Program-made: the position numbers and the translations under genes
Notes under the pieces: model-generated
Told to the model about the DNA's origin: nothing
Database searches by the model: none
The model's input: only the letters and a program-made list of their open reading frames with translations
Shown: one piece after another, positions 1 through 64,000 of the stretch
Layout of the letters: the number at the start of each line of letters is the position of its first letter
Numbering within the stretch: the first letter of the stretch is position 1
DNA from: Bryum argenteum
Lineage: Eukaryota > Streptophyta > Bryopsida > Bryales > Bryaceae
Reading direction: 5' to 3'
Assembly (NCBI GenBank): GCA_037043015.1
Contig: CM073321.1
Coordinates: 315,001-379,000 of the forward strand
Length of the DNA stretch: 64,000 bases

Positions 1-282
1 GAACCTGAACGATTTTAAAAGACCATCTTCCTTTACTTAGGCAAAATACTGATAGGTGCAACGATGATGCTTACTCGATGGGTGTTGTTCTGCATTTCAA
101 AGAGCTGAAGTTGTCCGATGCGTACACAGATACAGTAATAAGTGAATCATTGTTCTTGTTGTAGAAAAGACTGCGAATAACTTCGTCAGCACTGACGTTG
201 AGGAAACATATCCTTTTGTTTGTATCTGCCGAGAGATTTAAAAAGCCGTCAAAAATTAACGAAAGATCTACAACCCAAATTA
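1..282. other. No gene recognised
   Basis: I see no convincing coding, RNA or repeat signal in this first stretch. It is downstream of the weak minus-strand gene fragments that follow. Confidence 0.4.
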
Positions 283-1582
283 TTAATTGTCATATGCAGC
301 GGGTTTCAAACCTCTACTAAATGCAGCACAAATTCCGGAGTGTGTCAGAGCAAAGACGGTGTCTCGCGCGGCAACGATCTCCACTATCCTTGACCTTTTC
401 TTTAAGAACGGTAGCTTCAAAAAGTTATGAGCCTTAGGGTCATGGGTATCAAATTCCTCCTGCAAGTACAAACACACCGCACTCAGACGCATTAGCAAGC
501 ATAGGTTCGCTTGAGATATCATGTCCCACGTGAACATGCGTCTGCAATGATCGACTGTGCGACGCAAAGGACTACCGTCCATATTTTCTCATTCAGGAAA
601 CGCCAGCTAAAACCTCACACTCTTGGACTTCTCAGACAAACCCAGGAGAAACTCCCCTAAATTATTTGTAAACTTAACCCTCTGACAGGTCGTCGCCAAC
701 CGCTTCTCATTCTTAGACAGCTTTCTATAAAGTCACTGTCAGATCAGGTTTCCACTGCATAACTTCTGAATTAGAGGCGTTCACACTAGACCTGACACAC
801 CAGCCGAAGAAAACTCTTCAGGTAAAGGTGCAGTCCACCAAACAGGAGCATGGACCATGCCACGGACCGTAACATTGCAACTCCCACAGCCTATCGATAT
901 CTGGATAGAGATAGGACCTGAACAAAAGCGATAATTTAAAATAGAACAGATGGACGCATTCTCCGAACTTCGACCACTGAAAAGTGCCAGATAGTCCACC
1001 GATGACCTCATAGAGCCAGGAGGGAGGACACCAACGCAATGAAATACAACATCGGCTTCCAATATCCGTGAAGAGACAAAATTATACAAAGAGAAACATT
1101 CAATTCATTGGTCACCGTCAGTCTAGTGGCTCTCGACTATCCAACGATCCTCGTTTAGCGTCCAGCGACTCACAAAACTAGAAAATGGAGACAACACAAA
1201 AGGAATACGTTCAGAATCGAGTGCACGACATAGCGAGGACAAGATGGCAAGTACCAACCTGCAGGTGAAAGTACCGAAACTTTTCCTGCGAGTTGCTGCG
1301 GTTGAAAGCCCAGTTGCCCGCACGACTTATCTCCCGTTTCAGCAACTTCTGCACGCAGTTCTTGGAGTCGTCAGGCCGTGTCCGTTTCCCAGCCACGATG
1401 CGTCGCCCGCACGTTGGCCTGGGGCTGCCTTGCAATCGACCCTTACCCATAGAATCCATATCTTCCTTCAACACGGCAAGCCGGGCGGCCTGCCTCTGCG
1501 TAATCTTGATCCGATAATACGGTCACTGCTAGTCCCTTCCCGGTCAACCGAATTCGCTCCTAGACACCACAGACCCTCGCGC
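283..1582 (-). pseudogene. Minus-strand gene fragments, possibly RCC1-repeat-like
   Basis: Three minus-strand open stretches (about 1582-1262, 1089-781 and 582-283) could be exons of one gene. The last reads RIVEIVAARDTVFALTHSG, which resembles one blade of an RCC1 repeat (a hydrophobic run, then an alanine-rich turn, then FALT.SG). The middle one has a similar VTVRGMVHAPVWWT stretch. The first is lysine/arginine-rich and ends in CTGCAG followed by GTTGGT, a possible donor. A stop lies shortly after the first possible ATG. The RCC1 reading rests on one or two motif-like stretches only; the whole could equally be chance open frames. No function is assigned. Confidence 0.22.
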
Positions 1583-2660
1583 CATGCCCCACCGTCACAT
1601 AGCCACTACATAACACTGCACGTGACGAGGCGGGATAAACCTGACCATGAAGACCAGACCTAATGCACGACTGGAGAAGCAACTTCCCTGCAAATGATTA
1701 TCAGGCAGCTGATCGTTAGCAATACCTCCGACGGATACCCTCGGCCCCTCCCCGGGCCGGGCAAAACCCCTGCTACTGCACGAAGGACGGATCAGTGGGG
1801 GCGTGGTGAGGGAGATAACCCAACTCCGCTGAGTTACCCATGTCCGCTCATCGCACTCCATGGCCGTGCACCCGGTATCCCATGTGGCTGAGTCGCGGTC
1901 ACTTTTTAAATTTGAATTTGAAGTGTTCCATTGTTTGCTTCATTAAGCCATGTTCCCGCGCAAGCCCCAGCCAAGACGGGTTAGAGTTACCCCTTAAACG
2001 CCCATGGAGGGCCGAGGGGCTTAAGGTCGAGGGACCTAAAACCAATCATTTAAGAGAATTTCCACCAAAAGTGTAGGTGTAGTACTAGAGGGTGATTTTT
2101 CCTTTGAAAGAGAAATAAGTGTTGTGAGGAATACAACTTCAATTTTTAGGTTTACTCCAACCAGTGAATTTTTAAAGCCAATATGTTACTAATACACTTG
2201 ACCGATATGTAGGTTCACCTAAACCGATAATGAAGAAACTAACATCTTGGATATTTAAATTTTTATATTTTTAGAACCAATCAATGCATTATATCAATTG
2301 AGAGACGGAATCATGAACCTAAGTAATATGACTACTTGGCCACGAGATTTTTCGTGAGTAGTTGGTTATAGGCGTTTGGTCGGGTATGGGTGTCTCGACC
2401 TTATTATTTAACAAAATTGCTTTGTAGCACTCACTGCAGTCAACTTTTCACTTGTATTTCGATGTCAAACTAGTCACCTTCTTACGATGCATTCAAAAAG
2501 TGAAATCTCACAATTCAAATTACAATTTGTATAAGTGATTTTGTGCCTTGGAAGGTATGTGATAGGTAGGTTGGGGTTATATATAACCTTCTAGTGGATT
2601 GCAAGCTCATCATTTATTACAACCTTGTAGTGGGTTGCAAGCTCAAGTTCAAGAAGTGCA
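1583..2660. other. No gene recognised; AT-rich spacer
   Basis: Open frames here are short, overlap on both strands and show no motif I recognise. From about 2100 the sequence is AT-rich. A short imperfect duplication (a 'gtggRttgcaagctca' phrase) occurs near 2594 and 2631. It lies downstream of the DUF7869-type gene on the minus strand. Confidence 0.4.
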
Positions 2661-4580
2661 CTATTCACAATACCAAGTCCAAATGATTTTAATCGGAGGC
2701 CCACGACCATCAGATCGATTACCGACCGGTCGAGTTGGATCACCACGTGGCAACAAACAACGACCTTTCGAGTCCTCTCTCCACAACTTAATTCCGGTTG
2801 TATAATTTGGCAACCAATCTTTTGTTGTGAACGAAACCTTGTACTTCATCACAGGACAACCAGACGAATCCAATAAAAACTTGAATTGTTGTACCTTCGT
2901 ATGACCCAAAAGTGCTTCCTCTTCATGCCTAATAAACCCATTGATAAATCTTTTAAAATAAGGAACTTCTTCAACAAAGTGGGAGATGGCTGGAATAGAT
3001 TTCACGTCTATGAAAGTTCATGAGTAACGGAATAGTGGGGAAATTGTCTTTCCTCAACAACATGCTCCACCTCCCAAACATTGCATCGATGTCATCATGG
3101 GTATGCCCAACCAACATGAAATTGACGTATACCTCCCAGAAGATCTTCTTTGCGACAAGGAGAGACCAAAAACAGAATACATATCTATTCTTGTTGTCAC
3201 CTGCTGCATTGTCCATCTGAACTTTAAGAATTGGCGGAAGAGGAATCCCTCGAAGTGGAAGAACTGGTGCTGGACGGAGTAATGATATGCAAGTCTCCGC
3301 ACCTTGAAGAACAGCATCAAAGATAGGTGCCGACCTCGACACAACAAAAAGCTCCCTCGAAGAGTACTTTGGTGGCAAATCTATATCTCAGAGCAGCTTA
3401 GCAAAAGAACCCAGCGTGTAATTTGAATCCTGTGTGAAAATATCTAGACTGTAATGCGCGTAGCGTACATCTCCGTGGCCATGGGTTTCTTGGCATAAAA
3501 TTCAGGAAAGTGTAACTTCCGAATTCTACTCAGGCAAGATGGCTAGACCATCTTCAAACCGAAGCCTTCATTTGCGGCGTTGATCTCCGGGATGGCACTC
3601 TTCCATTTCCATGTAGCGGGAAGAATCATCGATACAACCTTCTCTCCAGATTTCAATGTCCTCGTTCGGTGGGGCATGTGATCCGCAGAGTTCTCCAGTA
3701 TGCAACGCAGGGTTGCAGTTGCCTACGACGTGTGCTTACGCGGTTTAAGCAAAGACAAATTTCCATGGGGATGCGCCATGACGCCATCGGCCACGTACAT
3801 TTGAAACTGATGGAAGGTTGCCTCACACACTCGAGCAATATGTCTCCACACAGGCAAGCAAACATCGATTTCCTCAACCGGGACCACCCGCTTCCCGTCA
3901 ACATTCGGATGAACCTGCCTGTGAACGTCAAGCTTCATGTGAAACCTGAATTGGTAGGTCGTTCCTCTATACATCCGCTCTCGGAAAGATTGGATCTTCT
4001 CCCTCGGGAAGGGCTGAACATAGTTCCTGGTTCAGCAAACTTTGCTTGAGACAGAGTTGAAAGACTCCTGAGTTAATAATCCTTTGGATTTGACGGATGT
4101 TTCACGAGGCAGGTTCCTAGCTGTATTGTTGTAACATCCGCTACGCGATTACTGAGGTCTCGCAAGAAGTGTAACACGAGAGTCATGATCGTGTTTTATC
4201 TCATGGTCTCTAAGACTAGCCCCATTGTAGAAGACTTTATCAAACAGCCACGCCCTGACAGAATATCTCCACTCATCTGGCACCACAATGGCATCAATGG
4301 TCTTCGAAATTTGAACTGCAATTCGGGAGTGCTCAAGTGGACTATTGGACAAGATCGTAACTGATGCTGTGACATAGGCCCTCCGCTACAGGCCGACCCT
4401 CGTCACCGTAAAGGGTAACGAACTAAGTAGCCCAAAAACGCTGGGGGATACCTTCACAGATTGGAAAGTTTTCTAGCACCTCCGGTTGCTCTACAACATC
4501 CACGTCAGAGGAGAAATCACCAAGCATTTGAGCATCTTGAGCAGTCATGGTAGAAATTGCACAATCATCACAAACGATAG
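2661..4580 (-). pseudogene. DUF7869-type gene, first copy, decayed
   Basis: The clearest block (3378-2971) carries the family signature: QMDNAAGDNKNRYVF, then a hydrophobic LLVAKKIFWEVYVNF segment, then VGHTHDDIDAMFGR. The 3005-2661 block continues it with LLDSSGCPVMKYKV and a WLPNYTTGIKLW stretch. Upstream blocks (3974-3723, 4352-4149) look like the N-terminal half, and an ATG at 4548 opens a short exon beginning MTAQDAQML. Stops and frame changes separate the blocks, so it is broken. DUF7869 proteins are uncharacterised and common in plants and oomycetes. The conserved D-N and H-x-H-x-D-I-D residues would suit a metal-binding RNase H-like nuclease or transposase, but that is my inference. 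The colinear second copy at 48.4-49.9 kb supports the family call. Confidence 0.72.
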
Positions 4581-5945
4581 CTTAAATAACAAAAGAATCC
4601 ATGGCAGTTCAACTCGACTCTAGTTGAATACATTAATGACAGAACAAACCCAGTTTTATATATCCGTCAATTCAATTCAGGAAACAGAAATAGAAGAAAA
4701 TAATTTAGACAAAGAAAATATGTATGAATAGATTCAACTCGACTCGAGTTGAAATTCCCGGAATAGAATTCCTACAATAATTAAAATAGTCGTTATCATA
4801 AAATTTGGTACTCAAGATACTGAAGGCATTTAAAGTGGCACGAGTGTTTATAGCTATTAATAAGTAGCCATAAAATCACACCAATCAAGAACTTAATATA
4901 TATGCGGTATTTAGTACTCAAGTCTATTTAGACTTAAGAATGCATTGAATTTGCTGTTGTGTCGGAAAATATATTTTTGAATTCAACTCAAGTTGAGTTG
5001 AATATCCACAAATATTTGCTGCGAATCCACTGCAAGGACAAATATATATCTAATTATGAGCGATTTCTAATTTAACTCGATTCGAGTTAAATATTGTTGG
5101 GGTGATCACAATATCACGTGGCTTAGCCGGAAATCGTGCAGCGTGAATTTCAACTCGACTCGAGTTGAATATTTGGATCTTTAAAGAGATTATCTTCTCA
5201 CGGCTAAACCAGTTGACACTGGATGTTGTCCAATTCAACTCGAGTCGAGTTGAATATCAACACCCATGAATATATCATTCCTGTTTCTGTGAATATTATT
5301 CATACTTATCGAATATATCTGCAGTTATGTGATAATTTATATTTAACTTGATTCGAGTTATATATTATGGGTATGACAACAATATGAAGTGTCCCTGCCG
5401 TATATCCACACCGTGAATTTCAACCCGAATCGAGTTGAATATCCACATCTATAAAGGAAACATTTTCTTACGAATAAACCAAATAACACTAGATGATTCC
5501 CAATTCAACTCAACTCCAGTTGGATATCAACACCCATGAATATATTATTCCTAATTCTGACACCATGATTGATAGTTGACGAATTACAATTTAACTCCAC
5601 TCGAGTTAAAATTGTACGGTGGGAATTAGACATACATACTACGACTATATAATTTCAACTCGACTCGAGTTGAATTCGTTCAGTACGGACGAGTATGCTA
5701 AAACATTCTCCTGGAAATATCGGTGGAATTTACGGAACTCATAACCAGCTAACACTCAAAAATATACAGTGACGTATAAGGTGCGACGTGAATACTCATT
5801 TAATGAATGAGCACAGATTCCAGAACATAATCCCCACAAACACAGAAAAGTTATCCCTGTCAGGAGATAACGTGCATGCTATTAATAGTAAGTGTTGAAA
5901 CACTGAGGAATTGTGCCTTGCACTCAATTTGCGAACCACGCTCAC
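4581..5945 (-). other. Probable leader intron of the DUF7869-type gene
   Basis: On the minus strand a good donor (CAG followed by GTGAGC, at 5945) and a pyrimidine-rich acceptor ending TTTAAG (at 4581) bracket this stretch. The acceptor lies about 30 bases before the ATG at 4548. All 11 palindromes of the first cluster fall inside it. Splicing is inferred from consensus only. Confidence 0.45.
4608..5674. repeat. Palindrome cluster A1 (11 sites)
   Basis: Eleven 21-base sites built as arm TTCAACTCGA, one free base, arm TCGAGTTGAA start at 4608, 4733, 4982, 5071, 5149, 5234, 5342, 5419, 5504, 5590 and 5654. Those at 4733, 5149, 5234 and 5654 match the consensus arms exactly. 4982 and 5071 differ from consensus but changed both arms together, so they stay perfect palindromes. 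Typical spacing is 77-90 bases. From 5071 on, a unit of about 270 bases carrying three sites is tandemly duplicated (5071/5149/5234 against 5342/5419/5504). Confidence 0.93.
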
Positions 5946-6420
5946 CTGCGAATTGCAGATTTTGAAAGGGAAAGTAGGGCTCGCAACTAAAGAAAACACG
6001 CACAACAATCAGTGGCTAATACGAAAATAAAAAAAAAAAACATGACGAGCAACTGTCATAACTTGAAACATAATCAAACATCATGCGCCTCTTCTACAAT
6101 ACTAAAACTTCTAAATGAGGAACTACATCGATCCCAGTGAATACCAACTCAAACTTCTTCTACACAAACACGAATCTTGAACACACACCGGAACAAAATA
6201 TCGCACTAAGCGCACCTTGAGAGCACGGACGAGAGTGAGAGAACTGAAAGGAAAGGTTGAGAGACTGACTAGCCCGACCCTAGTCCGACCTCAACGGCTA
6301 CATCGTGAGAGTATCCTCAATGCCTGATATCGTGCAAAAAGACGACGCATTTTGTCACAATATGAATTTTGTCTTCATAAGGCTCTTAAATAGGATTTCG
6401 ATTTTTAAAACCGAGTTTTG
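5946..6420 (-). promoter_or_regulatory. Possible 5' leader and promoter side of the DUF7869-type gene
   Basis: The stretch upstream of the inferred donor at 5945 has no long reading frame. It would be the non-coding first exon and promoter if the leader-intron model is right. I cannot place a TATA box or start site with confidence. Confidence 0.25.
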
Positions 6421-7530
6421 AAAATATTTGGCGGCAAAGATGTTTCGGCGGGAAACTGATTTTTGGAAAGAAAGCCATTCATAAATATGGATTTTTTATA
6501 TTTTACAAACAATTGTGTCTTAAATTTTTCTCCATAAAATTCAACATTCATACATAACTATAGCTTGTGGAAAAAAAATACAAATTCGTATTCATATATT
6601 TATCGAATAAAATATAATAATTACAAAATTAGAGTAACTAGAGTAACTGAGAACATTCCATTGACAAATCTTCACTTAATTAGACACAATCAATGGAATC
6701 AAATATGTTGTAGACTACTTATAAAAAATACATTAAAAAAACATAGAATACTAACATAGAATAAAAACAACACAAATAAATGAGCATATGAATAAATATA
6801 AATATAAATATACACATATACATAATATGTTAAATACATAATATTTTATGTCAATTATAATTGTTTTTGAGATAAATTTGAATACAAATTAAGCATTTAT
6901 TGTGCTAACTTAATATAGAATGAAAGAAGCGCAATTACATGCCCATAAGAGTACAAATAAATATAGGAATAAATAAACAAATAAATAAATATACATATAT
7001 ATAGATATATATACGAGTACAAATGTATATGAAAATATAAATAAGTACGTATATATACATTGATACTAGTATAGAATTTAAATTCATAAAATCTTAATTC
7101 AATTATATTTGATTATAACATAAATTTCAATACATATTGAGCATTTATTGTGTTATCTTAATATAGAATAAGGAAAGCGCAACTATATGCCCATGCGAGT
7201 TCAAATATGTATATATATGAATAGATAAATAAATAAATATATGTATATATAAATATATATATAGATACTAGTATAGAAGTTAAATTCATAAAATCTTAAG
7301 TCAATTATATTAATTCAAAGATAAAGTTGAATACAAATTAAGCATTTATTGTGCTATCTTAATATAGAATAAAAAAGCGCAATTAAACGCCCATGAGTAC
7401 AAATATATATATGAATAAATAAATAAGTACGTATATATACATAGATACTAGTATAGAACTTAAATTCATAAAATCCTAATTCAATCATACTGATTCTAAG
7501 ATAAAGCTGAATACAAATTAAGAAAGGAGG
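6421..7530. repeat. AT-rich tandem repeats, unit about 180-250 bases
   Basis: Very AT-rich DNA. A block containing 'gcatttattgtgctatctta' followed by 'aatatagaata' and 'gcgcaatta' begins near 6880, 7129 and 7330, with a partial fourth start near 7510. The linked block 'gatactagtatagaa' recurs near 7063, 7265 and 7446. These are three and a half diverged tandem copies. No gene is visible. Confidence 0.7.
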
Positions 7531-7877
7531 GTAATTCTCTCTAAATTTACTCTAGTTTGTTTTGTCATGTGTTATTTGTTTTTAACTAAAAATTACGTTA
7601 TAATAATATATTAGCTATATTATTAGTATTTTAATGTTATATTCCTAGTATAGAAGTTATAACAATTGTGCAAGATCAACATTTACATATGAATTGAGTG
7701 TTGACAATTAAGTTATATTTCATCGTTATATAGGTTCATTATAACTAAATTGACTCTCATTCTATTTGAAGTGACTTCTCAAAGACTATTAGAAAAATAC
7801 TCTGTAAGGCGATTTGTAGCCAATAATCTACTACTATAACATAATATTGTTGGACGATCCTTTGGTATGTATGACTA

Positions 7878-8141
7878 ATGGCTATGGTATGAATGATGTA
7901 TGGTGATGGTATGTGTGATGTATGGCGATGGTATGTGTGATGTATGGCGATGGTATGTGTGATGTATGGCGATGGTATGTGTGATGTATGGCGATGGTAT
8001 ATGTGATGTATGGCGATGATATGTGTGATGTATGGCGATGGTATGTGTGATGTATGGCGATGATATGTGTGATGTATGGCGATGGTATGTGTGATGTATG
8101 GCGATGGTATGTGTGATGTATGGCGATGGTATGTGTGTTGT
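7878..8141. repeat. 22-base minisatellite, 12 copies
   Basis: Twelve consecutive 22-base units, consensus atggcgatggta followed by tgtgtgatgt, occupy exactly 264 bases with only scattered single-base differences. The 133-codon open frame on the minus strand across it is just the repeat read in all three phases (22 codons per 66 bases). Degenerate units recur near 8955-9020. Confidence 0.93.
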
Positions 8142-8639
8142 ATGGCCTTAGTATACATGATGTTTCTTAAAGATGTCTTCTATCTATATACTCCCACTGT
8201 ATTATTCATATTGTCCAATACATTCTCTCAAACCTTCCGACCTACTTATTTATCTATCCAATAATATTATTAATTTGTAGCCAATAATATTATTAATAAA
8301 ATTTTATGTTGTAATAATACTAATATAATACTCATAATTTAATGATGATTTAATGTAATAGGAATAATATAGTAATTATAGTAATAGTACAATACAGGCC
8401 AAATAAAATTTGCAAAAAAGTTATTCTAATTATAGTACCGAGGTCCAAGGATTTAGAACAAAAATTGGTATCAATAGAAAAAATAAGTTATATCATAGAC
8501 AGTGGTGGACGTGATATTAGAGTGATTAACCATCTTGAGGTAATCGATCGATGTTTCCCATCGTAGGAGGCCACGTCTACACGTATCCATTTTAGCAATG
8601 GTGACTTTACTAGTATATATATTGTCACAGACATACATT

Positions 8640-8960
8640 AGAAACTTGTAGAAGATTGAGAAGCGTCTCGGAGCATCTCAAAAGGCGCTTGAGAAGTCTC
8701 GGAATTCGCTTGAGAAGTCTCAGAAGAAGCTTCCTATTTGGTAGTATATATAGGAGTCGAGGCTGAAGGGTTCTTTAGTCACGACAACACATCTCTTGTA
8801 GTTCTCACGTTTCTTGGTGTTGTTCGTATTCTTGTTCTGTTAATCCAAGTTCTTGTTAGTTTCTCTCGAATATCCTTGTGTCTTTCCGTGTTCTTGACAT
8901 ATATATATCTACTTCGATCTTCTTATATCTACTTTTATAACATAACATTCTTTGGCGATG
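8640..8960 (+). promoter_or_regulatory. LTR-like or promoter-like segment with TATA and heat-shock-like element
   Basis: A 21-base phrase, cgcttgagaagtctcggaat, is repeated in tandem (about 8687 and 8708). It is followed by agaagaagcttcc (8723-8735), which resembles a heat-shock element, and a strong TATA (TATATATAG, 8745-8752). The sequence downstream is T-rich and leader-like, with no gene. It resembles the U3-R part of a solo LTR, but I could not find LTR ends or a partner copy. Confidence 0.35.
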
Positions 8961-9059
8961 CCTTAGTATGCGTGATATATAGTCATGGTATGTATGATGT
9001 ATGGTCATGTTATGCATGATGTACCTCAATGGTATTTTCTATCTATATATATAACAAAA

Positions 9060-10290
9060 ATAGGTTTTTAATCCGACGTTCCTTTTTACCCACTTAGGTA
9101 CACACCTACCTATCTACCAACCTATCAACATACAAATCTACCAATCTATTATATATTTTGGATTCTGTATAAAAACAATGTTAAAAAAGCAAAAATAACA
9201 ATAAATAAATAAATAAATAAATAAAAAGCAACAAGAAAATAAACATGCACACATAAAAATAATAAGCTTCATAATCTTTAAGTAATTAGTAGATAGGAGA
9301 TACTTTTTTAGCTTTAGCGTCAAGAGGACAACGAGGACCTTACTAGTTTAGAGATAGTTAAGAAATAAGTACTCATATATAAGCATTATCAATGTTGAAT
9401 TAATACTTGAGTGTTGACAATGAAATAACGTTTGTTTATTATTGTTTGTATATAACTTATATAAAAACCTATAGACAATTATTTTGTAATTATCCGTTAA
9501 CCCCTAAAGATCTAGGACGACCAAATCAGGCTTTTGCTATTTTGGGTAACGTAGATGAATAGGTTGAAAGTAATAGTTTAGTTTAAATATTTTGATGGAT
9601 GCTCCCTCTACTCCAGAGTTTATGAGGTATATTTTGCAAAGCCAAGTTCCAATTTGGGAGTCTCGTCTTGTTTTTGAACTACGTATACTCGAGTAAAAAA
9701 CAGATACATACATAATTAAAATAAACATAGTATTGTTTAAAAGAATTGTAGACACATGATACGTTTTTAGCTTCTACGCCTTGTTGATAGGGACATTTCT
9801 AGTATAACAAAATTGGATTATCGGTGATAGATCTGGCGATCCTTCCTATCAACCTACGTACCTATCTCGTACAAACATTCCTACCTATCTAGCTACCTAT
9901 CTACCAACATACAAACGTACTTACCTACGCACCTACTTTTTATGCTTTTATATTACATTAAAAAAATAATGTTAACGAAGCAAAAATAATAAACCAAAAA
10001 AAACAAAAAAAAAAACAACAAAAAAATAATCACGCACGGATAAAAATAATGAGCATGACAACATCTTAGAAATTGGTAGAGAGGGGATAATGTTTTAGCT
10101 TCCTTCTCCGGACAACAATGACCTTATTGGTTTAGAGAACGGTAACTAATGGTTAGTGGGATATGAGCATTATCAAAGTTGAATTAGTGCTTGGGTGTTG
10201 ACAATTAAATACTATTTGTTTTTTCTTGTTTGTATCTAATTTCAATATATAACTACACACAACTTTTTAGTAATTAAAACATCGAGTAAA
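9060..10290. repeat. Diverged direct duplication of about 430 bases
   Basis: The segment 9060-9490 and the segment 9830-10290 run in parallel: a 'cctacctatctacc' region, an 'aacaatgttaaaaaagcaaaaat'-type A-rich stretch, then 'gttgaattaRtRcttg' with 'gtgttgacaat', and a 'tttgtt...ttgtttgtat' end. A further partial relative lies near 7680-7740. Repeats of this kind are probably fossil non-autonomous transposons. No gene is visible. Confidence 0.65.
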
Positions 10291-10529
10291 ATTTAGGCTC
10301 TACAACACTTTACAATAGTACATGTAGTATAAAATAGTGAAAAATAGTATGGAATTTAGTGTAGTGTAGAGACGGGCAGACATGAAAAGGGCAAGAAATT
10401 GCTGCCCGGGGCAATATTCGGCTGGGGCAGCATGTAAGGCGGCCTGGGTAGGCAGGGTAGTGGAGAAGGCGGCCCGGGCAAGATTAGGGGCAACCCGCCC
10501 GAATTCTGGCCAGGAACGGAGAGTGGGGG
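10291..10529. other. GC-rich, imperfectly repetitive spacer
   Basis: From about 10380 there is an abrupt change from AT-rich to GC-rich sequence with repeated 'ggcagggtag' and 'ggcccgggc'-like phrases. No coding signal is visible. It directly precedes the leader of copy A. Confidence 0.3.
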
Positions 10530-11880
10530 GGGGCTAGGGTTTGGCCCCCATTCTATTCCTCGTCATCCTCCCTACTGCGCTGCCGCATGCTTGTTTTCGT
10601 CTGTCGGCAACATCATTTGTGTTTTCTTGATTTTCTTGCTATCGCTACCTCCTGGCCTCAAAAGTAGCTATCTCCTGGCCTCGAAGGATGTGTTACTCGC
10701 TCATGGTTATATAGTCTCTTCTACTATCTACTCGCTTGTCTTTGTAGATTCTCGCCTGTCTTCTATGCTCTTAGACGCTTCTTGCTCTGCTCCCCGACGC
10801 ATTTTGCTTCTCTTAGCTCTGCGCCTTGACCCCATTAGCTTCCAATGGTGTAGACTTCTCTTGCGCGACGCTGTTGGCTTGTGAAGCTGTCTTCTGCGTC
10901 TCGAAGTATCCGCTTCCCGAGATTTTTGCTGCATCAAGTGGGTGGCTTGTTTGGCGCTTTTGCAGCTTGGGCGGCGCTCACCGAAGTTCTTGGACTTCCC
11001 AACCTTATTTGTAAGTCACTTGGCACTATTTGTAGCTTTTGTTTTGCATTTTCATTCTTTAGTGTTTGCTTATTTTGTTCATTTCTGTCAGTTTTCCAAA
11101 CTTCGGTACTTGAATTTGACTAGCTTTCAGGATCCTTAAAATTTGAGTGACTACTTTAGAAAAGATGAGGAGGAACTTTGAGTGTAGATGTGTGATTTAG
11201 AAAAAAAAGGAAACTGGCTTGTTGGAGCTGGTTCATCAAATTTCAGAACCCTAAATGTTAAGAGCAGCTCTGGAATTTGAATGTTGAAACAAAAAGGGTG
11301 GATTTTTTGAGCTGTTTAGGTTTGATTCGGAGCAGTTCACAAATTCGTTCAATCGGCAATTTATGAGAGTTGTCAATCAGATTGTACTTAGTGATTTTAG
11401 ATATTCAAGATGCGTATGTTCACTTCCAGATCATCGATTTTTCAATCATTTGCAATTGAATGTAACTACTATGTGATTCTTGCATACTTGACTCTGCGTT
11501 ACTTTTGAGAATTTCCTTATGAATCATTCATTGTACAATTCGATTATCCTATAACAGGGCATTCAGGATTGCATCAAATTTTGTTTCCTGCAGATGTAAA
11601 TGTACTTTGAAAATGCATCAATGTATTGTCTTTTTGACGCTCCAAAAATGCGTTTGACCTTATTCTCACGAATTGCAAGTAATTCTTTCGTAATAAGCTC
11701 TCTAAGCTGTGTAGAGATTTACATGTTTCTTTGATAACTCTGTACATAGTGACTAAATGGTATTACGATACTGATCAAATTTGAATGCCATATTGTTTGC
11801 TTCATGATTAGGACAAAGCTGAGGATTGTCCAATTGTCTGCGGTTTCCACATACTAGAAGGGAAGCAAACATAACAATGG
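10530..11880 (+). promoter_or_regulatory. 5' leader of ParB/methyltransferase-like copy A, with a leader intron
   Basis: A plant-type leader phrase (ctagggtttgg, near 10534) starts a pyrimidine-rich, ATG-poor stretch. It ends in a consensus donor, TTATTT followed by GTAAGT at 11011. A matching acceptor, gattag at 11810-11811, opens a 69-base exon that ends AACATAACAATGG at 11880, immediately before another consensus donor, GTGAGT. The intron 11011-11811 is T-rich like many plant leader introns. The model is inferred from splice consensus and from the fit to the coding frame downstream. Confidence 0.45.
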
Positions 11881-12883
11881 GTGAGTAAACATTATTTTTA
11901 TCTCGTTCAGTCTAAAGATGTTTTAGCAGAGTTGTTTGGCAGTTCAACCCGACCGGAGTTGAATTGGAAATACATGTACTACCTATGCATACCAACGCCA
12001 ATATAGAGTACAATCAGATCAACTCGTGCCGAGTTGAATTCTCCATTCAATTTTGTTTGCGTACATTAATGTCCACCAAAAACACCAAGCAAATTCGACA
12101 ATAGCCAGAAAATTCTCCTCGCTGGACGCCCACGAGTTCACACACTAAAGAGAATTCAACTCGACCCGAGTTAAATCTCTAATCCAATAATCTCTTAATG
12201 GTTAAAGTAGCATTATAAGTAGCGATGAATAACTCATACATTCTGGAATAGAATAAAAATAGGATATAGATAACTTCGGCTGAAACAATTCAACTCCACT
12301 CGAGCTGAATCGATAAATTACTAGATATAAGCGGTATTGGAAAAATTCGGTTATGCTTACAAAGAAAATCGAAAGTGCCCTTGAGGTACAAGAAAGAGTC
12401 AGTCCAGTCCTGCCAATCCACTTCAGTTAGTCTCAATGTACATATTCAACTCGAGTCAAGTTGAATGAGAGAAGCGCCCTATGCGGACATGGTTTCCGTA
12501 TAGTTGAGACATGACATGACAAACCCGATTGAAGTATAGCACAAATCCTCTGACTAAATAAGGCAGGAACATTAGTCCATACATTCAACTCGATTTGAGT
12601 TGAAATGAATAAGATGAATCTCGACAGAACGCTTATCTTCAAGTTAAATTCAACTTGACTCGGGTTGAAAGTATTCAAGAATTGTATGAAGAGATCATAA
12701 CACTCCTCGAAGGAAACATTCAACTCGAATTGAGTTGAATTTAACTTCCGTGGACAGTTGCTAACGATATTTGTAATGTATTAGAAATTGATAGAATTCT
12801 ATTTCAACTCGACTCGAGTTGAATATTAATCCTTGCAATATATTTGGATAAATACTCATTTGGCCTCCGCGTCTCATCACGAG
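11881..12883 (+). other. Intron 1 of copy A, splitting the second codon
   Basis: Donor GTGAGT directly follows ATGG. The acceptor tctcatcacgag at 12883 has a pyrimidine-rich lead-in and restores the reading frame (G plus AA gives glutamate). No upstream ATG joins the large exon otherwise: the frame closes at 12820 with no methionine. All nine sites of cluster A2 lie within. Confidence 0.5.
11943..12823. repeat. Palindrome cluster A2 (9 sites)
   Basis: Sites of the TTCAACTCGA-N-TCGAGTTGAA type start at 11943, 12018, 12155, 12289, 12445, 12584, 12649, 12719 and 12803. Spacing is 65-156 bases. The last is perfect; others have one to three arm mismatches, for example 12584 and 12719 with a single TTGAG for TCGAG. 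Between the sites the sequence is not obviously repeated. Confidence 0.92.
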
Positions 12884-14306
12884 AAAACAATCCCAACGAA
12901 AGGCTCTTAGCATTCTTCAAGCCCTATGTTCCTGATGAGGACAGCGAAGTCATAGACCCAGAAATATTTGGCGACATGTGGGTGCAGACAGAGCCTTCCA
13001 ATGTCAAATGGTGGAATATGCTCCTTACATCGCACACGGACAAGTTGGCTGTCGTCACCAAGTACACGGGAGAAGAGTGCAACCTTCACGTCAATTTGGA
13101 GGAGAACATCATCGATGACGTCGTCCACAACACCCACTGGATCTGCGTGACGTGCATCGTGGACGACCCCACTCAAGACACAACTCCTGACCAAGACTAC
13201 CAGTTCACTTACATAATCGATACTATGAAGATCAAATTCGACATTTGGGCTCATGTTGAGAGTATAAAAAATTCTCAGTACAATCCCTTGGCGAAAAATG
13301 TCGAGCAACACATTCGCGAGTTCCGATTCACAACCAAGCTTGGTAACCAGCAGCCTCCAAATGTTCTCGCCCCTCGTCTTCGATCATTGGTCACTGCCAT
13401 GGTGAACTACAAGGCAAAGCTGCAATGCAAGAAGATGCAAATGCAGCCCCTTCTGACGCAGGAAGTAAGCATGCACAGTGGCATCCACGAGTCAATCCTA
13501 TATCAAGCTCATGAGACGGCGAGATCAAAGAGGTGCAAGGCGAATCCGTCCCAAACTCAGCGGGGGCAGACACCAAAGAAGCTCAAATCAGTCACGACAA
13601 AGAAGTCGACCCTGGCCGAACCCATGGAGATAGATCACGCGAGCCTAGCGTCGGCCTTGACAGACGTCCCCATCAACAATATAGAGATAGTTGTCGACTA
13701 CAAAGCGACCATGAATGTCTTCAAGAACTACTAGGCTCTTTGCTAGGACTCTTACATCTTCGGCTCAGATGCCACTTTCGAGATTCCGATCGAGCGTCTC
13801 TTTACTTTCCACCTGGACCTGAACATCCGGAACCTCAAGCAAGCAAAGGTCAAGCACACGATGTACTTCTTGATTGAGATGTCCGATAAGGAGAAAAAGA
13901 ACACCCTCTGCGTCTTCCCAAAGAATAAGCTCGTAAAACCCCAATCTTGGGAGGAGATACAGAGCGGGAGTTCTACATGGTCAATGGACAACACTGTGTC
14001 AAGGCCTCCAAGCAGTTGCAAAACATGCTAGATGTAGATGAGAAGATCAGGGACTCTTTTAAGGCCTGAGACTGCTTCGTAGTAGGGAATGAAGATAAGT
14101 CCATCATTCGGAGAATCTTCGCGTTCTACAACAGGGTCAACCACTTCATGAATACAAATCCAACATAGGCGACAAACATCATCGGGGCGCGGAAGATGTG
14201 GACTAGCCTTGGTAGACCGGAGAATTCAAAGGAGGCTAATGAGGTTGGTAGGGCCGTCACAGAGAAGGCCTCGAAGGGCAAGAAACCAGCTAAAGACGCG
14301 TTCAAT

Positions 14307-14470
14307 GTATGTGCAACTCCATTCAACTCGATTCGAGTTGAATTGTGTCCTACAATACTAACGATGAACTTTTTCGATGAACACCTCCTCTAGACTCTAT
14401 TCCAGCTATAACCTATTTCAGCTCGACTCGAGTTAAATTTCTAACCCATTATCGTACTTGGTTGATACAG
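14307..14470 (+). other. Intron 2 of copy A, with two palindromes
   Basis: Donor GTATGT and acceptor gatacag give a phase-0 intron between ...KKPAKDAFN and EFIKAVKLRFALIDV. Copy B has an intron acceptor at exactly the same place, before KFVESIRYRFAMIDV. Palindromes start at 14322 (perfect arms) and 14418. Confidence 0.8.
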
Positions 14471-15829
14471 GAGTTCATTAAAGCTGTAAAACTTAGATTT
14501 GCTCTCATTGACGTCAAGGGCGCCAAGAAAGCAGTGACAGCAAGCAAGTCGGCTAGAAAAAAGCTCAACATCCGGAATGAGCTTAAAATCATCTGTGCTC
14601 CTGATGATGTCTACGAGGTCTGGCTTCAGCTTATCTCAGCCGCATCCTAAGGGGAAATCATTGACCCCGACACATGAAGGAAGATGAAGGAGTTGGGGAA
14701 GTGGAAGGCAGAGCATGGAATCATCTCCAGGGAGTTCTTCAAATGGATCAGCAACACAAGCTATCCCCAAACGATTAGCCGAGCATATGCTCAACAAACC
14801 AAACCCAAAACGGTCATTTCCATACTCCAAAGTGAGGTTAAAGCAGATGAAGGGTGTGTTTGTAGATTGCTACAGCTCCAACGAGTGGCTGGAGCGCTGC
14901 AAGAGGAAGACCATCGTGAAGCGCGTGATTCACAACATGCGCCCTGACCTAATGCTGTTCAACACGAGTAGGGACTTTAGAAAGGAGAGCTGGAAGAAAT
15001 TCAAGAGCGATTTCAAGATAACGCTAGCTACACTAAACGTTCTGATCACGAATCCCGGGGAGACGTTCTTTGTGCAGTCAAAATTCCCCGGCAACAAGAA
15101 CAAGTCCATAGAAAAACTCTCGCCGTATGCAGCAGAGTTCTTTAGAGTCTTCTCGCCAACAAAGGGAAGTTTCAGGTTCCAAAGGGCGAGGCAAACTTCA
15201 AGGCCTGCAACGTGGAGGACAATGTGTTCAAGGAATGGCACGGTGACTCTTGGAACAAATTATCTTCCAAGAGAATCAAGGTTGGTATAATGGACTTCCG
15301 TAATCTCCCTGGAGTACAGGCGGTATCGCCTTCATCAAGCTCGTCATCAGGCTCGTACTTCTACAACGTCCTCCAAGTCCTAAAGTCTATCACGGACCCG
15401 GTGGTTACTGAAATCCCCGTTTGGGTTTGGATCTGCGGAAGTAGGGATGCTGAGGCGAAGATTAAGAATCACCTTGATAGTCGCGGGTTCGGAAAGAACT
15501 ACAAGATTGAGTATGCGGAATATATTCCGGCTCCATATGAGCGACTCAAGGATCATACCCTCTCGACCAAGAAGGCCAAGGATCATGTCTAGATCCTCTT
15601 CTTGTTTCAAAAATCGCAGAAGTTGAAGATTCCGAACCTCCCCAAGTTCTTCCCGGCCCCCGACACTCCACAGTTCAACATCTGCGGGAGATACAACGAA
15701 CTCGAGTACCGTATCTATAATACGGCGTTGAGGATGGAGCTCTACGTGAAGCTGCTTGATTTCTTCTGCAAGGAAGGGGATGCGATCCTCAGTGTTTTTG
15801 GAGGCGGGAAGCTCTACTGTGCAGCCTGG

Positions 15830-16292
15830 GTAAGGATATCCTATATATTTCAACTCGATTTGAGTTGAATAGTTTGACATGACTGTGTTGCTTTCTAAGT
15901 TCGTTGTATTTAACTGGAGTCGAGTTTGATGCGCACTTCAGTGTGCAGAGATCATTTCACACTTGAACTCTATTCAACTCGACTCGAGTTGAATGGATTA
16001 TTAAGTCTGCTACGAAACCATGTTATTATATTTAACTCGAGCCGAATTGAACACGAACTATAGACTAGTTAGGTCCATTTTTCTCATGCGGTCTTAAATT
16101 TAACTCGACTCGAGTTGAATGTATTGATTGCTGGCGCTTAGTAGTTTAAATTTGGTATTTAACTCGAGTCGAGTTGAATGTGCACATCAGAATAGTATAG
16201 TACTGCTCTCACACGCAAGCTCCGCTCTAACTCAAATCGAGTTACACTTACAAGTTATTGATAATTTCATCTCTTATTGTGTCTACTCGGAG
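15830..16292 (+). other. Intron 3 of copy A, with palindrome cluster A4 (7 sites)
   Basis: Donor GTAAGG follows ...KLYCAAW, and the acceptor ctactcggag precedes MCSLINYTISSSDKHDE, phase 0. Copy B breaks at the same codon. Palindromes start at 15849, 15909, 15973, 16031, 16099, 16158 and 16226, spaced 58-68 bases. 15973 is perfect; 16099 and 16158 have one arm TTTAA. Confidence 0.82.
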
Positions 16293-17202
16293 ATGTGTTC
16301 GCTGATAAATTACACGATCAGCTCTAGTGACAAGCACGACGAAGTCGTCAAACTTTTGATGGAGGTCTTCAGCTTGGATCGTCGAGATTTCCAAAGTGGG
16401 TACCCGATCGGTGAGGCTTCCAGATCCAGGGAGAGACTGAAACCACCACCACCCCCCTTGAAGGCCGAGAAGGGAAAGGCAAACAAGAAGGTCAAGGGGG
16501 TAGAGTTACCACTTGACGTGAATGCCCCGAGACCCCATAGTAATCGGGTGAAGTGACAATGATGACGATCTTGACCAAGATGTTGAGGCTTACGGATCCC
16601 AACTTTCGATAACGCCCCAAATTGAACGAGGCTCATCTTTTTATCTTCTTCATCCCCAGGAACATGGCTTTTCCGATAGCTCTCTTCCGGCTTCCACCCC
16701 TCTGCCTCAGAAGAAGCGAAAGGAGTCATCATCCGTTGACACTCTAATGGAAAGCCTCTTTCGAATGCAGGTGGAGGCGCAAACGCAACATAGGATCGAA
16801 GTTGAAGCAATGCTTGCTCGAGAGCGCGAGGAACGCAAAATTCAGAGACTGGAGGATGAGCAACGATGGAGCGTAATGATGTCTCAGGCCTTTGAGAGAA
16901 TACCTGGGATAGTAATCCAAGCCATTTTGCACCTCAATGCAAAGCCGCTCCTCATGCTCGACCCAAGTCATAGTGAACCTCTGCTTCTGACCCACGGGGC
17001 CACTCAGTCTTACAACAACGGTCCAGCTCAACAGGCATCTCCTCGACGTTCCCTCCAAGGCATGCCGTTCGAGTCAACTGCAGCTCTAGCACCTACGGGC
17101 ACTATCGATCAAGAGGATTGTAGAGATCAAGGCCCAGCAAGTCGCTCCATACCCTCGGACCCAGTCGATGTGGAAATGAAGGCCGTCGATGAAGAAGAGC
17201 AG

Positions 17203-17440
17203 GTAGGAACACATGATAAAACAAAAGGTTATCGAATCAGGTTGAACTCCATGATCTAGTCTTTCATTTAACTCGACTCGAGTTGAATTGCTCCTACGAC
17301 TAATGGCAGAGCGCCTGTAGAAGCCTTCGAGAGTTGTTGTTAGCCCAGTATATATATCTTTCTAGGACAATTTTGTTTGATTGGACTTAGTGTTCATTGT
17401 GTAAATACTTTTTGAAAATGACTCTCATTTTTGAACGCAG
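17203..17440 (+). other. Intron 4 of copy A, with one palindrome
   Basis: Donor AG/GTAGGA follows ...VDEEEQ. The acceptor is either gaacgcag at 17440 or tttttacgcag at 17496; the second gives an open 25-codon tail. One palindrome starts at 17267 (TTTAACTCGA, C, TCGAGTTGAA). Confidence 0.5.
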
Positions 17441-17837
17441 AGTTTGGAATACAACCATATGTTCGTACACAATGTCTCCATCTGATTTTTACGCAGGCTC
17501 TATTGATTTGCGAAGTGTTCCAAATGTATGTTCGTCTCATCAGGTCTTCTCTTTGGAAGACACTAGTCCGATGAGTCCTTTCCATGGTAAGCCAAGTAAC
17601 ACAACGCAAGATGATCTCAATGAAGGTCACATTCCGGATTAAATCTTGCTCGAGGTTCACATTCCTCTTTCATCCTCGACCGCTGTACGAGATTCACAAA
17701 CAAATGAAACTCAATGAGAGACGCCGTTAAGCTCTTCCCATACCAAAATCCCATCTTCATTCAATCCTTTCTTTATGAGTTTGGTGTGATTGCATTGTTT
17801 GGATTTGGGATTTCTTAGTGTTATAGTGATCGTCACT

Positions 17838-18685
17838 CTCGAAATGTGGCAGTGCAGTACTTAACTGTCTACACATTTGTCTGCCCCCCTTCTGAACACG
17901 GAATGAGTCATTCGCACAGTCTGGTAGTTGCAGCCATGGAGGATGTCCGTCGTTCTATTCCTTCAAGGGTGCCATCCAAGTGGCTCAATGTCATCATGGA
18001 CTTGAACGGTATTCTCTGTGTCTGCAAGGAGAAGAGATTTATGCCATAGGACCAAGTTTACAACATGGTCGGTTCCTTTGTCCTACCCGCTCCGATTAGT
18101 CCCAAGGCTGTTTTCGTTCCGCCCTTCTGCCTTGATTTCCATTGTGAGTTGAGTGAAGTTGCATACATCTCTGTATGGAGTTCGATGGTTCATGCGACCA
18201 CAAAGTTCATATGTGACTACTTGTTCCGGGGTGTGCCATCCTCGTACCTTATTTGTGGGCAGAACTCATGTAAGGTTGTGAAGGTTCGTGGACTGCGGAA
18301 TAAATTGTCCAACTTCGAGATGAAGGGGACTAATAAGGATCTCTTCTCCAAACCACTGGATATGCTTTTCAATGGTCTAAACTCAAAGTTTAATGAGCAT
18401 GACACGTTCATCATCGACGATAGCCGTGAGAAACACGTCGCGAATGATTCTGAGAATGTTGTACCGCCAATCTCGTGGTCAGAGCATGATGAATTTGACA
18501 GATTCTTGGTGGAGGAGCTCCTCCCTTGGATTCAACGGCGACATCGAAGCGACGGTTAGGGCTTGTTGTCTTTCCGTAGGGAAGACAACATTGGGCGTAG
18601 AATGCTCTGTGAAGAGCTCGATACTTCAGAATACGAAGAGCTTAGTAGCGCCTTAGAGGCTTCTAGAAAGCTAGTGGTTGATTAG
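17838..18685 (+). pseudogene. FCP1/NIF-like HAD phosphatase, interrupted
   Basis: Reads KWLNVIMDLNGILCVC, the plant variant (DLNG) of HAD motif I in the FCP1-homology (NLI-interacting factor) family. VAYISVWSSMVHATTKFI (motif II region), GQNSCKVVKVRGL, LFSKPLDMLF and FIIDDSREKHV (motif III, paired aspartates) then follow, with VEELLPWIQ at the end. Family members dephosphorylate serine on protein substrates such as the RNA polymerase II tail; the substrate here is unknown. Two in-frame TAG codons interrupt it, at 18047 inside the domain and at 18557 before a 41-codon in-frame extension ending in TAG at 18683. The N-terminus is not resolved. It follows copy A on the same strand and may be a passenger or partner. 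Confidence 0.72.
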
Positions 18686-18750
18686 GCTAGTTAACCAAGA
18701 TTGGTCTCACCAGACAAGATTCAAATTTGTCATGTATATTGCGTAGATTA

Positions 18751-18756
18751 TAATAA
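18751..18756 (+). terminator. Possible polyadenylation signal
   Basis: An AATAAA hexamer lies about 65 bases past the last in-frame stop of the phosphatase relic. It is a common hexamer in AT-rich DNA, so support is weak. Confidence 0.3.
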
Positions 18757-18867
18757 ATGATTTCAATAATAATGTTTCGTCTCGGACTGATTTCATTTCA
18801 GAGCGTGCTTGTGTCCGACCTTTTATTTTATCGTAGTATTTGATGGTGCTAGTTCTCTGAGCATTGA

Positions 18868-18888
18868 TTTAACTCAAGTTGAGTTGAT
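18868..18888. repeat. Isolated A-type palindrome
   Basis: TTTAACTCAA, G, TTGAGTTGAT. The inner change CGA to CAA is matched by TCG to TTG in the other arm, so symmetry is kept. It is the last A-type site. It lies about 50 bases before the next gene's first possible ATG. Confidence 0.8.
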
Positions 18889-18935
18889 TTGGCTATATCA
18901 TATTGCATATAATCCTTGTTGATGATTCCTCTAAA

Positions 18936-19831
18936 ATGAATTCGTATCGAGGTGTCCAATTCTGTCTCGGTTTTCGACAATGATGTTGATTTCCGTTGCG
19001 CTACTTCTGCTGATTCGATATTGGACTATGGACAATACACAATTTTGCAGAGTGGAATGGGCCATATAATATACTCAGCAGCTACCGCACAATCAACTAT
19101 GGACTACTCGATGATGGTGTTGTGGATAGTCCTCCTTATGGCGGTAAAGGACCACACTCTGCATGTTTTCCTTCCCCGCTGAAGAACCGTACCATGATAG
19201 ACGAATCAAGTGGAGGTGGCGCTCCGCAAAGAAAGCTTTATGATGATTTTGAGTTATTTGAGGATGCACTTCCGGTACAGGTATGTAATAAGTGAAGCGG
19301 TTCATCTATGAATTTTTCTGTGGTTGTTAACTTCAATCATAATTTGATTTACTTACATTTCTCTATCTCTTTTCATGGACTTAGGCGACAGCAACAGCAG
19401 CCGTGCCCATACCGGTCATCTTTGAGTCCCCGGCTCTTTGTGTATCACCTCTAAAGGCATCGACGCCGAACATATCTCGTGGTGCGACAACATATTCTCT
19501 CTCTACGCCTTGTCTATTAAAGTCTTTGGAGCCGGCAACAGAACTTGGAGACACGACAGAATTAATGGGGCCACCTAAAGTGTCTGACGCCCATGCTGTT
19601 GATACCTCGTGTTTCCCCATCCGTACTATGCGCCCGCCATTACAAGAAGGTCACCGACAGACTCAATCACACGATGGATTTCAGCCCAGAGTTACTTGTC
19701 CTCCAATTCGTGATGCATGGGAGCAACGGATTTTGAAGCTTCAAAGACGGGAAAAATCAAGTTCTCGTTTGTCACCATACACATGCTACAGTCGTGGCCC
19801 AGAAGTGTGGAAGGCACTAGTAGAAATTTGA
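18936..19831 (+). pseudogene. Unknown two-exon gene
   Basis: Exon 1 includes VSNSVSVFDNDVDFRCATS and, after a frame change near 19097, LLDDGVVDSPPYGGKG and LYDDFELFEDALPVQ. It ends in a consensus donor (ACAG followed by GTATGT, 19281). The acceptor at 19384 opens exon 2 (ATATAAVPIPVIFESPALCV to PEVWKALVEI, stop at 19829) in the same phase. The protein is acidic and proline/serine-rich with no domain I know. It may be a separate gene, or part of the phosphatase gene upstream. Confidence 0.45.
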
Positions 19832-20240
19832 AGCTGTTCGCACTTGTGATACGACAATAGTGTTGATATGATTTAGAGGACATTGATCAGCGTAGTTCTT
19901 CATAGATAGCCTACGTTCAACACGATACTATATTGTTCTATTGGTATAGAAATATTTTATTTACTATCGTACGTTCAGATCATTTATATGTAACTAGAGC
20001 TCACATTTATATCTGGATGAGCATATTTCCTATGACGAGGTCAATTGGTGTATACAATGTCTATAAATAAACATACATTCATGTATATCCCATTTTGGTA
20101 TACAATTATTCATCCATCTATATCTACTTTATACCATTTTTAATGGCCTATATGGCTTTTCATCATCTCTTCAGGGACTCAACAATACTCTCATTTTTGC
20201 GGGATACTCTCAAAATAATGAATATGGTGTTTAGGTGAGA
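19832..20240. other. AT-rich spacer, no gene
   Basis: No coding signal, repeat or RNA gene recognised. Composition changes sharply at about 20240 to GC-rich. Confidence 0.4.
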
Positions 20241-20244
20241 AGAG

Positions 20245-20915
20245 CAATGTCGGCACTCTACCTCCCCAGAGTGGCAATCGAGCGTTGTGTCCACGGTGTT
20301 AGCCGGGGCTATGCCTGGGAGTGCCAACGCTTCAGGACGGACTGCTGGGGCTTTACCGGGGCTTGATGACGTACTGCCGGCACTGCGGAGGTCAATGCCG
20401 CCTCCGGCTGAGGCTCAAAAAACGCCGGCACATGCAATTGTGTAGGTGGAAAAAGCCATGCCGGCACTCTACCTCCCCAGAGTCGCAGTCGAGCGTTGTG
20501 TCCAGGCAAGGTGTCAGCCGGGGCTATGCCTGGTGTCGAGCGTTGTGTCCACGGTGTCAACCGTGGCCAATGGAGTGCCGCCACTGCTGTTTGCCTGACC
20601 GAAGGCTGAAGTTGGAACTACGTGATAGGCATCGGAGTGCCGACACTACTGCTTGATGTAGCGAAGGCTGTTGTTGGAACTGTGGCTGCCGAATTGCCGA
20701 CACTGCCTCTTGCTAAACATAAGGCTAAAGTTGGAACCGCTGATGGCCATTGGAGTGTCGACACTTGCGTTGGGCAACGGAGTCTCCAGACCGGCACTCG
20801 CAGGTTACTCGCCGGGACTCCAGAGTGCCGGCGCTACCCTTAATCCTCAAGTTGGAACCGGAGTGATGGGCACGGGCACTGCAGCTTGCCGCACTCCGTC
20901 CGAAGGCTAATATTC
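20245..20915. repeat. GC-rich imperfect tandem repeats
   Basis: A block with 'gccggcactctacctcccca' followed by 'gagt' and 'cgagcgttgtgtcca' occurs at about 20252 and again at 20459. From 20580 a unit of about 70 bases ('gaaggctRaagttggaac' followed by 'tggagtgccgacact') repeats about four times with heavy divergence. The open frames across it on both strands are repeat artefacts. Confidence 0.65.
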
Positions 20916-21026
20916 GACATGGTTTATTAATCTTCCAAATTCATGAATATCTCCCAATATAACGAATACGTGGTTGTGGGTTCGCGGATTTGTACCGCCA
21001 TAATTCCCAACTCCAACCAAAAGTGC

Positions 21027-21765
21027 AATCATGGGCTTTAAAATGGTGATCCTGCTCCAGCATACCACGGCGTGAAGCATGTCCGTTCTAAAGACAAGAA
21101 TTATGCACAGTTCTTCTATTTCTGTGCAGACAATGCCGCAGGGTGCTTAGCGGGGAAGCGGCGGAGGTGGTTCCCTGATTCGCCCAAGGTTCCACGTATC
21201 TGGCCGGTGCTAAAGGGAACTAACCTCATGCGCGGGCGATTTTGACTTTGGAGGAGGCAGGATTCCAGCAGCAACAGAGACCACCTACGCCGAGCGAGAG
21301 GCAGTTTGGAGATGACATGGTGATTGCTGCCAATATTGCAAGGATTCCAGCACCGGAAAAACCCGACAAGTTCCTCACCATACGAAGCTCTCGTCCCCGT
21401 TGTCGCAACGCTACAAAGACGGTGGCAACTGAGCAATTAAACAAGTAGGAATCGGCAATGCTACTCGATGTCTAGCTAACACAGATTATGTTGGTGCCAA
21501 GCCCGGGAATCGGGGCCGCATTGATTTCATTTCCAAGAAGGGTCCTGAAAAGGATGCTCAGAAATACAAGGTCAGCATTGGTACATTTCATGTGTGTACT
21601 TGCCCTAGCTTTACAAGCATGTACGTCAAGTTCAAGTCGCGTGGATCCTATGCTAATTGCAAGCACCTGTACTACATTTACCGTGTGGTTTGAGGTCTTG
21701 ATTGAGAGAGTGATCGGTTTGTCCATGCTCCAACTCTTAGCTTGAACGAGATCAAGCGACTTCTC
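21027..21765 (+). pseudogene. SWIM zinc-finger protein fragment
   Basis: One frame reads GDPAPAYHGVKHVRSKDKN, then FFYFCADN and RRRWFPDSPKVPRIWPVLK. After a frame change comes LTLEEAGFQQ and, in a third segment, IDFISKKGPEKDAQKYKV, then CTCPSF...CKHLYYIYRVV. The last is a SWIM finger (CxCxnCxH), a zinc-binding motif found in MULE transposases and related DNA-associated proteins. A stop follows the finger, then FVHAPTLSLNEIKRLL. With several frame breaks this is a relic. It could derive from a transposon or from a host SWIM family. Confidence 0.55.
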
Positions 21766-21986
21766 CTAGGTGGAATTGTCTAATGTGTTCCACGCGCTTG
21801 ATGCTCTTCTAGAGATTACGGACGACAACATAGAGAGCTTTAAGTTGATATTGAGGTTTAAACAACATTCCACATTAAAAGTAAAATTTGCGCCTGTTTT
21901 GATATCGAGTCAGCTTATACCTGACATATTTATATCCATATATCTATCCATACTATTTTATATTAGCTGACATACTTCACACATCT

Positions 21987-22289
21987 ACAATACATTTGCG
22001 AGTGGTGGCTATGCCGGATGTATGCCTCTACGGTGACTACGGAGAGTCCCCTCTCCTATTTTCTACCTCTTTAAGTACTACGACACACAACGGAGATCCT
22101 ATAAATCGAGCGGCGCCTTTATCTTGAACTGCCGTGGTGTTCTCAGTCAACAACTATCCTCCGCCTCGGTCGCCTTGATATCCTATTTCGGCAGCTATGA
22201 CCTTCGTTAAGTATGCCGCGGTTGCCCTGTTGCCGCTGTTGCTCCCGCCTTGGTCGCCGTGGTTAACCTATGACGTCGGTCGGGTAACA
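21987..22289 (-). repeat. 3' LTR of element 1, truncated
   Basis: These 303 bases align end to end with 32775-33077 of the 5' LTR with only scattered substitutions. The remaining 501 bases of the LTR (its 3' part in element orientation) are missing at 21987. Confidence 0.93.
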
Positions 22290-22299
22290 TTTTGCCCTC
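22290..22299 (-). other. Polypurine tract of element 1
   Basis: On the minus strand GAGGGCAAAA directly precedes the LTR start TGTTACCC. This is the expected place for plus-strand priming in reverse transcription. Confidence 0.75.
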
Positions 22300-22330
22300 A
22301 CTGTGAGATCGCAATCCATCCCCGGATTGA

Positions 22331-22705
22331 TCAATGCTTGGAGCGTCGGTCGGCAGGTCTCCTGTCGGGATGAGTCTGTTTCCGTGGCAGCTGTTGTTGG
22401 CGTTGTGGTGGAGGTTGGTCATTGTACAGCGATCGGATGGCTGTGGCAATATCCCTGTGCAGCAACCGTCGATTCCTGACTGTGCTTGCGTGCTTGTGGA
22501 CATCATGGACTGTTTTGCCCAACATTTTGTTGCAACCGTGGCATTGAACATCGCTTGCCGTTGGATCTCTGAAGCGTTGGGCAAGGTCGGGGTGATTGTG
22601 AAAGTATTGCTGGACTTCATCGTGCGCATCTTGGTATTCCTCATCGGCATCACTGTCATCCTCAGGTTCCACATCCCAGGACTTATCATCCGATAACTGT
22701 ATCAA
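22331..22705 (-). CDS. Small accessory ORF with a zinc-finger-like motif
   Basis: A 124-codon frame with an acidic start (DVEPEDDSDADEEYQD), then VQCHGCNKMLGKTVHDVHKH, a CxxC...HxxxH arrangement that could bind zinc. The end is arginine- and glutamine-rich. It lies just before the polypurine tract of element 1. Its role is unknown; it may be the tail of the larger accessory protein. Confidence 0.45.
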   Translation of the reverse strand: MIQLSDDKSWDVEPEDDSDADEEYQDAHDEVQQYFHNHPDLAQRFRDPTASDVQCHGCNKMLGKTVHDVHKHASTVRNRRLLHRDIATAIRSLYNDQPPPQRQQQLPRKQTHPDRRPADRRSKH

Positions 22706-23072
22706 AGCTTGTCGGTGAGATGCAAAGGAGATTGTAGGGGTTACTGGGTTGTTGGCTCTGCCATGGATGTGGTCGAGGATGAAGGCGGGTGAGCGGGTGA
22801 CTGGTCCTTTTCCTGTGCGGTCCTCGGTGATGGCTGTGGCGTCTGGTCAGTGTCAATAAGATGTTTGGGGATATGCACTCGATCTTGCAACTGTTCTTCT
22901 GTTATGGCCTTACTTTGATACCCGTGCTGCTCCTCCTTGCTGCCTTCTGTTGCGTCATCCTTGGCTACCTCCTTGGGGAGATGCTGTGCTCCTAGGACCT
23001 GCTCCGGTGGCTGCTCACTATTGGTAACCGTGGCGTCCGTGGGAAAACGGTGTCCTCGTGGCTGGACTCGCG

Positions 23073-24526
23073 CTACTCTACATCACAATCAGCATCCAAT
23101 TGTAGCTTTGTGAGTGTTTCCTCAATGCAGGCTGCCACCATGTCGACCGCGATGTCATCTGTCTGTAGGGGATTCTGTCGAAGAGCTTTGAAAAGTATTT
23201 CTCCCAAAACAGCTGCGACATCATGGACCCAAGCCTGTTTGTTGGCTTCAAAGTTCCTTGGCTCGGTAGGTAAAGCTCGGCGACGCTCCTCCAGACTCTG
23301 TGCTTTTGGGTTGGAAGGATTGGTGTCGATTAGGTTCTGGCATTGCTGCCAAAGTTCACCATTTTGAGCTGCCAAGGATGTCAATTGCTCCCTTGCGTTA
23401 TCCCTCTCCTTGGTGACCCGGTTAAGCTGTGCTGTCACGGCCTGTAGGTCGATTTGTTTTGCGGCGAGTTGACTCTGAGGGGTTTGAGCCGCGCAGTTCG
23501 CTTCTTCCACCTTCTGGATCGCTTGACCTAAATCTTCACCCTTTTTGCGCACCTGTGTGTGTAGGTCCTACATGGTCTTGGCGTGTCGCTCATTTTCTTC
23601 TCGTAGGTGCCGATGTTGTCCATCCGAAGACTGTAAGTGTTGCACCACCTTTTCTACGCACGCTGCCATGGCTGACGCTTGTCTGTCGAGTTGGTCCGCC
23701 ACTGAATGTTCTGCATCGCCGACTATGTCCTCGTACTTTGTGCATGGCTTCTTGCTGGCGCTTGGTGCCGCGGCATCCTTGATAGGCTTTACTGGCGACG
23801 ACATTTTTTGACGCTAGATTTCCACGAAGCTCGACATAGGTGGCAATCTGTTGTGCTCCTTGTGCTACCGCAGGTCTCGCATGATGTAGGTCGACAAAAA
23901 TGGTCCAATAGGACTTGTAGAATCCGAGTACCGCCGATGATTTTGCAGCTTGACACGCAGGTGGTCCTTGAGGAGCATGCCCTAGTTCACTTTTGCTCTT
24001 GCATCGGCCAGAAAAAGCAACTCCAACTACGCGGGCAAGGCGTTGTTGCAGTTGCATCTGCAATAAATCTGACTGATGATACTGCGGATACGAGCAAACC
24101 ACGACTCCTTCAGCATTGCTCCGACTGTATAGGCAACGTAGCCGGCCTTGCCCTTCTACTCCAACCCTGGTAGCCTCTGTGCGATGTCGGGCTTTGGAAA
24201 GCCGCAGTTTTCTGTCTACTGCGTGAGGCCCGTGCCGTCCTACCCATACTAGTGGTACAAGTACGCCGCGGAGAACTGCACCTGCACGCCATCCACGGTA
24301 CCGATGGGATCATTTCCTCCGCATCTCTGTCGTGCCATGGTGTCCACAAATTGCCTGCAGTGATCGATGTTGAGCTTCCAGGTCTTCATGTCCTCCCAAA
24401 AGCGATGTAACCCTGCGTTTTGCGTCCACAATCCATCGATCCTGCTGCGCCAATCGAGGAGCTGCTTCGGCATGAAGAAGGGCGCGTCTGGCTTTGGTTT
24501 CTGCGGAGTGATGTTACGAGCAGCCA
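23073..24526 (-). pseudogene. Accessory ORF downstream of pol in element 1
   Basis: Starts MAARNITPQKPKP, then FFMPKQLLDWRSRIDGLW...GLHRFWEDMKTW and DTMARQRCGGNDPIGTVDGVQVQFSAAY (to 24249). Breaks follow, then a long coiled coil (MSSPVKPIKDAAAPSASKK, LREENERHAKTM, a stop at 23568, then KKGEDLGQAIQKVEEANCAA through LTSLAAQNGELWQQ to 23073). The same order of a tryptophan-rich head and a coiled-coil tail is found at 58.3-60.5 kb next to another gypsy 3' LTR, and the tail type also at 34-35.7 kb. It has no envelope-like signal peptide or membrane span. The function is unknown. Confidence 0.6.
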
Positions 24527-24931
24527 TGGAAAGCGTGGAATGCGTAACTGAGCGTCTGCGAGGAAAAATCACCAAAAGGAGCCGAGGCAGGCAGCAGCGA
24601 CGGCGCAGGGAGGGAGAGTGAGCAGTGAGGCAACAAGGAAGTGCATGAGAGCGCAAATAAGGGCAGTGAGGCGGCGATGACCTTAAGTAGACTCTGGTTT
24701 CCGCGGTGGTGGGAGTTAAAGTCGGCGGAGTGGAGGTAAGTACAATCAGTAGCGATCGGCCAAGGGCCATTTCAGCGGCTGTGGTAGACCTTTGATTACC
24801 TATGATGGCTAGTGTGTGTGACTCGAGGGGGTCTTCCTCATTCTCCATGATGTCCTCGGTGTCCATTCGAGGATGACGGCACCGATTGTTTTGGTCGTCA
24901 TTATAGGCCACTTGTACGTGATTTAAATATC

Positions 24932-27900
24932 TTAGTGGGATGGTTGTTTCCGTGATATCCTTGCCATCTGCGGTATCCTTGCTTTCCGTGGAATCAGTGG
25001 AGTCCGTGATATTTTCGACGATGTTTGTTCATGTGCTTCTGTGGACAGCAGGCTTTGTAACTGTCCTAAACTAACAGTTGGCTGTTGGTTTGTAGTGTTT
25101 GAATGGTATTGTTTCAATTTTTCCGCGTTAACAATTGTGGCCTGGTTATCGTAGTTGTCGTTATTTACCAAAAGAATTGTGTTATTCGGCAAGACTAACT
25201 GCACCCGGTAAGGCCGATGCCAAATTGTTCCTAACTTGGATTTCCTGATTTTTGGATCTCTTAGACACCATAATACTTGATCACCTTTTTGAAATACCCG
25301 AGGGGTTTTAGAGCCTTGGAAATACTTTGCACTGAGTTCCTGTCTCCGTAAGATATTCAGTTTTGCGTCTCCACGGAATTCTTCAATTTTGTGTAAATCT
25401 TCCATGCGGTCTGCTAAGATACGATGAGGTTGATAATCTCGTGGCTGCATGGACTTAAATGTAGGCACAATATATTCTGTTGGTAACAACGGCTGCGTTC
25501 CATACACTAGCTCGAATGGACTGTAATGGGTGGCTGCTTTAGTGGCCACCCTGTAGGCCCACAAAGCTGCAGGCAAACAGTCATCCCAGTTGACTTGGTT
25601 AGCTATCACGAACTTGCGCAGCATGGTTAAAATGGTTTTGTTGGTAGATTCCGCTTGTCCATTCCCTTGGGGATAATAAACCGTACTGGTCATGTGCTTG
25701 ATGAGATGGTTGTCCATGAGACCTTCGATGACTGCATTGACAAAATGCCTGCCTTGATCTGAAATGATTTCTAAGGGGCACCCAAAGCGAGTGATGACGT
25801 TCTCGTAGAGGAAAGTGGCGGTCACCATGGCGGTATTGTTGCGTAACGACTTTGCCTCTACCCATTTGGTGGTGTAATCCGTGGCTACCAAAATGTATTT
25901 GTATCCTTGCTTCGTTGCTAGTTTTATAGGTCCCACAAAGTCGAGTCTCCATCTTTGAAATGGTCCCAATGGCGGTATCGATTTGAGTGGCACTTTTCCT
26001 TGATGCTGAAAATTGGTGGTTGCAGTCTGGCATATATGACAATTTTTAATATATGTGTTGACATCCTTGTGTACCGTGGGCCACCAATATTTGGGAGCAA
26101 ATATTTTCTGAACTGTTGTATCCGGCCCTTGTTGTCCGCCTGCGGGGCCAGCATGGAGTGTATTGATGATCTGTTGTTGCTCTTCGGTGGGCACACAGAG
26201 TCTGTTTTCCACATCGGTGCCTTTTCGGTACAACCTGATGTCAACAACAGTGTATGGCAATGTGGTTCGCACAAAGCTGATTTTCTGTGTGCCCATAAGC
26301 CCTTTGGGAATAATGCTCTGATCTAAGCATGCCATGATGTCATGTCTCCAATCTTTTGGGGCTTCCGTGGTGTCCATGTTGGCTTGCAGCAAGGCAGCTT
26401 GGATGTATGGCACATTAAAGAGTCCTCTATGCCCTCTTTGGTGGTATTGGTGTCCCTGGAGAGGTAATCTGCTACGATGTGTCGTTTTCCGGGCACAAAA
26501 ACTACCTCGAAGTTATATTCCATGAGGATCATGATCCACCGAGCGACCCTTTCGGTGATCAAAGGTTGGTTTACTAGGTAAGACAAGCTATAATGGTCTA
26601 CCATAAACCAAAACTTGTTCCCTAGTAAGTAATGTTGAAATTTCTTTACTGTGTAGACCATAGCCAGCGCTTCTCTTTCCGTGGTTGAATAATTATGTTC
26701 CGCTTGGTTTAGCAACTTGCTAGCGTACGCCACTGGTTGGTCATGTTTGCCATTGACGTTCTGTGCTAACATAACCCCCACGGCAATTTTGGAAGCATCT
26801 GTGCGGACGTGGAATGGCTTGGCCGAGTTGGGCGCAAGAAGAATTGGTGCCTCCGAGTAAGCTTGTTTGATTTTGTCCAAGGCCATTTGTGCTGCCGGAG
26901 TCCAATCTCGTGGGTAGGAATACCCTGCATGATTTAATACAGCTATCGGTGCCGTCAGATGAGCTAGTTTCTTGATGTACATTATATTGAATTGCGAAAT
27001 ACCAAGCAGTTTTTGGACGCCTTTTTGATCTTTGGGCGGGGTCATGTCTAGGATATCCTGGATTTTAGATGGGTCTGAGAGTTTGCCATACTTGCAGACA
27101 ATATATTCTAAGAGGACTCCGGCAAAGAATAGGAACATGCACTTGTCGGCATTTAGACTTACTCCGTTTTCTCTGCAGGCCTGGAAGATTTGTCGTAACT
27201 AGCCAACATGATCCTGCATTCGGCCGTACACTGTGCCATCATCTACGTAAATACGGAAGAATTTCTTTAAGTAGGGGCAAAAAATCAACTTCATGACACG
27301 TTGGAATGTTATAGGTGCAATTTTAGCCCCAAATGGCATTCTTTCGAATTGATATGGACCCCACTACGTGGAAAACGCGGTCTTGTTCTTGTCTTGCTCT
27401 GCCATGGCGACCTGATAATATCCGGAGAAACAGTCTAGAAATGAGTACATTTCATGTCCCGTGACTTCATCAATGATTTCTTCCATGTAAGGTAAAGGAT
27501 AGTGATCCTTTTAGTTGCTGTATTAAGTTTGCGAAAGTCCACACAGATTCGTAATGCGCCGTTCTTCTTAGGAATGATTACCATCGGAGACAGCCATGGT
27601 GCCAAGTCAACCGGGGATATAAACTTGGCACCGAGCAGCTTGTCCAGCTCTGCCTTAACTTTGGTAGCATAGTGAGGATTCATTCGGTATGTGCGCTGCT
27701 GTACTGGGTGGGCGTTTGGTACTAGGTCTATTGTGTGTTCAGCTATCGTCCTCGCTATCTCTTTCAAATCTTCATGCGTCCATGCGAAGATATCATGGTC
27801 TTCTCTGAATAGTGCTATGGCAGCTTGTTTGATGTTGTTGGGTGCGTCGGCGTTTATTTTGACATTCTTTGGCTCGAGTTCGGTACCAAGGTTAACCAGC

Positions 27901-28778
27901 TGTACTTGCTCTTTGGATCCATGCGTCCACCCAGTTATCACCTGCTTGCTTAATGCTTTGGTTGCCGGAGTATTATCAATGACGACCCCTTCGGAGACTT
28001 CGGTGGTAAACCTTGGTGGGATATCGAGGGTGTCCTCTTGTGAGACCACGCTGGCCAAGTGAATCTCTGGTAGCGGGATTAGATTGGAGTCGGCGTGGAA
28101 AACCAAGGCCTCTTGTTTGTGCGTTAGCCCTTTGCCCCATGTCATACCAGCCTGATTCCTTATTTGTTTGACTTTTTCTCGAGTGATGCAGTTGTCTACA
28201 GGAATTATCATGGTTTTCCCGTATCTTCGGATTCTGATCTGATTCCTGACCCAGTCATGAATTGCATTCATGTCTCTTAAGCAAGGTCGTCCCAAAATCA
28301 TAGGAAAATTGCTGCTATCCGGCATATCAATGACAAAAAAAGTTGCTGGTGTGGAAATACCGTGAGTGGTGATGGCCACGGTAGCTAATATTCCCAACGG
28401 AGTCACCGGGGCATCATTTGCCATTCTTAGGAGGAACTGTGCTGTCGTTGGCAATGGTAGACCTAACTGTTGTCGTAGGTGATCGCTAATTACGTTGACT
28501 CCGGAACCTCCGTCGACCAATACATTTTCTAATTGGTGCTGCCCTAAGCGGATATGTATGACAGCTGCATCGGTGTCTATGGTCGTTGCATTAATTTCCA
28601 CGGTTGCTGTTAGCCTAAATTCCGGTGACCCGGTTTTTAAGTCACAAGTTGGGCCGTGTAGGTGGAGTGCAACACTAATTAGCCTTCCAAGCAATGTCCT
28701 TTTAAATTCTCCTTACAATTTCAGCGCATCATTCATATTGATACTGAGAACTACTTGTGTTGATTTTATCCTTTCTTC
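24932..28778 (-). pseudogene. pol: pol of element 1
   Basis: Protease: NVLVDGGSGVNVI near 28490 (a DGGS active site rather than DTGA). Reverse transcriptase: PWLSPMVIIPKKNGALRICVDF near 27600-27520, and a YVDD catalytic box near 27245 in a frame-shifted stretch (27434-27139). RNase H: TDASKIAVGVML, then FMVDHYSLSYLVNQP and GKRHIVADYLSRD. Integrase: a zinc domain ending CHICQ, then RWRLDFVGPI, TDYTTKWVEA, IISDQGRHF and YYPQGNGQAE, giving the D, D, E catalytic set. The C-terminus has no chromodomain. It begins upstream of the longest frame, with a TAA inside NMNDALKL*GEFKRTL. Frameshifts near 27435, 27139 and 26410-26320 break it. Confidence 0.9.
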
Positions 28779-30853
28779 TTAGTCTCCATGCAACCCAATT
28801 ACCACATGAAGGGTCACGAGTAACTAAACATGCCATTCATCGATTGAATACAATTTTAGGATTGATTGGACATCTTTTTGGGCAGCGCTTCCGCGCTACG
28901 TTTACCACGGTTCCAATTGCAACATCACACAATCAAATTTAGCATGACGACAAAGAGCAACACCACCTTCAATCACAAATACCAATTCACATGCAATTTA
29001 TCTTCAACTATACTTTTAAACAAGATTCCATGACAATCGACCACATGTTTTTTTGGTAGACAAACCACCGGTTTATACTTCAAGTGTCAACTCAATACAA
29101 GACTAATGTAATGTAAGAAGGGATTTAAAAGTGAGAGGAAAAGAACTTCCTCAATTGGTGTCGCTTTGAACCCCGGTGCGGTGGTGCCGTTGGTGCTCCC
29201 TGACCTTGATTCCTTGCTGGGTTTGATGAGGTATTGCTGGATCGGTCATACTTAAACCAACACTGAGGCTGCTCGCTGCTTATTGTGACGCTCAAAAGGA
29301 AGTGCTCCCGCCTTCTCGGTGCTGTCGTTACTGCTTTCGATATCAGCTCCTCGTGGCTGTGACTCCCTGTGTACTTGAGCACCCTCCCTACTCAGCCGTC
29401 CTTGAAATCGTCGTTGCTCTTGTTGATGTCGGCTCCTCCGATTCGGTTGGGCGTTGCTGGAGATGCCGGCCCTTCGTGATCGCCGTGCTGTTGGTGTATC
29501 GGCGATGCTGCCGACCAATGAGTGCCCGGCTGCTGGTGCCAACCTTCCGGCTGCTGCCGGTACCGAACTGCCCTTCCGTGGTGCTAGCTGGTTGTCGATC
29601 TACTCCAGCAATCCGTGCTGATGGTCGGCGCCTTGAACTGATGGCCGGTCGTCGTCGCCGTGGTCGTGGTCGATGCTGGTGCACCGGTTTGCCTCCGTGG
29701 AGCTGATCGCTCTTGCGTCTCCGATCCTTTTCTCGTTCTCCTCGTGATCGCCTCCTGCCTCGCGGAGCTCGCTCGGATCTCTCGGCACCCCTGGTGCTCT
29801 TTCAGCGTGCTAACTCCGCCTCTTCCGACCGTCTCAACAACGCTGATTTCGATCCCCGGCTGGATCACCGTCTCTCGGGGCTGGTCTTCCGAGTGAGCAA
29901 GGTCATCGCCTCGCCAAGCCTTAGTCGCTGGCGTTGAAGTGCCGACTTCCACGTCGCCGTCACTAATCCCCTTGCTCCAGATCGTTGATCTTTCGGCGGC
30001 ACTGGTCGTCGTCTTCGTAGCTGATGGCGCCGCCGATCACCGACTTGATGCTGCCTCCGAGCGATGCCGATCTCCCTTGCACCGACTTTGTGCAACCGAC
30101 TTCCAGTGCCACTTCTCCTTCTGCATTACCTTCCCAGAGATTCACAGCACAGAACACACCTACAGAGACGCAACACAAACCAATCTAGATCCCTACGAAA
30201 AAACGCCACAACAAAAACACCTAACTCTTCACACATGCACACTTTCACAAAAACACCAGTCAAAAACCTCTACCCAAAATGCCACCAAAACACAATCTAG
30301 ATCTCAACCTTTCACACACACATTTTCTTTTTTCTCCATAGTCACACACACACACTCTCCCCTCACACAAAAACTAGAACCCTAACTTCCACTCTCTCTC
30401 TCTCTCTCTAGTTGGACACTTGGATGGGGTAGAGTTTCATCCGTTCCAAACGGATGAAACTTTTGTTCATTCGGCAGTTCATCCGCAAGGTTTTACTAAT
30501 TCCCTAGTTTTTTTAACTAAGAGGAATCTTGAGCAATTATGAATAATAATAATAAAGTAATAAAACATAACCAAAAACATGTCATGAAACTTTGACGCAA
30601 TTTAATATTACTAGTTTAGAATAGACTAAACAACCACCGGGCCATTTAGGCAAGACCCCTCCAATTATCATAGAAACCGAAGGAATTAGCCTAAATGTCC
30701 CAATTGGGGATTTTGAACGTAAAAATATTAGACTATCGCTTGTAGATAGTATTTCGCACAAGCGTGAACCGTTTCGGCGGTTCACAGTTGCCGTGGCCGT
30801 GGTCGCTGTTTTGTGCATGTTTTGTATATAGCTCTGTAGTTCTGGGCTGATTT
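28779..30853 (-). other. Unit lodged between gag and pol, with its own plant-type leader
   Basis: The stretch separates the end of gag from the start of pol. On the minus strand it opens near 30430 with a GA-repeat and GGAAGTTAGGGTTCTAG, typical of plant 5' leaders. It continues with arginine-, serine- and threonine-rich frames (29952-29584, 29684-29388, 29382-29125) broken by shifts, and ends in AT-rich DNA. No domain is recognised. It may be a captured host gene fragment or a nested insertion; I found no terminal repeats. Confidence 0.4.
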
Positions 30854-32197
30854 TTACAGATCAGCTAATGTGATCCGCACGTCAATCTTTTCTAATAGCT
30901 GTTGGAGGTCCGGCACTACCGCTGTTTCCAGGTCAGCTTGAATTTCTGTTCGAAGGTTGTGTAATCTTTTCCAATGCTGTTCTGCGAAAGGTTTGCGGTG
31001 TTCGACCACATGGATATCCATGGTAGCTTTAGACCTTGTAGTTACCGCAGCGGTGCTTATGGTAGCCATGTTGGTGCCATGGACTTTGGTAAGTGTGACT
31101 CCTCCTCTTCTGTTGTTGGAGTTCGCTTTGGCACTGCCGGGGTGTGCCTTGGTGTCTGCGGAGGTGCGGGTGTTGGCCCAGCGTTGTTTCAAAACTTGGC
31201 ATTGGGCCCGTCGGTGATGCGGAGATCCACATTCTCAGCAGCCATCGTTTCTGCCAGGTTGGAACGCATCCACGTCGACTTCCTCCGGATACATGGAGGC
31301 GGCCTTGGTCCGTGTAGGTCGGGTATTCTCTGTCCTTGCTGACGTATTGGAAAACCAACAACGCCCTGCGTGGAGTTTTCCAGAAGTGGTGCATGGTGTG
31401 ACTGTTGGACGGGTGGTCACTCGAGTTACAGTTATCGTTAGTATATCCTGTAACGTTTTTACACCGCGGATGATTATGCCCTACTGTATCCAAGGTAATA
31501 ATCCCTTTTTGAACCATTCGCATAGGTAGTCTTCCTCGGGCCGTTGGCTAAGTTTGTCCGCCAATTGTTTGAATCTGTTGTAAAATTTGTCGACAGGTTT
31601 GTTTCTTTCTTGGTGAATGTTTCCTAAAGCTCGGAGGATTTCGGAGCTTGTTTTTAGTTTTCTGAATTTCTGCAAAAAACTTCATTCCATTTCTTCCCAT
31701 GTTGGTAATAAGTGCTCGACCTCAAATTCAATATACCAATTGATGTGGTTACCTTGGAGCGTGGTTCCGAAGATATTCTGCAAATCTTCAGTGCTGGTGA
31801 CTCCGTTGGTTCCTGCTATCACTTTAAACCTGCGCACGTGCCAATCTAGGACACCGGAGTTATCGAAGACTGGGTAAGGTATTTTTGGTAACTTGATGAG
31901 TCTGTCTCAATCTCTGGATGCCATAAAAGCGGCCTTTGTGGAATCGATGGATGGTAGTCCTGATGGTCCGGCCATGGTGACGATAGGTGGGTTTGGAACA
32001 GTTGTCGATGTTCCTATTCCCTAGAGATAGTGCGAATTTAGTAATTCGATCTTAGCATTGGTGGCATCATTTTTTGCTGCCAAATCGGTCATTTGTTATT
32101 TCATCCACTGGAGTAATTCTCTCGTGGTATCTTGGTCATCTTGTGGTGTGGCGTCTTCGGGTTCTATGTTCTTCTCTGTTGCTTTTGGTGGAGGCAT
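30854..32197 (-). pseudogene. gag: gag of element 1
   Basis: One continuous frame from ATG at 32197 to a stop at 30854, interrupted only by stops. Key stretches are ATKAAFMASRD-like spacer sequence, VLDWHVRRFKVIAGTNGV, HINWYIEFEVEHLLPTWEE and LRALGNIHQERNKPVDKF, which match the retrotransposon gag capsid region. Near 31225-31190 comes a CCHC knuckle, C-x2-C-GSPH-H-RRAQ-C, in which one of the x2 codons is TGA. The tail is charged (TEIQADLETAVVPDLQQLL). Gag packages the RNA; this copy cannot without read-through of about six stops. Confidence 0.8.
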
Positions 32198-32273
32198 GGT
32201 TTTTTGTCTGGTATGGTTTCACTTGTTTTTGGAATGACTCAACATTCCATCTCCAGCATGCTCGCCAAAATGT

Positions 32274-33077
32274 TACCCTGAGTTAGCGAGGATGGAATGC
32301 TTTATGAGCTCATCCACCGTTTTCCGTAGGATAGCAAGGATGGGAGTTGGACTGAGTGAAACTTAGTCTAAGGATAATACGGAGTTGCCTTCGGTCGAGT
32401 CTAGAAGGTTTAAGTTATATTTTATCTTTCTGCGGAGTCGGGTGTGTGAACAGGGATACCGTAGGAAGTTCAGTTGGATTGGAAATGTCCTGCAGGAAGG
32501 AGACGAAGAACAGAGGTTCGGGAAACCGAGGCAACGTAAGGTTATGAGGGCCCAAATGCTTAGTTTGGGAAACCTAACCACGAATGTCCTGATGCCGCGG
32601 AGTCCCTGTGAATGTCGATACTCAGCAAAGGGATCAAAGAGGAGAAGTTGGGTTTTCAGTCATGTTATTCATGCAATCACGGCAGATAGACAAGGGAAGT
32701 GCAGAACGCGTAAGAGTACTGAAATGGGAGAGAGATTTTTGGCTCTTCGGCCTTTGCATTCATGCCATGGAATCACAATACATTTGCGAGTGGTGGCTAT
32801 GCCGGATGTATGCCTCTACAGTGACTACGGAGAGTCCCCTCTCCTATTTTCTACCTCTTTAAGTACTACGACACACAGCGGAGATCCTATAAATTGGGCG
32901 GCGCCTTTATCTTGAACTGCCGTGGTGTTCTCGGTCAGCAACTATCCTCCGCCTCGGTCGCCTTGATATCCTATTTCGGCAGCTATGACTTTCGTTAAGT
33001 ATGCCGCGGTTACCCTGTTGCCGCTATTGCTCCCGCCGTGGTCGCCGTGGTTACCCTGTGACGTCAGTCGGGTAACA
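32274..33077 (-). repeat. 5' LTR of element 1 (804 bases)
   Basis: Ends are inverted TGTTACCC / GGGTAACA. The outer 303 bases match the 3' LTR. Immediately inside it on the minus strand is TTTGGCGAGCATGCTGGAG, where the primer-binding site should be; I cannot name the tRNA. Confidence 0.88.
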
Positions 33078-33470
33078 GCCGACCCCTCCAACAGTCCCAG
33101 CCGTGGCCACCATGGGCAAGCTATTGGTCCGCCGATGCAACAGATGGTGAGCCGACGCTGGTGAGTGCCTCATTTGGGTTCTCCCCGCACTTTGCTGGCC
33201 TAAAATCAATGGCGGGGGGTGCCGGGTCTGGTTGCAGAAGCCATTTGGAGGGTGCCGGCGGTGGATGCGCAGCCCCTTTGAAGGCCATTGCCGGGACTTT
33301 GCGGGTACCAGGGACATGTCGTCCTTGCAGGGGACATTTGGAGGGTGCCGACGGTGGATGCGCGACCCCTTTGACAGCCACTGCCGAGACTTTGCGGGTG
33401 CCGGGAAGGGTCATCGTTGCACGGGACTTCTGGAGGATGCTGTTAAGGGGGCTTTCTAGAAACTCACCCT
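33078..33470. repeat. GC-rich duplication of about 97 bases
   Basis: The phrase 'catttggagggtgccg' with 'cggtggatgcgc' and 'ccctttga' downstream occurs at 33242 and 33339, a tandem pair 97 bases apart. Composition resembles the repeats at 20.2-20.9 kb. No gene is visible. Confidence 0.65.
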
Positions 33471-34096
33471 AACGAGTCTAAGTTAGTTTCCTTCTAGTCA
33501 TAGTAACGTCGGGTCATCAAAACTACTACTAGCAAGAAGAAAAGAGAGTTTAACCTACCAACTAGAAGGACCAAACAGCGTTACGTCGGGTCTGCCAAAC
33601 GCTAGAGGGAGAAAAAACACGGGATTCTAACAAACAGATCAGAGATTCTGCAAACAAAAGTCGGCTAGTCTATTCAAGCACACACAACAAAAGATCATGA
33701 TAGAAGACTATGGAGAACTCTGAGGTTACTGGCAAAAAGAGAGTAGATTGCCTAGCAACAACACTCACGAAGAAGAGAGTGGTACATATAGTCGGCTGGG
33801 TCTAACTGACTATCAGATCCAGCTCATCATAGCAGTTCAGCCGACCTGGGTGCTAAGTTAGCCAAATAGTTGGGTGTCCAAAACGAGTCTAGGACTCTAA
33901 CTATGCCAAATAGATAACCGACTTGCTGACCCTACTGGGTATCGTCTGCCGGGTAAAGACTAGACTAAAAATAGCCTAGCAAATATACTATGAATATTTC
34001 GTTAAGATTGCCTCCTTTAAGCCAAGTACACCCTTGTGGACTTGTAGCCTAAACCGGAGGGCGATCGGTAGAGGTCGAGCCGTAGAGTGACTTGAC
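33471..34096. other. No gene; possibly part of a decayed LTR
   Basis: No coding frame. The stretch follows (on the minus strand) the coiled-coil ORF at 34.1-35.7 kb, where a 3' LTR would be expected, but I found neither LTR ends nor a second copy. Confidence 0.3.
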
Positions 34097-35741
34097 TTAT
34101 CGTCGATGTGGCTGCTCGGACAGATTGAAGATGTCAAAGGTCGGGTTGTCCTCCGGTGTTAGGTCGGTACGGGCCTGCTGGACCGCCGAGGTTGGTGAGG
34201 ATGGTGGAGCCTCGAGGAATGCCGTAGGTGGTGTCGGTGATGGGCTGCGGGCTGGAACACGATTGATGTGTGCGGTTGACTCCTGCAAGGGGAAGACGAG
34301 TGGAGAAGGGGAGCGTGGCAGACCTCCTGTCGGGTACCAACGCTCGACCCGAGGGGGCTGCAGTGGTGATGTCGGGCCTGTAGGTCGCTTGGGAATTCCA
34401 CCTATAACATCACTTACACCAGGAGTCCGTAGGTCGACTATCGGGAAGTTGAGTGAATCGGTGCTGGTCGGAGGTGACAATTGACTCCAGACCCGATCTG
34501 GAGAGAGTCGGAAGGAAGGAAAGTCCAACTGCAAACACTGAAGCTGGACAAGTCGTGAAAGCTGGGAATTTGTCCACTGGCGACCCGAGTCGACAAGCAA
34601 GGTTGACTGGGTTGGTTTGATAAGTGCTGCTAGTGTGCGGTCAGCCTGCATCAACAGGCCGGTCGGCTGAGAATTTGGGGGTACCAGATCCGTCTGGAGA
34701 GGTTGTTGTTCACTAGGCGGATCCTGCTAGCCTTGGTTCCTGTTAGGTGGCTGCTCTTGTGGTCCTGCCGGGTCAGGTCCCTGGGTCTACTGATCGCTTG
34801 CATCTCCTTTGTCGTGCTGCTCCGTCTGGCCTCCCGTGTTGTGCTTGTCATCGTCATCCTTGTCGTCGCGCTTCTGCATTCGGGAGCCGGCTGATCGTTA
34901 GTTCCTCACCCGACGTTGGGCTATCGCGTGACGTCACCTCTCCCTCTGACAGCTGCTCGTCGCTGTCGGTCGGTGGGTTCTCCAACAACCCGGGGTCGAG
35001 TGGCTCGTCTTCCTCTTCCTCCTCGTCTAAGGCCGGTAAGACAATCACCGGGTTGGTCTTCTGGATAGCGTCGAGTTGGCGAGTGTACCGGGTCGACTCT
35101 CGCGTCTAAATTTCCAGTGCGTGGTTGAGGAGTCGAATCTTCTCTCTGAGGTGCTTGCAAAGGGAGTGCTTCGACCTGCGCAAATGTGCCAACATACGGT
35201 CGCGTCTGTCGGAGTCGACCTGCCACTGCTTCGTACGCTCCATGACCTTCTGGAGCTTGTGCTGAACATGTCGGGTGCGGTTGTCGACATCCCGGTACTC
35301 TCCCTTGAGCACAATATGCTCGTTTCGGAGGGTAGTATGCGCTCGGTCGGTATGTTGCAGCTGCGTCCTGTCCTCCTCCAATAGACCAGCGTTGGTCTGA
35401 TTCGTCTCCTGCAAACGCTGGTTGTCTACCAAACTCTCCTGCAACTTTCTCTCCAAGTCTGCCACCTGCTGACGGGTCTCCAGTAACTACGTGACAGTCG
35501 GGTCAATCTGCAGACGCATCTCGGCAAGGTGGGACGCTAAACGTTGGCGCTCCAGCTGGGTGTTGTCGAGCTCAATCCGTATGGCTTCTTGACTATGCAG
35601 AGTCTCCTGGAGGTACAGGGTGAGGTCGACCTCATGGGCCTTCGCGTCGGCTAGGTGCTGCCGAAGTGCACTAATGCTGACCCGGAAGCCCTCTACGTGT
35701 GAGGCATACCGACCATGGGGTGGACCGGTTGCCTGCGGTCG
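34097..35741 (-). pseudogene. Coiled-coil accessory ORF, cut by the chromovirus
   Basis: One frame runs from the insertion point at 35741 as VEGFRVSISALRQHLADAKA, then QLERQRLASHLAEMRLQ. It passes a TAG at 35487 into VADLERKLQESLVDNQRLQE, RDRMLAHLRRSKHSLCKHL and LREKIRLLNHALEI. After another TAG at 35106 it continues into an acidic LPALDEEEEEDEPLDPG stretch. A proline-rich end (34654-34097) is in another frame. The heptad-rich, highly charged make-up resembles the tail of the accessory ORFs of the two gypsy elements at 23-24.5 and 58-60.5 kb. The function is unknown. Confidence 0.5.
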
Positions 35742-37233
35742 TGTCACATCCCTTTTCAAAGGATGCCCGAACACCGTAGAGAGCCAAGAGGACCCCGGGA
35801 GTGACGCCCCGGGCTTGGCAAGAGACAAGGTGAAGTGACCAAGGGGAGTCCCGAGCAAACAGCACGCAATGGCGTTGTGCTTGGGACGAACTGGGTGCTG
35901 TGCCTTACATGGTTGGAAACCTTGTTTGAGCACGCACCCATGGGTCCAAAGAACGCGCAATTTCGAGTTGTGAGTCGTGAGATATGGCTCTCCAAAGTTG
36001 AAGCGCGTTCCGGGACACTCCAGGACTTGGGAGTGTTGCCTTTCGGGACTCAAAATGTCGTCCTTCTTGGATGGTGGCATGTTGCATGTCTATGGAAAGC
36101 TCTAGACAAGAGCTTTCCAAAATGCTAAGGCTCGTGAGGAGCAAAGTTATGCTTTGGGAGATATGGCTCTCCAAAGCATCGGGACTTCGGGACTCCGGGA
36201 CTGCTGCCTCCCGGGACTCCCGAATGTTCAGAGGAGCATAGCTCCCACATGGAAGCTCCTATTGGGACAAGTGAGGAGTCTATCGACATCTACTCAAAGA
36301 GTAGATGTCGAAAATGGGCTTGCACGTCCCATTTGGATAACTGAGCTACAAGTTAGCCCGAGAAGAAGATACGGCCCGTTTTTGAGGCTAAGGCAAAAAC
36401 GGGTGGTCTTCCAAAACAAAAGTGTGTCACGGAAGGCCCCTCAACACAAGAAGGGGGGGGCCTACCGAAGACTCCAAAGAGTACTATGAGGAGGGGTGGT
36501 CTCCCTCCTCACTTGCACATGGTGCCTTGAGGAGCCGGGGTGGCTCCAAGGGGTGAGGCTTGGGATGGGGCCTCACTCCCGCACCTTGTGGAAAGTAGAG
36601 AGTGCTTTGGAGCCTCTCTAAACATGGGGTTGGGAAGTGGCCCTCTCCAAGTTAGTCCCTGTGATAAGTACTGCCGGTTCCCGGGAGTAACTGGGAATGG
36701 CTCAAAAGGGTGAGGCATGGAAATGAAGCCTCACTTCTACACCTTGGGCATTGTGGGATGCTCTTAAGCATCCCGCAACATTGGGTTGGAAAAAGTCCCG
36801 CTCCAAACTAGTCCCCGGAAAAACTAGTGCCGGATTCCGGGAGGATTTCCGGCAAAGTCCCGAATGGGGTGAGATACAAGAGTGGAAGGGGACTAGTGGG
36901 AAGTTGGAAAATGGATAAGGGCGGTTAGCTCCGGGGGTGATTAGTAGCACCCTTGGGAGCTTGGACATGTGTGGAAGGCCGCCCCGTGCCACCAAGTGGC
37001 ATGCCCATGTGTTTTGTGGGAGTTCCGGTTTACGGGTTCCGGGTAATGAGTTGGGGGAGTCAAGGTGGGTTGGACACCTTGACTAGAAATGGTGCCAACA
37101 TTGTGTGTGCTTGGCATGTGCAGTGTTAGCAAAGTCGTGGCCGGTTGCTACCAACTAAGTGAGCCGGGATTCCGCTACCAAGTAAGGCTCACTAAGAAGA
37201 AAAAAATGAGTTTGAGTAATTAGGGTTGCGACA
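35742..37233 (+). repeat. 5' LTR of element 2 (1492 bases)
   Basis: Starts TGTCACATCC and ends GGGTTGCGACA. It differs from the 3' LTR by only scattered substitutions and one length difference, so this element is much younger in insertion than element 1's coding decay would suggest. Confidence 0.95.
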
Positions 37234-37235
37234 CT

Positions 37236-37247
37236 TGGTATCAGAGC
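37236..37247 (+). other. Primer-binding site, initiator tRNA-Met type
   Basis: TGGTATCAGAGC, two bases after the LTR end, is the standard plant retrotransposon site that pairs with the 3' end of initiator tRNA-Met. Confidence 0.92.
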
Positions 37248-37389
37248 AGGCTATGTAATGGGATCCAATCAAGAGTAGGATGGCATGAGAGGCCAGAAGC
37301 TCGTGATGTGGCCCGAAGACACGTAGTTAAGCCTTTGTGGCCGGGGATGCCCCTCATGAGGAGTCTTCTAAAGTCCATCGGAGGAGCCG

Positions 37390-38365
37390 GTGGAAATAAA
37401 AGGGGACCAAGGGGACCAAAGAGAAGTTGCTACTTGTGAGGAGGACACTCACCATGAGGAGAAAGAAAATCCTCTAAGTCCCGTTCTCGGGAAACACGGC
37501 CACAAGCGGAAGGCACGAGATGAATGGTTCAATGAGCTTGTCAAAACTCTTCAAGTCTTGGAGGAAGAGATTAAGGAGCTCAAGAGAAGGGCATCATGCC
37601 CTTCTTCCCGCAAGTTGTGCAAGACCAACTTGCCCTCTTCCTTCACGGGATTGGGCAAGGTAAACAAGGTCAAGGACTTCATTGTGGAACTTGAGCTCAA
37701 CTTTGAGGCCCAAAGAGCTCGTGAAGAGGACAAGATCAACATTACCGTGACCTTCTTGAAAGAGCATGCTCTTTTGTGGTGGACTTGTTACCGGGATGAG
37801 AACGCGGCAGTGGTAAGCAACTTGACTTGGACCGGTTTCAAGGGGATCCTAAGTGATCGCTTCACCCCGGAGTACCAAGAGATTCGGGATGGCATGGCCC
37901 TTGTGCAATTGAAGCAAACGGGCACCCTTCATGCCTATGTGAAGGATTTCAATGCACATTTGAATGTGCTCCCGAAGTTAGATGAATTGGCCAAATAGGT
38001 CATTTTCTTCAATGGACTCTAAGGTTGGGTGGAGCGGGCATTATTCAAGATGCCGAGATTGCCGGAGACTTGTGCCGAATTGCTCAAGTTGGCAAAAGGG
38101 ATTGGTGATGATGAAGGTCACCAAAAGGCCTCTAAAGAGGAGGCCTCAACCGGAAAGCAAGGCAAATTACTATCCAAGAGCCAACATAAGAAAAATGGTT
38201 GGCAAAAGCTTTAGGGTGGTGAGAGTAGGCCTTCCAAGGATGGGAAGGACAAGTTTGCCAAGGACAAGCCCAAAGTGGGGACAAGTCCATAATAAAAAGA
38301 GACAAGTTACATTACTTGTTTTGAATTGTGGTGAAGAGGGCCACATGGCAATGCATTGCTCCTAA
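37390..38365 (+). pseudogene. gag: gag of element 2
   Basis: 37390-37998 reads as a gag capsid: LPSSFTGLGKVNKVKDFIVE, then FLKEHALLWWTCYRDENAAV, FKGILSDRFTPEYQEIRDGM and LVQLKQTGTLHAYVKDFNAHL. A stop ends it at KLDELAK*. After frame changes the nucleocapsid knuckle LNCGEEGHMAMHC (38320-38362) appears. The short spacer between them is lysine-rich. Confidence 0.85.
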
Positions 38366-38399
38366 CCAAAGGGGCAACCGACTCCTTCATAAGTCCCGA

Positions 38400-41079
38400 A
38401 GCATCGAAGTGGATGGGTTTGCAAATGAGTAAGCAAGCTCATCCAGATGAGGTTTTCAAAGAGGCAAGCCTCACCAAACGTTCCTTGTAGCAACGGAAGT
38501 AGAAGTGAAGTGCCAAAACTTCACCTTGTGGAAAACTTCAAGGTTTGTGAAATAGATGAGATTGGTCTCATCTTATGTAAGACTTCCTTTGATATCTATG
38601 GAGTAAAGATAATGAGGTGGCCATTGAGAGTGGTTGCCAACCCCGAAAGCAAGGAGATTGAGTTGGAGTTCACCAAGGCTCCCAACATGTTAGGGAGTAG
38701 AATCAACTTGGTGAACTTGGAGGAGTTAGAGGAAAACCGGTTCTTGATAATGCTAAGAACCGATTTGGGAGTTGAAGGGAATAAGCCCACTTCTAACTCC
38801 ACACCTCCTAGGTGGATTTGGGAGGTCATCCAAGGCTTTGGTGATGCCTTTTGGGTTGTGCAACGCCCCATCAATGTTCACAACCCTCATGAATACAGTA
38901 TTCCATCAAGAGATGGATGGGCTTGTCATTGTTACATTCATGACATATTGGTGATCTCCAAAACGGCGGAAGTGCATGCATAGCACCTTGCAATTGTGCT
39001 CAAAAAAAACTTAGGGACAATAAGTTACATGCAATTGGGGAGAAGAGTGAGTTTGGCTTACTAGAGATGGAGATCGTGGGACACATTATGACGAGGCAAA
39101 GTGACAAACCGGAGCACAAGAAGGTGAAAGCAATCAAGAAGGGGAGCCAACCCACTTCACAAAGGGAAGTGAGGTCATTGCTTGGTTTGGCCTATTATTA
39201 TGGGAGGTTCATAAAGAACTTCTCCAAGATTGTTAAGCCCATGTCCGGTTTGCTTAAGAAAAACTTGGCCTTGGATGGGACCGATTCATGTGTGCAAGCA
39301 TTTCAAAAAAACTGAAGGAGAAACTCTCCTCCCCGCCGGTATTGAAGTTCCCGAAGTTTGATAAGCCTTTTGAGGTGCACACCGATGCAAGAGACTTTGC
39401 CATCGGTGGAGTACTCATGCAAGAAGGAAGGCCAGTTGTATTTGAGAGCAAGAAATTTGATGGCACTCAAATCAATTGGCCGACGCATGAAAAGGAGATG
39501 GTTGCCATGGTGCATTGTTTGAAGACATGGCAACATTACTTTGTTCTCCACAAGACCAACGAATTCACCAATAATGTTTCATTGAAGTACTTTGAAACAT
39601 AAGCCTAAGTTACACCCAAGCAATTGAGGTGGCATGTTACCTTAGTGCTTATAAATGTGGAGTTGATTCACAAGCCGGGCCGAGTGAATGGGCGCCGGAT
39701 GCACTAGGTTGGAAGGTGAACATAAGTCAAATACCACACAAGTCTTGAGAGTGATGTATGCGGGATAAGGTGATTTGGCAAAACGGATAAGGGAGGCGTA
39801 TATGAAAGACCCCGAGGCTCAAAAGTTCTTAAATGAACTAAGGTGTGGCAAGAAGCCCAACGGAATCCGGCTTCATCAAGGTTTGATCAAGTTCAAGAAA
39901 AATAGGGTGTGTGTTCCAAAGGGCATGTGGAGGTTGAGTGTGTGCTCAAGGTGAAGCATGACAACCGCTTGGCTGGGCATAGGAGGGAGAAGTCCACCAT
40001 ATGTTTGGTCTCAAAGAGGTTCTATTGGCCCAAAATGAAAGAACACATTGCCCATTATGTGAAGACTTGTATCACTTGAATGTGAAGCCAACCGGGCGCC
40101 ATATCAAAAGCACGTGGGTTTGTTACGGCCTTTGCCTATCCGGGATGGTCCATGGGAGTGTGTCTCCATGGATTTTATTACAAGCCTTCCGGAGTCACGA
40201 GGAAGTGACGCCATCTTTGTGGTGGTGGATAGGTGTTGTAAGTTGGCAAGGATGGAGCCAACAAAAGGGATGGCGACCGCCTTTGACAAGGTGGTGCTCC
40301 TTTTCAACATTTGGTGGCGGCATCATGAGTTGCCGAAGACCAAAGTGATTGGAGTGATTACTTGGGTTAGGCGGTTGGTAGCCATAATGCATTGAGGCAT
40401 GGTGCTATGAGTCAATCGCTGCCCAAGGTGGCTTATGTGTGAAGCCACTTATGCCTATATACCTAGTTTTTGAATGGATTGCAATTAGAAGATGGGTCAA
40501 AGCCAAGGTGCAAAAGACTTGGTAGCCATGAGATAGCAACTTATTGAAAAGGACCAAGAAAAACTTAGACAAGGCCCGAAGAGGTATGTGAAACAAGTTA
40601 ACAAAGGGCGGCGCCATGAGGAGTATGAGGAGGGCTAAAAGGTGTAGAAGAATGTGAAAAATCTCACCTTACCGGATGGCTTGACTCCCATATCCATGGC
40701 AAAGTATGTGAGTCCATTTGTCATTGCAAAACGGTTGTTTGAGGATGTGTATAAGTTGGACTTACCACCGGAGACCATGATTCATCCCACCTTCCATGTC
40801 TCATTGCTCAAGCCATATCACAAAGTTAAGGTGAGGCCGGAACGCAAGCAAGTGTTGCGGCCTCCACCCGAACTACTTGGTGATCACTTGGAGTTTGGAG
40901 TAAAAGGCATTATGAACTGCCGGATCACCAAGAAAAAGGGCAAAGAATACTTGGTGAAGAGGCGGGGGTACCATGAGAAGGAAACAACATGGGTTGAGGC
41001 CAAGTACATGGCCAATGCAAAGGAGATGGTGAAAAGGTATGAAAGCCAACGGAGATCCAAGACACCGAGAAAGCATTGA
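38400..41079 (+). pseudogene. pol: pol of element 2 with C-terminal chromodomain
   Basis: Recognisable pieces: a protease-like stretch (38447-38770). Reverse transcriptase VMPFGLCNAPSMFTTLMNTVFH, then a YxDD region that has decayed to CYIHDILVISKT (38840-38980). A connection TSQREVRSLLGLAYYYGRFIKN. RNase H FEVHTDARDFAIGGVLMQEGRP, then NWPTHEKEMVAMVHCLKTWQHY. Integrase WECVSMDFITSLPESRGSDAIF and VVVDRCCKLARMEPT. The end (40654-41079) has HPTFHVSLLKPYH then VKGIMNCRITKKKGKEYLVK and ETTWVEAKYM, a chromodomain that would steer insertion to marked chromatin. Parts of the reverse transcriptase and integrase are missing. It is dead. Confidence 0.88.
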
Positions 41080-41942
41080 TGAGGACATCAACCTTTGAAA
41101 TGGGGATGAATCACCACACTTGTGTATACTTGGCCTAAGTTTTGTCTAGCATTTGGTGCAAATGGTGCAAATGACACATGTTGTAATACTTGGTTGACAA
41201 TTAAGTTGCTGGCAAGTTCCTTGATTGCATGTTGGAAGTGAGATGAGTCCTAATCTCATTTTGGATTGCTAGGTTGGTTAGAAGAGGTTGAAGGATACGC
41301 GAACCCAATACTTGGAATGCTGCAAAACAGGGACCTTGGCTTAGGAGTTGTGAGTGGGTGAACCCCCACGACTCTTAAGCTTAGGACTTGCTCGGGCGGG
41401 AGCAAGGTAATGGCAGGGGCTCATAAAAGTGCCCTTTGCGGGTTGACCATCGTCAACGCATGGCTTGATCACCCATGTCTCGGTAGAGTGAAGCAAAGGC
41501 TAGGTCGGGCGGGACTTAGCATTACCCCTAGGCGAGCAAAGTTCACCACTTTGAGAGCCTAAGTGTTTGAGAAGTGGGCTTGGTGTTGCGACCAAGAAAG
41601 TGTTGGTTAGCCTTGAATTCAATCCTAAGTCATGTGAGTATGATGGGCTAGTTGCGCCTAACTTGGGGCCATTGGGGGCATTCCAAGTGAGTCTCAAAGT
41701 GGATAGGTCTAGTCTATGTGGGTCCTTCCAAGGAAAGTCCTTGGGTAGAAAGGACCTTAGACCTATCGGGTGCCACCTTTGAGACTTAGCCATTTTCCAA
41801 GTAAAAGGATGCTTGGAGCATTGCGGGGCTAGCTACCCTGGAACGCAATGCAAGTGCCAAGGAGGCGGCTACCTCAAGAACTTGGTACTGCCGACAAGAG
41901 AGATTGTCGATGAGGGCATCGACGTTGTTTGGTGGGGGTGAG
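41080..41942 (+). other. Non-coding 3' region of element 2
   Basis: No domain is visible between the chromodomain and the 3' LTR. A purine-rich GGTGGGGGTGAG at 41931-41942 abuts the LTR and is the likely polypurine tract. Confidence 0.6.
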
Positions 41943-43435
41943 TGTCACATCCCTTTCCAAAGGATGCCCGAACACCGTGGTGAGCCAAGAGGACCCCGGG
42001 AGTGACGCCCCGGGCTTGGCAAGAGACAAGGTGAGGAGACCAAGGAGAGTCCCGAGCAAACAGCACGCAATAGCGTTGTGCTTGGGACGAACTTGGTGGC
42101 GTGTCTTAGATGGTTAAAAAACCTTGTTTGAGCACGCACCCATGGGTCCAAAGAACGCGCGATTTGGAGTTGTGAGTCATGAGATATGACTCTCCAAAGT
42201 TGGAGCGCGTTCCGGGACACTCCAGGACTTGGGAGTGTTGCCTTTCGGGACTCAAAATGTCGTCCTTCTTGGATGGTGGCATGTTGCATGTCTATGGAAA
42301 GCTCTAGACAAGAGCTTTCCAAAATGCTAAGGCTCGTGAGGAGCAAAGTTATGCTTTGGGAGATATGGCTCTCCAAAGCATCGGGACTTCGGGACTCCGG
42401 GACTGCTGCCTCCCGGGACTCCCGAATGTTCAGAGGAGCATAGCTCCCACATGGAAGCTCCTATTGGGACAAGTGAGGAGTCTATCGACATCTACTCAAA
42501 GAGTAGATGTCGAAAATGGGCTTGCACGTCCCATTTGGATAACTGAGCTACAAGTTAGCCCGAGAAGAAGATACGGCCCGTTTTTGAGGCTAAGGCAAAA
42601 ACGGGTGGTCTTCCAAAACAAAAGTGTGTCACGGAAGGCCCCTCAACACAAGAAGGGGGGGGCCTACCGAAGACTCCAAAGAGTACTATGAGGAGGGGTG
42701 GTCTCCCTCCTCACTTGCACATGGTGCCTTGAGGAGCCGGGGTGGCTCCAAGGGGTGAGGCTTGGGATGGGGCCTCACTCCCGCACCTTGTGGAAAATAG
42801 AGAGTGCTTTGGAGCATCTCTAAACATGAAGTTGGGAAGTGGCCCTCTCCAAGTTAGTCCTTGTGATAAGTAGTGCCGGTTCCCGGGAGTAACCGGGAAT
42901 GGCTCAAAAGGGTGAGGCATGGAAAGGAAGCCTCACTTCTACATCTTGGGCATTGTACGATGCTCTTGAGCATCCCGCACCATTGGGTTGGAAAAAGTCC
43001 CGCTCCAAACTAGTCCCCGGGAAATCTAGTGCCGGATTCCGGGAGGATTTCCGGCAAAGTCCCGAATGGGGTGAGATACAAGAGTGGAAGGGGACTAGTG
43101 GGAAGTTGGAAAATGGATAAGGGCGGTTAGCTCCGGGGTTGATTAGTAGCACCCTTGGGAGCTTGGACATGTGTGGAAGGCCGCCCCGTGCCACCAAGTG
43201 GCATGCCCATGTGTTTTGTGGGAGTTCCGGTTTACGGGTTCCGGGTAATGAGTTGGGGGAGTCAAGGTGGGTTGGACACCTTGACTAGAAATGGTGCTAA
43301 CATTGTATGTGCTTGGTATGTGCAGTGTTAGCAAAGTCGTGGCCGGTTGCTACCAACTAAGTGAGCCGGGATTCCGCTACCAAGTAAGGCTCACTAAGAA
43401 GAAAAAAATGAGTTTGAGTAATTAGGGTTGCGACA
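41943..43435 (+). repeat. 3' LTR of element 2 (1493 bases)
   Basis: Same ends as the 5' LTR. It is nearly identical over its full length, including the shared open frames, which are LTR artefacts rather than genes. Confidence 0.95.
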
Positions 43436-43822
43436 ACAAGAGTGGAAGGGGACTAGTGGGAAGTTGGACAATGGATAAAGGCGGTTAGCTCGGGGGGTGA
43501 TTAGTAGCACTTTTGGGAGCTTGGACATTTGTGGAAGGCCGCCCCGTGCCACCAAGTGGCACGCCCATGTGTTGGTGGGAGTTCCAAGTTGGCATGCCCA
43601 TGTGTTGGTGGGAGTTCCGGGTAATGAGTACCGGATAACGAGTTATGGAGTCAAGGTGGGTTGGACACCTTGACTTAGAATGGTGCTAACATTGTGTGTG
43701 TGGGGCACATGCAAGTGTTAGCAAAGTCGTGGCCGGTTGCTACCAACTAAGTGAGCCGTGATTCCGCTACCAAGTAAGGCTCACTAAGAAAAAGAAGAGT
43801 TGGAGTAATTAGGGTCGCGACA
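43436..43822 (+). repeat. Third, partial LTR in tandem with element 2
   Basis: Begins at ACAAGAGTGG, which corresponds to 43077 onward inside the 3' LTR, and runs to a GTCGCGACA end like the LTR's. It carries a small internal duplication around 'cccatgtgttggtggga' and more substitutions than the two full LTRs. Confidence 0.88.
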
Positions 43823-44145
43823 TCAAATCACTCGAGCATCCTTACCTTCCACCTCTACCAGCACATCACAATGAGCACGACATGGCGCAGCTACATGGGA
43901 CGTATTCACGGACACTCCGACACTCCTTAAAACACAACCCATCCCCTCTCATGAAGTCCAACATCACAATGAGCACCGACATGCATTAGAATAAAACCAT
44001 GTGGTTTACTTCACCAACGTCACGCTACATGGGATGTATTCACCGACACTCTGACACTCCTTATGACACAACCCATTCCTATCCAGTCCGGCACAGCCTA
44101 TCCCCTCTCCAGTACGAAAACTTGTTTTTCTTTATTGTAATCTGA

Positions 44146-44149
<4 letters not shown>
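43823..44149. repeat. Direct duplication in a gene-free stretch
   Basis: The phrases 'atcacaatgagca', 'gctacatggga' + 'gtattcac' and 'cactcctta' occur at about 43865-43945 and again at 43967-44075. No gene is seen. Confidence 0.6.

Positions 44150-44181
<32 letters not shown>
44150..44181. repeat. Poly-T run of 32 bases
   Basis: An uninterrupted homopolymer just left of the piggyBac-type element. It could be the poly-A tail of a minus-strand retroposed transcript, or simple slippage. Confidence 0.9.
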
Positions 44182-44204
44182 CACAAATTAGCTAAACTAT
44201 TTAA

Positions 44205-44982
44205 CTCTTTAGGGCCGAGGACGCCCTTCCTGGATTTGGCAGTATTTAGAGTCAGCCACGGTTTACGACGCGGAGAACTGAATGAGTTCCGCGAGAATCC
44301 CATCGATGGACATCAACAGCTTGATCTCTCGTTGGACAGAATTCACTAACGCTGGGTCACATGGATCAGAATATTGAAACCTTTTTGAGGACACTACGAT
44401 TGACACAAACACAGAATGTACCATGACATACGTTTCTACGAGGGCACATTTGGCCGGTTTGATCGAGATTGATTTTTTAGAAACGATGATGCTGAGACCG
44501 GCCTCCATACAGAACATATGAAATTTGTTTCAGCTCAAGGACTTTCCAATCAGGCACTTTAGGGGTGCCGAAGTGTGAGCTTGTTGGTAGATTGTGTAAA
44601 TTGAAAAATTTCTATACCGAGGCAAACCGGTCTATAGCAATGTGTTTGTCATGATCTTAACGGTAGGTGGTTGTGTATGATACAGATAGCAAGTCTCGAA
44701 TTGGGCCGTACAGAATCCGAGAATGGAAACAACATAGATGCACCAAACTACGGTCGTGGGAAGGGTGTGTACGCAGGTCGTCCTTTGCTTTCTTGACGAC
44801 CATCTTGTTTTCATTGTGGGGCCAAGTGGGCTCCGAATTCACTGTGTATGGGCTCATTAGTTGCGCACTTTCAGAGCCCTCCACTTTCATTCACCCCTCG
44901 AAATTAGCTGAGCCCTTGTTCATTTTTTATTCCCTAAGGTCCTCACAAATTGACCAAATTTGGCAAGCTCGGCCCTAAAGGG
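44205..44982. mobile_element. piggyBac-type element, about 778 bases, TTAA-flanked
   Basis: Both ends are flanked by TTAA (44201-44204 and 44983-44986), the target duplication of the piggyBac superfamily. Terminal inverted repeats are CTCTTTAGGGCCGAG on the left and, inverted, CCCTTTAGGGCCGAG on the right (one mismatch in 15). The CCCTTT start fits piggyBac. Inside are an 84-codon minus frame (44517-44263) and a 103-codon plus frame; neither shows the DDD transposase, so it is probably non-autonomous. Confidence 0.75.
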
Positions 44983-44989
44983 TTAAGAG

Positions 44990-47700
44990 GCAAATAGCGG
45001 AAAATTCCAATTCACCACGATTGTAGGGTCTAAATTGTTATGTATCGGCAGCTTTCCCACGGCTTTAGGGGTACACAAATATTGAATTTGTTCAAATAAC
45101 ATCAACTAATATTCACTTTTGGACCAGAATATTCCCTCCAAATCTGCTCACTGCTCATGAAAATCTGCTCACGGCTCACGGCTCACCGCTTGCACCGTTA
45201 TCACATAGCATCGAGCTAAATATGTACGCATTACATATTGTTGTTTCTAGCACAGAACATTGTCAAAACAAGCATACAACAATCGCACAAACAAGGATTT
45301 ATAGTTACAGAGCAGGAACACAATATTACGTGAGGGATACGCAACAAGCAAGGTGCAAAAAAGCTCCAATTGCAACAACAAAACCCTAACTCGAATAGAG
45401 CTGTAAATGCAAACGTAAATGCAGGCACAATTGCAACGTGCTCGCCGACGAAAGCAAGAACAAACGGAACGTGTCCGCGCGAGAAAAGTGGGAGAATCAA
45501 GAGCGGGAAGGTGCGAAATCGTGCAAGCAGGAACAGCATGAAAGTGGCGCGAGGAGGGAGACCCCTCTAGAGTGTGGCGTGCAAGGACTGCCTCCCCAGC
45601 CCGCCGCCAATCACATGGAGCCCGAGCTGCCCCAGCTGCCCAGGTCACCATGGGCTGCCTAGGGCTGCCCGTGGCTCCCTTGGGCTGCCCGGGTGGGGCC
45701 AATTAAAAAGCATTTTTTAATGCTAATTCTTTTAAGACTACTTTATGTAACACTAATATTTTTTTTCCGCTAATTATTATGATGCAAAATTTTTCATTGG
45801 TAATTTTCTTTCCAGTTTAAATTTTTTTTATGCTAAATCCTTTTTTAATGTAAATTTCTCTTTGACTCTTTTTTTTTTTGTTAATGCTAAAATTTAAAGC
45901 TAATATCTTCATTTCATCTTCGAGTGTACTAAGATCTCTAAAACAATAACTTAATTCAAATTAGACTCCAACCCTATATATATAAAGTTAAATTTTATTT
46001 GTAAGTCAAGGATAAACATCACCTCAAGAACCACAAATATGGTATTTTGATTTTTGGTATGTAATTAATATTGCACATACAATATCAAAATCCAAAATCC
46101 AATTACAAAACATCTACCAATTAGAAAGTTATTTATCATAGAATTATATTGATGGTAGAGAATAATTAGAAACTCAATATGATTCACATACCAATAGCAA
46201 AATATTATCCATTCTTGGAAACCCTAAAACAAAAATTTGCGTTTTCATGGCGTTAAAATGGCGCAATCTTGGGGTACAAAATTTCACTAAACAAAAAGGG
46301 GTTTTGAAAGTTTTTGGGAAACATTGAGAAACAATCATTGAGAAACATAAGAAGGTCAAATCCGTCTAAAAACATGTGATATTACCAACTTTGTGGCACC
46401 TAATTTTACAGGAATCAAGTGATTTTACAAAAAAGAATGTATACATGTAAGGAGGAGAAGAGTGAAGTTAGATAATTATAATTACAGGATTGCGAGTAAT
46501 TGTTGTCTTGGCTTCGAAGTCTGCAAAGTCTGTCAAGAGAGTCTGATTATCCCCTACAGTTTTACGGCACTATTTGCATGTTTTACCCTCAATAGTGTCC
46601 CTATTCATTGCAGGGTTATAATTCTCATTATACAATATACTCTAGGGTATATAACCCTAAGATCTAGCACCAAACTTGTCTATGTATGTGTATACCAAAA
46701 CTCTGATTTGCAGTCATTAACAATTGGAAAAACATAATGGTCGAAGTTGAATATAAAGGTTTTTTCTCTCGTCGTGAAAAGGATAAATTGTGTTTTGAGG
46801 GCAAAAAAGTCTGATCTGATAGGACATTTGGCATGAGGCTCTTGTTTCACATTCTTGTTCCCTAGGTGAGTTAGAAAAACTTGTATACAATGTTTATTCT
46901 CATGCCACCTATATAAACCTAAAGAAATGCTTGAATATTCACATGGAGGTATGCTGAAATTAAAAAAACACATACCAGTTTTCAACAATAAATAGGTATA
47001 CCCAAATTCTTGTGTTCCTCTACGGATGAAGCACCAACACAATCATACACTAAATCAGCTCTACTTAGTGTGCGTATGTGATGGACTGGTGCGAGTTACG
47101 CTTTCTGTTAAGTACTACTCTATCTGTGCTGCATATCGATTTTAGATTTTATGGACAACATGCATGGTGGACCCCACCCATCTCTCTGTCATTAGGCCCA
47201 GTCATGTGCACAGTAGATCTGGAACCTTCTGATTGCCTTTGTTTGAAGCCACAGAGCTTCACGAGTGCTTGGAGCGTGTATTCGTCGACAGTGATCTCAA
47301 GCGGCGCTTTGTATTGCAGCAAACTTCTTGTACCCGGGAGCGTTGGCGCGGAAGTTATATGTTACGACGCCTTTGGCGCACGATCTCAAGGAGTTGATGT
47401 ACTGATTGCGCACGTAAGTTCACGTTTCCATCTGAAATAAGGTGTTCGATTTTGGCATACGTTGCAGCACTTCTGGATATGCACCAACTTGCTTCGTGTG
47501 AACATGATCTTGAATCAAGTGTAGCAAGTAGATCGATCGACAGATGGATCAATCTCGCTAATGCTCTTCGCATTAGGAACTTTCTTATCGGTCACTTTTG
47601 AGAGATAATGATTCGAAGTACTTGTAGATAGAGTTAAACAAAGTGCGCGTGATGTTAAAACTTCAGTGGTTCCGATGCCAATGTACAATTACTTGGTACA
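44990..47700. other. No gene recognised
   Basis: AT-rich sequence with many short frames. A GC-rich island at 45.55-45.70 kb repeats 'gggctgccc'-like phrases and looks like degenerate simple sequence. The 120-codon frames near 46.7-47.4 kb show no domain I know and overlap other frames, so I do not call them genes. Confidence 0.35.
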
Positions 47701-47707
47701 CAACATA

Positions 47708-48072
47708 GAAGGGTGTATTCATCAAATTGAGTCAATTTGCAATCTCAAATTCAATTGAGGGACATAATCTCATGACGTACAACATGGCCTCCGTGAATTC
47801 CGAATTCATCAAGTAAGGCCTTACTCTATAAATTCAGACACATTGAAGTTTCAATTTATTCTCAGCTATAAATAGACTTATAAATATGTAAATTAAAATA
47901 AGACATTTTATTGAATTGATACTTTTGAGTGTTTTGTTAATTTGAATTTCATTTCTAAATAGTTGAAGTGTTAATATCAAACATCCCCAGAGACACAATA
48001 TAAAGTAAGGGTGTATTCATTAAATTGAGACAATTTGCAATCTCAAATTCAATTGGCGGACATAATCTTTTG
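47708..48072. repeat. Direct repeat of about 63 bases, 300 bases apart
   Basis: 'gggtgtattcatcaaattga' with 'caatttgcaatctcaaattc' at 47708-47772 recurs at 48008-48072 with few changes. Shorter 'aaattgagacaa' phrases continue to 48245. It is probably the remains of a small non-autonomous transposon. Confidence 0.7.
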
Positions 48073-48419
48073 AAATGTATGTCAAATATAATGAGGCAAT
48101 TTCTAAAATTGGAGTGAGAACTTACCAATGTAAAATTTAAGTTGCACCTTCGATAGTAGAACATACTATAAATATAAACAATGTCTCTTATAACCAATTA
48201 AATTAAGACACCAATTAAATTGAGACAATACAAACATTGAGACAACTTAAGATCATGTCATTCTTGGATGCAAAATTTAAAGAAATAGATAAAATTTATA
48301 GGATTGCACCTTTTATATTGAACCATACTTAAAATATACACATGTCAAAGTACAACCATGTGTATTCACACATGTCAACACTATAATATAAAAATGATGA
48401 CATAATAGAGGCTACTACT

Positions 48420-49919
48420 CTAATAAGCTAGGAGCATAATTAGGTCTCTATATAATAATAAGGAAAGCTTAAGGTAATTACAATAAAAGTGATGGCAACA
48501 AATTATTCGAGAAATTCCGTAAGTGAATCTTTGATCACATTGATTTGTGTTGTTGGTACGGACATCTTCGGATTCATGGTACCAGAATGGAATCTTGGTT
48601 TCCAAGCTGTCATAATGGAAGTAGTAGCCATCCAAGTTGGTAGATACTTTGTGTCCTTCAACCAAGATTTACCTTTCTTTGTGTCCCACCCTTTGTAAGC
48701 ATCACGGTCAACATTTTTATAAGATGTTGGCTTCCAATACTTTAGCAGAATTGAATAGGGTGCTCCACACTATCATAAGGGTTGCCCAATGCTCGGGCAA
48801 TCCAAACCTTCTTAGGATCTTTATCAGCTGGAGAAAAGGCAAGTAGATATCCCTTATAACAATTGTGGATAACTCTAAATGATGCGTTAGGACGGTCTCG
48901 CCATTGTCCTACAAACGGAGGATGATTAGAAAATTCCTCACGCAATTCTCCGTTGTCTTCAAATTGATCCTCTTCACTCGAGGAGAACCTTGATGTTGGC
49001 CAGAATCCGTTTCTAAACGCAGAAGGAGTAGAAACAGGCAAGTCTAGAGCCTCCCAAACGGACTTCCAATAGTAAATGAATTGCTCGTGTTGCCTACAAT
49101 AATCCCTAGATGGATCAGCATCCGCTAATGACTCCCACATGTTCACAAATCATCTGATGCCCTTACGAATGTCGTCAATATTCCTCATCTCATTTGGAAC
49201 CACCAATGTTGGCTCTCCAAGAGGAACCTTTGGTTGACCACTATGTAATACTTTCCACAACCTAATTCCAGCACTGTCTTTTGGGAGCCACTGACTATCT
49301 GTACAAAGAATTTTGTAGTGCCTAAGAGGCCACCCTGATGTATCTTTGAAGAACCAAAATTGTTGTGCACTGGTATGCCACGATTATGATTTGTCCCCAT
49401 CACACAAGTAGCCTTCAAGAAAATTCTAGAAGTTTAGAACTTCCTCAATCATGTGAGGAATGAGTGGCATTTCCACCGTTTCCATGAATGATTTTATGAG
49501 AAGGGATACAGTGGAGTAACTGTTGTTCTTCAACTTATTATTCCATCGCCCAAAAAGAGCGTCAATGTCTTCATGAGAGTGCTCAACAATAAGGAAGTTC
49601 AAGTAAACTTCCCTAAAAACGCCCTTATAAACTAGAAGGGAAAAGAACGCAAATACAAATCGGTTCTTGTTCTCTCCGCCACATTATCCAGCTGCAAATG
49701 CAACATCGGACGTAGTGATTTAGCAGGGATTGGTGCCTCCGGTATAAGACCAAGCGAATCCAAGCAGATGTCAACACCATCCAAAACTGCTTCGGAGAGG
49801 GGGCTACTTCTGCCTCTGGCAAACAATTCCCTTGTAGAGCAGGGGAAGGTAGAGGTGTGAGCGGTGAGCATAGCGCGGTGAGCGGTGAGGTCCAACATGG
49901 CATGCGTAGACGTGAACAT
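48420..49919 (-). pseudogene. DUF7869-type gene, second copy
   Basis: Read downstream on the minus strand: STRELFARGRSSPLSEAVLD, then HLQLDNVAE. A frameshift near 49668 follows, then ENKNRFVFAFFSLLVYKGVF, FREVYLNFLIVEHSHEDIDA and LFGRWNNKLK. Another break precedes a stretch equivalent to the first copy's LLDSSGCPVMKYKV and WLPNYTTGIKLW (here TSGWPLRHYKI and WLPKDSAGIRLW), then FVNMWESLADADPSRDY and VIHNCYKGYLLAFSPADKD. The end, EGHKVSTNLDGYYFHYDS, lies at 48660-48580. The H-x-H-x-D-I-D motif and QLDN are kept. The N-terminal half present in the first copy is missing here. It lies just downstream of copy C on the same strand. Confidence 0.72.
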
Positions 49920-50503
49920 TTTAAAAATTTTCTGTGAGAGATAGGGACCCTATGACCATTTATTTAAGCGTCTTAAAATTTTTTAAGGAATACTTTAGTT
50001 CACTTGAGTACCCCAAATCCGTGGATTTAAATCCTATTTCCTTGTGAATGTGAACATGGCCCCAATTTATAAATCATCAAGGAGGGGATCCTAGCCCCGT
50101 ATTTTATTGTCGTGTAAAAATTAGGGCTGACGTCATCGTTCCCAAATTATATGAAAGTGGAGGTCACCATTGTCTCTCAGTATGATTTAATATTTTTTAT
50201 ACACTTTTATTTTGAATTATATTTGGATCGAAATTATATTTTTGGATCGAAATTATATTTTATTTAGTGACATTAAATTTGGAGTAGTAAATTTTACATT
50301 AGAATTAGGGCTGACGTCATCATTTTCCATTACAGTGTATTGACTTTCGTGAAGCACTTAGTGTATGTTAAGATATCAACGATAATCATGATAAGTAATA
50401 ATTCAAAACCGAATTGAAGAACACATAGATAACTAGTAGATTATGGCAACTACGAATACATGCCGTGACCAAGTCGAATGCTTATCGGAAAACAAAGCAC
50501 ATT
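49920..50503. other. Spacer between copy C and the DUF7869-type gene
   Basis: No coding frame. A phrase 'attagggctgacgtcatc' occurs twice (50129 and 50307), and 'tttggatcgaaattatattt' is repeated in tandem near 50225-50260. Confidence 0.5.
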
Positions 50504-53500
50504 CTACGCTGAAGGTGTACCACCATTGAAGTGCAGGTCACACTCATCAGCCTCAAAGTCTATAAACCTAAGCACACTATTACTATAACCTGGACCTGTA
50601 GTGTCAGACAAAATGGGAGATGGAGCTTGAACAAACTCTTGAGCAAGACGCTCACCGTAGGATGGTAGAGTGAATGTTGATGGAGGGTTGTTGTAGAGAT
50701 GAGCGTTGCGAGTCAATCGCTCTTTCAGACCTGCGATGCTAAAAGTACAAAGAAAGTGAGTACAATATATTTGTAAGAGCAGAATACAAAATTGAGAAAG
50801 AAAATAGACGATGATAGTACGCTCCAAGAAATTTCCATCGCTTCTTCACGGGTGGTTTGTCAGAGTCATAATCTGCGAGAGGGGCTGATATCCCACTTTC
50901 TTCATCACCGGGAGGACCATTCTTGTGATCCGCTAGTACACCATCGAAGATTTCTTCGTCAGGTTCCATAGCGATGAGGTGTCGGTTTGAGCACGCGCAA
51001 GCAATCACAGATGCACCTAAAAAATCAAAAGCCCACGTTAGAAATGCGAAATGTATAAACTATTTTTAAAGTAGCGTTTACAGGAACATTACATGTACTT
51101 GTGCTCCAAGCAAAGACTATACCCTTGTCGTTCGTGAGACAATCCACAAAACATTGAATGGAGGAGGGGTCCTTCTCTCGTCAGCCTTGCCATGGCGTAC
51201 CGTTCAAACGATAACGCAATGTCTCTTTGTTCGCAAAGTTAGAGAGGTGGTCTTCCTTACCAGGTATGATTGCCACACCCCCGTATGCGTGTGCCACGTG
51301 CCGAGTTTGGAACTTCGAAAGAAACTCTTTACGAACATAAACTTTGATATCAAAGCAGTGAGTCTGCAAAACACAAGTATAGAAATATTAACATACAAGC
51401 ATAGAAGGCAGTGATCATCAATTGTGAACTTAGAAACTACAAACTGCCCCGTACCCCTTTCGGATGCGGCACGGTAGAGGCCAAAGGGAGGGGATTATAT
51501 CCCCACCAGTCTCGAACAACACAAAAATTATATGTATGGGACTCAAAATCGAGAGTACGCTCGATTCTACGACATTTGGGATGCATCACAAGAATCGCTC
51601 CAACGTCTGTCAAATGATATGCGGCAAAGAAGAAAAGGCTCTGAAAGTAGTTTTTATCACGCCGGTTCCAGGATGGAATTTCCGTTGGAGATACACCCTG
51701 TACAGGCAAGTTCTCTAGAACGTTTGCAAAATTAAGATCAATCCCAAGATGCTTGGGATTGTATTTCATCGCCGTACACGGGTTCTTCCAGTCTTTTCCA
51801 ATCTGAGATACACGTGAATAATTAGATAGTGGATAATAGATATAAATGTTCAAAATGTAAGTAAGGAAAATATAAATGAGAATTGTACGAACTAATACCT
51901 TCTTGATGTGCTGGACAATATCGAGAATTTGCGAATCCCAGTTTCCAGTCTTCAACGATTGATGAACCAAATCTCCAATGTTCCCCTTCTCGAGATACAT
52001 AGGCAGAGTAACAGATATTTTTGACGACGAGCTGCTACCAATGTCATTGGATTTCGGATGAGGGCGCTTGGCGAATTTTGGCTGACTGAGGCAGCAAGGT
52101 GACTGCGCAGAGTTGTGGTCAACAGTAAAGGACGCAGGAGGGGATCCCGCATTCGTAAGTCCACCTCCGGAAACCTGAGTCAATTGTGCACGGCGTCGAA
52201 CGACATTGACTGTCACACCATGTGAAGTTTGAGTAAGATCAGGGTCCTCGAGACCTTCAATTGCCAGTTGGAGAGGAGCAATTTCTCCGGAATCTTGTTG
52301 AGGATCTTGTACAGGGTCCGCAACAGCCTTGCGTCGCTTCTTGTTTCCTCGAGCTTTGGGTAGTGCAGCCGGAGAAGGTGGTGGAGAACATGTGATAGGT
52401 GCGCTTGGTAGAATTGAGACGTCGTTGTTGTCATCATCATCAATCTCCATAGGTGCATCGCCAGCTCCAAGTGAACCGAGGTTTCGAACAAGTTCTTTCT
52501 CCTCCTTGTGCACAAAGTTATCCTGACACTCAAGAAACCAATCACCAGTCATCAATTGTGAGTTAGTAAATTGCCTGTGTTGGGCATCGGAGAAGATGCT
52601 GGAGCGATCGTTTGTGACTGCAATGTCTTCCAACTCCAAAGGAATGGACCATGAAGCTAATGCTCCTTTGGCAACAAGCTCTTGCTTCAAGTACCTACAA
52701 TCAGAAGAACATATTAGAACAACAGAATGGAATATATAAAACAAAATTTTTTAGTAGAAAATAAGCTAACGGGAGGCATAACGGAATAACAGTTGTTTGA
52801 CGATGACTTTGCCACTCCCAATCTTTTGAATATCGGTGCCTTTCATGAACTTTGAGCTGGCATTTGGAACAAGGTAGTTGGCGGATGCCTTCTTCCAGTA
52901 TAGCAACCTCCACTTCTTGACATATGTGGATGGCTTAAAGACGGCGTCAGACCACTGAATGTTGAGATTGTCTTTGTCGATAAGCTTCTCCATTTCACTT
53001 TCAAGGGATTTCTCCAACTGCACATATATAGAACACGTTCAAAAATATATTACTCAAATGGTAAGACTTATGTAAACACAGAAGTTGGGACGAAATTACC
53101 TGTGCCCATAGATAAGCACGATGGAGAAATGTAATTTAACTTTTATCCGTCATATGGCGGTCCTCCGGGAAGTGGACTGATTGTGGAACATCGTTTGGTG
53201 AGTTCCACCATTGCAAACACTTTCCCTTAAATTCAAAGTGGACATTGGTAGTCGCTACCATGTGCAAGCGATCGATTGTCATATCCGGTTTGAGGTTTTG
53301 GCTATAGTGTGAATAAATCTGCACAGAATACGGATCGAAAACGGAATTTAGTTTTGGAAACCAATAATGTATAGGCGCAAAAGGAATATTAAAAAAGTCA
53401 CATACACACCTCTTTCGGGAATACTCACCCAAGATTGTAATTTGCCACTGCGACCATCTTAGCAAAAAATTTGCCACGGATTGCTATGATTTCTGCTTTA

Positions 53501-54471
53501 ATGGCATTATCCATGGCACTCCATACTCTCGGCCCCGTTTATTTATCTTTCAGGACAGTGGCATAGTAAGCGGTCTCGGCATCGTCCGATGCTTTGGCTA
53601 ACCTCCTCTGTGCAAAACTAAACTAAGAATAAGAAGATGTGAAGAATTAGATATTATATACAAGAGACAAGCTCATGCAACGAGAACATACCGAATATAA
53701 AAACTTAACAAAAACGTCTAGGGTGATTAGATACCAAGTCTCTTTTTTTGCCTTGGCGTTCTTGCAGATTTTGTAGTCCTCGGGACTTATGAGATCTTTG
53801 AAATCATGCAGTTTCAGCTTACCAAATTTCCTCATGCGTTGAAGTTTAGCACATAGGCTATCCTCAATATGGTCATTTTCTGTTGATCTACAGAACGGAA
53901 TCAGAAATTAGTAACATTGTAGGAAGATAGAATATAGGACAAATTGAAGTTTAAAAAAGTGATATCCTCTACCAATAAATTCATTCATAGCGTCGAGGAG
54001 CAAACTGCTCTCCCCGCGAGCATCAACGATGATACAGTTGACCGAAATTTGCCACGAAGCATCCATCTTGTGGTACCTTTCGATGTGCCGCATCCACGCT
54101 GTAACACGATGGTTACCTTCATAAACATAAAAGTACTTGCCGATGAGATGATGGAGATCCGGATCCGACCGCAGCATCTTGCCGAACTCGTCATTAGCCT
54201 CTCTCCAAAGCGTATCCGTCAACACATCATCTCTAGGGTCAACCAATTTTTCTCTGCCTTTTCTATCGAAAGGAGATACGTACATAACACGATCATCTTC
54301 GCGATAACCCTTATTGAACTCGTTCTCTAGTTTTTGTACGTCTTGTTTTGAGATGGGTCGAACTTTTGGATAACAAACAAGGCGACACAATGAAATCGTC
54401 ATGCGAGATTTCTTTATAGGTTTGAAACGCAACCTGTTGATGATGGCAATTGAATCACTCTTATGAATCAT
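50504..54471 (-). pseudogene. ParB-like / DNA-methyltransferase-like fusion gene, copy C
   Basis: A multi-exon gene from ATG at 54471. The ParB-like domain is RPISKQDVQKLENEFNKGYR, then HHLIGKYFYVYEGNHRVTAW and NCIIVDARGESS; EGNHRVTAW matches the dGxHRxxAa core of ParB N-terminal domains. Further exons (53887-53696, about 53620-53110, 53023-52766, 52697-51899) include an acidic, proline-rich linker and an RGNKKRRKA nuclear signal. Exon 51802-51437 has KHLGIDLNFANVLENLP, AAYHLTDVGAILVMHP and VVRDWWGYNPLPL. Exon 51363-51093 joins 51016 onward as GIVFAWSTSTCASVIACA, then SNRHLIAMEPDEEIFDGVL, a close parallel of the bacterial motif I region (GD.VLD.FGGSGS..IAC...R...ME.D). A TGA interrupts it near 51180 and there are frame uncertainties. 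There are no palindromes in its introns. Confidence 0.66.
51017..51092 (-). other. Intron inside the motif I region of copy C
   Basis: Donor GTAATG at 51092 and acceptor gattttttag at 51017 give a 76-base intron that joins ...WSTST to the CASVIACAC stretch in frame (T plus GT gives cysteine). The good fit supports both the splice model and the methyltransferase-like reading. Confidence 0.7.
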
Positions 54472-55288
54472 TCACATTTCGTTTGCACTCTAGTCTGGGT
54501 CTTTGTTTTGGAGCTGAGGGGGCATGTGAACAATTCCAACGTTGACACCTCCTGGCAATACAGGTTCCTCATCATCGGAAAGAATGTCGTGTCCATCATC
54601 ACCATCAAATGCTTGAGGGAGATGGGCAACTCCCGATGGACTTTCATGGGGAACTGCATCACACGAGCCTTCTAGTATTTGTTGTTGAGGAACGATCCCG
54701 TCATCACCAATGATGTTATCATTTTGGTCGGTAAGAAGAGGTAGGACATCCTCTTCTTCGCCTTGCGGAGAGGCTGGTGATAATATCATCTGGCAGGAAA
54801 AACAACCAAGTACAACAACGCACCTACATAATAAGAATATGTCAAAAGGTAAATAAAAGATGAATAGAATCATAAAATTTTTATATGATGAAGTTAACAA
54901 AAAAGTATCATATAATGTGAATAATAATCTAGTCAGACTTGGACTTTGCTACAAGTCGTGGTGAACGTTGTGGAGCAATTCTGGCCAATGCCTCTGCTTC
55001 GAGCCGACGTGCTTTTGCTTGTGCGTAATAGCTTTGCATGTAACTTGCTCGTGCAGCCCAATCAACGTCATAACGAATAGGAGAAGTAGTAGAGGGCATT
55101 ACAGGAACCGCCGGCAATGCTAGAGCTAAACGTCGAGACTCTACATTAGCCTGAACACGGACTCTCATTTCCAATAAATCGCTATCAGCGTTAGATTTCT
55201 CATCTTCCACAACTCCCACATTCTTGAAAGAATCTTCCAATCCCACTACAAAGTATAAGCAACATGGAAAAACAATAAACAACATCAT
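54472..55288 (-). other. Acidic and alanine-rich frames upstream of copy C
   Basis: 54788-54490 reads LSPASPQGEEEDVLPLLTDQ to MPPQLQNKDPD and then meets TAG and TGA in the 20 codons before copy C's ATG. 55250-54929 reads SDLLEMRVRVQANVESRRLA and YDVDWAARASYMQSYYAQA and stops at 54929. They are either 5' exons of copy C with stops, or a separate gene. No domain is recognised. Confidence 0.35.
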
Positions 55289-55461
55289 TGAACAATGAGC
55301 ACTTAATAAAAATCAAACAAGCTTTTCAATGAAATGAACAATAAATTGTCGTCAATATTTATATATATGTCTAAACCTTGAATTATAAAAATATGCCTTA
55401 TGTCTCTAAGTGATAAATAGATAAGTCTGAAGTCGAAGAAAAGGAAAAAAGAAACTGTAAC

Positions 55462-56242
55462 AATTCGTGGAAAGACAGCGAGCATCGAGTGGACGCAAGT
55501 CTTCATCAGCTCCGACACTTAGGACCACAAAGAAAAAGCAACATGACCACACAAGCTTTCTTGCTCAAGGGAGGGCCGGTTCCGTGGTGCATTTGAGATT
55601 ACAACAAGCCAACAACAACACCACAAGCCAAGAATCAGAAAGAAAAATCATAATTCGTGGAAAGACACCCAGCCTTGTGTGGACGCAAGTCTCCATCGGC
55701 TCCGGCATTCTAGTCTCAAGAAAAACCAACATCAACACAGAGGCTCCCTTGATCAGGCGAGGGCCGATTCAGAGGTGCAACTGGGATCCTTGACGAGCCA
55801 ACAGCGGGACCACAAATAAATCGCAACATGAGCACACTCGCTTCCCAGCTCAAGAGAGGGCCGATCGTGGGAAGACAGCCAGCCTTGCGTGGACGCAAGT
55901 CTCCATGGGCTCCGGCATTCGAAACTCAAGAAAAAGTAACATCAGCACACTAGCTTCCCAACTTAAGGGAGGGCCGATTCGGCGGTGCATTTGGGATCCT
56001 CGACAAGCCAAAAGGAAGATCACAAGGCAAGAATTGGAAAATAAAAACACAATTTGTGGAAAGACATGCAGCCTTGCATGGAGCAAAGTCTCCATCGGCT
56101 CCGGCATTCTAGTCTCAAGAATGACGAGCATCAGCACAGAGGCACCCCTAATCAAGCGAGGGTCGATTTGGAGGTGCAACCGGGATCCTTGACAAGCCAA
56201 CAACAAGACCACAAATAAAGCGCAACATCAACATACTAGCTT
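55462..56242. repeat. Tandem repeats of about 190-210 bases, four units
   Basis: Units start at the phrase 'aattcgtggaaagacagc' or a variant at 55462, 55652, 55863 and 56051. They share 'gcaagtctccatcggctccg' followed by 'gcattctag', 'cagaggc.ccct' and 'gggccgattc.gaggtgca'. Open frames in the array are repeat artefacts. Confidence 0.82.
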
Positions 56243-57700
56243 CCGTGCAAGTGCAGTAACTGCAGTTGCAGTAACTGCGGTTACTGTAACAGTGCCGAAG
56301 GTTGTGGTGGCTGCAGTAGCAGCGGAAATGCTGAGGACGGCCAACGAGGCAATATATGCGACAGCGATCGCTATTGTGGAAACAACAAAGGCAGTGGAAG
56401 GTTTGGCGGACGCTGAAGTAGCCACGGTAGCAGAGGCTGCATGTGAAAGCAAGAGGCGCGTTGATTGGCGAGGCTGCCTTGGAGAAGGGAGCTGGTCAGC
56501 AAGCTACATGTGGCGGACTGCATAACGGAGGCGCATAGTTTGCGGTAGAGGACCGTGCAGCACCAGCAAAGGCAGGTGCATTGGCAAATGAAACGACGAC
56601 CACGAAGGTAAAAGCTACGCAGTTAGTTGTAGGTACAGGCGCAATTGTCGTTACGACAACAAGGACCAAAGCAATCGTAGGTGCTTAGGTGGGGCCGGTG
56701 GGAGGTACGGTGAGGAGGGCGGAAAACGCACCTTCAATAGTGGTCAAGGCAGGAACGGAAGTGCAAGCAACTTTACAAACTTTGGTTGTGATGAGTGATG
56801 ACCTTAGAGCACGGCAAAGCGGCTGATTTCTTTGGAGGCGGGCAGTACAAAGCAGGCACTGATGTTGGGGTGCATGCAGTGAAGGAGGTAAACAACAAGG
56901 TAGTTCCAACGGCGGTGGAGTTCAAGACTCGCGGAGCTGCCGGAGAGAGTGGAGCAGCTGGTGGTTACGTTGAGGAATCCGATGTTTGACGAGTGAAACT
57001 AGCAGTGGTGGCGAGGTAGGCAACGGAGGTCGTCACAGCGACAAAGACCCTTACGGCAACGGAGGACGTTGCGGTAGTTGCAAAGGAAGCTGCTTCCTCT
57101 CCGAAGTGAGCTTATGAAATCAAAGAAGAGATACAAGCGAGTGCCAGTAGAGCAAGTGGTTGAGCGGGAGTCGGAACGTGCTTGGTGGAGAATTTGGAGC
57201 TTCGTGAGCTTAGAGAATTGTTGGGAACCATCAATAGTGTGAATTTGACGGACAGACCATCACTGTTGACCAGGCGCACTGTGGTGGAGGCGGCGGTGGC
57301 TACAGCAGCGGAAGTGGTGGTGTCTACGGAGGAGGTAGCGGCGGTGGTCGCTACAATGACCGCCGTGGCAAAAATAGTTGAAGAGGCAGGGGCAAGCTGT
57401 ACCGTGCATTTAGCAACCGCAGTAGAGGCCTTGGAAGTAACAGCAAACGTGGCCAACGAGGTGAGGACAAACAAACCATGTGAGTGTGCGGTGCATGACG
57501 TAGGTGCTGAGAATTCTCTAACGAGGTTGGCAAATAGAGGGGAACCACAGTTACAGGAGGTGGTCGGCTCGGCAAGAGGTACAGAGAAAGCCAATGCAGC
57601 AAGTGCGGCCATCCTGCTCGGTGCTGCTCAGGTAGCTGAAGTTGTAGAGGCGGCTAGCTGCGGACAAATTTGAGGAGGCGGTGGTAGATTTGGCAATTAT
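56228..57700 (+). pseudogene. Glycine-rich RNA-binding protein relic with zinc knuckle
   Basis: From 57241 one frame reads EFDGQTITVDQA, which matches the last strand of an RRM in plant glycine-rich RNA-binding proteins. CGGGGGGYSSGSGG, VYGGGSGGGRYNDRRG and RGRGKLYRAFSNRSR come next. In the same frame at 57595 comes CSKCGHPARCC, a shortened CCHC knuckle as in the RZ-1 type. TAG and TGA stops break it. Upstream (56.25-57.1 kb) are more glycine- and cysteine-rich bits in changing frames (GSGRFGGR, GGAGGRYGEEGGKR), so the array may be partly duplicated. The rest of the RRM is not recognisable. Confidence 0.45.
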
Positions 57701-57899
57701 GAAGGCTATTGAGGTGGCATTCTATTTACTAGCAAATTAGGCTATTGATACGGACGCCATAGTAGCAAGAACAAAAGATGTGGCAGCAGAGGCTCCGTGG
57801 TTGTGAAGACATTGGAGGTTTTGCAAAACAAGAGGCATTAGTCGAGCCCATTTAGAAGAAAGTACTTTTGTACGGTCTCTCAGAGTCTAGGAGCAGATC

Positions 57900-58325
57900 A
57901 TTATAAAAGTAGACCAAGTTAGGCTAAGGTGTCAGGAGAGGCTAGGGCACCCCGCTAAGGAGGTAGGCCAGGCCAAGGAGTCAGGCCAGGCCAGGGTGTC
58001 AGGATAGGCCAGGCCAAGGAGGTAGGCCAGGCAAGGGCACGGAGGCACGCAAGACCAAGAACTTGGGCTTGGCCAGAGTGTCGAGCTAGGCCAGGACACC
58101 GCGCCATGCGAGGGAGTCAGGCTAGACTAAGGAGGTATGCAGGCCAGACCGGGGAGTCAGGCCAGGCCAGACACGTGGGCCACGCGAGGGAGGCAGGCCA
58201 TGTCAGAGAGGCAGGTAGGCCATGCCGAACGAGAGAGGTAGGCAGGCCAGGCTAAGGTGGTAGGCAAGCCAAGCTAGGGAGGTACGTTAGAGAAGGAGGC
58301 AGGTTAGGCCAGAAGAGGGGGTTGA
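57900..58325. repeat. GGCCAGGC minisatellite
   Basis: Degenerate repeats of roughly 20-30 bases built on 'ggccaggccaaggaggtagg' and 'ggccagg.gtcaggc' fill this stretch. It is purine-rich on the plus strand with no gene. Confidence 0.85.
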
Positions 58326-58355
58326 CCAGGTTATCATTAATGAAGCTTGAGATGA

Positions 58356-60510
58356 ATGAGAGAGGATACTCCTCGGGTATCATCATATGGCACAAGATCA
58401 AATGGAGATGCAAGACCAAGTACACGGAGGAAATACACAAATCCTCTAGCATGTGTTCATAGAAAGACAATGGTTGAGAGGAATATGAGTAGAGCTCTTA
58501 AGTTCACTTTTCTTCCTATGCAACATTGGGAGGACTGGAGAGAGCTGCAGGATGATGTTTGGGCAGGAAGGGTTGGTCTGGAAAGCTTCTACAAGTTCAC
58601 CTGGCCGGAATCCCAAACGGAGTTGGTGGCGGATTTTGTTGAAGGCTTTCACTACATCAAAGGAGACAAAACGGACATTGGAGATGGCCTCAACATCACA
58701 ATAAGAGCTACGGTTTGGGGCAAGGCGGTGGAATTTACAGCAAGCGTTAGGTATTGAAGGAATCAAGCCAATAAAGAGGGGCAAGAAAGATTTTGATTCA
58801 AGGTATTTGGAGGAGTTTGGAGTTAAGCAAGCTGATTTTAGCTCAGACGGGACAAAGATCAATGCCTTCACGGACGTATACCAAGACAGGGTGCGGGCGC
58901 TGGTAGAGATTATGTGTTTGAAAGTGAAATCAGAGTATGCTAGCAAACTATTGGTCCAGTATATATTTGAGGGGATCACTGATGGAGACGTGAATTGGGC
59001 CCCACTTCTGTTGTCTAGTTTGAGGCAGGTACTCATATAGGTTCATACAAACAATACAAGGAAGATCAAAGGAGTTGAGTTGATCGATGAGTTGCTGAGG
59101 CCATGGTTCCCGAATGACAAAGAATACGTGGATCCAGATTCATCTGCTTGGAAGGAAACTTCAGAAGATACCATGGACGGGAGCGAGAGATCACCTAAGA
59201 AGTTTCCTACACAATTAGGAGCAGATTTATCCCAAGACACCATCAGTGGCGAGGGCTTGAGAGGACCATACAAAGCCGTACTGCCACGACCAGAGCCGGA
59301 GCAAGCTACAAGGGAGCAACAGTCATCTGAGGAGCAGAGTTCTAGGCGAGCCAGACGGGTCATCCGACTTACCAGCAGTTCCCAAAGTTTAGGCGTGGGC
59401 ATGTTCAGCCGAATACATGCAAGCCAGGCCAGTTCTTGAAGATCAAGGGCAGCAGAGTAACATGGAGGAGCAAGCGGAGTCAGTTCCGAACAATCAAGAG
59501 AAGCCAAGCTATATGGAGGAGCAACTGGCTCAACTTGATCCGGTATTTCAAGAACATGAAATACTTTCGGATGGGCAAACCATCCAACCAGGATAGGAGC
59601 AGATTGAAGATGTAAGGAACGAGCAAGTACAAGAGGGTGAACCCAACATTTATTGACGAGATAGGACACATTGATGAGCCGGTGGAGGAGAGGTCTCAAC
59701 GAGGGGAGGAACGGAATACTCATGAGCAGCTACAAACCGAAGCAGCAGAGGGATAGAGTAGTGTAGCAGAGGGACTTGACCAGATAGAACATCAGCTACA
59801 TAAGGTACTAAGTGATGTAACGAGGCTTCAGGTAGAGTAGAGCGAAGGTTATAGAAGGTTGGTCACAACTAACTTAGACCAACAACGAAGGATTGAAGAA
59901 TTGACGGCCCACGTGGAGCTTACACGGAACGAGTATGCTAGAAGGGAGCAAGAGTAGAATAAGACCAAGCGGCAGTTGTCCATTTTTTAGAGTGAGCAGT
60001 ATAGAGTAGTCTAGGTAGAGGGAGTCAGGCAATGTCGTTTGGAGTTGGAGACGAGGGTGAGTGCCAGGATTCAAGATTATGATCGACTGGCCCAAGAAAA
60101 CCAGGACTCGAGTGGAGTTGGCGGAGGCCAAATCAACCCACACATTTCGGGACTTGAGTAGACATCTTTTGACCACGGCCAAGACACAAGTCTTACAGGA
60201 GATCTAGGCCTATATATTAGACGAAGAGAGGTCTAATAGATATCTGATGAGGTTTGCTGAAAAGCATCTTGACTTTGTTTATTGGTCAGAGGAGGAACAA
60301 GAAGTTGAGGAGGATCCGGCACTTCCAAGTACAAGGCAATCATTGGATGGGGTTGGGGCGTCATGCAGTGCTCCGGGTACTACCTCAGCTGTGGAGACGG
60401 GGATAAATGGAGGTCAAGTTCAGACGGTACTAGCTTGGCAAATAGCCAATGGAAGAGGTAAGGGACCACTAACTCCTTACTTAAGCGGTCGAGGACACTT
60501 ATTTGGCTAA
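58356..60510 (+). pseudogene. Accessory ORF of a third gypsy element
   Basis: Head: ALKFTFLPMQHWEDWRELQD, then WAGRVGLESFYKFTW and LVADFVEGF...IGDGLNITIRA, which parallels the head of element 1's accessory ORF (F.P.Q...W......W....GL..F, then ..FV...., then DG). A frameshift near 58750 leads to YLEEFGVKQADFSSDGTKIN and YQDRVRALVEIMCLKVKSEY. After a TAG at 59038 the frame continues as ELIDELLRPWFPNDKEY and an acidic, serine-rich stretch. The rest (59.44-60.5 kb) is a charged, coiled-coil-like tail in several broken frames. It ends at 60510, about 80 bases before the LTR start. The function is unknown. Confidence 0.55.
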
Positions 60511-60588
60511 CAGGTTAGAGTTGAAGGAATACAATCTCAAGAGCCAACGGACGTAGCAAAAGCAACATCGCAAGGACAAGGGTGATAA

Positions 60589-60668
60589 TGTTACATGTAG
60601 AGGTTCCTTAGATCTATATAGATTCAAAGTTTTACTATTATGTTTTTTTAGTGAGTGCGGTCAGTGTT
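60589..60668 (+). repeat. Start of a 3' LTR, truncated
   Basis: A purine-rich tract (CGCAAGGACAAGGGTGA) precedes TGTTACATGTAG at 60589, the same TGTTAC start as element 1's LTRs. Only about 80 bases remain before the end of copy B begins, so the LTR is cut short. Confidence 0.45.
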
Positions 60669-61252
60669 CTATTTTATGTTTACCGGGTACACTAGCATTA
60701 CAATGAGCTCTTCTAATTTCTTCCGGTAAGCCGTCTCCTCCTCAAACTTCCGCTGTAGTGCTGCAAATTCGGCACTCTCCTCAGCCTTGAACCTACTTGA
60801 GGGTGAGTCCTTTGACAAGAGATTACATTTGCGCTTTGTACTCCCCCTGCCGCCTCCTTGCCCAGGAGCGGTACGCGACTCCTGCGGTGTCCGAGGGGTC
60901 GTGTCCAACTCCATGTCTTGCTCTTCGACTGGAGCGGAGTCGTCTCCTCCGGAACCAAGACTGTAACTCTGTAAGTGATGCCTTCACCTTGAAGTAGCCT
61001 TCCGCTTGACTCTGAACCTTCTTGGTCGGGGACGTCCGCCTCATCGTCTAGGGCCTCGTCATCTAAGGACGCAACAGCTTTGCGCTTGCCCTTCAAGAGC
61101 ATTCCCCCAACCTCCGGAAACTCGTCTTTGTGGACGAAATAGCCGTTTACGGAGAAGTCAGTGGTATCAAGAGTAAGCCCTTTGTTGTACGCTTGGTCGA
61201 TGTCCTCTTTATCTTTGGCGTCAAATATGGTGTAGGCATCGAGAGACAACAT

Positions 61253-61545
61253 TTACAAAAACACACTACAGCTTGGACAACGGAATTGCTCTAAAGCTAG
61301 AGCGGACATGGTTGAAAAACAAGCATGACAGTTTCGCTCGAGTCGAGCTAAACTGTAAGGGACCCTTTGAGGTCCATATGGGTATGATAGTTTAGCTCGA
61401 GTCAAGCTAAACTGTAAGGGACCGTTTAAGGTCCACGTGGGTATGACAGTTTAGCTCAACTCGAGCTAAACTGTAGGGAATCCTATGAGCGCAAATTGAA
61501 TACGACAGTTTAGCTCAAGTCGAGCTAAACTGTTAGGAAGCTTAC
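61253..61545 (-). other. Intron of copy B holding palindrome array B1
   Basis: Donor GTAAGC (61545) lies at the same codon as copy A's donor at 15830. The downstream exon starts with M.SL..YTI in both. The acceptor dinucleotide here reads AA instead of AG (TTTTTGTAA before ATG), so splicing is probably lost. Confidence 0.72.
61332..61529. repeat. Palindrome array B1: four sites in a 59-base tandem repeat
   Basis: Sites built on TTTAGCTCGA, one base, TCGAGCTAAA start at 61332, 61391, 61450 and 61509, exactly 59 bases apart. Each is extended by CAG...CTG or a close variant to about 27 bases. The spacer contains a second short hairpin (GGACC, six bases, GGTCC) in the first unit. Each site has a single arm mismatch. 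Confidence 0.95.
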
Positions 61546-62798
61546 CACTCTTGCGCAGACTGCTTTTCCGCCAGTGTAGACAAGCAAATATTCTAGTGCT
61601 CCTGGCAAAAAATCTGGATGACCTGCACATAAAAATCCATCCTCAACTCGATGGGGTACATGTGATACCGAGACTCGTTGTACTTCAGCGGCGTCTCATA
61701 AAGCGCGTACTTTGGAGCGCGATACTCAGTCTCTAGCAATCTCGCGAGTCTCACGTCTTCCCTGATCATGAAGAGAAGACGCACAGGCTCCGAGGCTTGC
61801 TTCGCTTTCGCAGAGAATCCAACGATCCGTTTGTGCGGGGATGGATTGTACAATGATGAAATCAACTTATAATTCGCCCCTGAGAAGTAGGCAGGATTTT
61901 TTGCAAACGCCTCAACTTGCGCGTAATCATTGTGATCCCTGCAAATAAAGAACCAGCAAGGTACATCTGTGAGAGCTGGCTTGTTCTCGGATGATAAGAT
62001 CGCCATGAACATTTTGAAAAATGGGTGGTCAGGCGAGGAATCGGAGATGCTACCACTACCCGGAATCAATCTGAAGTCGATGATTTCAATGTTCATATCA
62101 GGTGCAACTTCCGGCCATGAGTTCCCAAGCCAATCTCCAAGCCTTTGTGGTGTTTTGCGCTAGAAGGAACGGAATATTATACTACCAAGAAGGCCTTTGA
62201 ACTTCTCACGCTTTTCCAGAAACACCTCGAAGAACCTCTTTGCATAGAGAGAGAGATCCTCGCAGCTGATATTGTTGTACTAGGTTTGCCTTTGATCTGC
62301 ATAATATTTATTAGGGATACCCCATTCCAAAAGTGCGCGCTTGGAGGCCTTTGTGACGTGGTAGTCTTTCTTGAACTTCTTCCACGCATCCACGTCGAAC
62401 TCGTCATTCTTGAAGATCCCGAGTGTGGGGCGGATCTTGTAGATCTGAAGCTGGGCGGTCGCCTTCCGATTCAACCGTTCAACGTAGGCCTTGACGGAGT
62501 AGCAATCTTCAAGAAGGGTGACTAGTTGTTTGAGGGTAACCTTCGGATATTCCAAATTCCGAGACGGACCTGACCTATTAAGCATATGTGTACAGAGTTT
62601 CCTATGGTCCGACTCAGAAAGGTTACCGAGGTTCTTAAAAAATTCCCTCGACAGATTTTGGTCATTGTTTGGTTTGAACCCTGGCACAGCTGCCTCAAGG
62701 AGTAGGGGTCGATAAGGGTCCCCTGAGCGACACTTCCAATCAACTCTGCCCATAGATCCTAGAGATCATCAGGGAAGGTGATGATCTTTAGCTCATTA

Positions 62799-63015
62799 CA
62801 CTGAATTTGATAATTAGTGTTAGATACACTAATTTATATAAACATGTTATAAGTTTTTACTGTTGTTCAATAATTTTACCGACTATATTGGCCAAGATGG
62901 AAGTCCTTATATAGTATTGAAGTCAATGCTCTTGGTAAATTTTTTAAAACAAAAGTAAAAACTTATAGCATTTTCAAATCTTATAATAATCTAACACTAA
63001 TTATCAAATTTAGTG
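62799..63015. mobile_element. Foldback MITE with TA target duplication, inside an exon of copy B
   Basis: The ends are inverted copies: CACTGAATTTGATAATTAG and, inverted on the right, CACTAAATTTGATAATTAG, both going on into GTGTTAGA. The inverted repeat continues imperfectly inward ('ttataagtttttact' in both arms) for about 100 bases, so nearly the whole 217-base element folds on itself. It is flanked by TA on both sides. Removing it rejoins ...KDKVLSL to NELKIITFPDDL, matching copy A. Confidence 0.88.
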
Positions 63016-63106
63016 TAGTGAGGGACAAGACCTTGTCTTTCACCTCTACCTGGGCCTTGGCAACATCAATCATGGCGAACCTATATCGAATAGATTCAAC
63101 AAATTT

Positions 63107-63522
63107 CTGCAATGCCACGAAAGTAGAGTGTAAGATTACAGAGTATGAGAGAGTGATCACTTTAGCTCAAGTCGAGCTAAAGTGCGCATACGGCATTTAG
63201 AAGCAGTTGTATACAGAAGTGTTCGACTTTATAAAGCAGCAACGACAGTTCAGCTCGAGTCGAGCTAAACTGCCACGATAAATCAATCGCACAATTCCGA
63301 ACTATAAGTGACTGATCACTTTAACTCGACCCAAGCTAAAGTGCAAGCTACAGGGTTAGAAGTAATGAAAATTAAAATGTAGAACTTGATTAACCTGCAG
63401 TGACAGTTTAGCTCGACTTGAGCTAAATTGCCACGAGAAATTATTCACAATTAAAAAAGGTAGATTTGCGATGCGACTTGTGATAATACTTATGTCAAAA
63501 TATGCGTACTATGACACAATAC
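63107..63522 (-). other. Intron of copy B holding palindrome array B2
   Basis: Acceptor GGCATTGCAG precedes AAATTTGTTGAA (KFVE), the same place as copy A's intron 2 acceptor. The donor is probably GTATTG at 63522. All four B2 sites fall inside. Confidence 0.68.
63161..63427. repeat. Palindrome array B2 (4 sites)
   Basis: B-type sites start at 63161, 63249, 63320 and 63407. Outer flanks are CAC...GTG at 63161 and 63320 but CAG...CTG at 63249, so the outer triplet also stays complementary. 63320 is the most decayed. Confidence 0.93.
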
Positions 63523-64000
63523 GCTTTGCTTGCACAACACGCTTGTGTGTCACCCCAGCTGCTGCATGTCTGTTTGGGGGGCGCCCGTAGTTCCTTCATA
63601 CAGTGCGGGCGGCAAGAATGTTGGATGCCCACATTGGCTTAAACGGAGTGAAATGATTCACTCTGTTATACAACACCGAAATCTTTCGGAGCTTGCCTTA
63701 TCCTTTGTCCAAACTACGAAAGCTGACCTCACTCAGAAGTCTTTTCGAATTGTTTTTGGGACTTTGGACTGAAGCATCTGCTTTGAGGCGGCAATAGTGT
63801 GTTGGCCGTTGATTATCCAGAAGTCGCAGTCCTGCATATCCTCCAGGCCGTTCGGGTTCACCTCTAACTTCGGCATTACGCAGAGCGTTTGCTTCTGCGA
63901 TCTGTCAAGGATATTGATGAGGAAATTCATCAAGTCCATCTTGCCCTTCTTCTCGAATGCCCGGATTGTCCATTCGAGAGGAGACTTGAACATCCTCATC

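Follow-up and report, generated by a model that had tools for sequence, protein, structure and literature searches.

The window analysed here, a 64-kb stretch of moss DNA, raises the question of why short palindromes of odd length should gather in the introns of two adjacent genes, and of what maintains them there. The initial annotation had counted 31 such sites between positions 4608 and 18888, together with eight related sites in a second, partial copy (copy B, 61332-63427), and our recount agrees with both figures. When up to six mismatches are allowed, the same 31 sites are recovered, each with at most five mismatches, and they divide into groups of 11, 9, 2, 7 and 1 in inferred introns and one site downstream (Table 1). 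With up to three mismatches, the window contains 28 matches, versus none in 100 shuffles. The eight sites of copy B have 3-5 mismatches to the window-type palindrome. Introns were called from homologous exon ends, in the case of introns 2 and 3 also from GT...AG borders, and not from RNA-seq. An Rfam search of the whole window returned nothing at gathering scores.

Table 1. Positions in the window of the transposon copy, its genes and its palindromes, and of copy B
Feature	Positions	Strand	Remarks
Transposon copy	2732..20231	+	Decayed; left end of ~1.5 kb, including left inverted repeat, absent
DUF7869 gene, putative transposase	2733..4385	-	tblastn on window; PF25273, E 1.2e-37 in copy E4
11 palindromes, leader intron of DUF7869 gene	4608..5674	.	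Intron inferred, borders not fixed; starts 4608, 4733, 4982, 5071, 5149, 5234, 5342, 5419, 5504, 5590, 5654
9 palindromes, intron 1 of ParB/methyltransferase-like gene, directly after ATG-G	11943..12823	.	Possible donor ATGG/GTGAGT at ~11881, acceptor not fixed; starts 11943, 12018, 12155, 12289, 12445, 12584, 12649, 12719, 12803
Exon with predicted ParB fold	12877..14309	+	tblastn; fold modelled from copy E4; frame interrupted in window copy
2 palindromes, intron 2	14322..14437	.	Intron ~14307-14471, GTATGT...ACAG
Exon with predicted beta-class DNA-methyltransferase fold, catalytic motifs absent	14471..15832	+	tblastn, structure model
7 palindromes, intron 3	15849..16246	.	Donor GTAAGG at ~15831, end ~16292; starts 15849, 15909, 15973, 16031, 16099, 16158, 16226
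Third exon, charged, coiled-coil-like by eye	16293..17202	+	Homology to 16929; ends at GT donor ~17203
1 palindrome, intron 4	17267..17287	.	
NLI-interacting-factor/FCP1-like phosphatase gene	17834..18682	+	tblastn; PF03031, E 1.9e-15 in copy E4
1 palindrome, 3' of phosphatase gene	18868..18888	.	4 mismatches
Right terminal inverted repeat	20206..20231	-	AACACCATATTCATTATTTTGAGAG read on -
Copy B, partial related element	61332..63427	-	8 sister-type palindromes TTTAGCTCGA-N-TCGAGCTAAA flanking its methyltransferase-like exon

Both adjacent genes do hold sites, as had been claimed, but they are not separate loci with a common motif: both are part of a single DNA transposon, about 15-17 kb long, which has divergent genes and inverted repeats. 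The window copy is mostly 70-92% identical in DNA to other copies, and nothing in the window matches the leftmost 1549 bases of E4, except that the inverted repeat matches the right end. Mutator-like elements, among them the VANDAL transposons, make target duplications of about 9-10 bp, whereas 4-bp duplications flank the moss element in all 10 copies that we examined, out of 17 additional copies whose exact inverted repeats stand ~17 kb apart. Elements of the CACTA/En-Spm type have CACTA ends, 3-bp duplications and subterminal repeats; in contrast, the moss element has AACACC ends, 4-bp duplications and internal sites. Palindromes lie on both sides of the stretch that separates the divergent DUF7869 and ParB-type genes. 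The large transposon family probably belongs to mosses; the named plant relatives among the matches shown are proteins of Physcomitrium patens only. The single carrier, like a commoner sister type of palindrome, had been missed in the earlier reading.

The DUF7869 product is probably a transposase; one (P0155) of the 120 relatives listed is labelled as such by its source. In the literature collection searched, we found no publication on DUF7869, nor on NIF/FCP1 together with Physcomitrium and transposons. The gene that surrounds most of the sites is predicted by structure models to encode a ParB fold and a beta-class DNA-methyltransferase fold (best Foldseek E-values 1.1e-3 and 9.0e-3, respectively). 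It is the structure model that assigns both folds: Pfam searches on 19 and 51 exon members gave no ParB or methyltransferase match, only chance-level names, the ParB profile was unmatched in the 19 members at E-values up to 1, and a sequence search of the PDB left exon 1 unmatched and gave three weak matches for exon 2 (E 0.56-0.95). Beta-class DNA adenine methyltransferases, CcrM among them (PMC6787082), provide a comparison. The likeness lies in the modelled fold and the difference in the motifs, since neither motif IV, (D/N/S)PP(Y/F/W), nor motif I, FxGxG, occurs in any of the 51 aligned rows of the element protein. Where these motifs would be expected, the residues are DFRxxP-like and FxGxK-like (row P0058 stops before the K); the placement of DFRxxP at motif IV is our own reading of the model strands rather than of a residue alignment. 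The methyltransferase domain would appear to have lost its activity.

The initial annotation had further proposed that exons exclude the sites and that something keeps them in introns. Exclusion is borne out in six copies, where none of 169 sites falls within homology-supported coding sequence, versus 68.9 expected. For this test, exon queries were taken from copy E4 and trimmed by us at homologous exon ends, and a site was scored as coding when the overlap reached 11 or more of its 21 bases. The formal test covered these six copies. In the sister family, two of the 31 sites at locus L036 (4655 and 1571) fall in open frames of uncertain status; tblastn matches also extend over some sites of L036, L060 and copy B, and we take the ends of these matches to be query read-through. 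Retention is likewise supported: the arms have diverged ~2 to 6 times less than the intron spacers, and control sets as low as the arms were obtained in 0 of 2000 cases in each of four introns. Constraint in the leader intron was measured on the five full copies, E1-E5; the first constraint alignment, of nine copies, is gappy owing to a longer stretch (L027) and was retained.

The genome-wide count that the initial annotation had called for gives 2393 window-type palindromes and 11049 of the sister type, TTTAGCTCGANTCGAGCTAAA, which is thus 4-5 times commoner; reversed control motifs have no match in the genome. Among the 100 places listed of the 2393, the sites are clustered and seem not to be evenly spread, and all seven regions fetched from those 100 contain an element copy. 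Palindromes also form tandem arrays with unit lengths of 32, 33, 35, 46, 53 and 59 bp. The idea that array spacing follows helical phase was set aside, because unit lengths vary between arrays. In viral contigs, 22 pattern matches were found and none was confirmed.

Distant relatives, at only 31-42% protein identity, hold a palindrome in the same introns, with a constant core, CTCGANTCGAG, and arms that have changed symmetrically and are specific to lineages. The aligned relatives comprise 50 of 69 exon-2 matches and all 18 exon-1 matches, and among these 68 we counted the 42 whose tail was 8 residues or longer. The CGANTCG centre is part of the consensus in all variants that were read from DNA. 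Arms differ even within one genome, where the E copies have TTCAA and L035, L036, L060 and copy B have TTTAG. Of 62 protein rows, 14 carry an arm label and 48 without a readable arm were left unlabelled, and the protein tree omits the short P0006; the labels of L036, L037, L038, L060 and E4 come from DNA and the remainder from read-through tails. In this tree E4 and L060 are each placed with elements of other origin, and L036 stands alone on a long branch. Arms and protein are carried by the same element and would be inherited together even if they did not interact, and 14 labelled rows do not separate such joint inheritance from arm-protein co-evolution.

Among the three candidates originally offered, protein-binding sites fit these observations best, and RNA hairpins and a tiny mobile palindrome are both disfavoured. 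We consider it somewhat better than an even chance that the palindromes are double-strand DNA recognition sites for the element-encoded ParB/methyltransferase-like protein, acting by analogy like the VANC motif arrays. Since coding sequence would not accommodate the sites, selection would keep them in the introns and leader of the divergent genes. The likeliest binder would be encoded by the gene in which most sites lie; it has a predicted ParB fold joined to a methyltransferase fold that lacks catalytic motifs, and may dock as a symmetric dimer. CcrM, a beta-class methyltransferase, recognises GANTC, the constant centre of the site, and this would explain the odd length of the palindrome. The many bound sites per copy would probably mark the element's own copies, and this marking may counter silencing, or drive and autoregulate the element's genes.

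The analogy is with VANC proteins and motif arrays in Arabidopsis VANDAL transposons (PMC5735166, PMC10398659). In both systems a DNA transposon carries many copies of a short motif outside its coding sequence, including in introns, with growth and turnover by tandem repeats and variation of the motif between related families. However, the VANC motif is the 9-base YAGTATTAY, whereas the moss motif is a 21-bp odd palindrome, and the moss element has 4-bp target duplications and predicted ParB-like and methyltransferase-like folds.

Sites of the parS type are palindromic, although bacterial parS is unlike the site of the moss element. It is possible, if doubtful, that the element has a parS-like system, in which the transposon's ParB/dead-methyltransferase protein would load at dozens of GANTC-centred intronic palindromes and spread along the element, lineage-specific arm specificity would evolve, and an open state or cohesion of copies would result. 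Phage fusions of the ParB-CTPase fold with an N6/N4 methyltransferase domain have been reported (PMC12704722). The likeness consists of the modelled ParB-CTPase fold, the methyltransferase fusion and the palindromic sites; the difference consists of a eukaryotic transposon as carrier, no Pfam-level match and absent methyltransferase motifs. The main text of the survey has no mention of "transpos", "plant" or "moss".

In our judgement it is unlikely that the sites belong to a host transcription factor and were captured by the element to serve as enhancers, in introns close to its two divergent promoters. Their position on both sides of the inter-gene region and the double-strand constraint are consistent with this, but a host factor would be expected to favour one arm type per genome, whereas the TTCAA and TTTAG types coexist in one genome, and the E4 and L060 proteins each group with elements from other sources. 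That the palindromes are transposase-binding repeats, comparable to CACTA subterminal repeats or foldback arrays, seems to us distinctly improbable. Many copies of a short, symmetric motif, carried by a DNA transposon with a probable transposase gene, would suit such a role; however, the arrays of E1-E5 are internal, the left end being free of palindromes for ~3.5 kb and the outermost right-hand site lying ~1.4 kb from the end in E4 and E5 (3-4 mismatches) and ~3 kb from it in E1-E3.

Hairpins in the pre-mRNA, each site folding and affecting splicing or stability, we regard as very unlikely. The sites are intronic, the first sites of window introns 2, 3 and 4 lie 15, 18 and 64 bases past the inferred 5' splice site, and the first 62 sister-family sites gave a raw count of 20 wobble-keeping versus 8 breaking transitions. 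However, once duplicates are removed, neither family has a significant wobble bias (39:38; and 19:13, p 0.38, for the sister family with one further locus added), the total being 58 wobble-keeping versus 51 pair-breaking transitions. Moreover, RNA cannot close a one-base loop, which would leave the innermost pairs free to vary, yet all variants read from DNA have the CGANTCG centre in their consensus. Also very unlikely is a tiny mobile palindrome, or a passive, functionless repeat expansion not tolerated in exons: tandem arrays of several unit lengths do show multiplication by tandem duplication, but passive copies would drift like the spacers, which the arms do not, the same introns keep the palindrome in distant relatives with symmetric arm change, and positions are common to copies, the large transposon takes its sites along and each lineage has symmetric arms of its own.

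Among the papers listed in searches of one literature collection, none describes this system in its title or the opening of its abstract. In each copy, the introns of this transposon store about 30 conserved palindromes that probably bind protein, and one genome holds thousands of such sites. The candidate binder is of unexpected make-up, a predicted ParB fold joined to an apparently inactive DNA-methyltransferase fold. If the preferred explanation, recognition by the element's own protein, is true, the system would parallel VANC anti-silencing independently, in a different plant lineage, and one could test how a DNA-binding protein and its sites co-evolve across many lineages that have one core and differing arms.

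The pattern TTCAACTCGA-N-TCGAGTTGAA occurs 28 times in the window at up to three mismatches and not once in 100 shuffles. At up to five mismatches the 31 palindromes of the initial annotation were recovered, and the 8 related sites that it placed in copy B were also found, in the form of the sister family. A genome-wide count of the kind that it proposed gave 2393 sites at up to two mismatches in the genome from which the window comes (G000; 25 contigs totalling 258.8 Mb, the window being C1:315001-379000), with none for the reversed control, and the 100 places listed are clustered. For the sister form, TTTAGCTCGA-N-TCGAGCTAAA, the count at the same threshold is 11049 (control 0); both totals are pattern counts in which a minority of sites were inspected individually, and sites midway between the two forms enter both. 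The core CTCGANTCGAG alone has 9262 exact sites, versus 100 for its reversed control.

All seven regions fetched from the 100 places contain a whole or partial copy of one element, which measures about 15-17 kb. It is bounded by inverted repeats starting AACACCATATTCATTATTTTGAGAG, which in the genome number 116 and 118 on the two strands at up to three mismatches (control 0). Direct duplications of 4 bp flank both sides of all ten further copies examined; among the earlier six copies they were seen by eye in four, one pair has a one-base difference, and one right end lies outside the stretch. Because it has terminal inverted repeats and 4-bp direct duplications, the carrier is a DNA transposon. 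Contig C1 makes up 17% of the genome but holds 69 of the 96 listed exact inverted-repeat matches, and many of those on C1 have no partner 17 kb away. This contig may be a chromosome, perhaps a sex chromosome, with little recombination.

Features of the window
Feature	Position	Basis or location
Decayed transposon copy, left end missing	2732-20231	comparison with other copies
Tandem array, 22-bp unit, 12.9 copies, 93% matches	7863-8146	between the element's divergent genes
Open frames resembling Gypsy-type LTR retrotransposon	24932-28712	by eye
Tandem array, 93-bp unit	33242-33440	
Tandem array, 189-bp unit	55867-56214	

The initial annotation noted that the palindromes are absent from exons and suggested that something keeps or copies them in introns; for window-type elements, their absence from coding sequence and their retention in the predicted introns are borne out. 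In four intron alignments, arms diverge between copies by 0.025, 0.055, 0.030 and 0.071 per base, where the spacers give 0.116, 0.102, 0.184 and 0.188, and in each alignment none of 2000 sets of windows drawn at random from the spacers was as low as the arms. First introns of the two subfamilies and the window copy are only 52-64% identical between groups, palindromes counted in (shuffled controls, 43-44%), yet each carries 9 to 14 sites of a single consensus. Coding sequence, marked by tblastn with the exons of reference copy E4, covers 31-45% of each of six copies and contains 0 of 169 sites at up to four mismatches, versus 68.9 expected under even spread, the sites being non-independent in that the copies are related. 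In sister locus L036, 2 of 31 sites lie within open frames of unsettled status. The donors of introns 2 and 3 are conserved across E1-E5 and the window copy, where a palindrome follows 15 and 18 bases past them, respectively.

If the palindromes were RNA hairpins, as the initial annotation also considered, changes to G-U pairs would be tolerated. An early raw count in the sister family leaned this way, with 20 transitions keeping the pair and 8 breaking it; with one more locus this became 23 versus 14, or 19 versus 13 with duplicates removed (p 0.38). Distinct transitions in the TTCAA family (the window-type elements) divide 39 to 38, and the pooled families 58 to 51 (p 0.57), which speaks against hairpins. 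Mutation is alike in both arms, as a symmetric double-stranded site would show. We consider it very likely that the palindrome is a selected double-strand site.

Sister loci L035, L036 and L060 jointly carry the same genes as the window-type element, and have arrays with units of 32, 33, 35, 46 and 53 bp. At base pair 5/17, 163 of the 169 sites in TTCAA elements have A/T, and 58 of the 62 sites in the sister loci and copy B have G/C. In the 53-bp arrays (L035, 6253-7663; L036, 8832-9861) the palindrome is often nested in a longer one (cca...tgg, at its longest caagccca...tgggcttg), so that spacers too are partly inverted repeats.

Three diverged elements come from a cyanobacterial genome bin, in which their DNA is probably moss contamination. 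Palindromes lie between exons 1 and 2 in all three, with arms mostly TTCAGCTCGA in L037 and L038, where they also follow exon 2, and mostly TTTATCCTCGA in L039, a form for which G000 has just 9 near matches. Database proteins often read through into the intron, and the core is encoded in 22 of 42 such tails and in none of the 42 when they are reversed, with 0.38 matches expected. The tails of proteins P0081 and P0085, TSARLALN/TSVRIALI, suggest from their amino acids one more arm type, whose core would resemble GCGANTCGC. In a quick tree built from 62 exon-2 proteins, a single change in the arm base accounts for the 14 labelled rows, a result equalled by 2 of 500 shuffles; a gene and intron inherited together would produce this fit as well.

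A constant core with symmetric, lineage-specific arms is the pattern expected of a binder that acts as a dimer and whose specificity evolves. Because arm types differ among element lineages inside a single genome, this binder is probably encoded by the element itself. Among candidates, the ParB/methyltransferase-like protein ranks first, with about even chances in our judgment, since both fold families include proteins that act on palindromic DNA and since the constant centre, GANTC, is the CcrM target; the folds come from structure models with modest Foldseek E-values. The palindromic site of the ParB family is parS.

The closest working parallel is the VANC/VANDAL transposons. In published descriptions, VANDAL motif arrays occupy introns and other noncoding regions, and the motifs are family-specific, with tandem-repeat turnover (PMC5735166, PMC10398659). 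The palindrome element is similar in its noncoding and intronic motif arrays, its tandem-repeat turnover and a motif that differs between families. Tentatively, the effect of the predicted binding might be anti-silencing.
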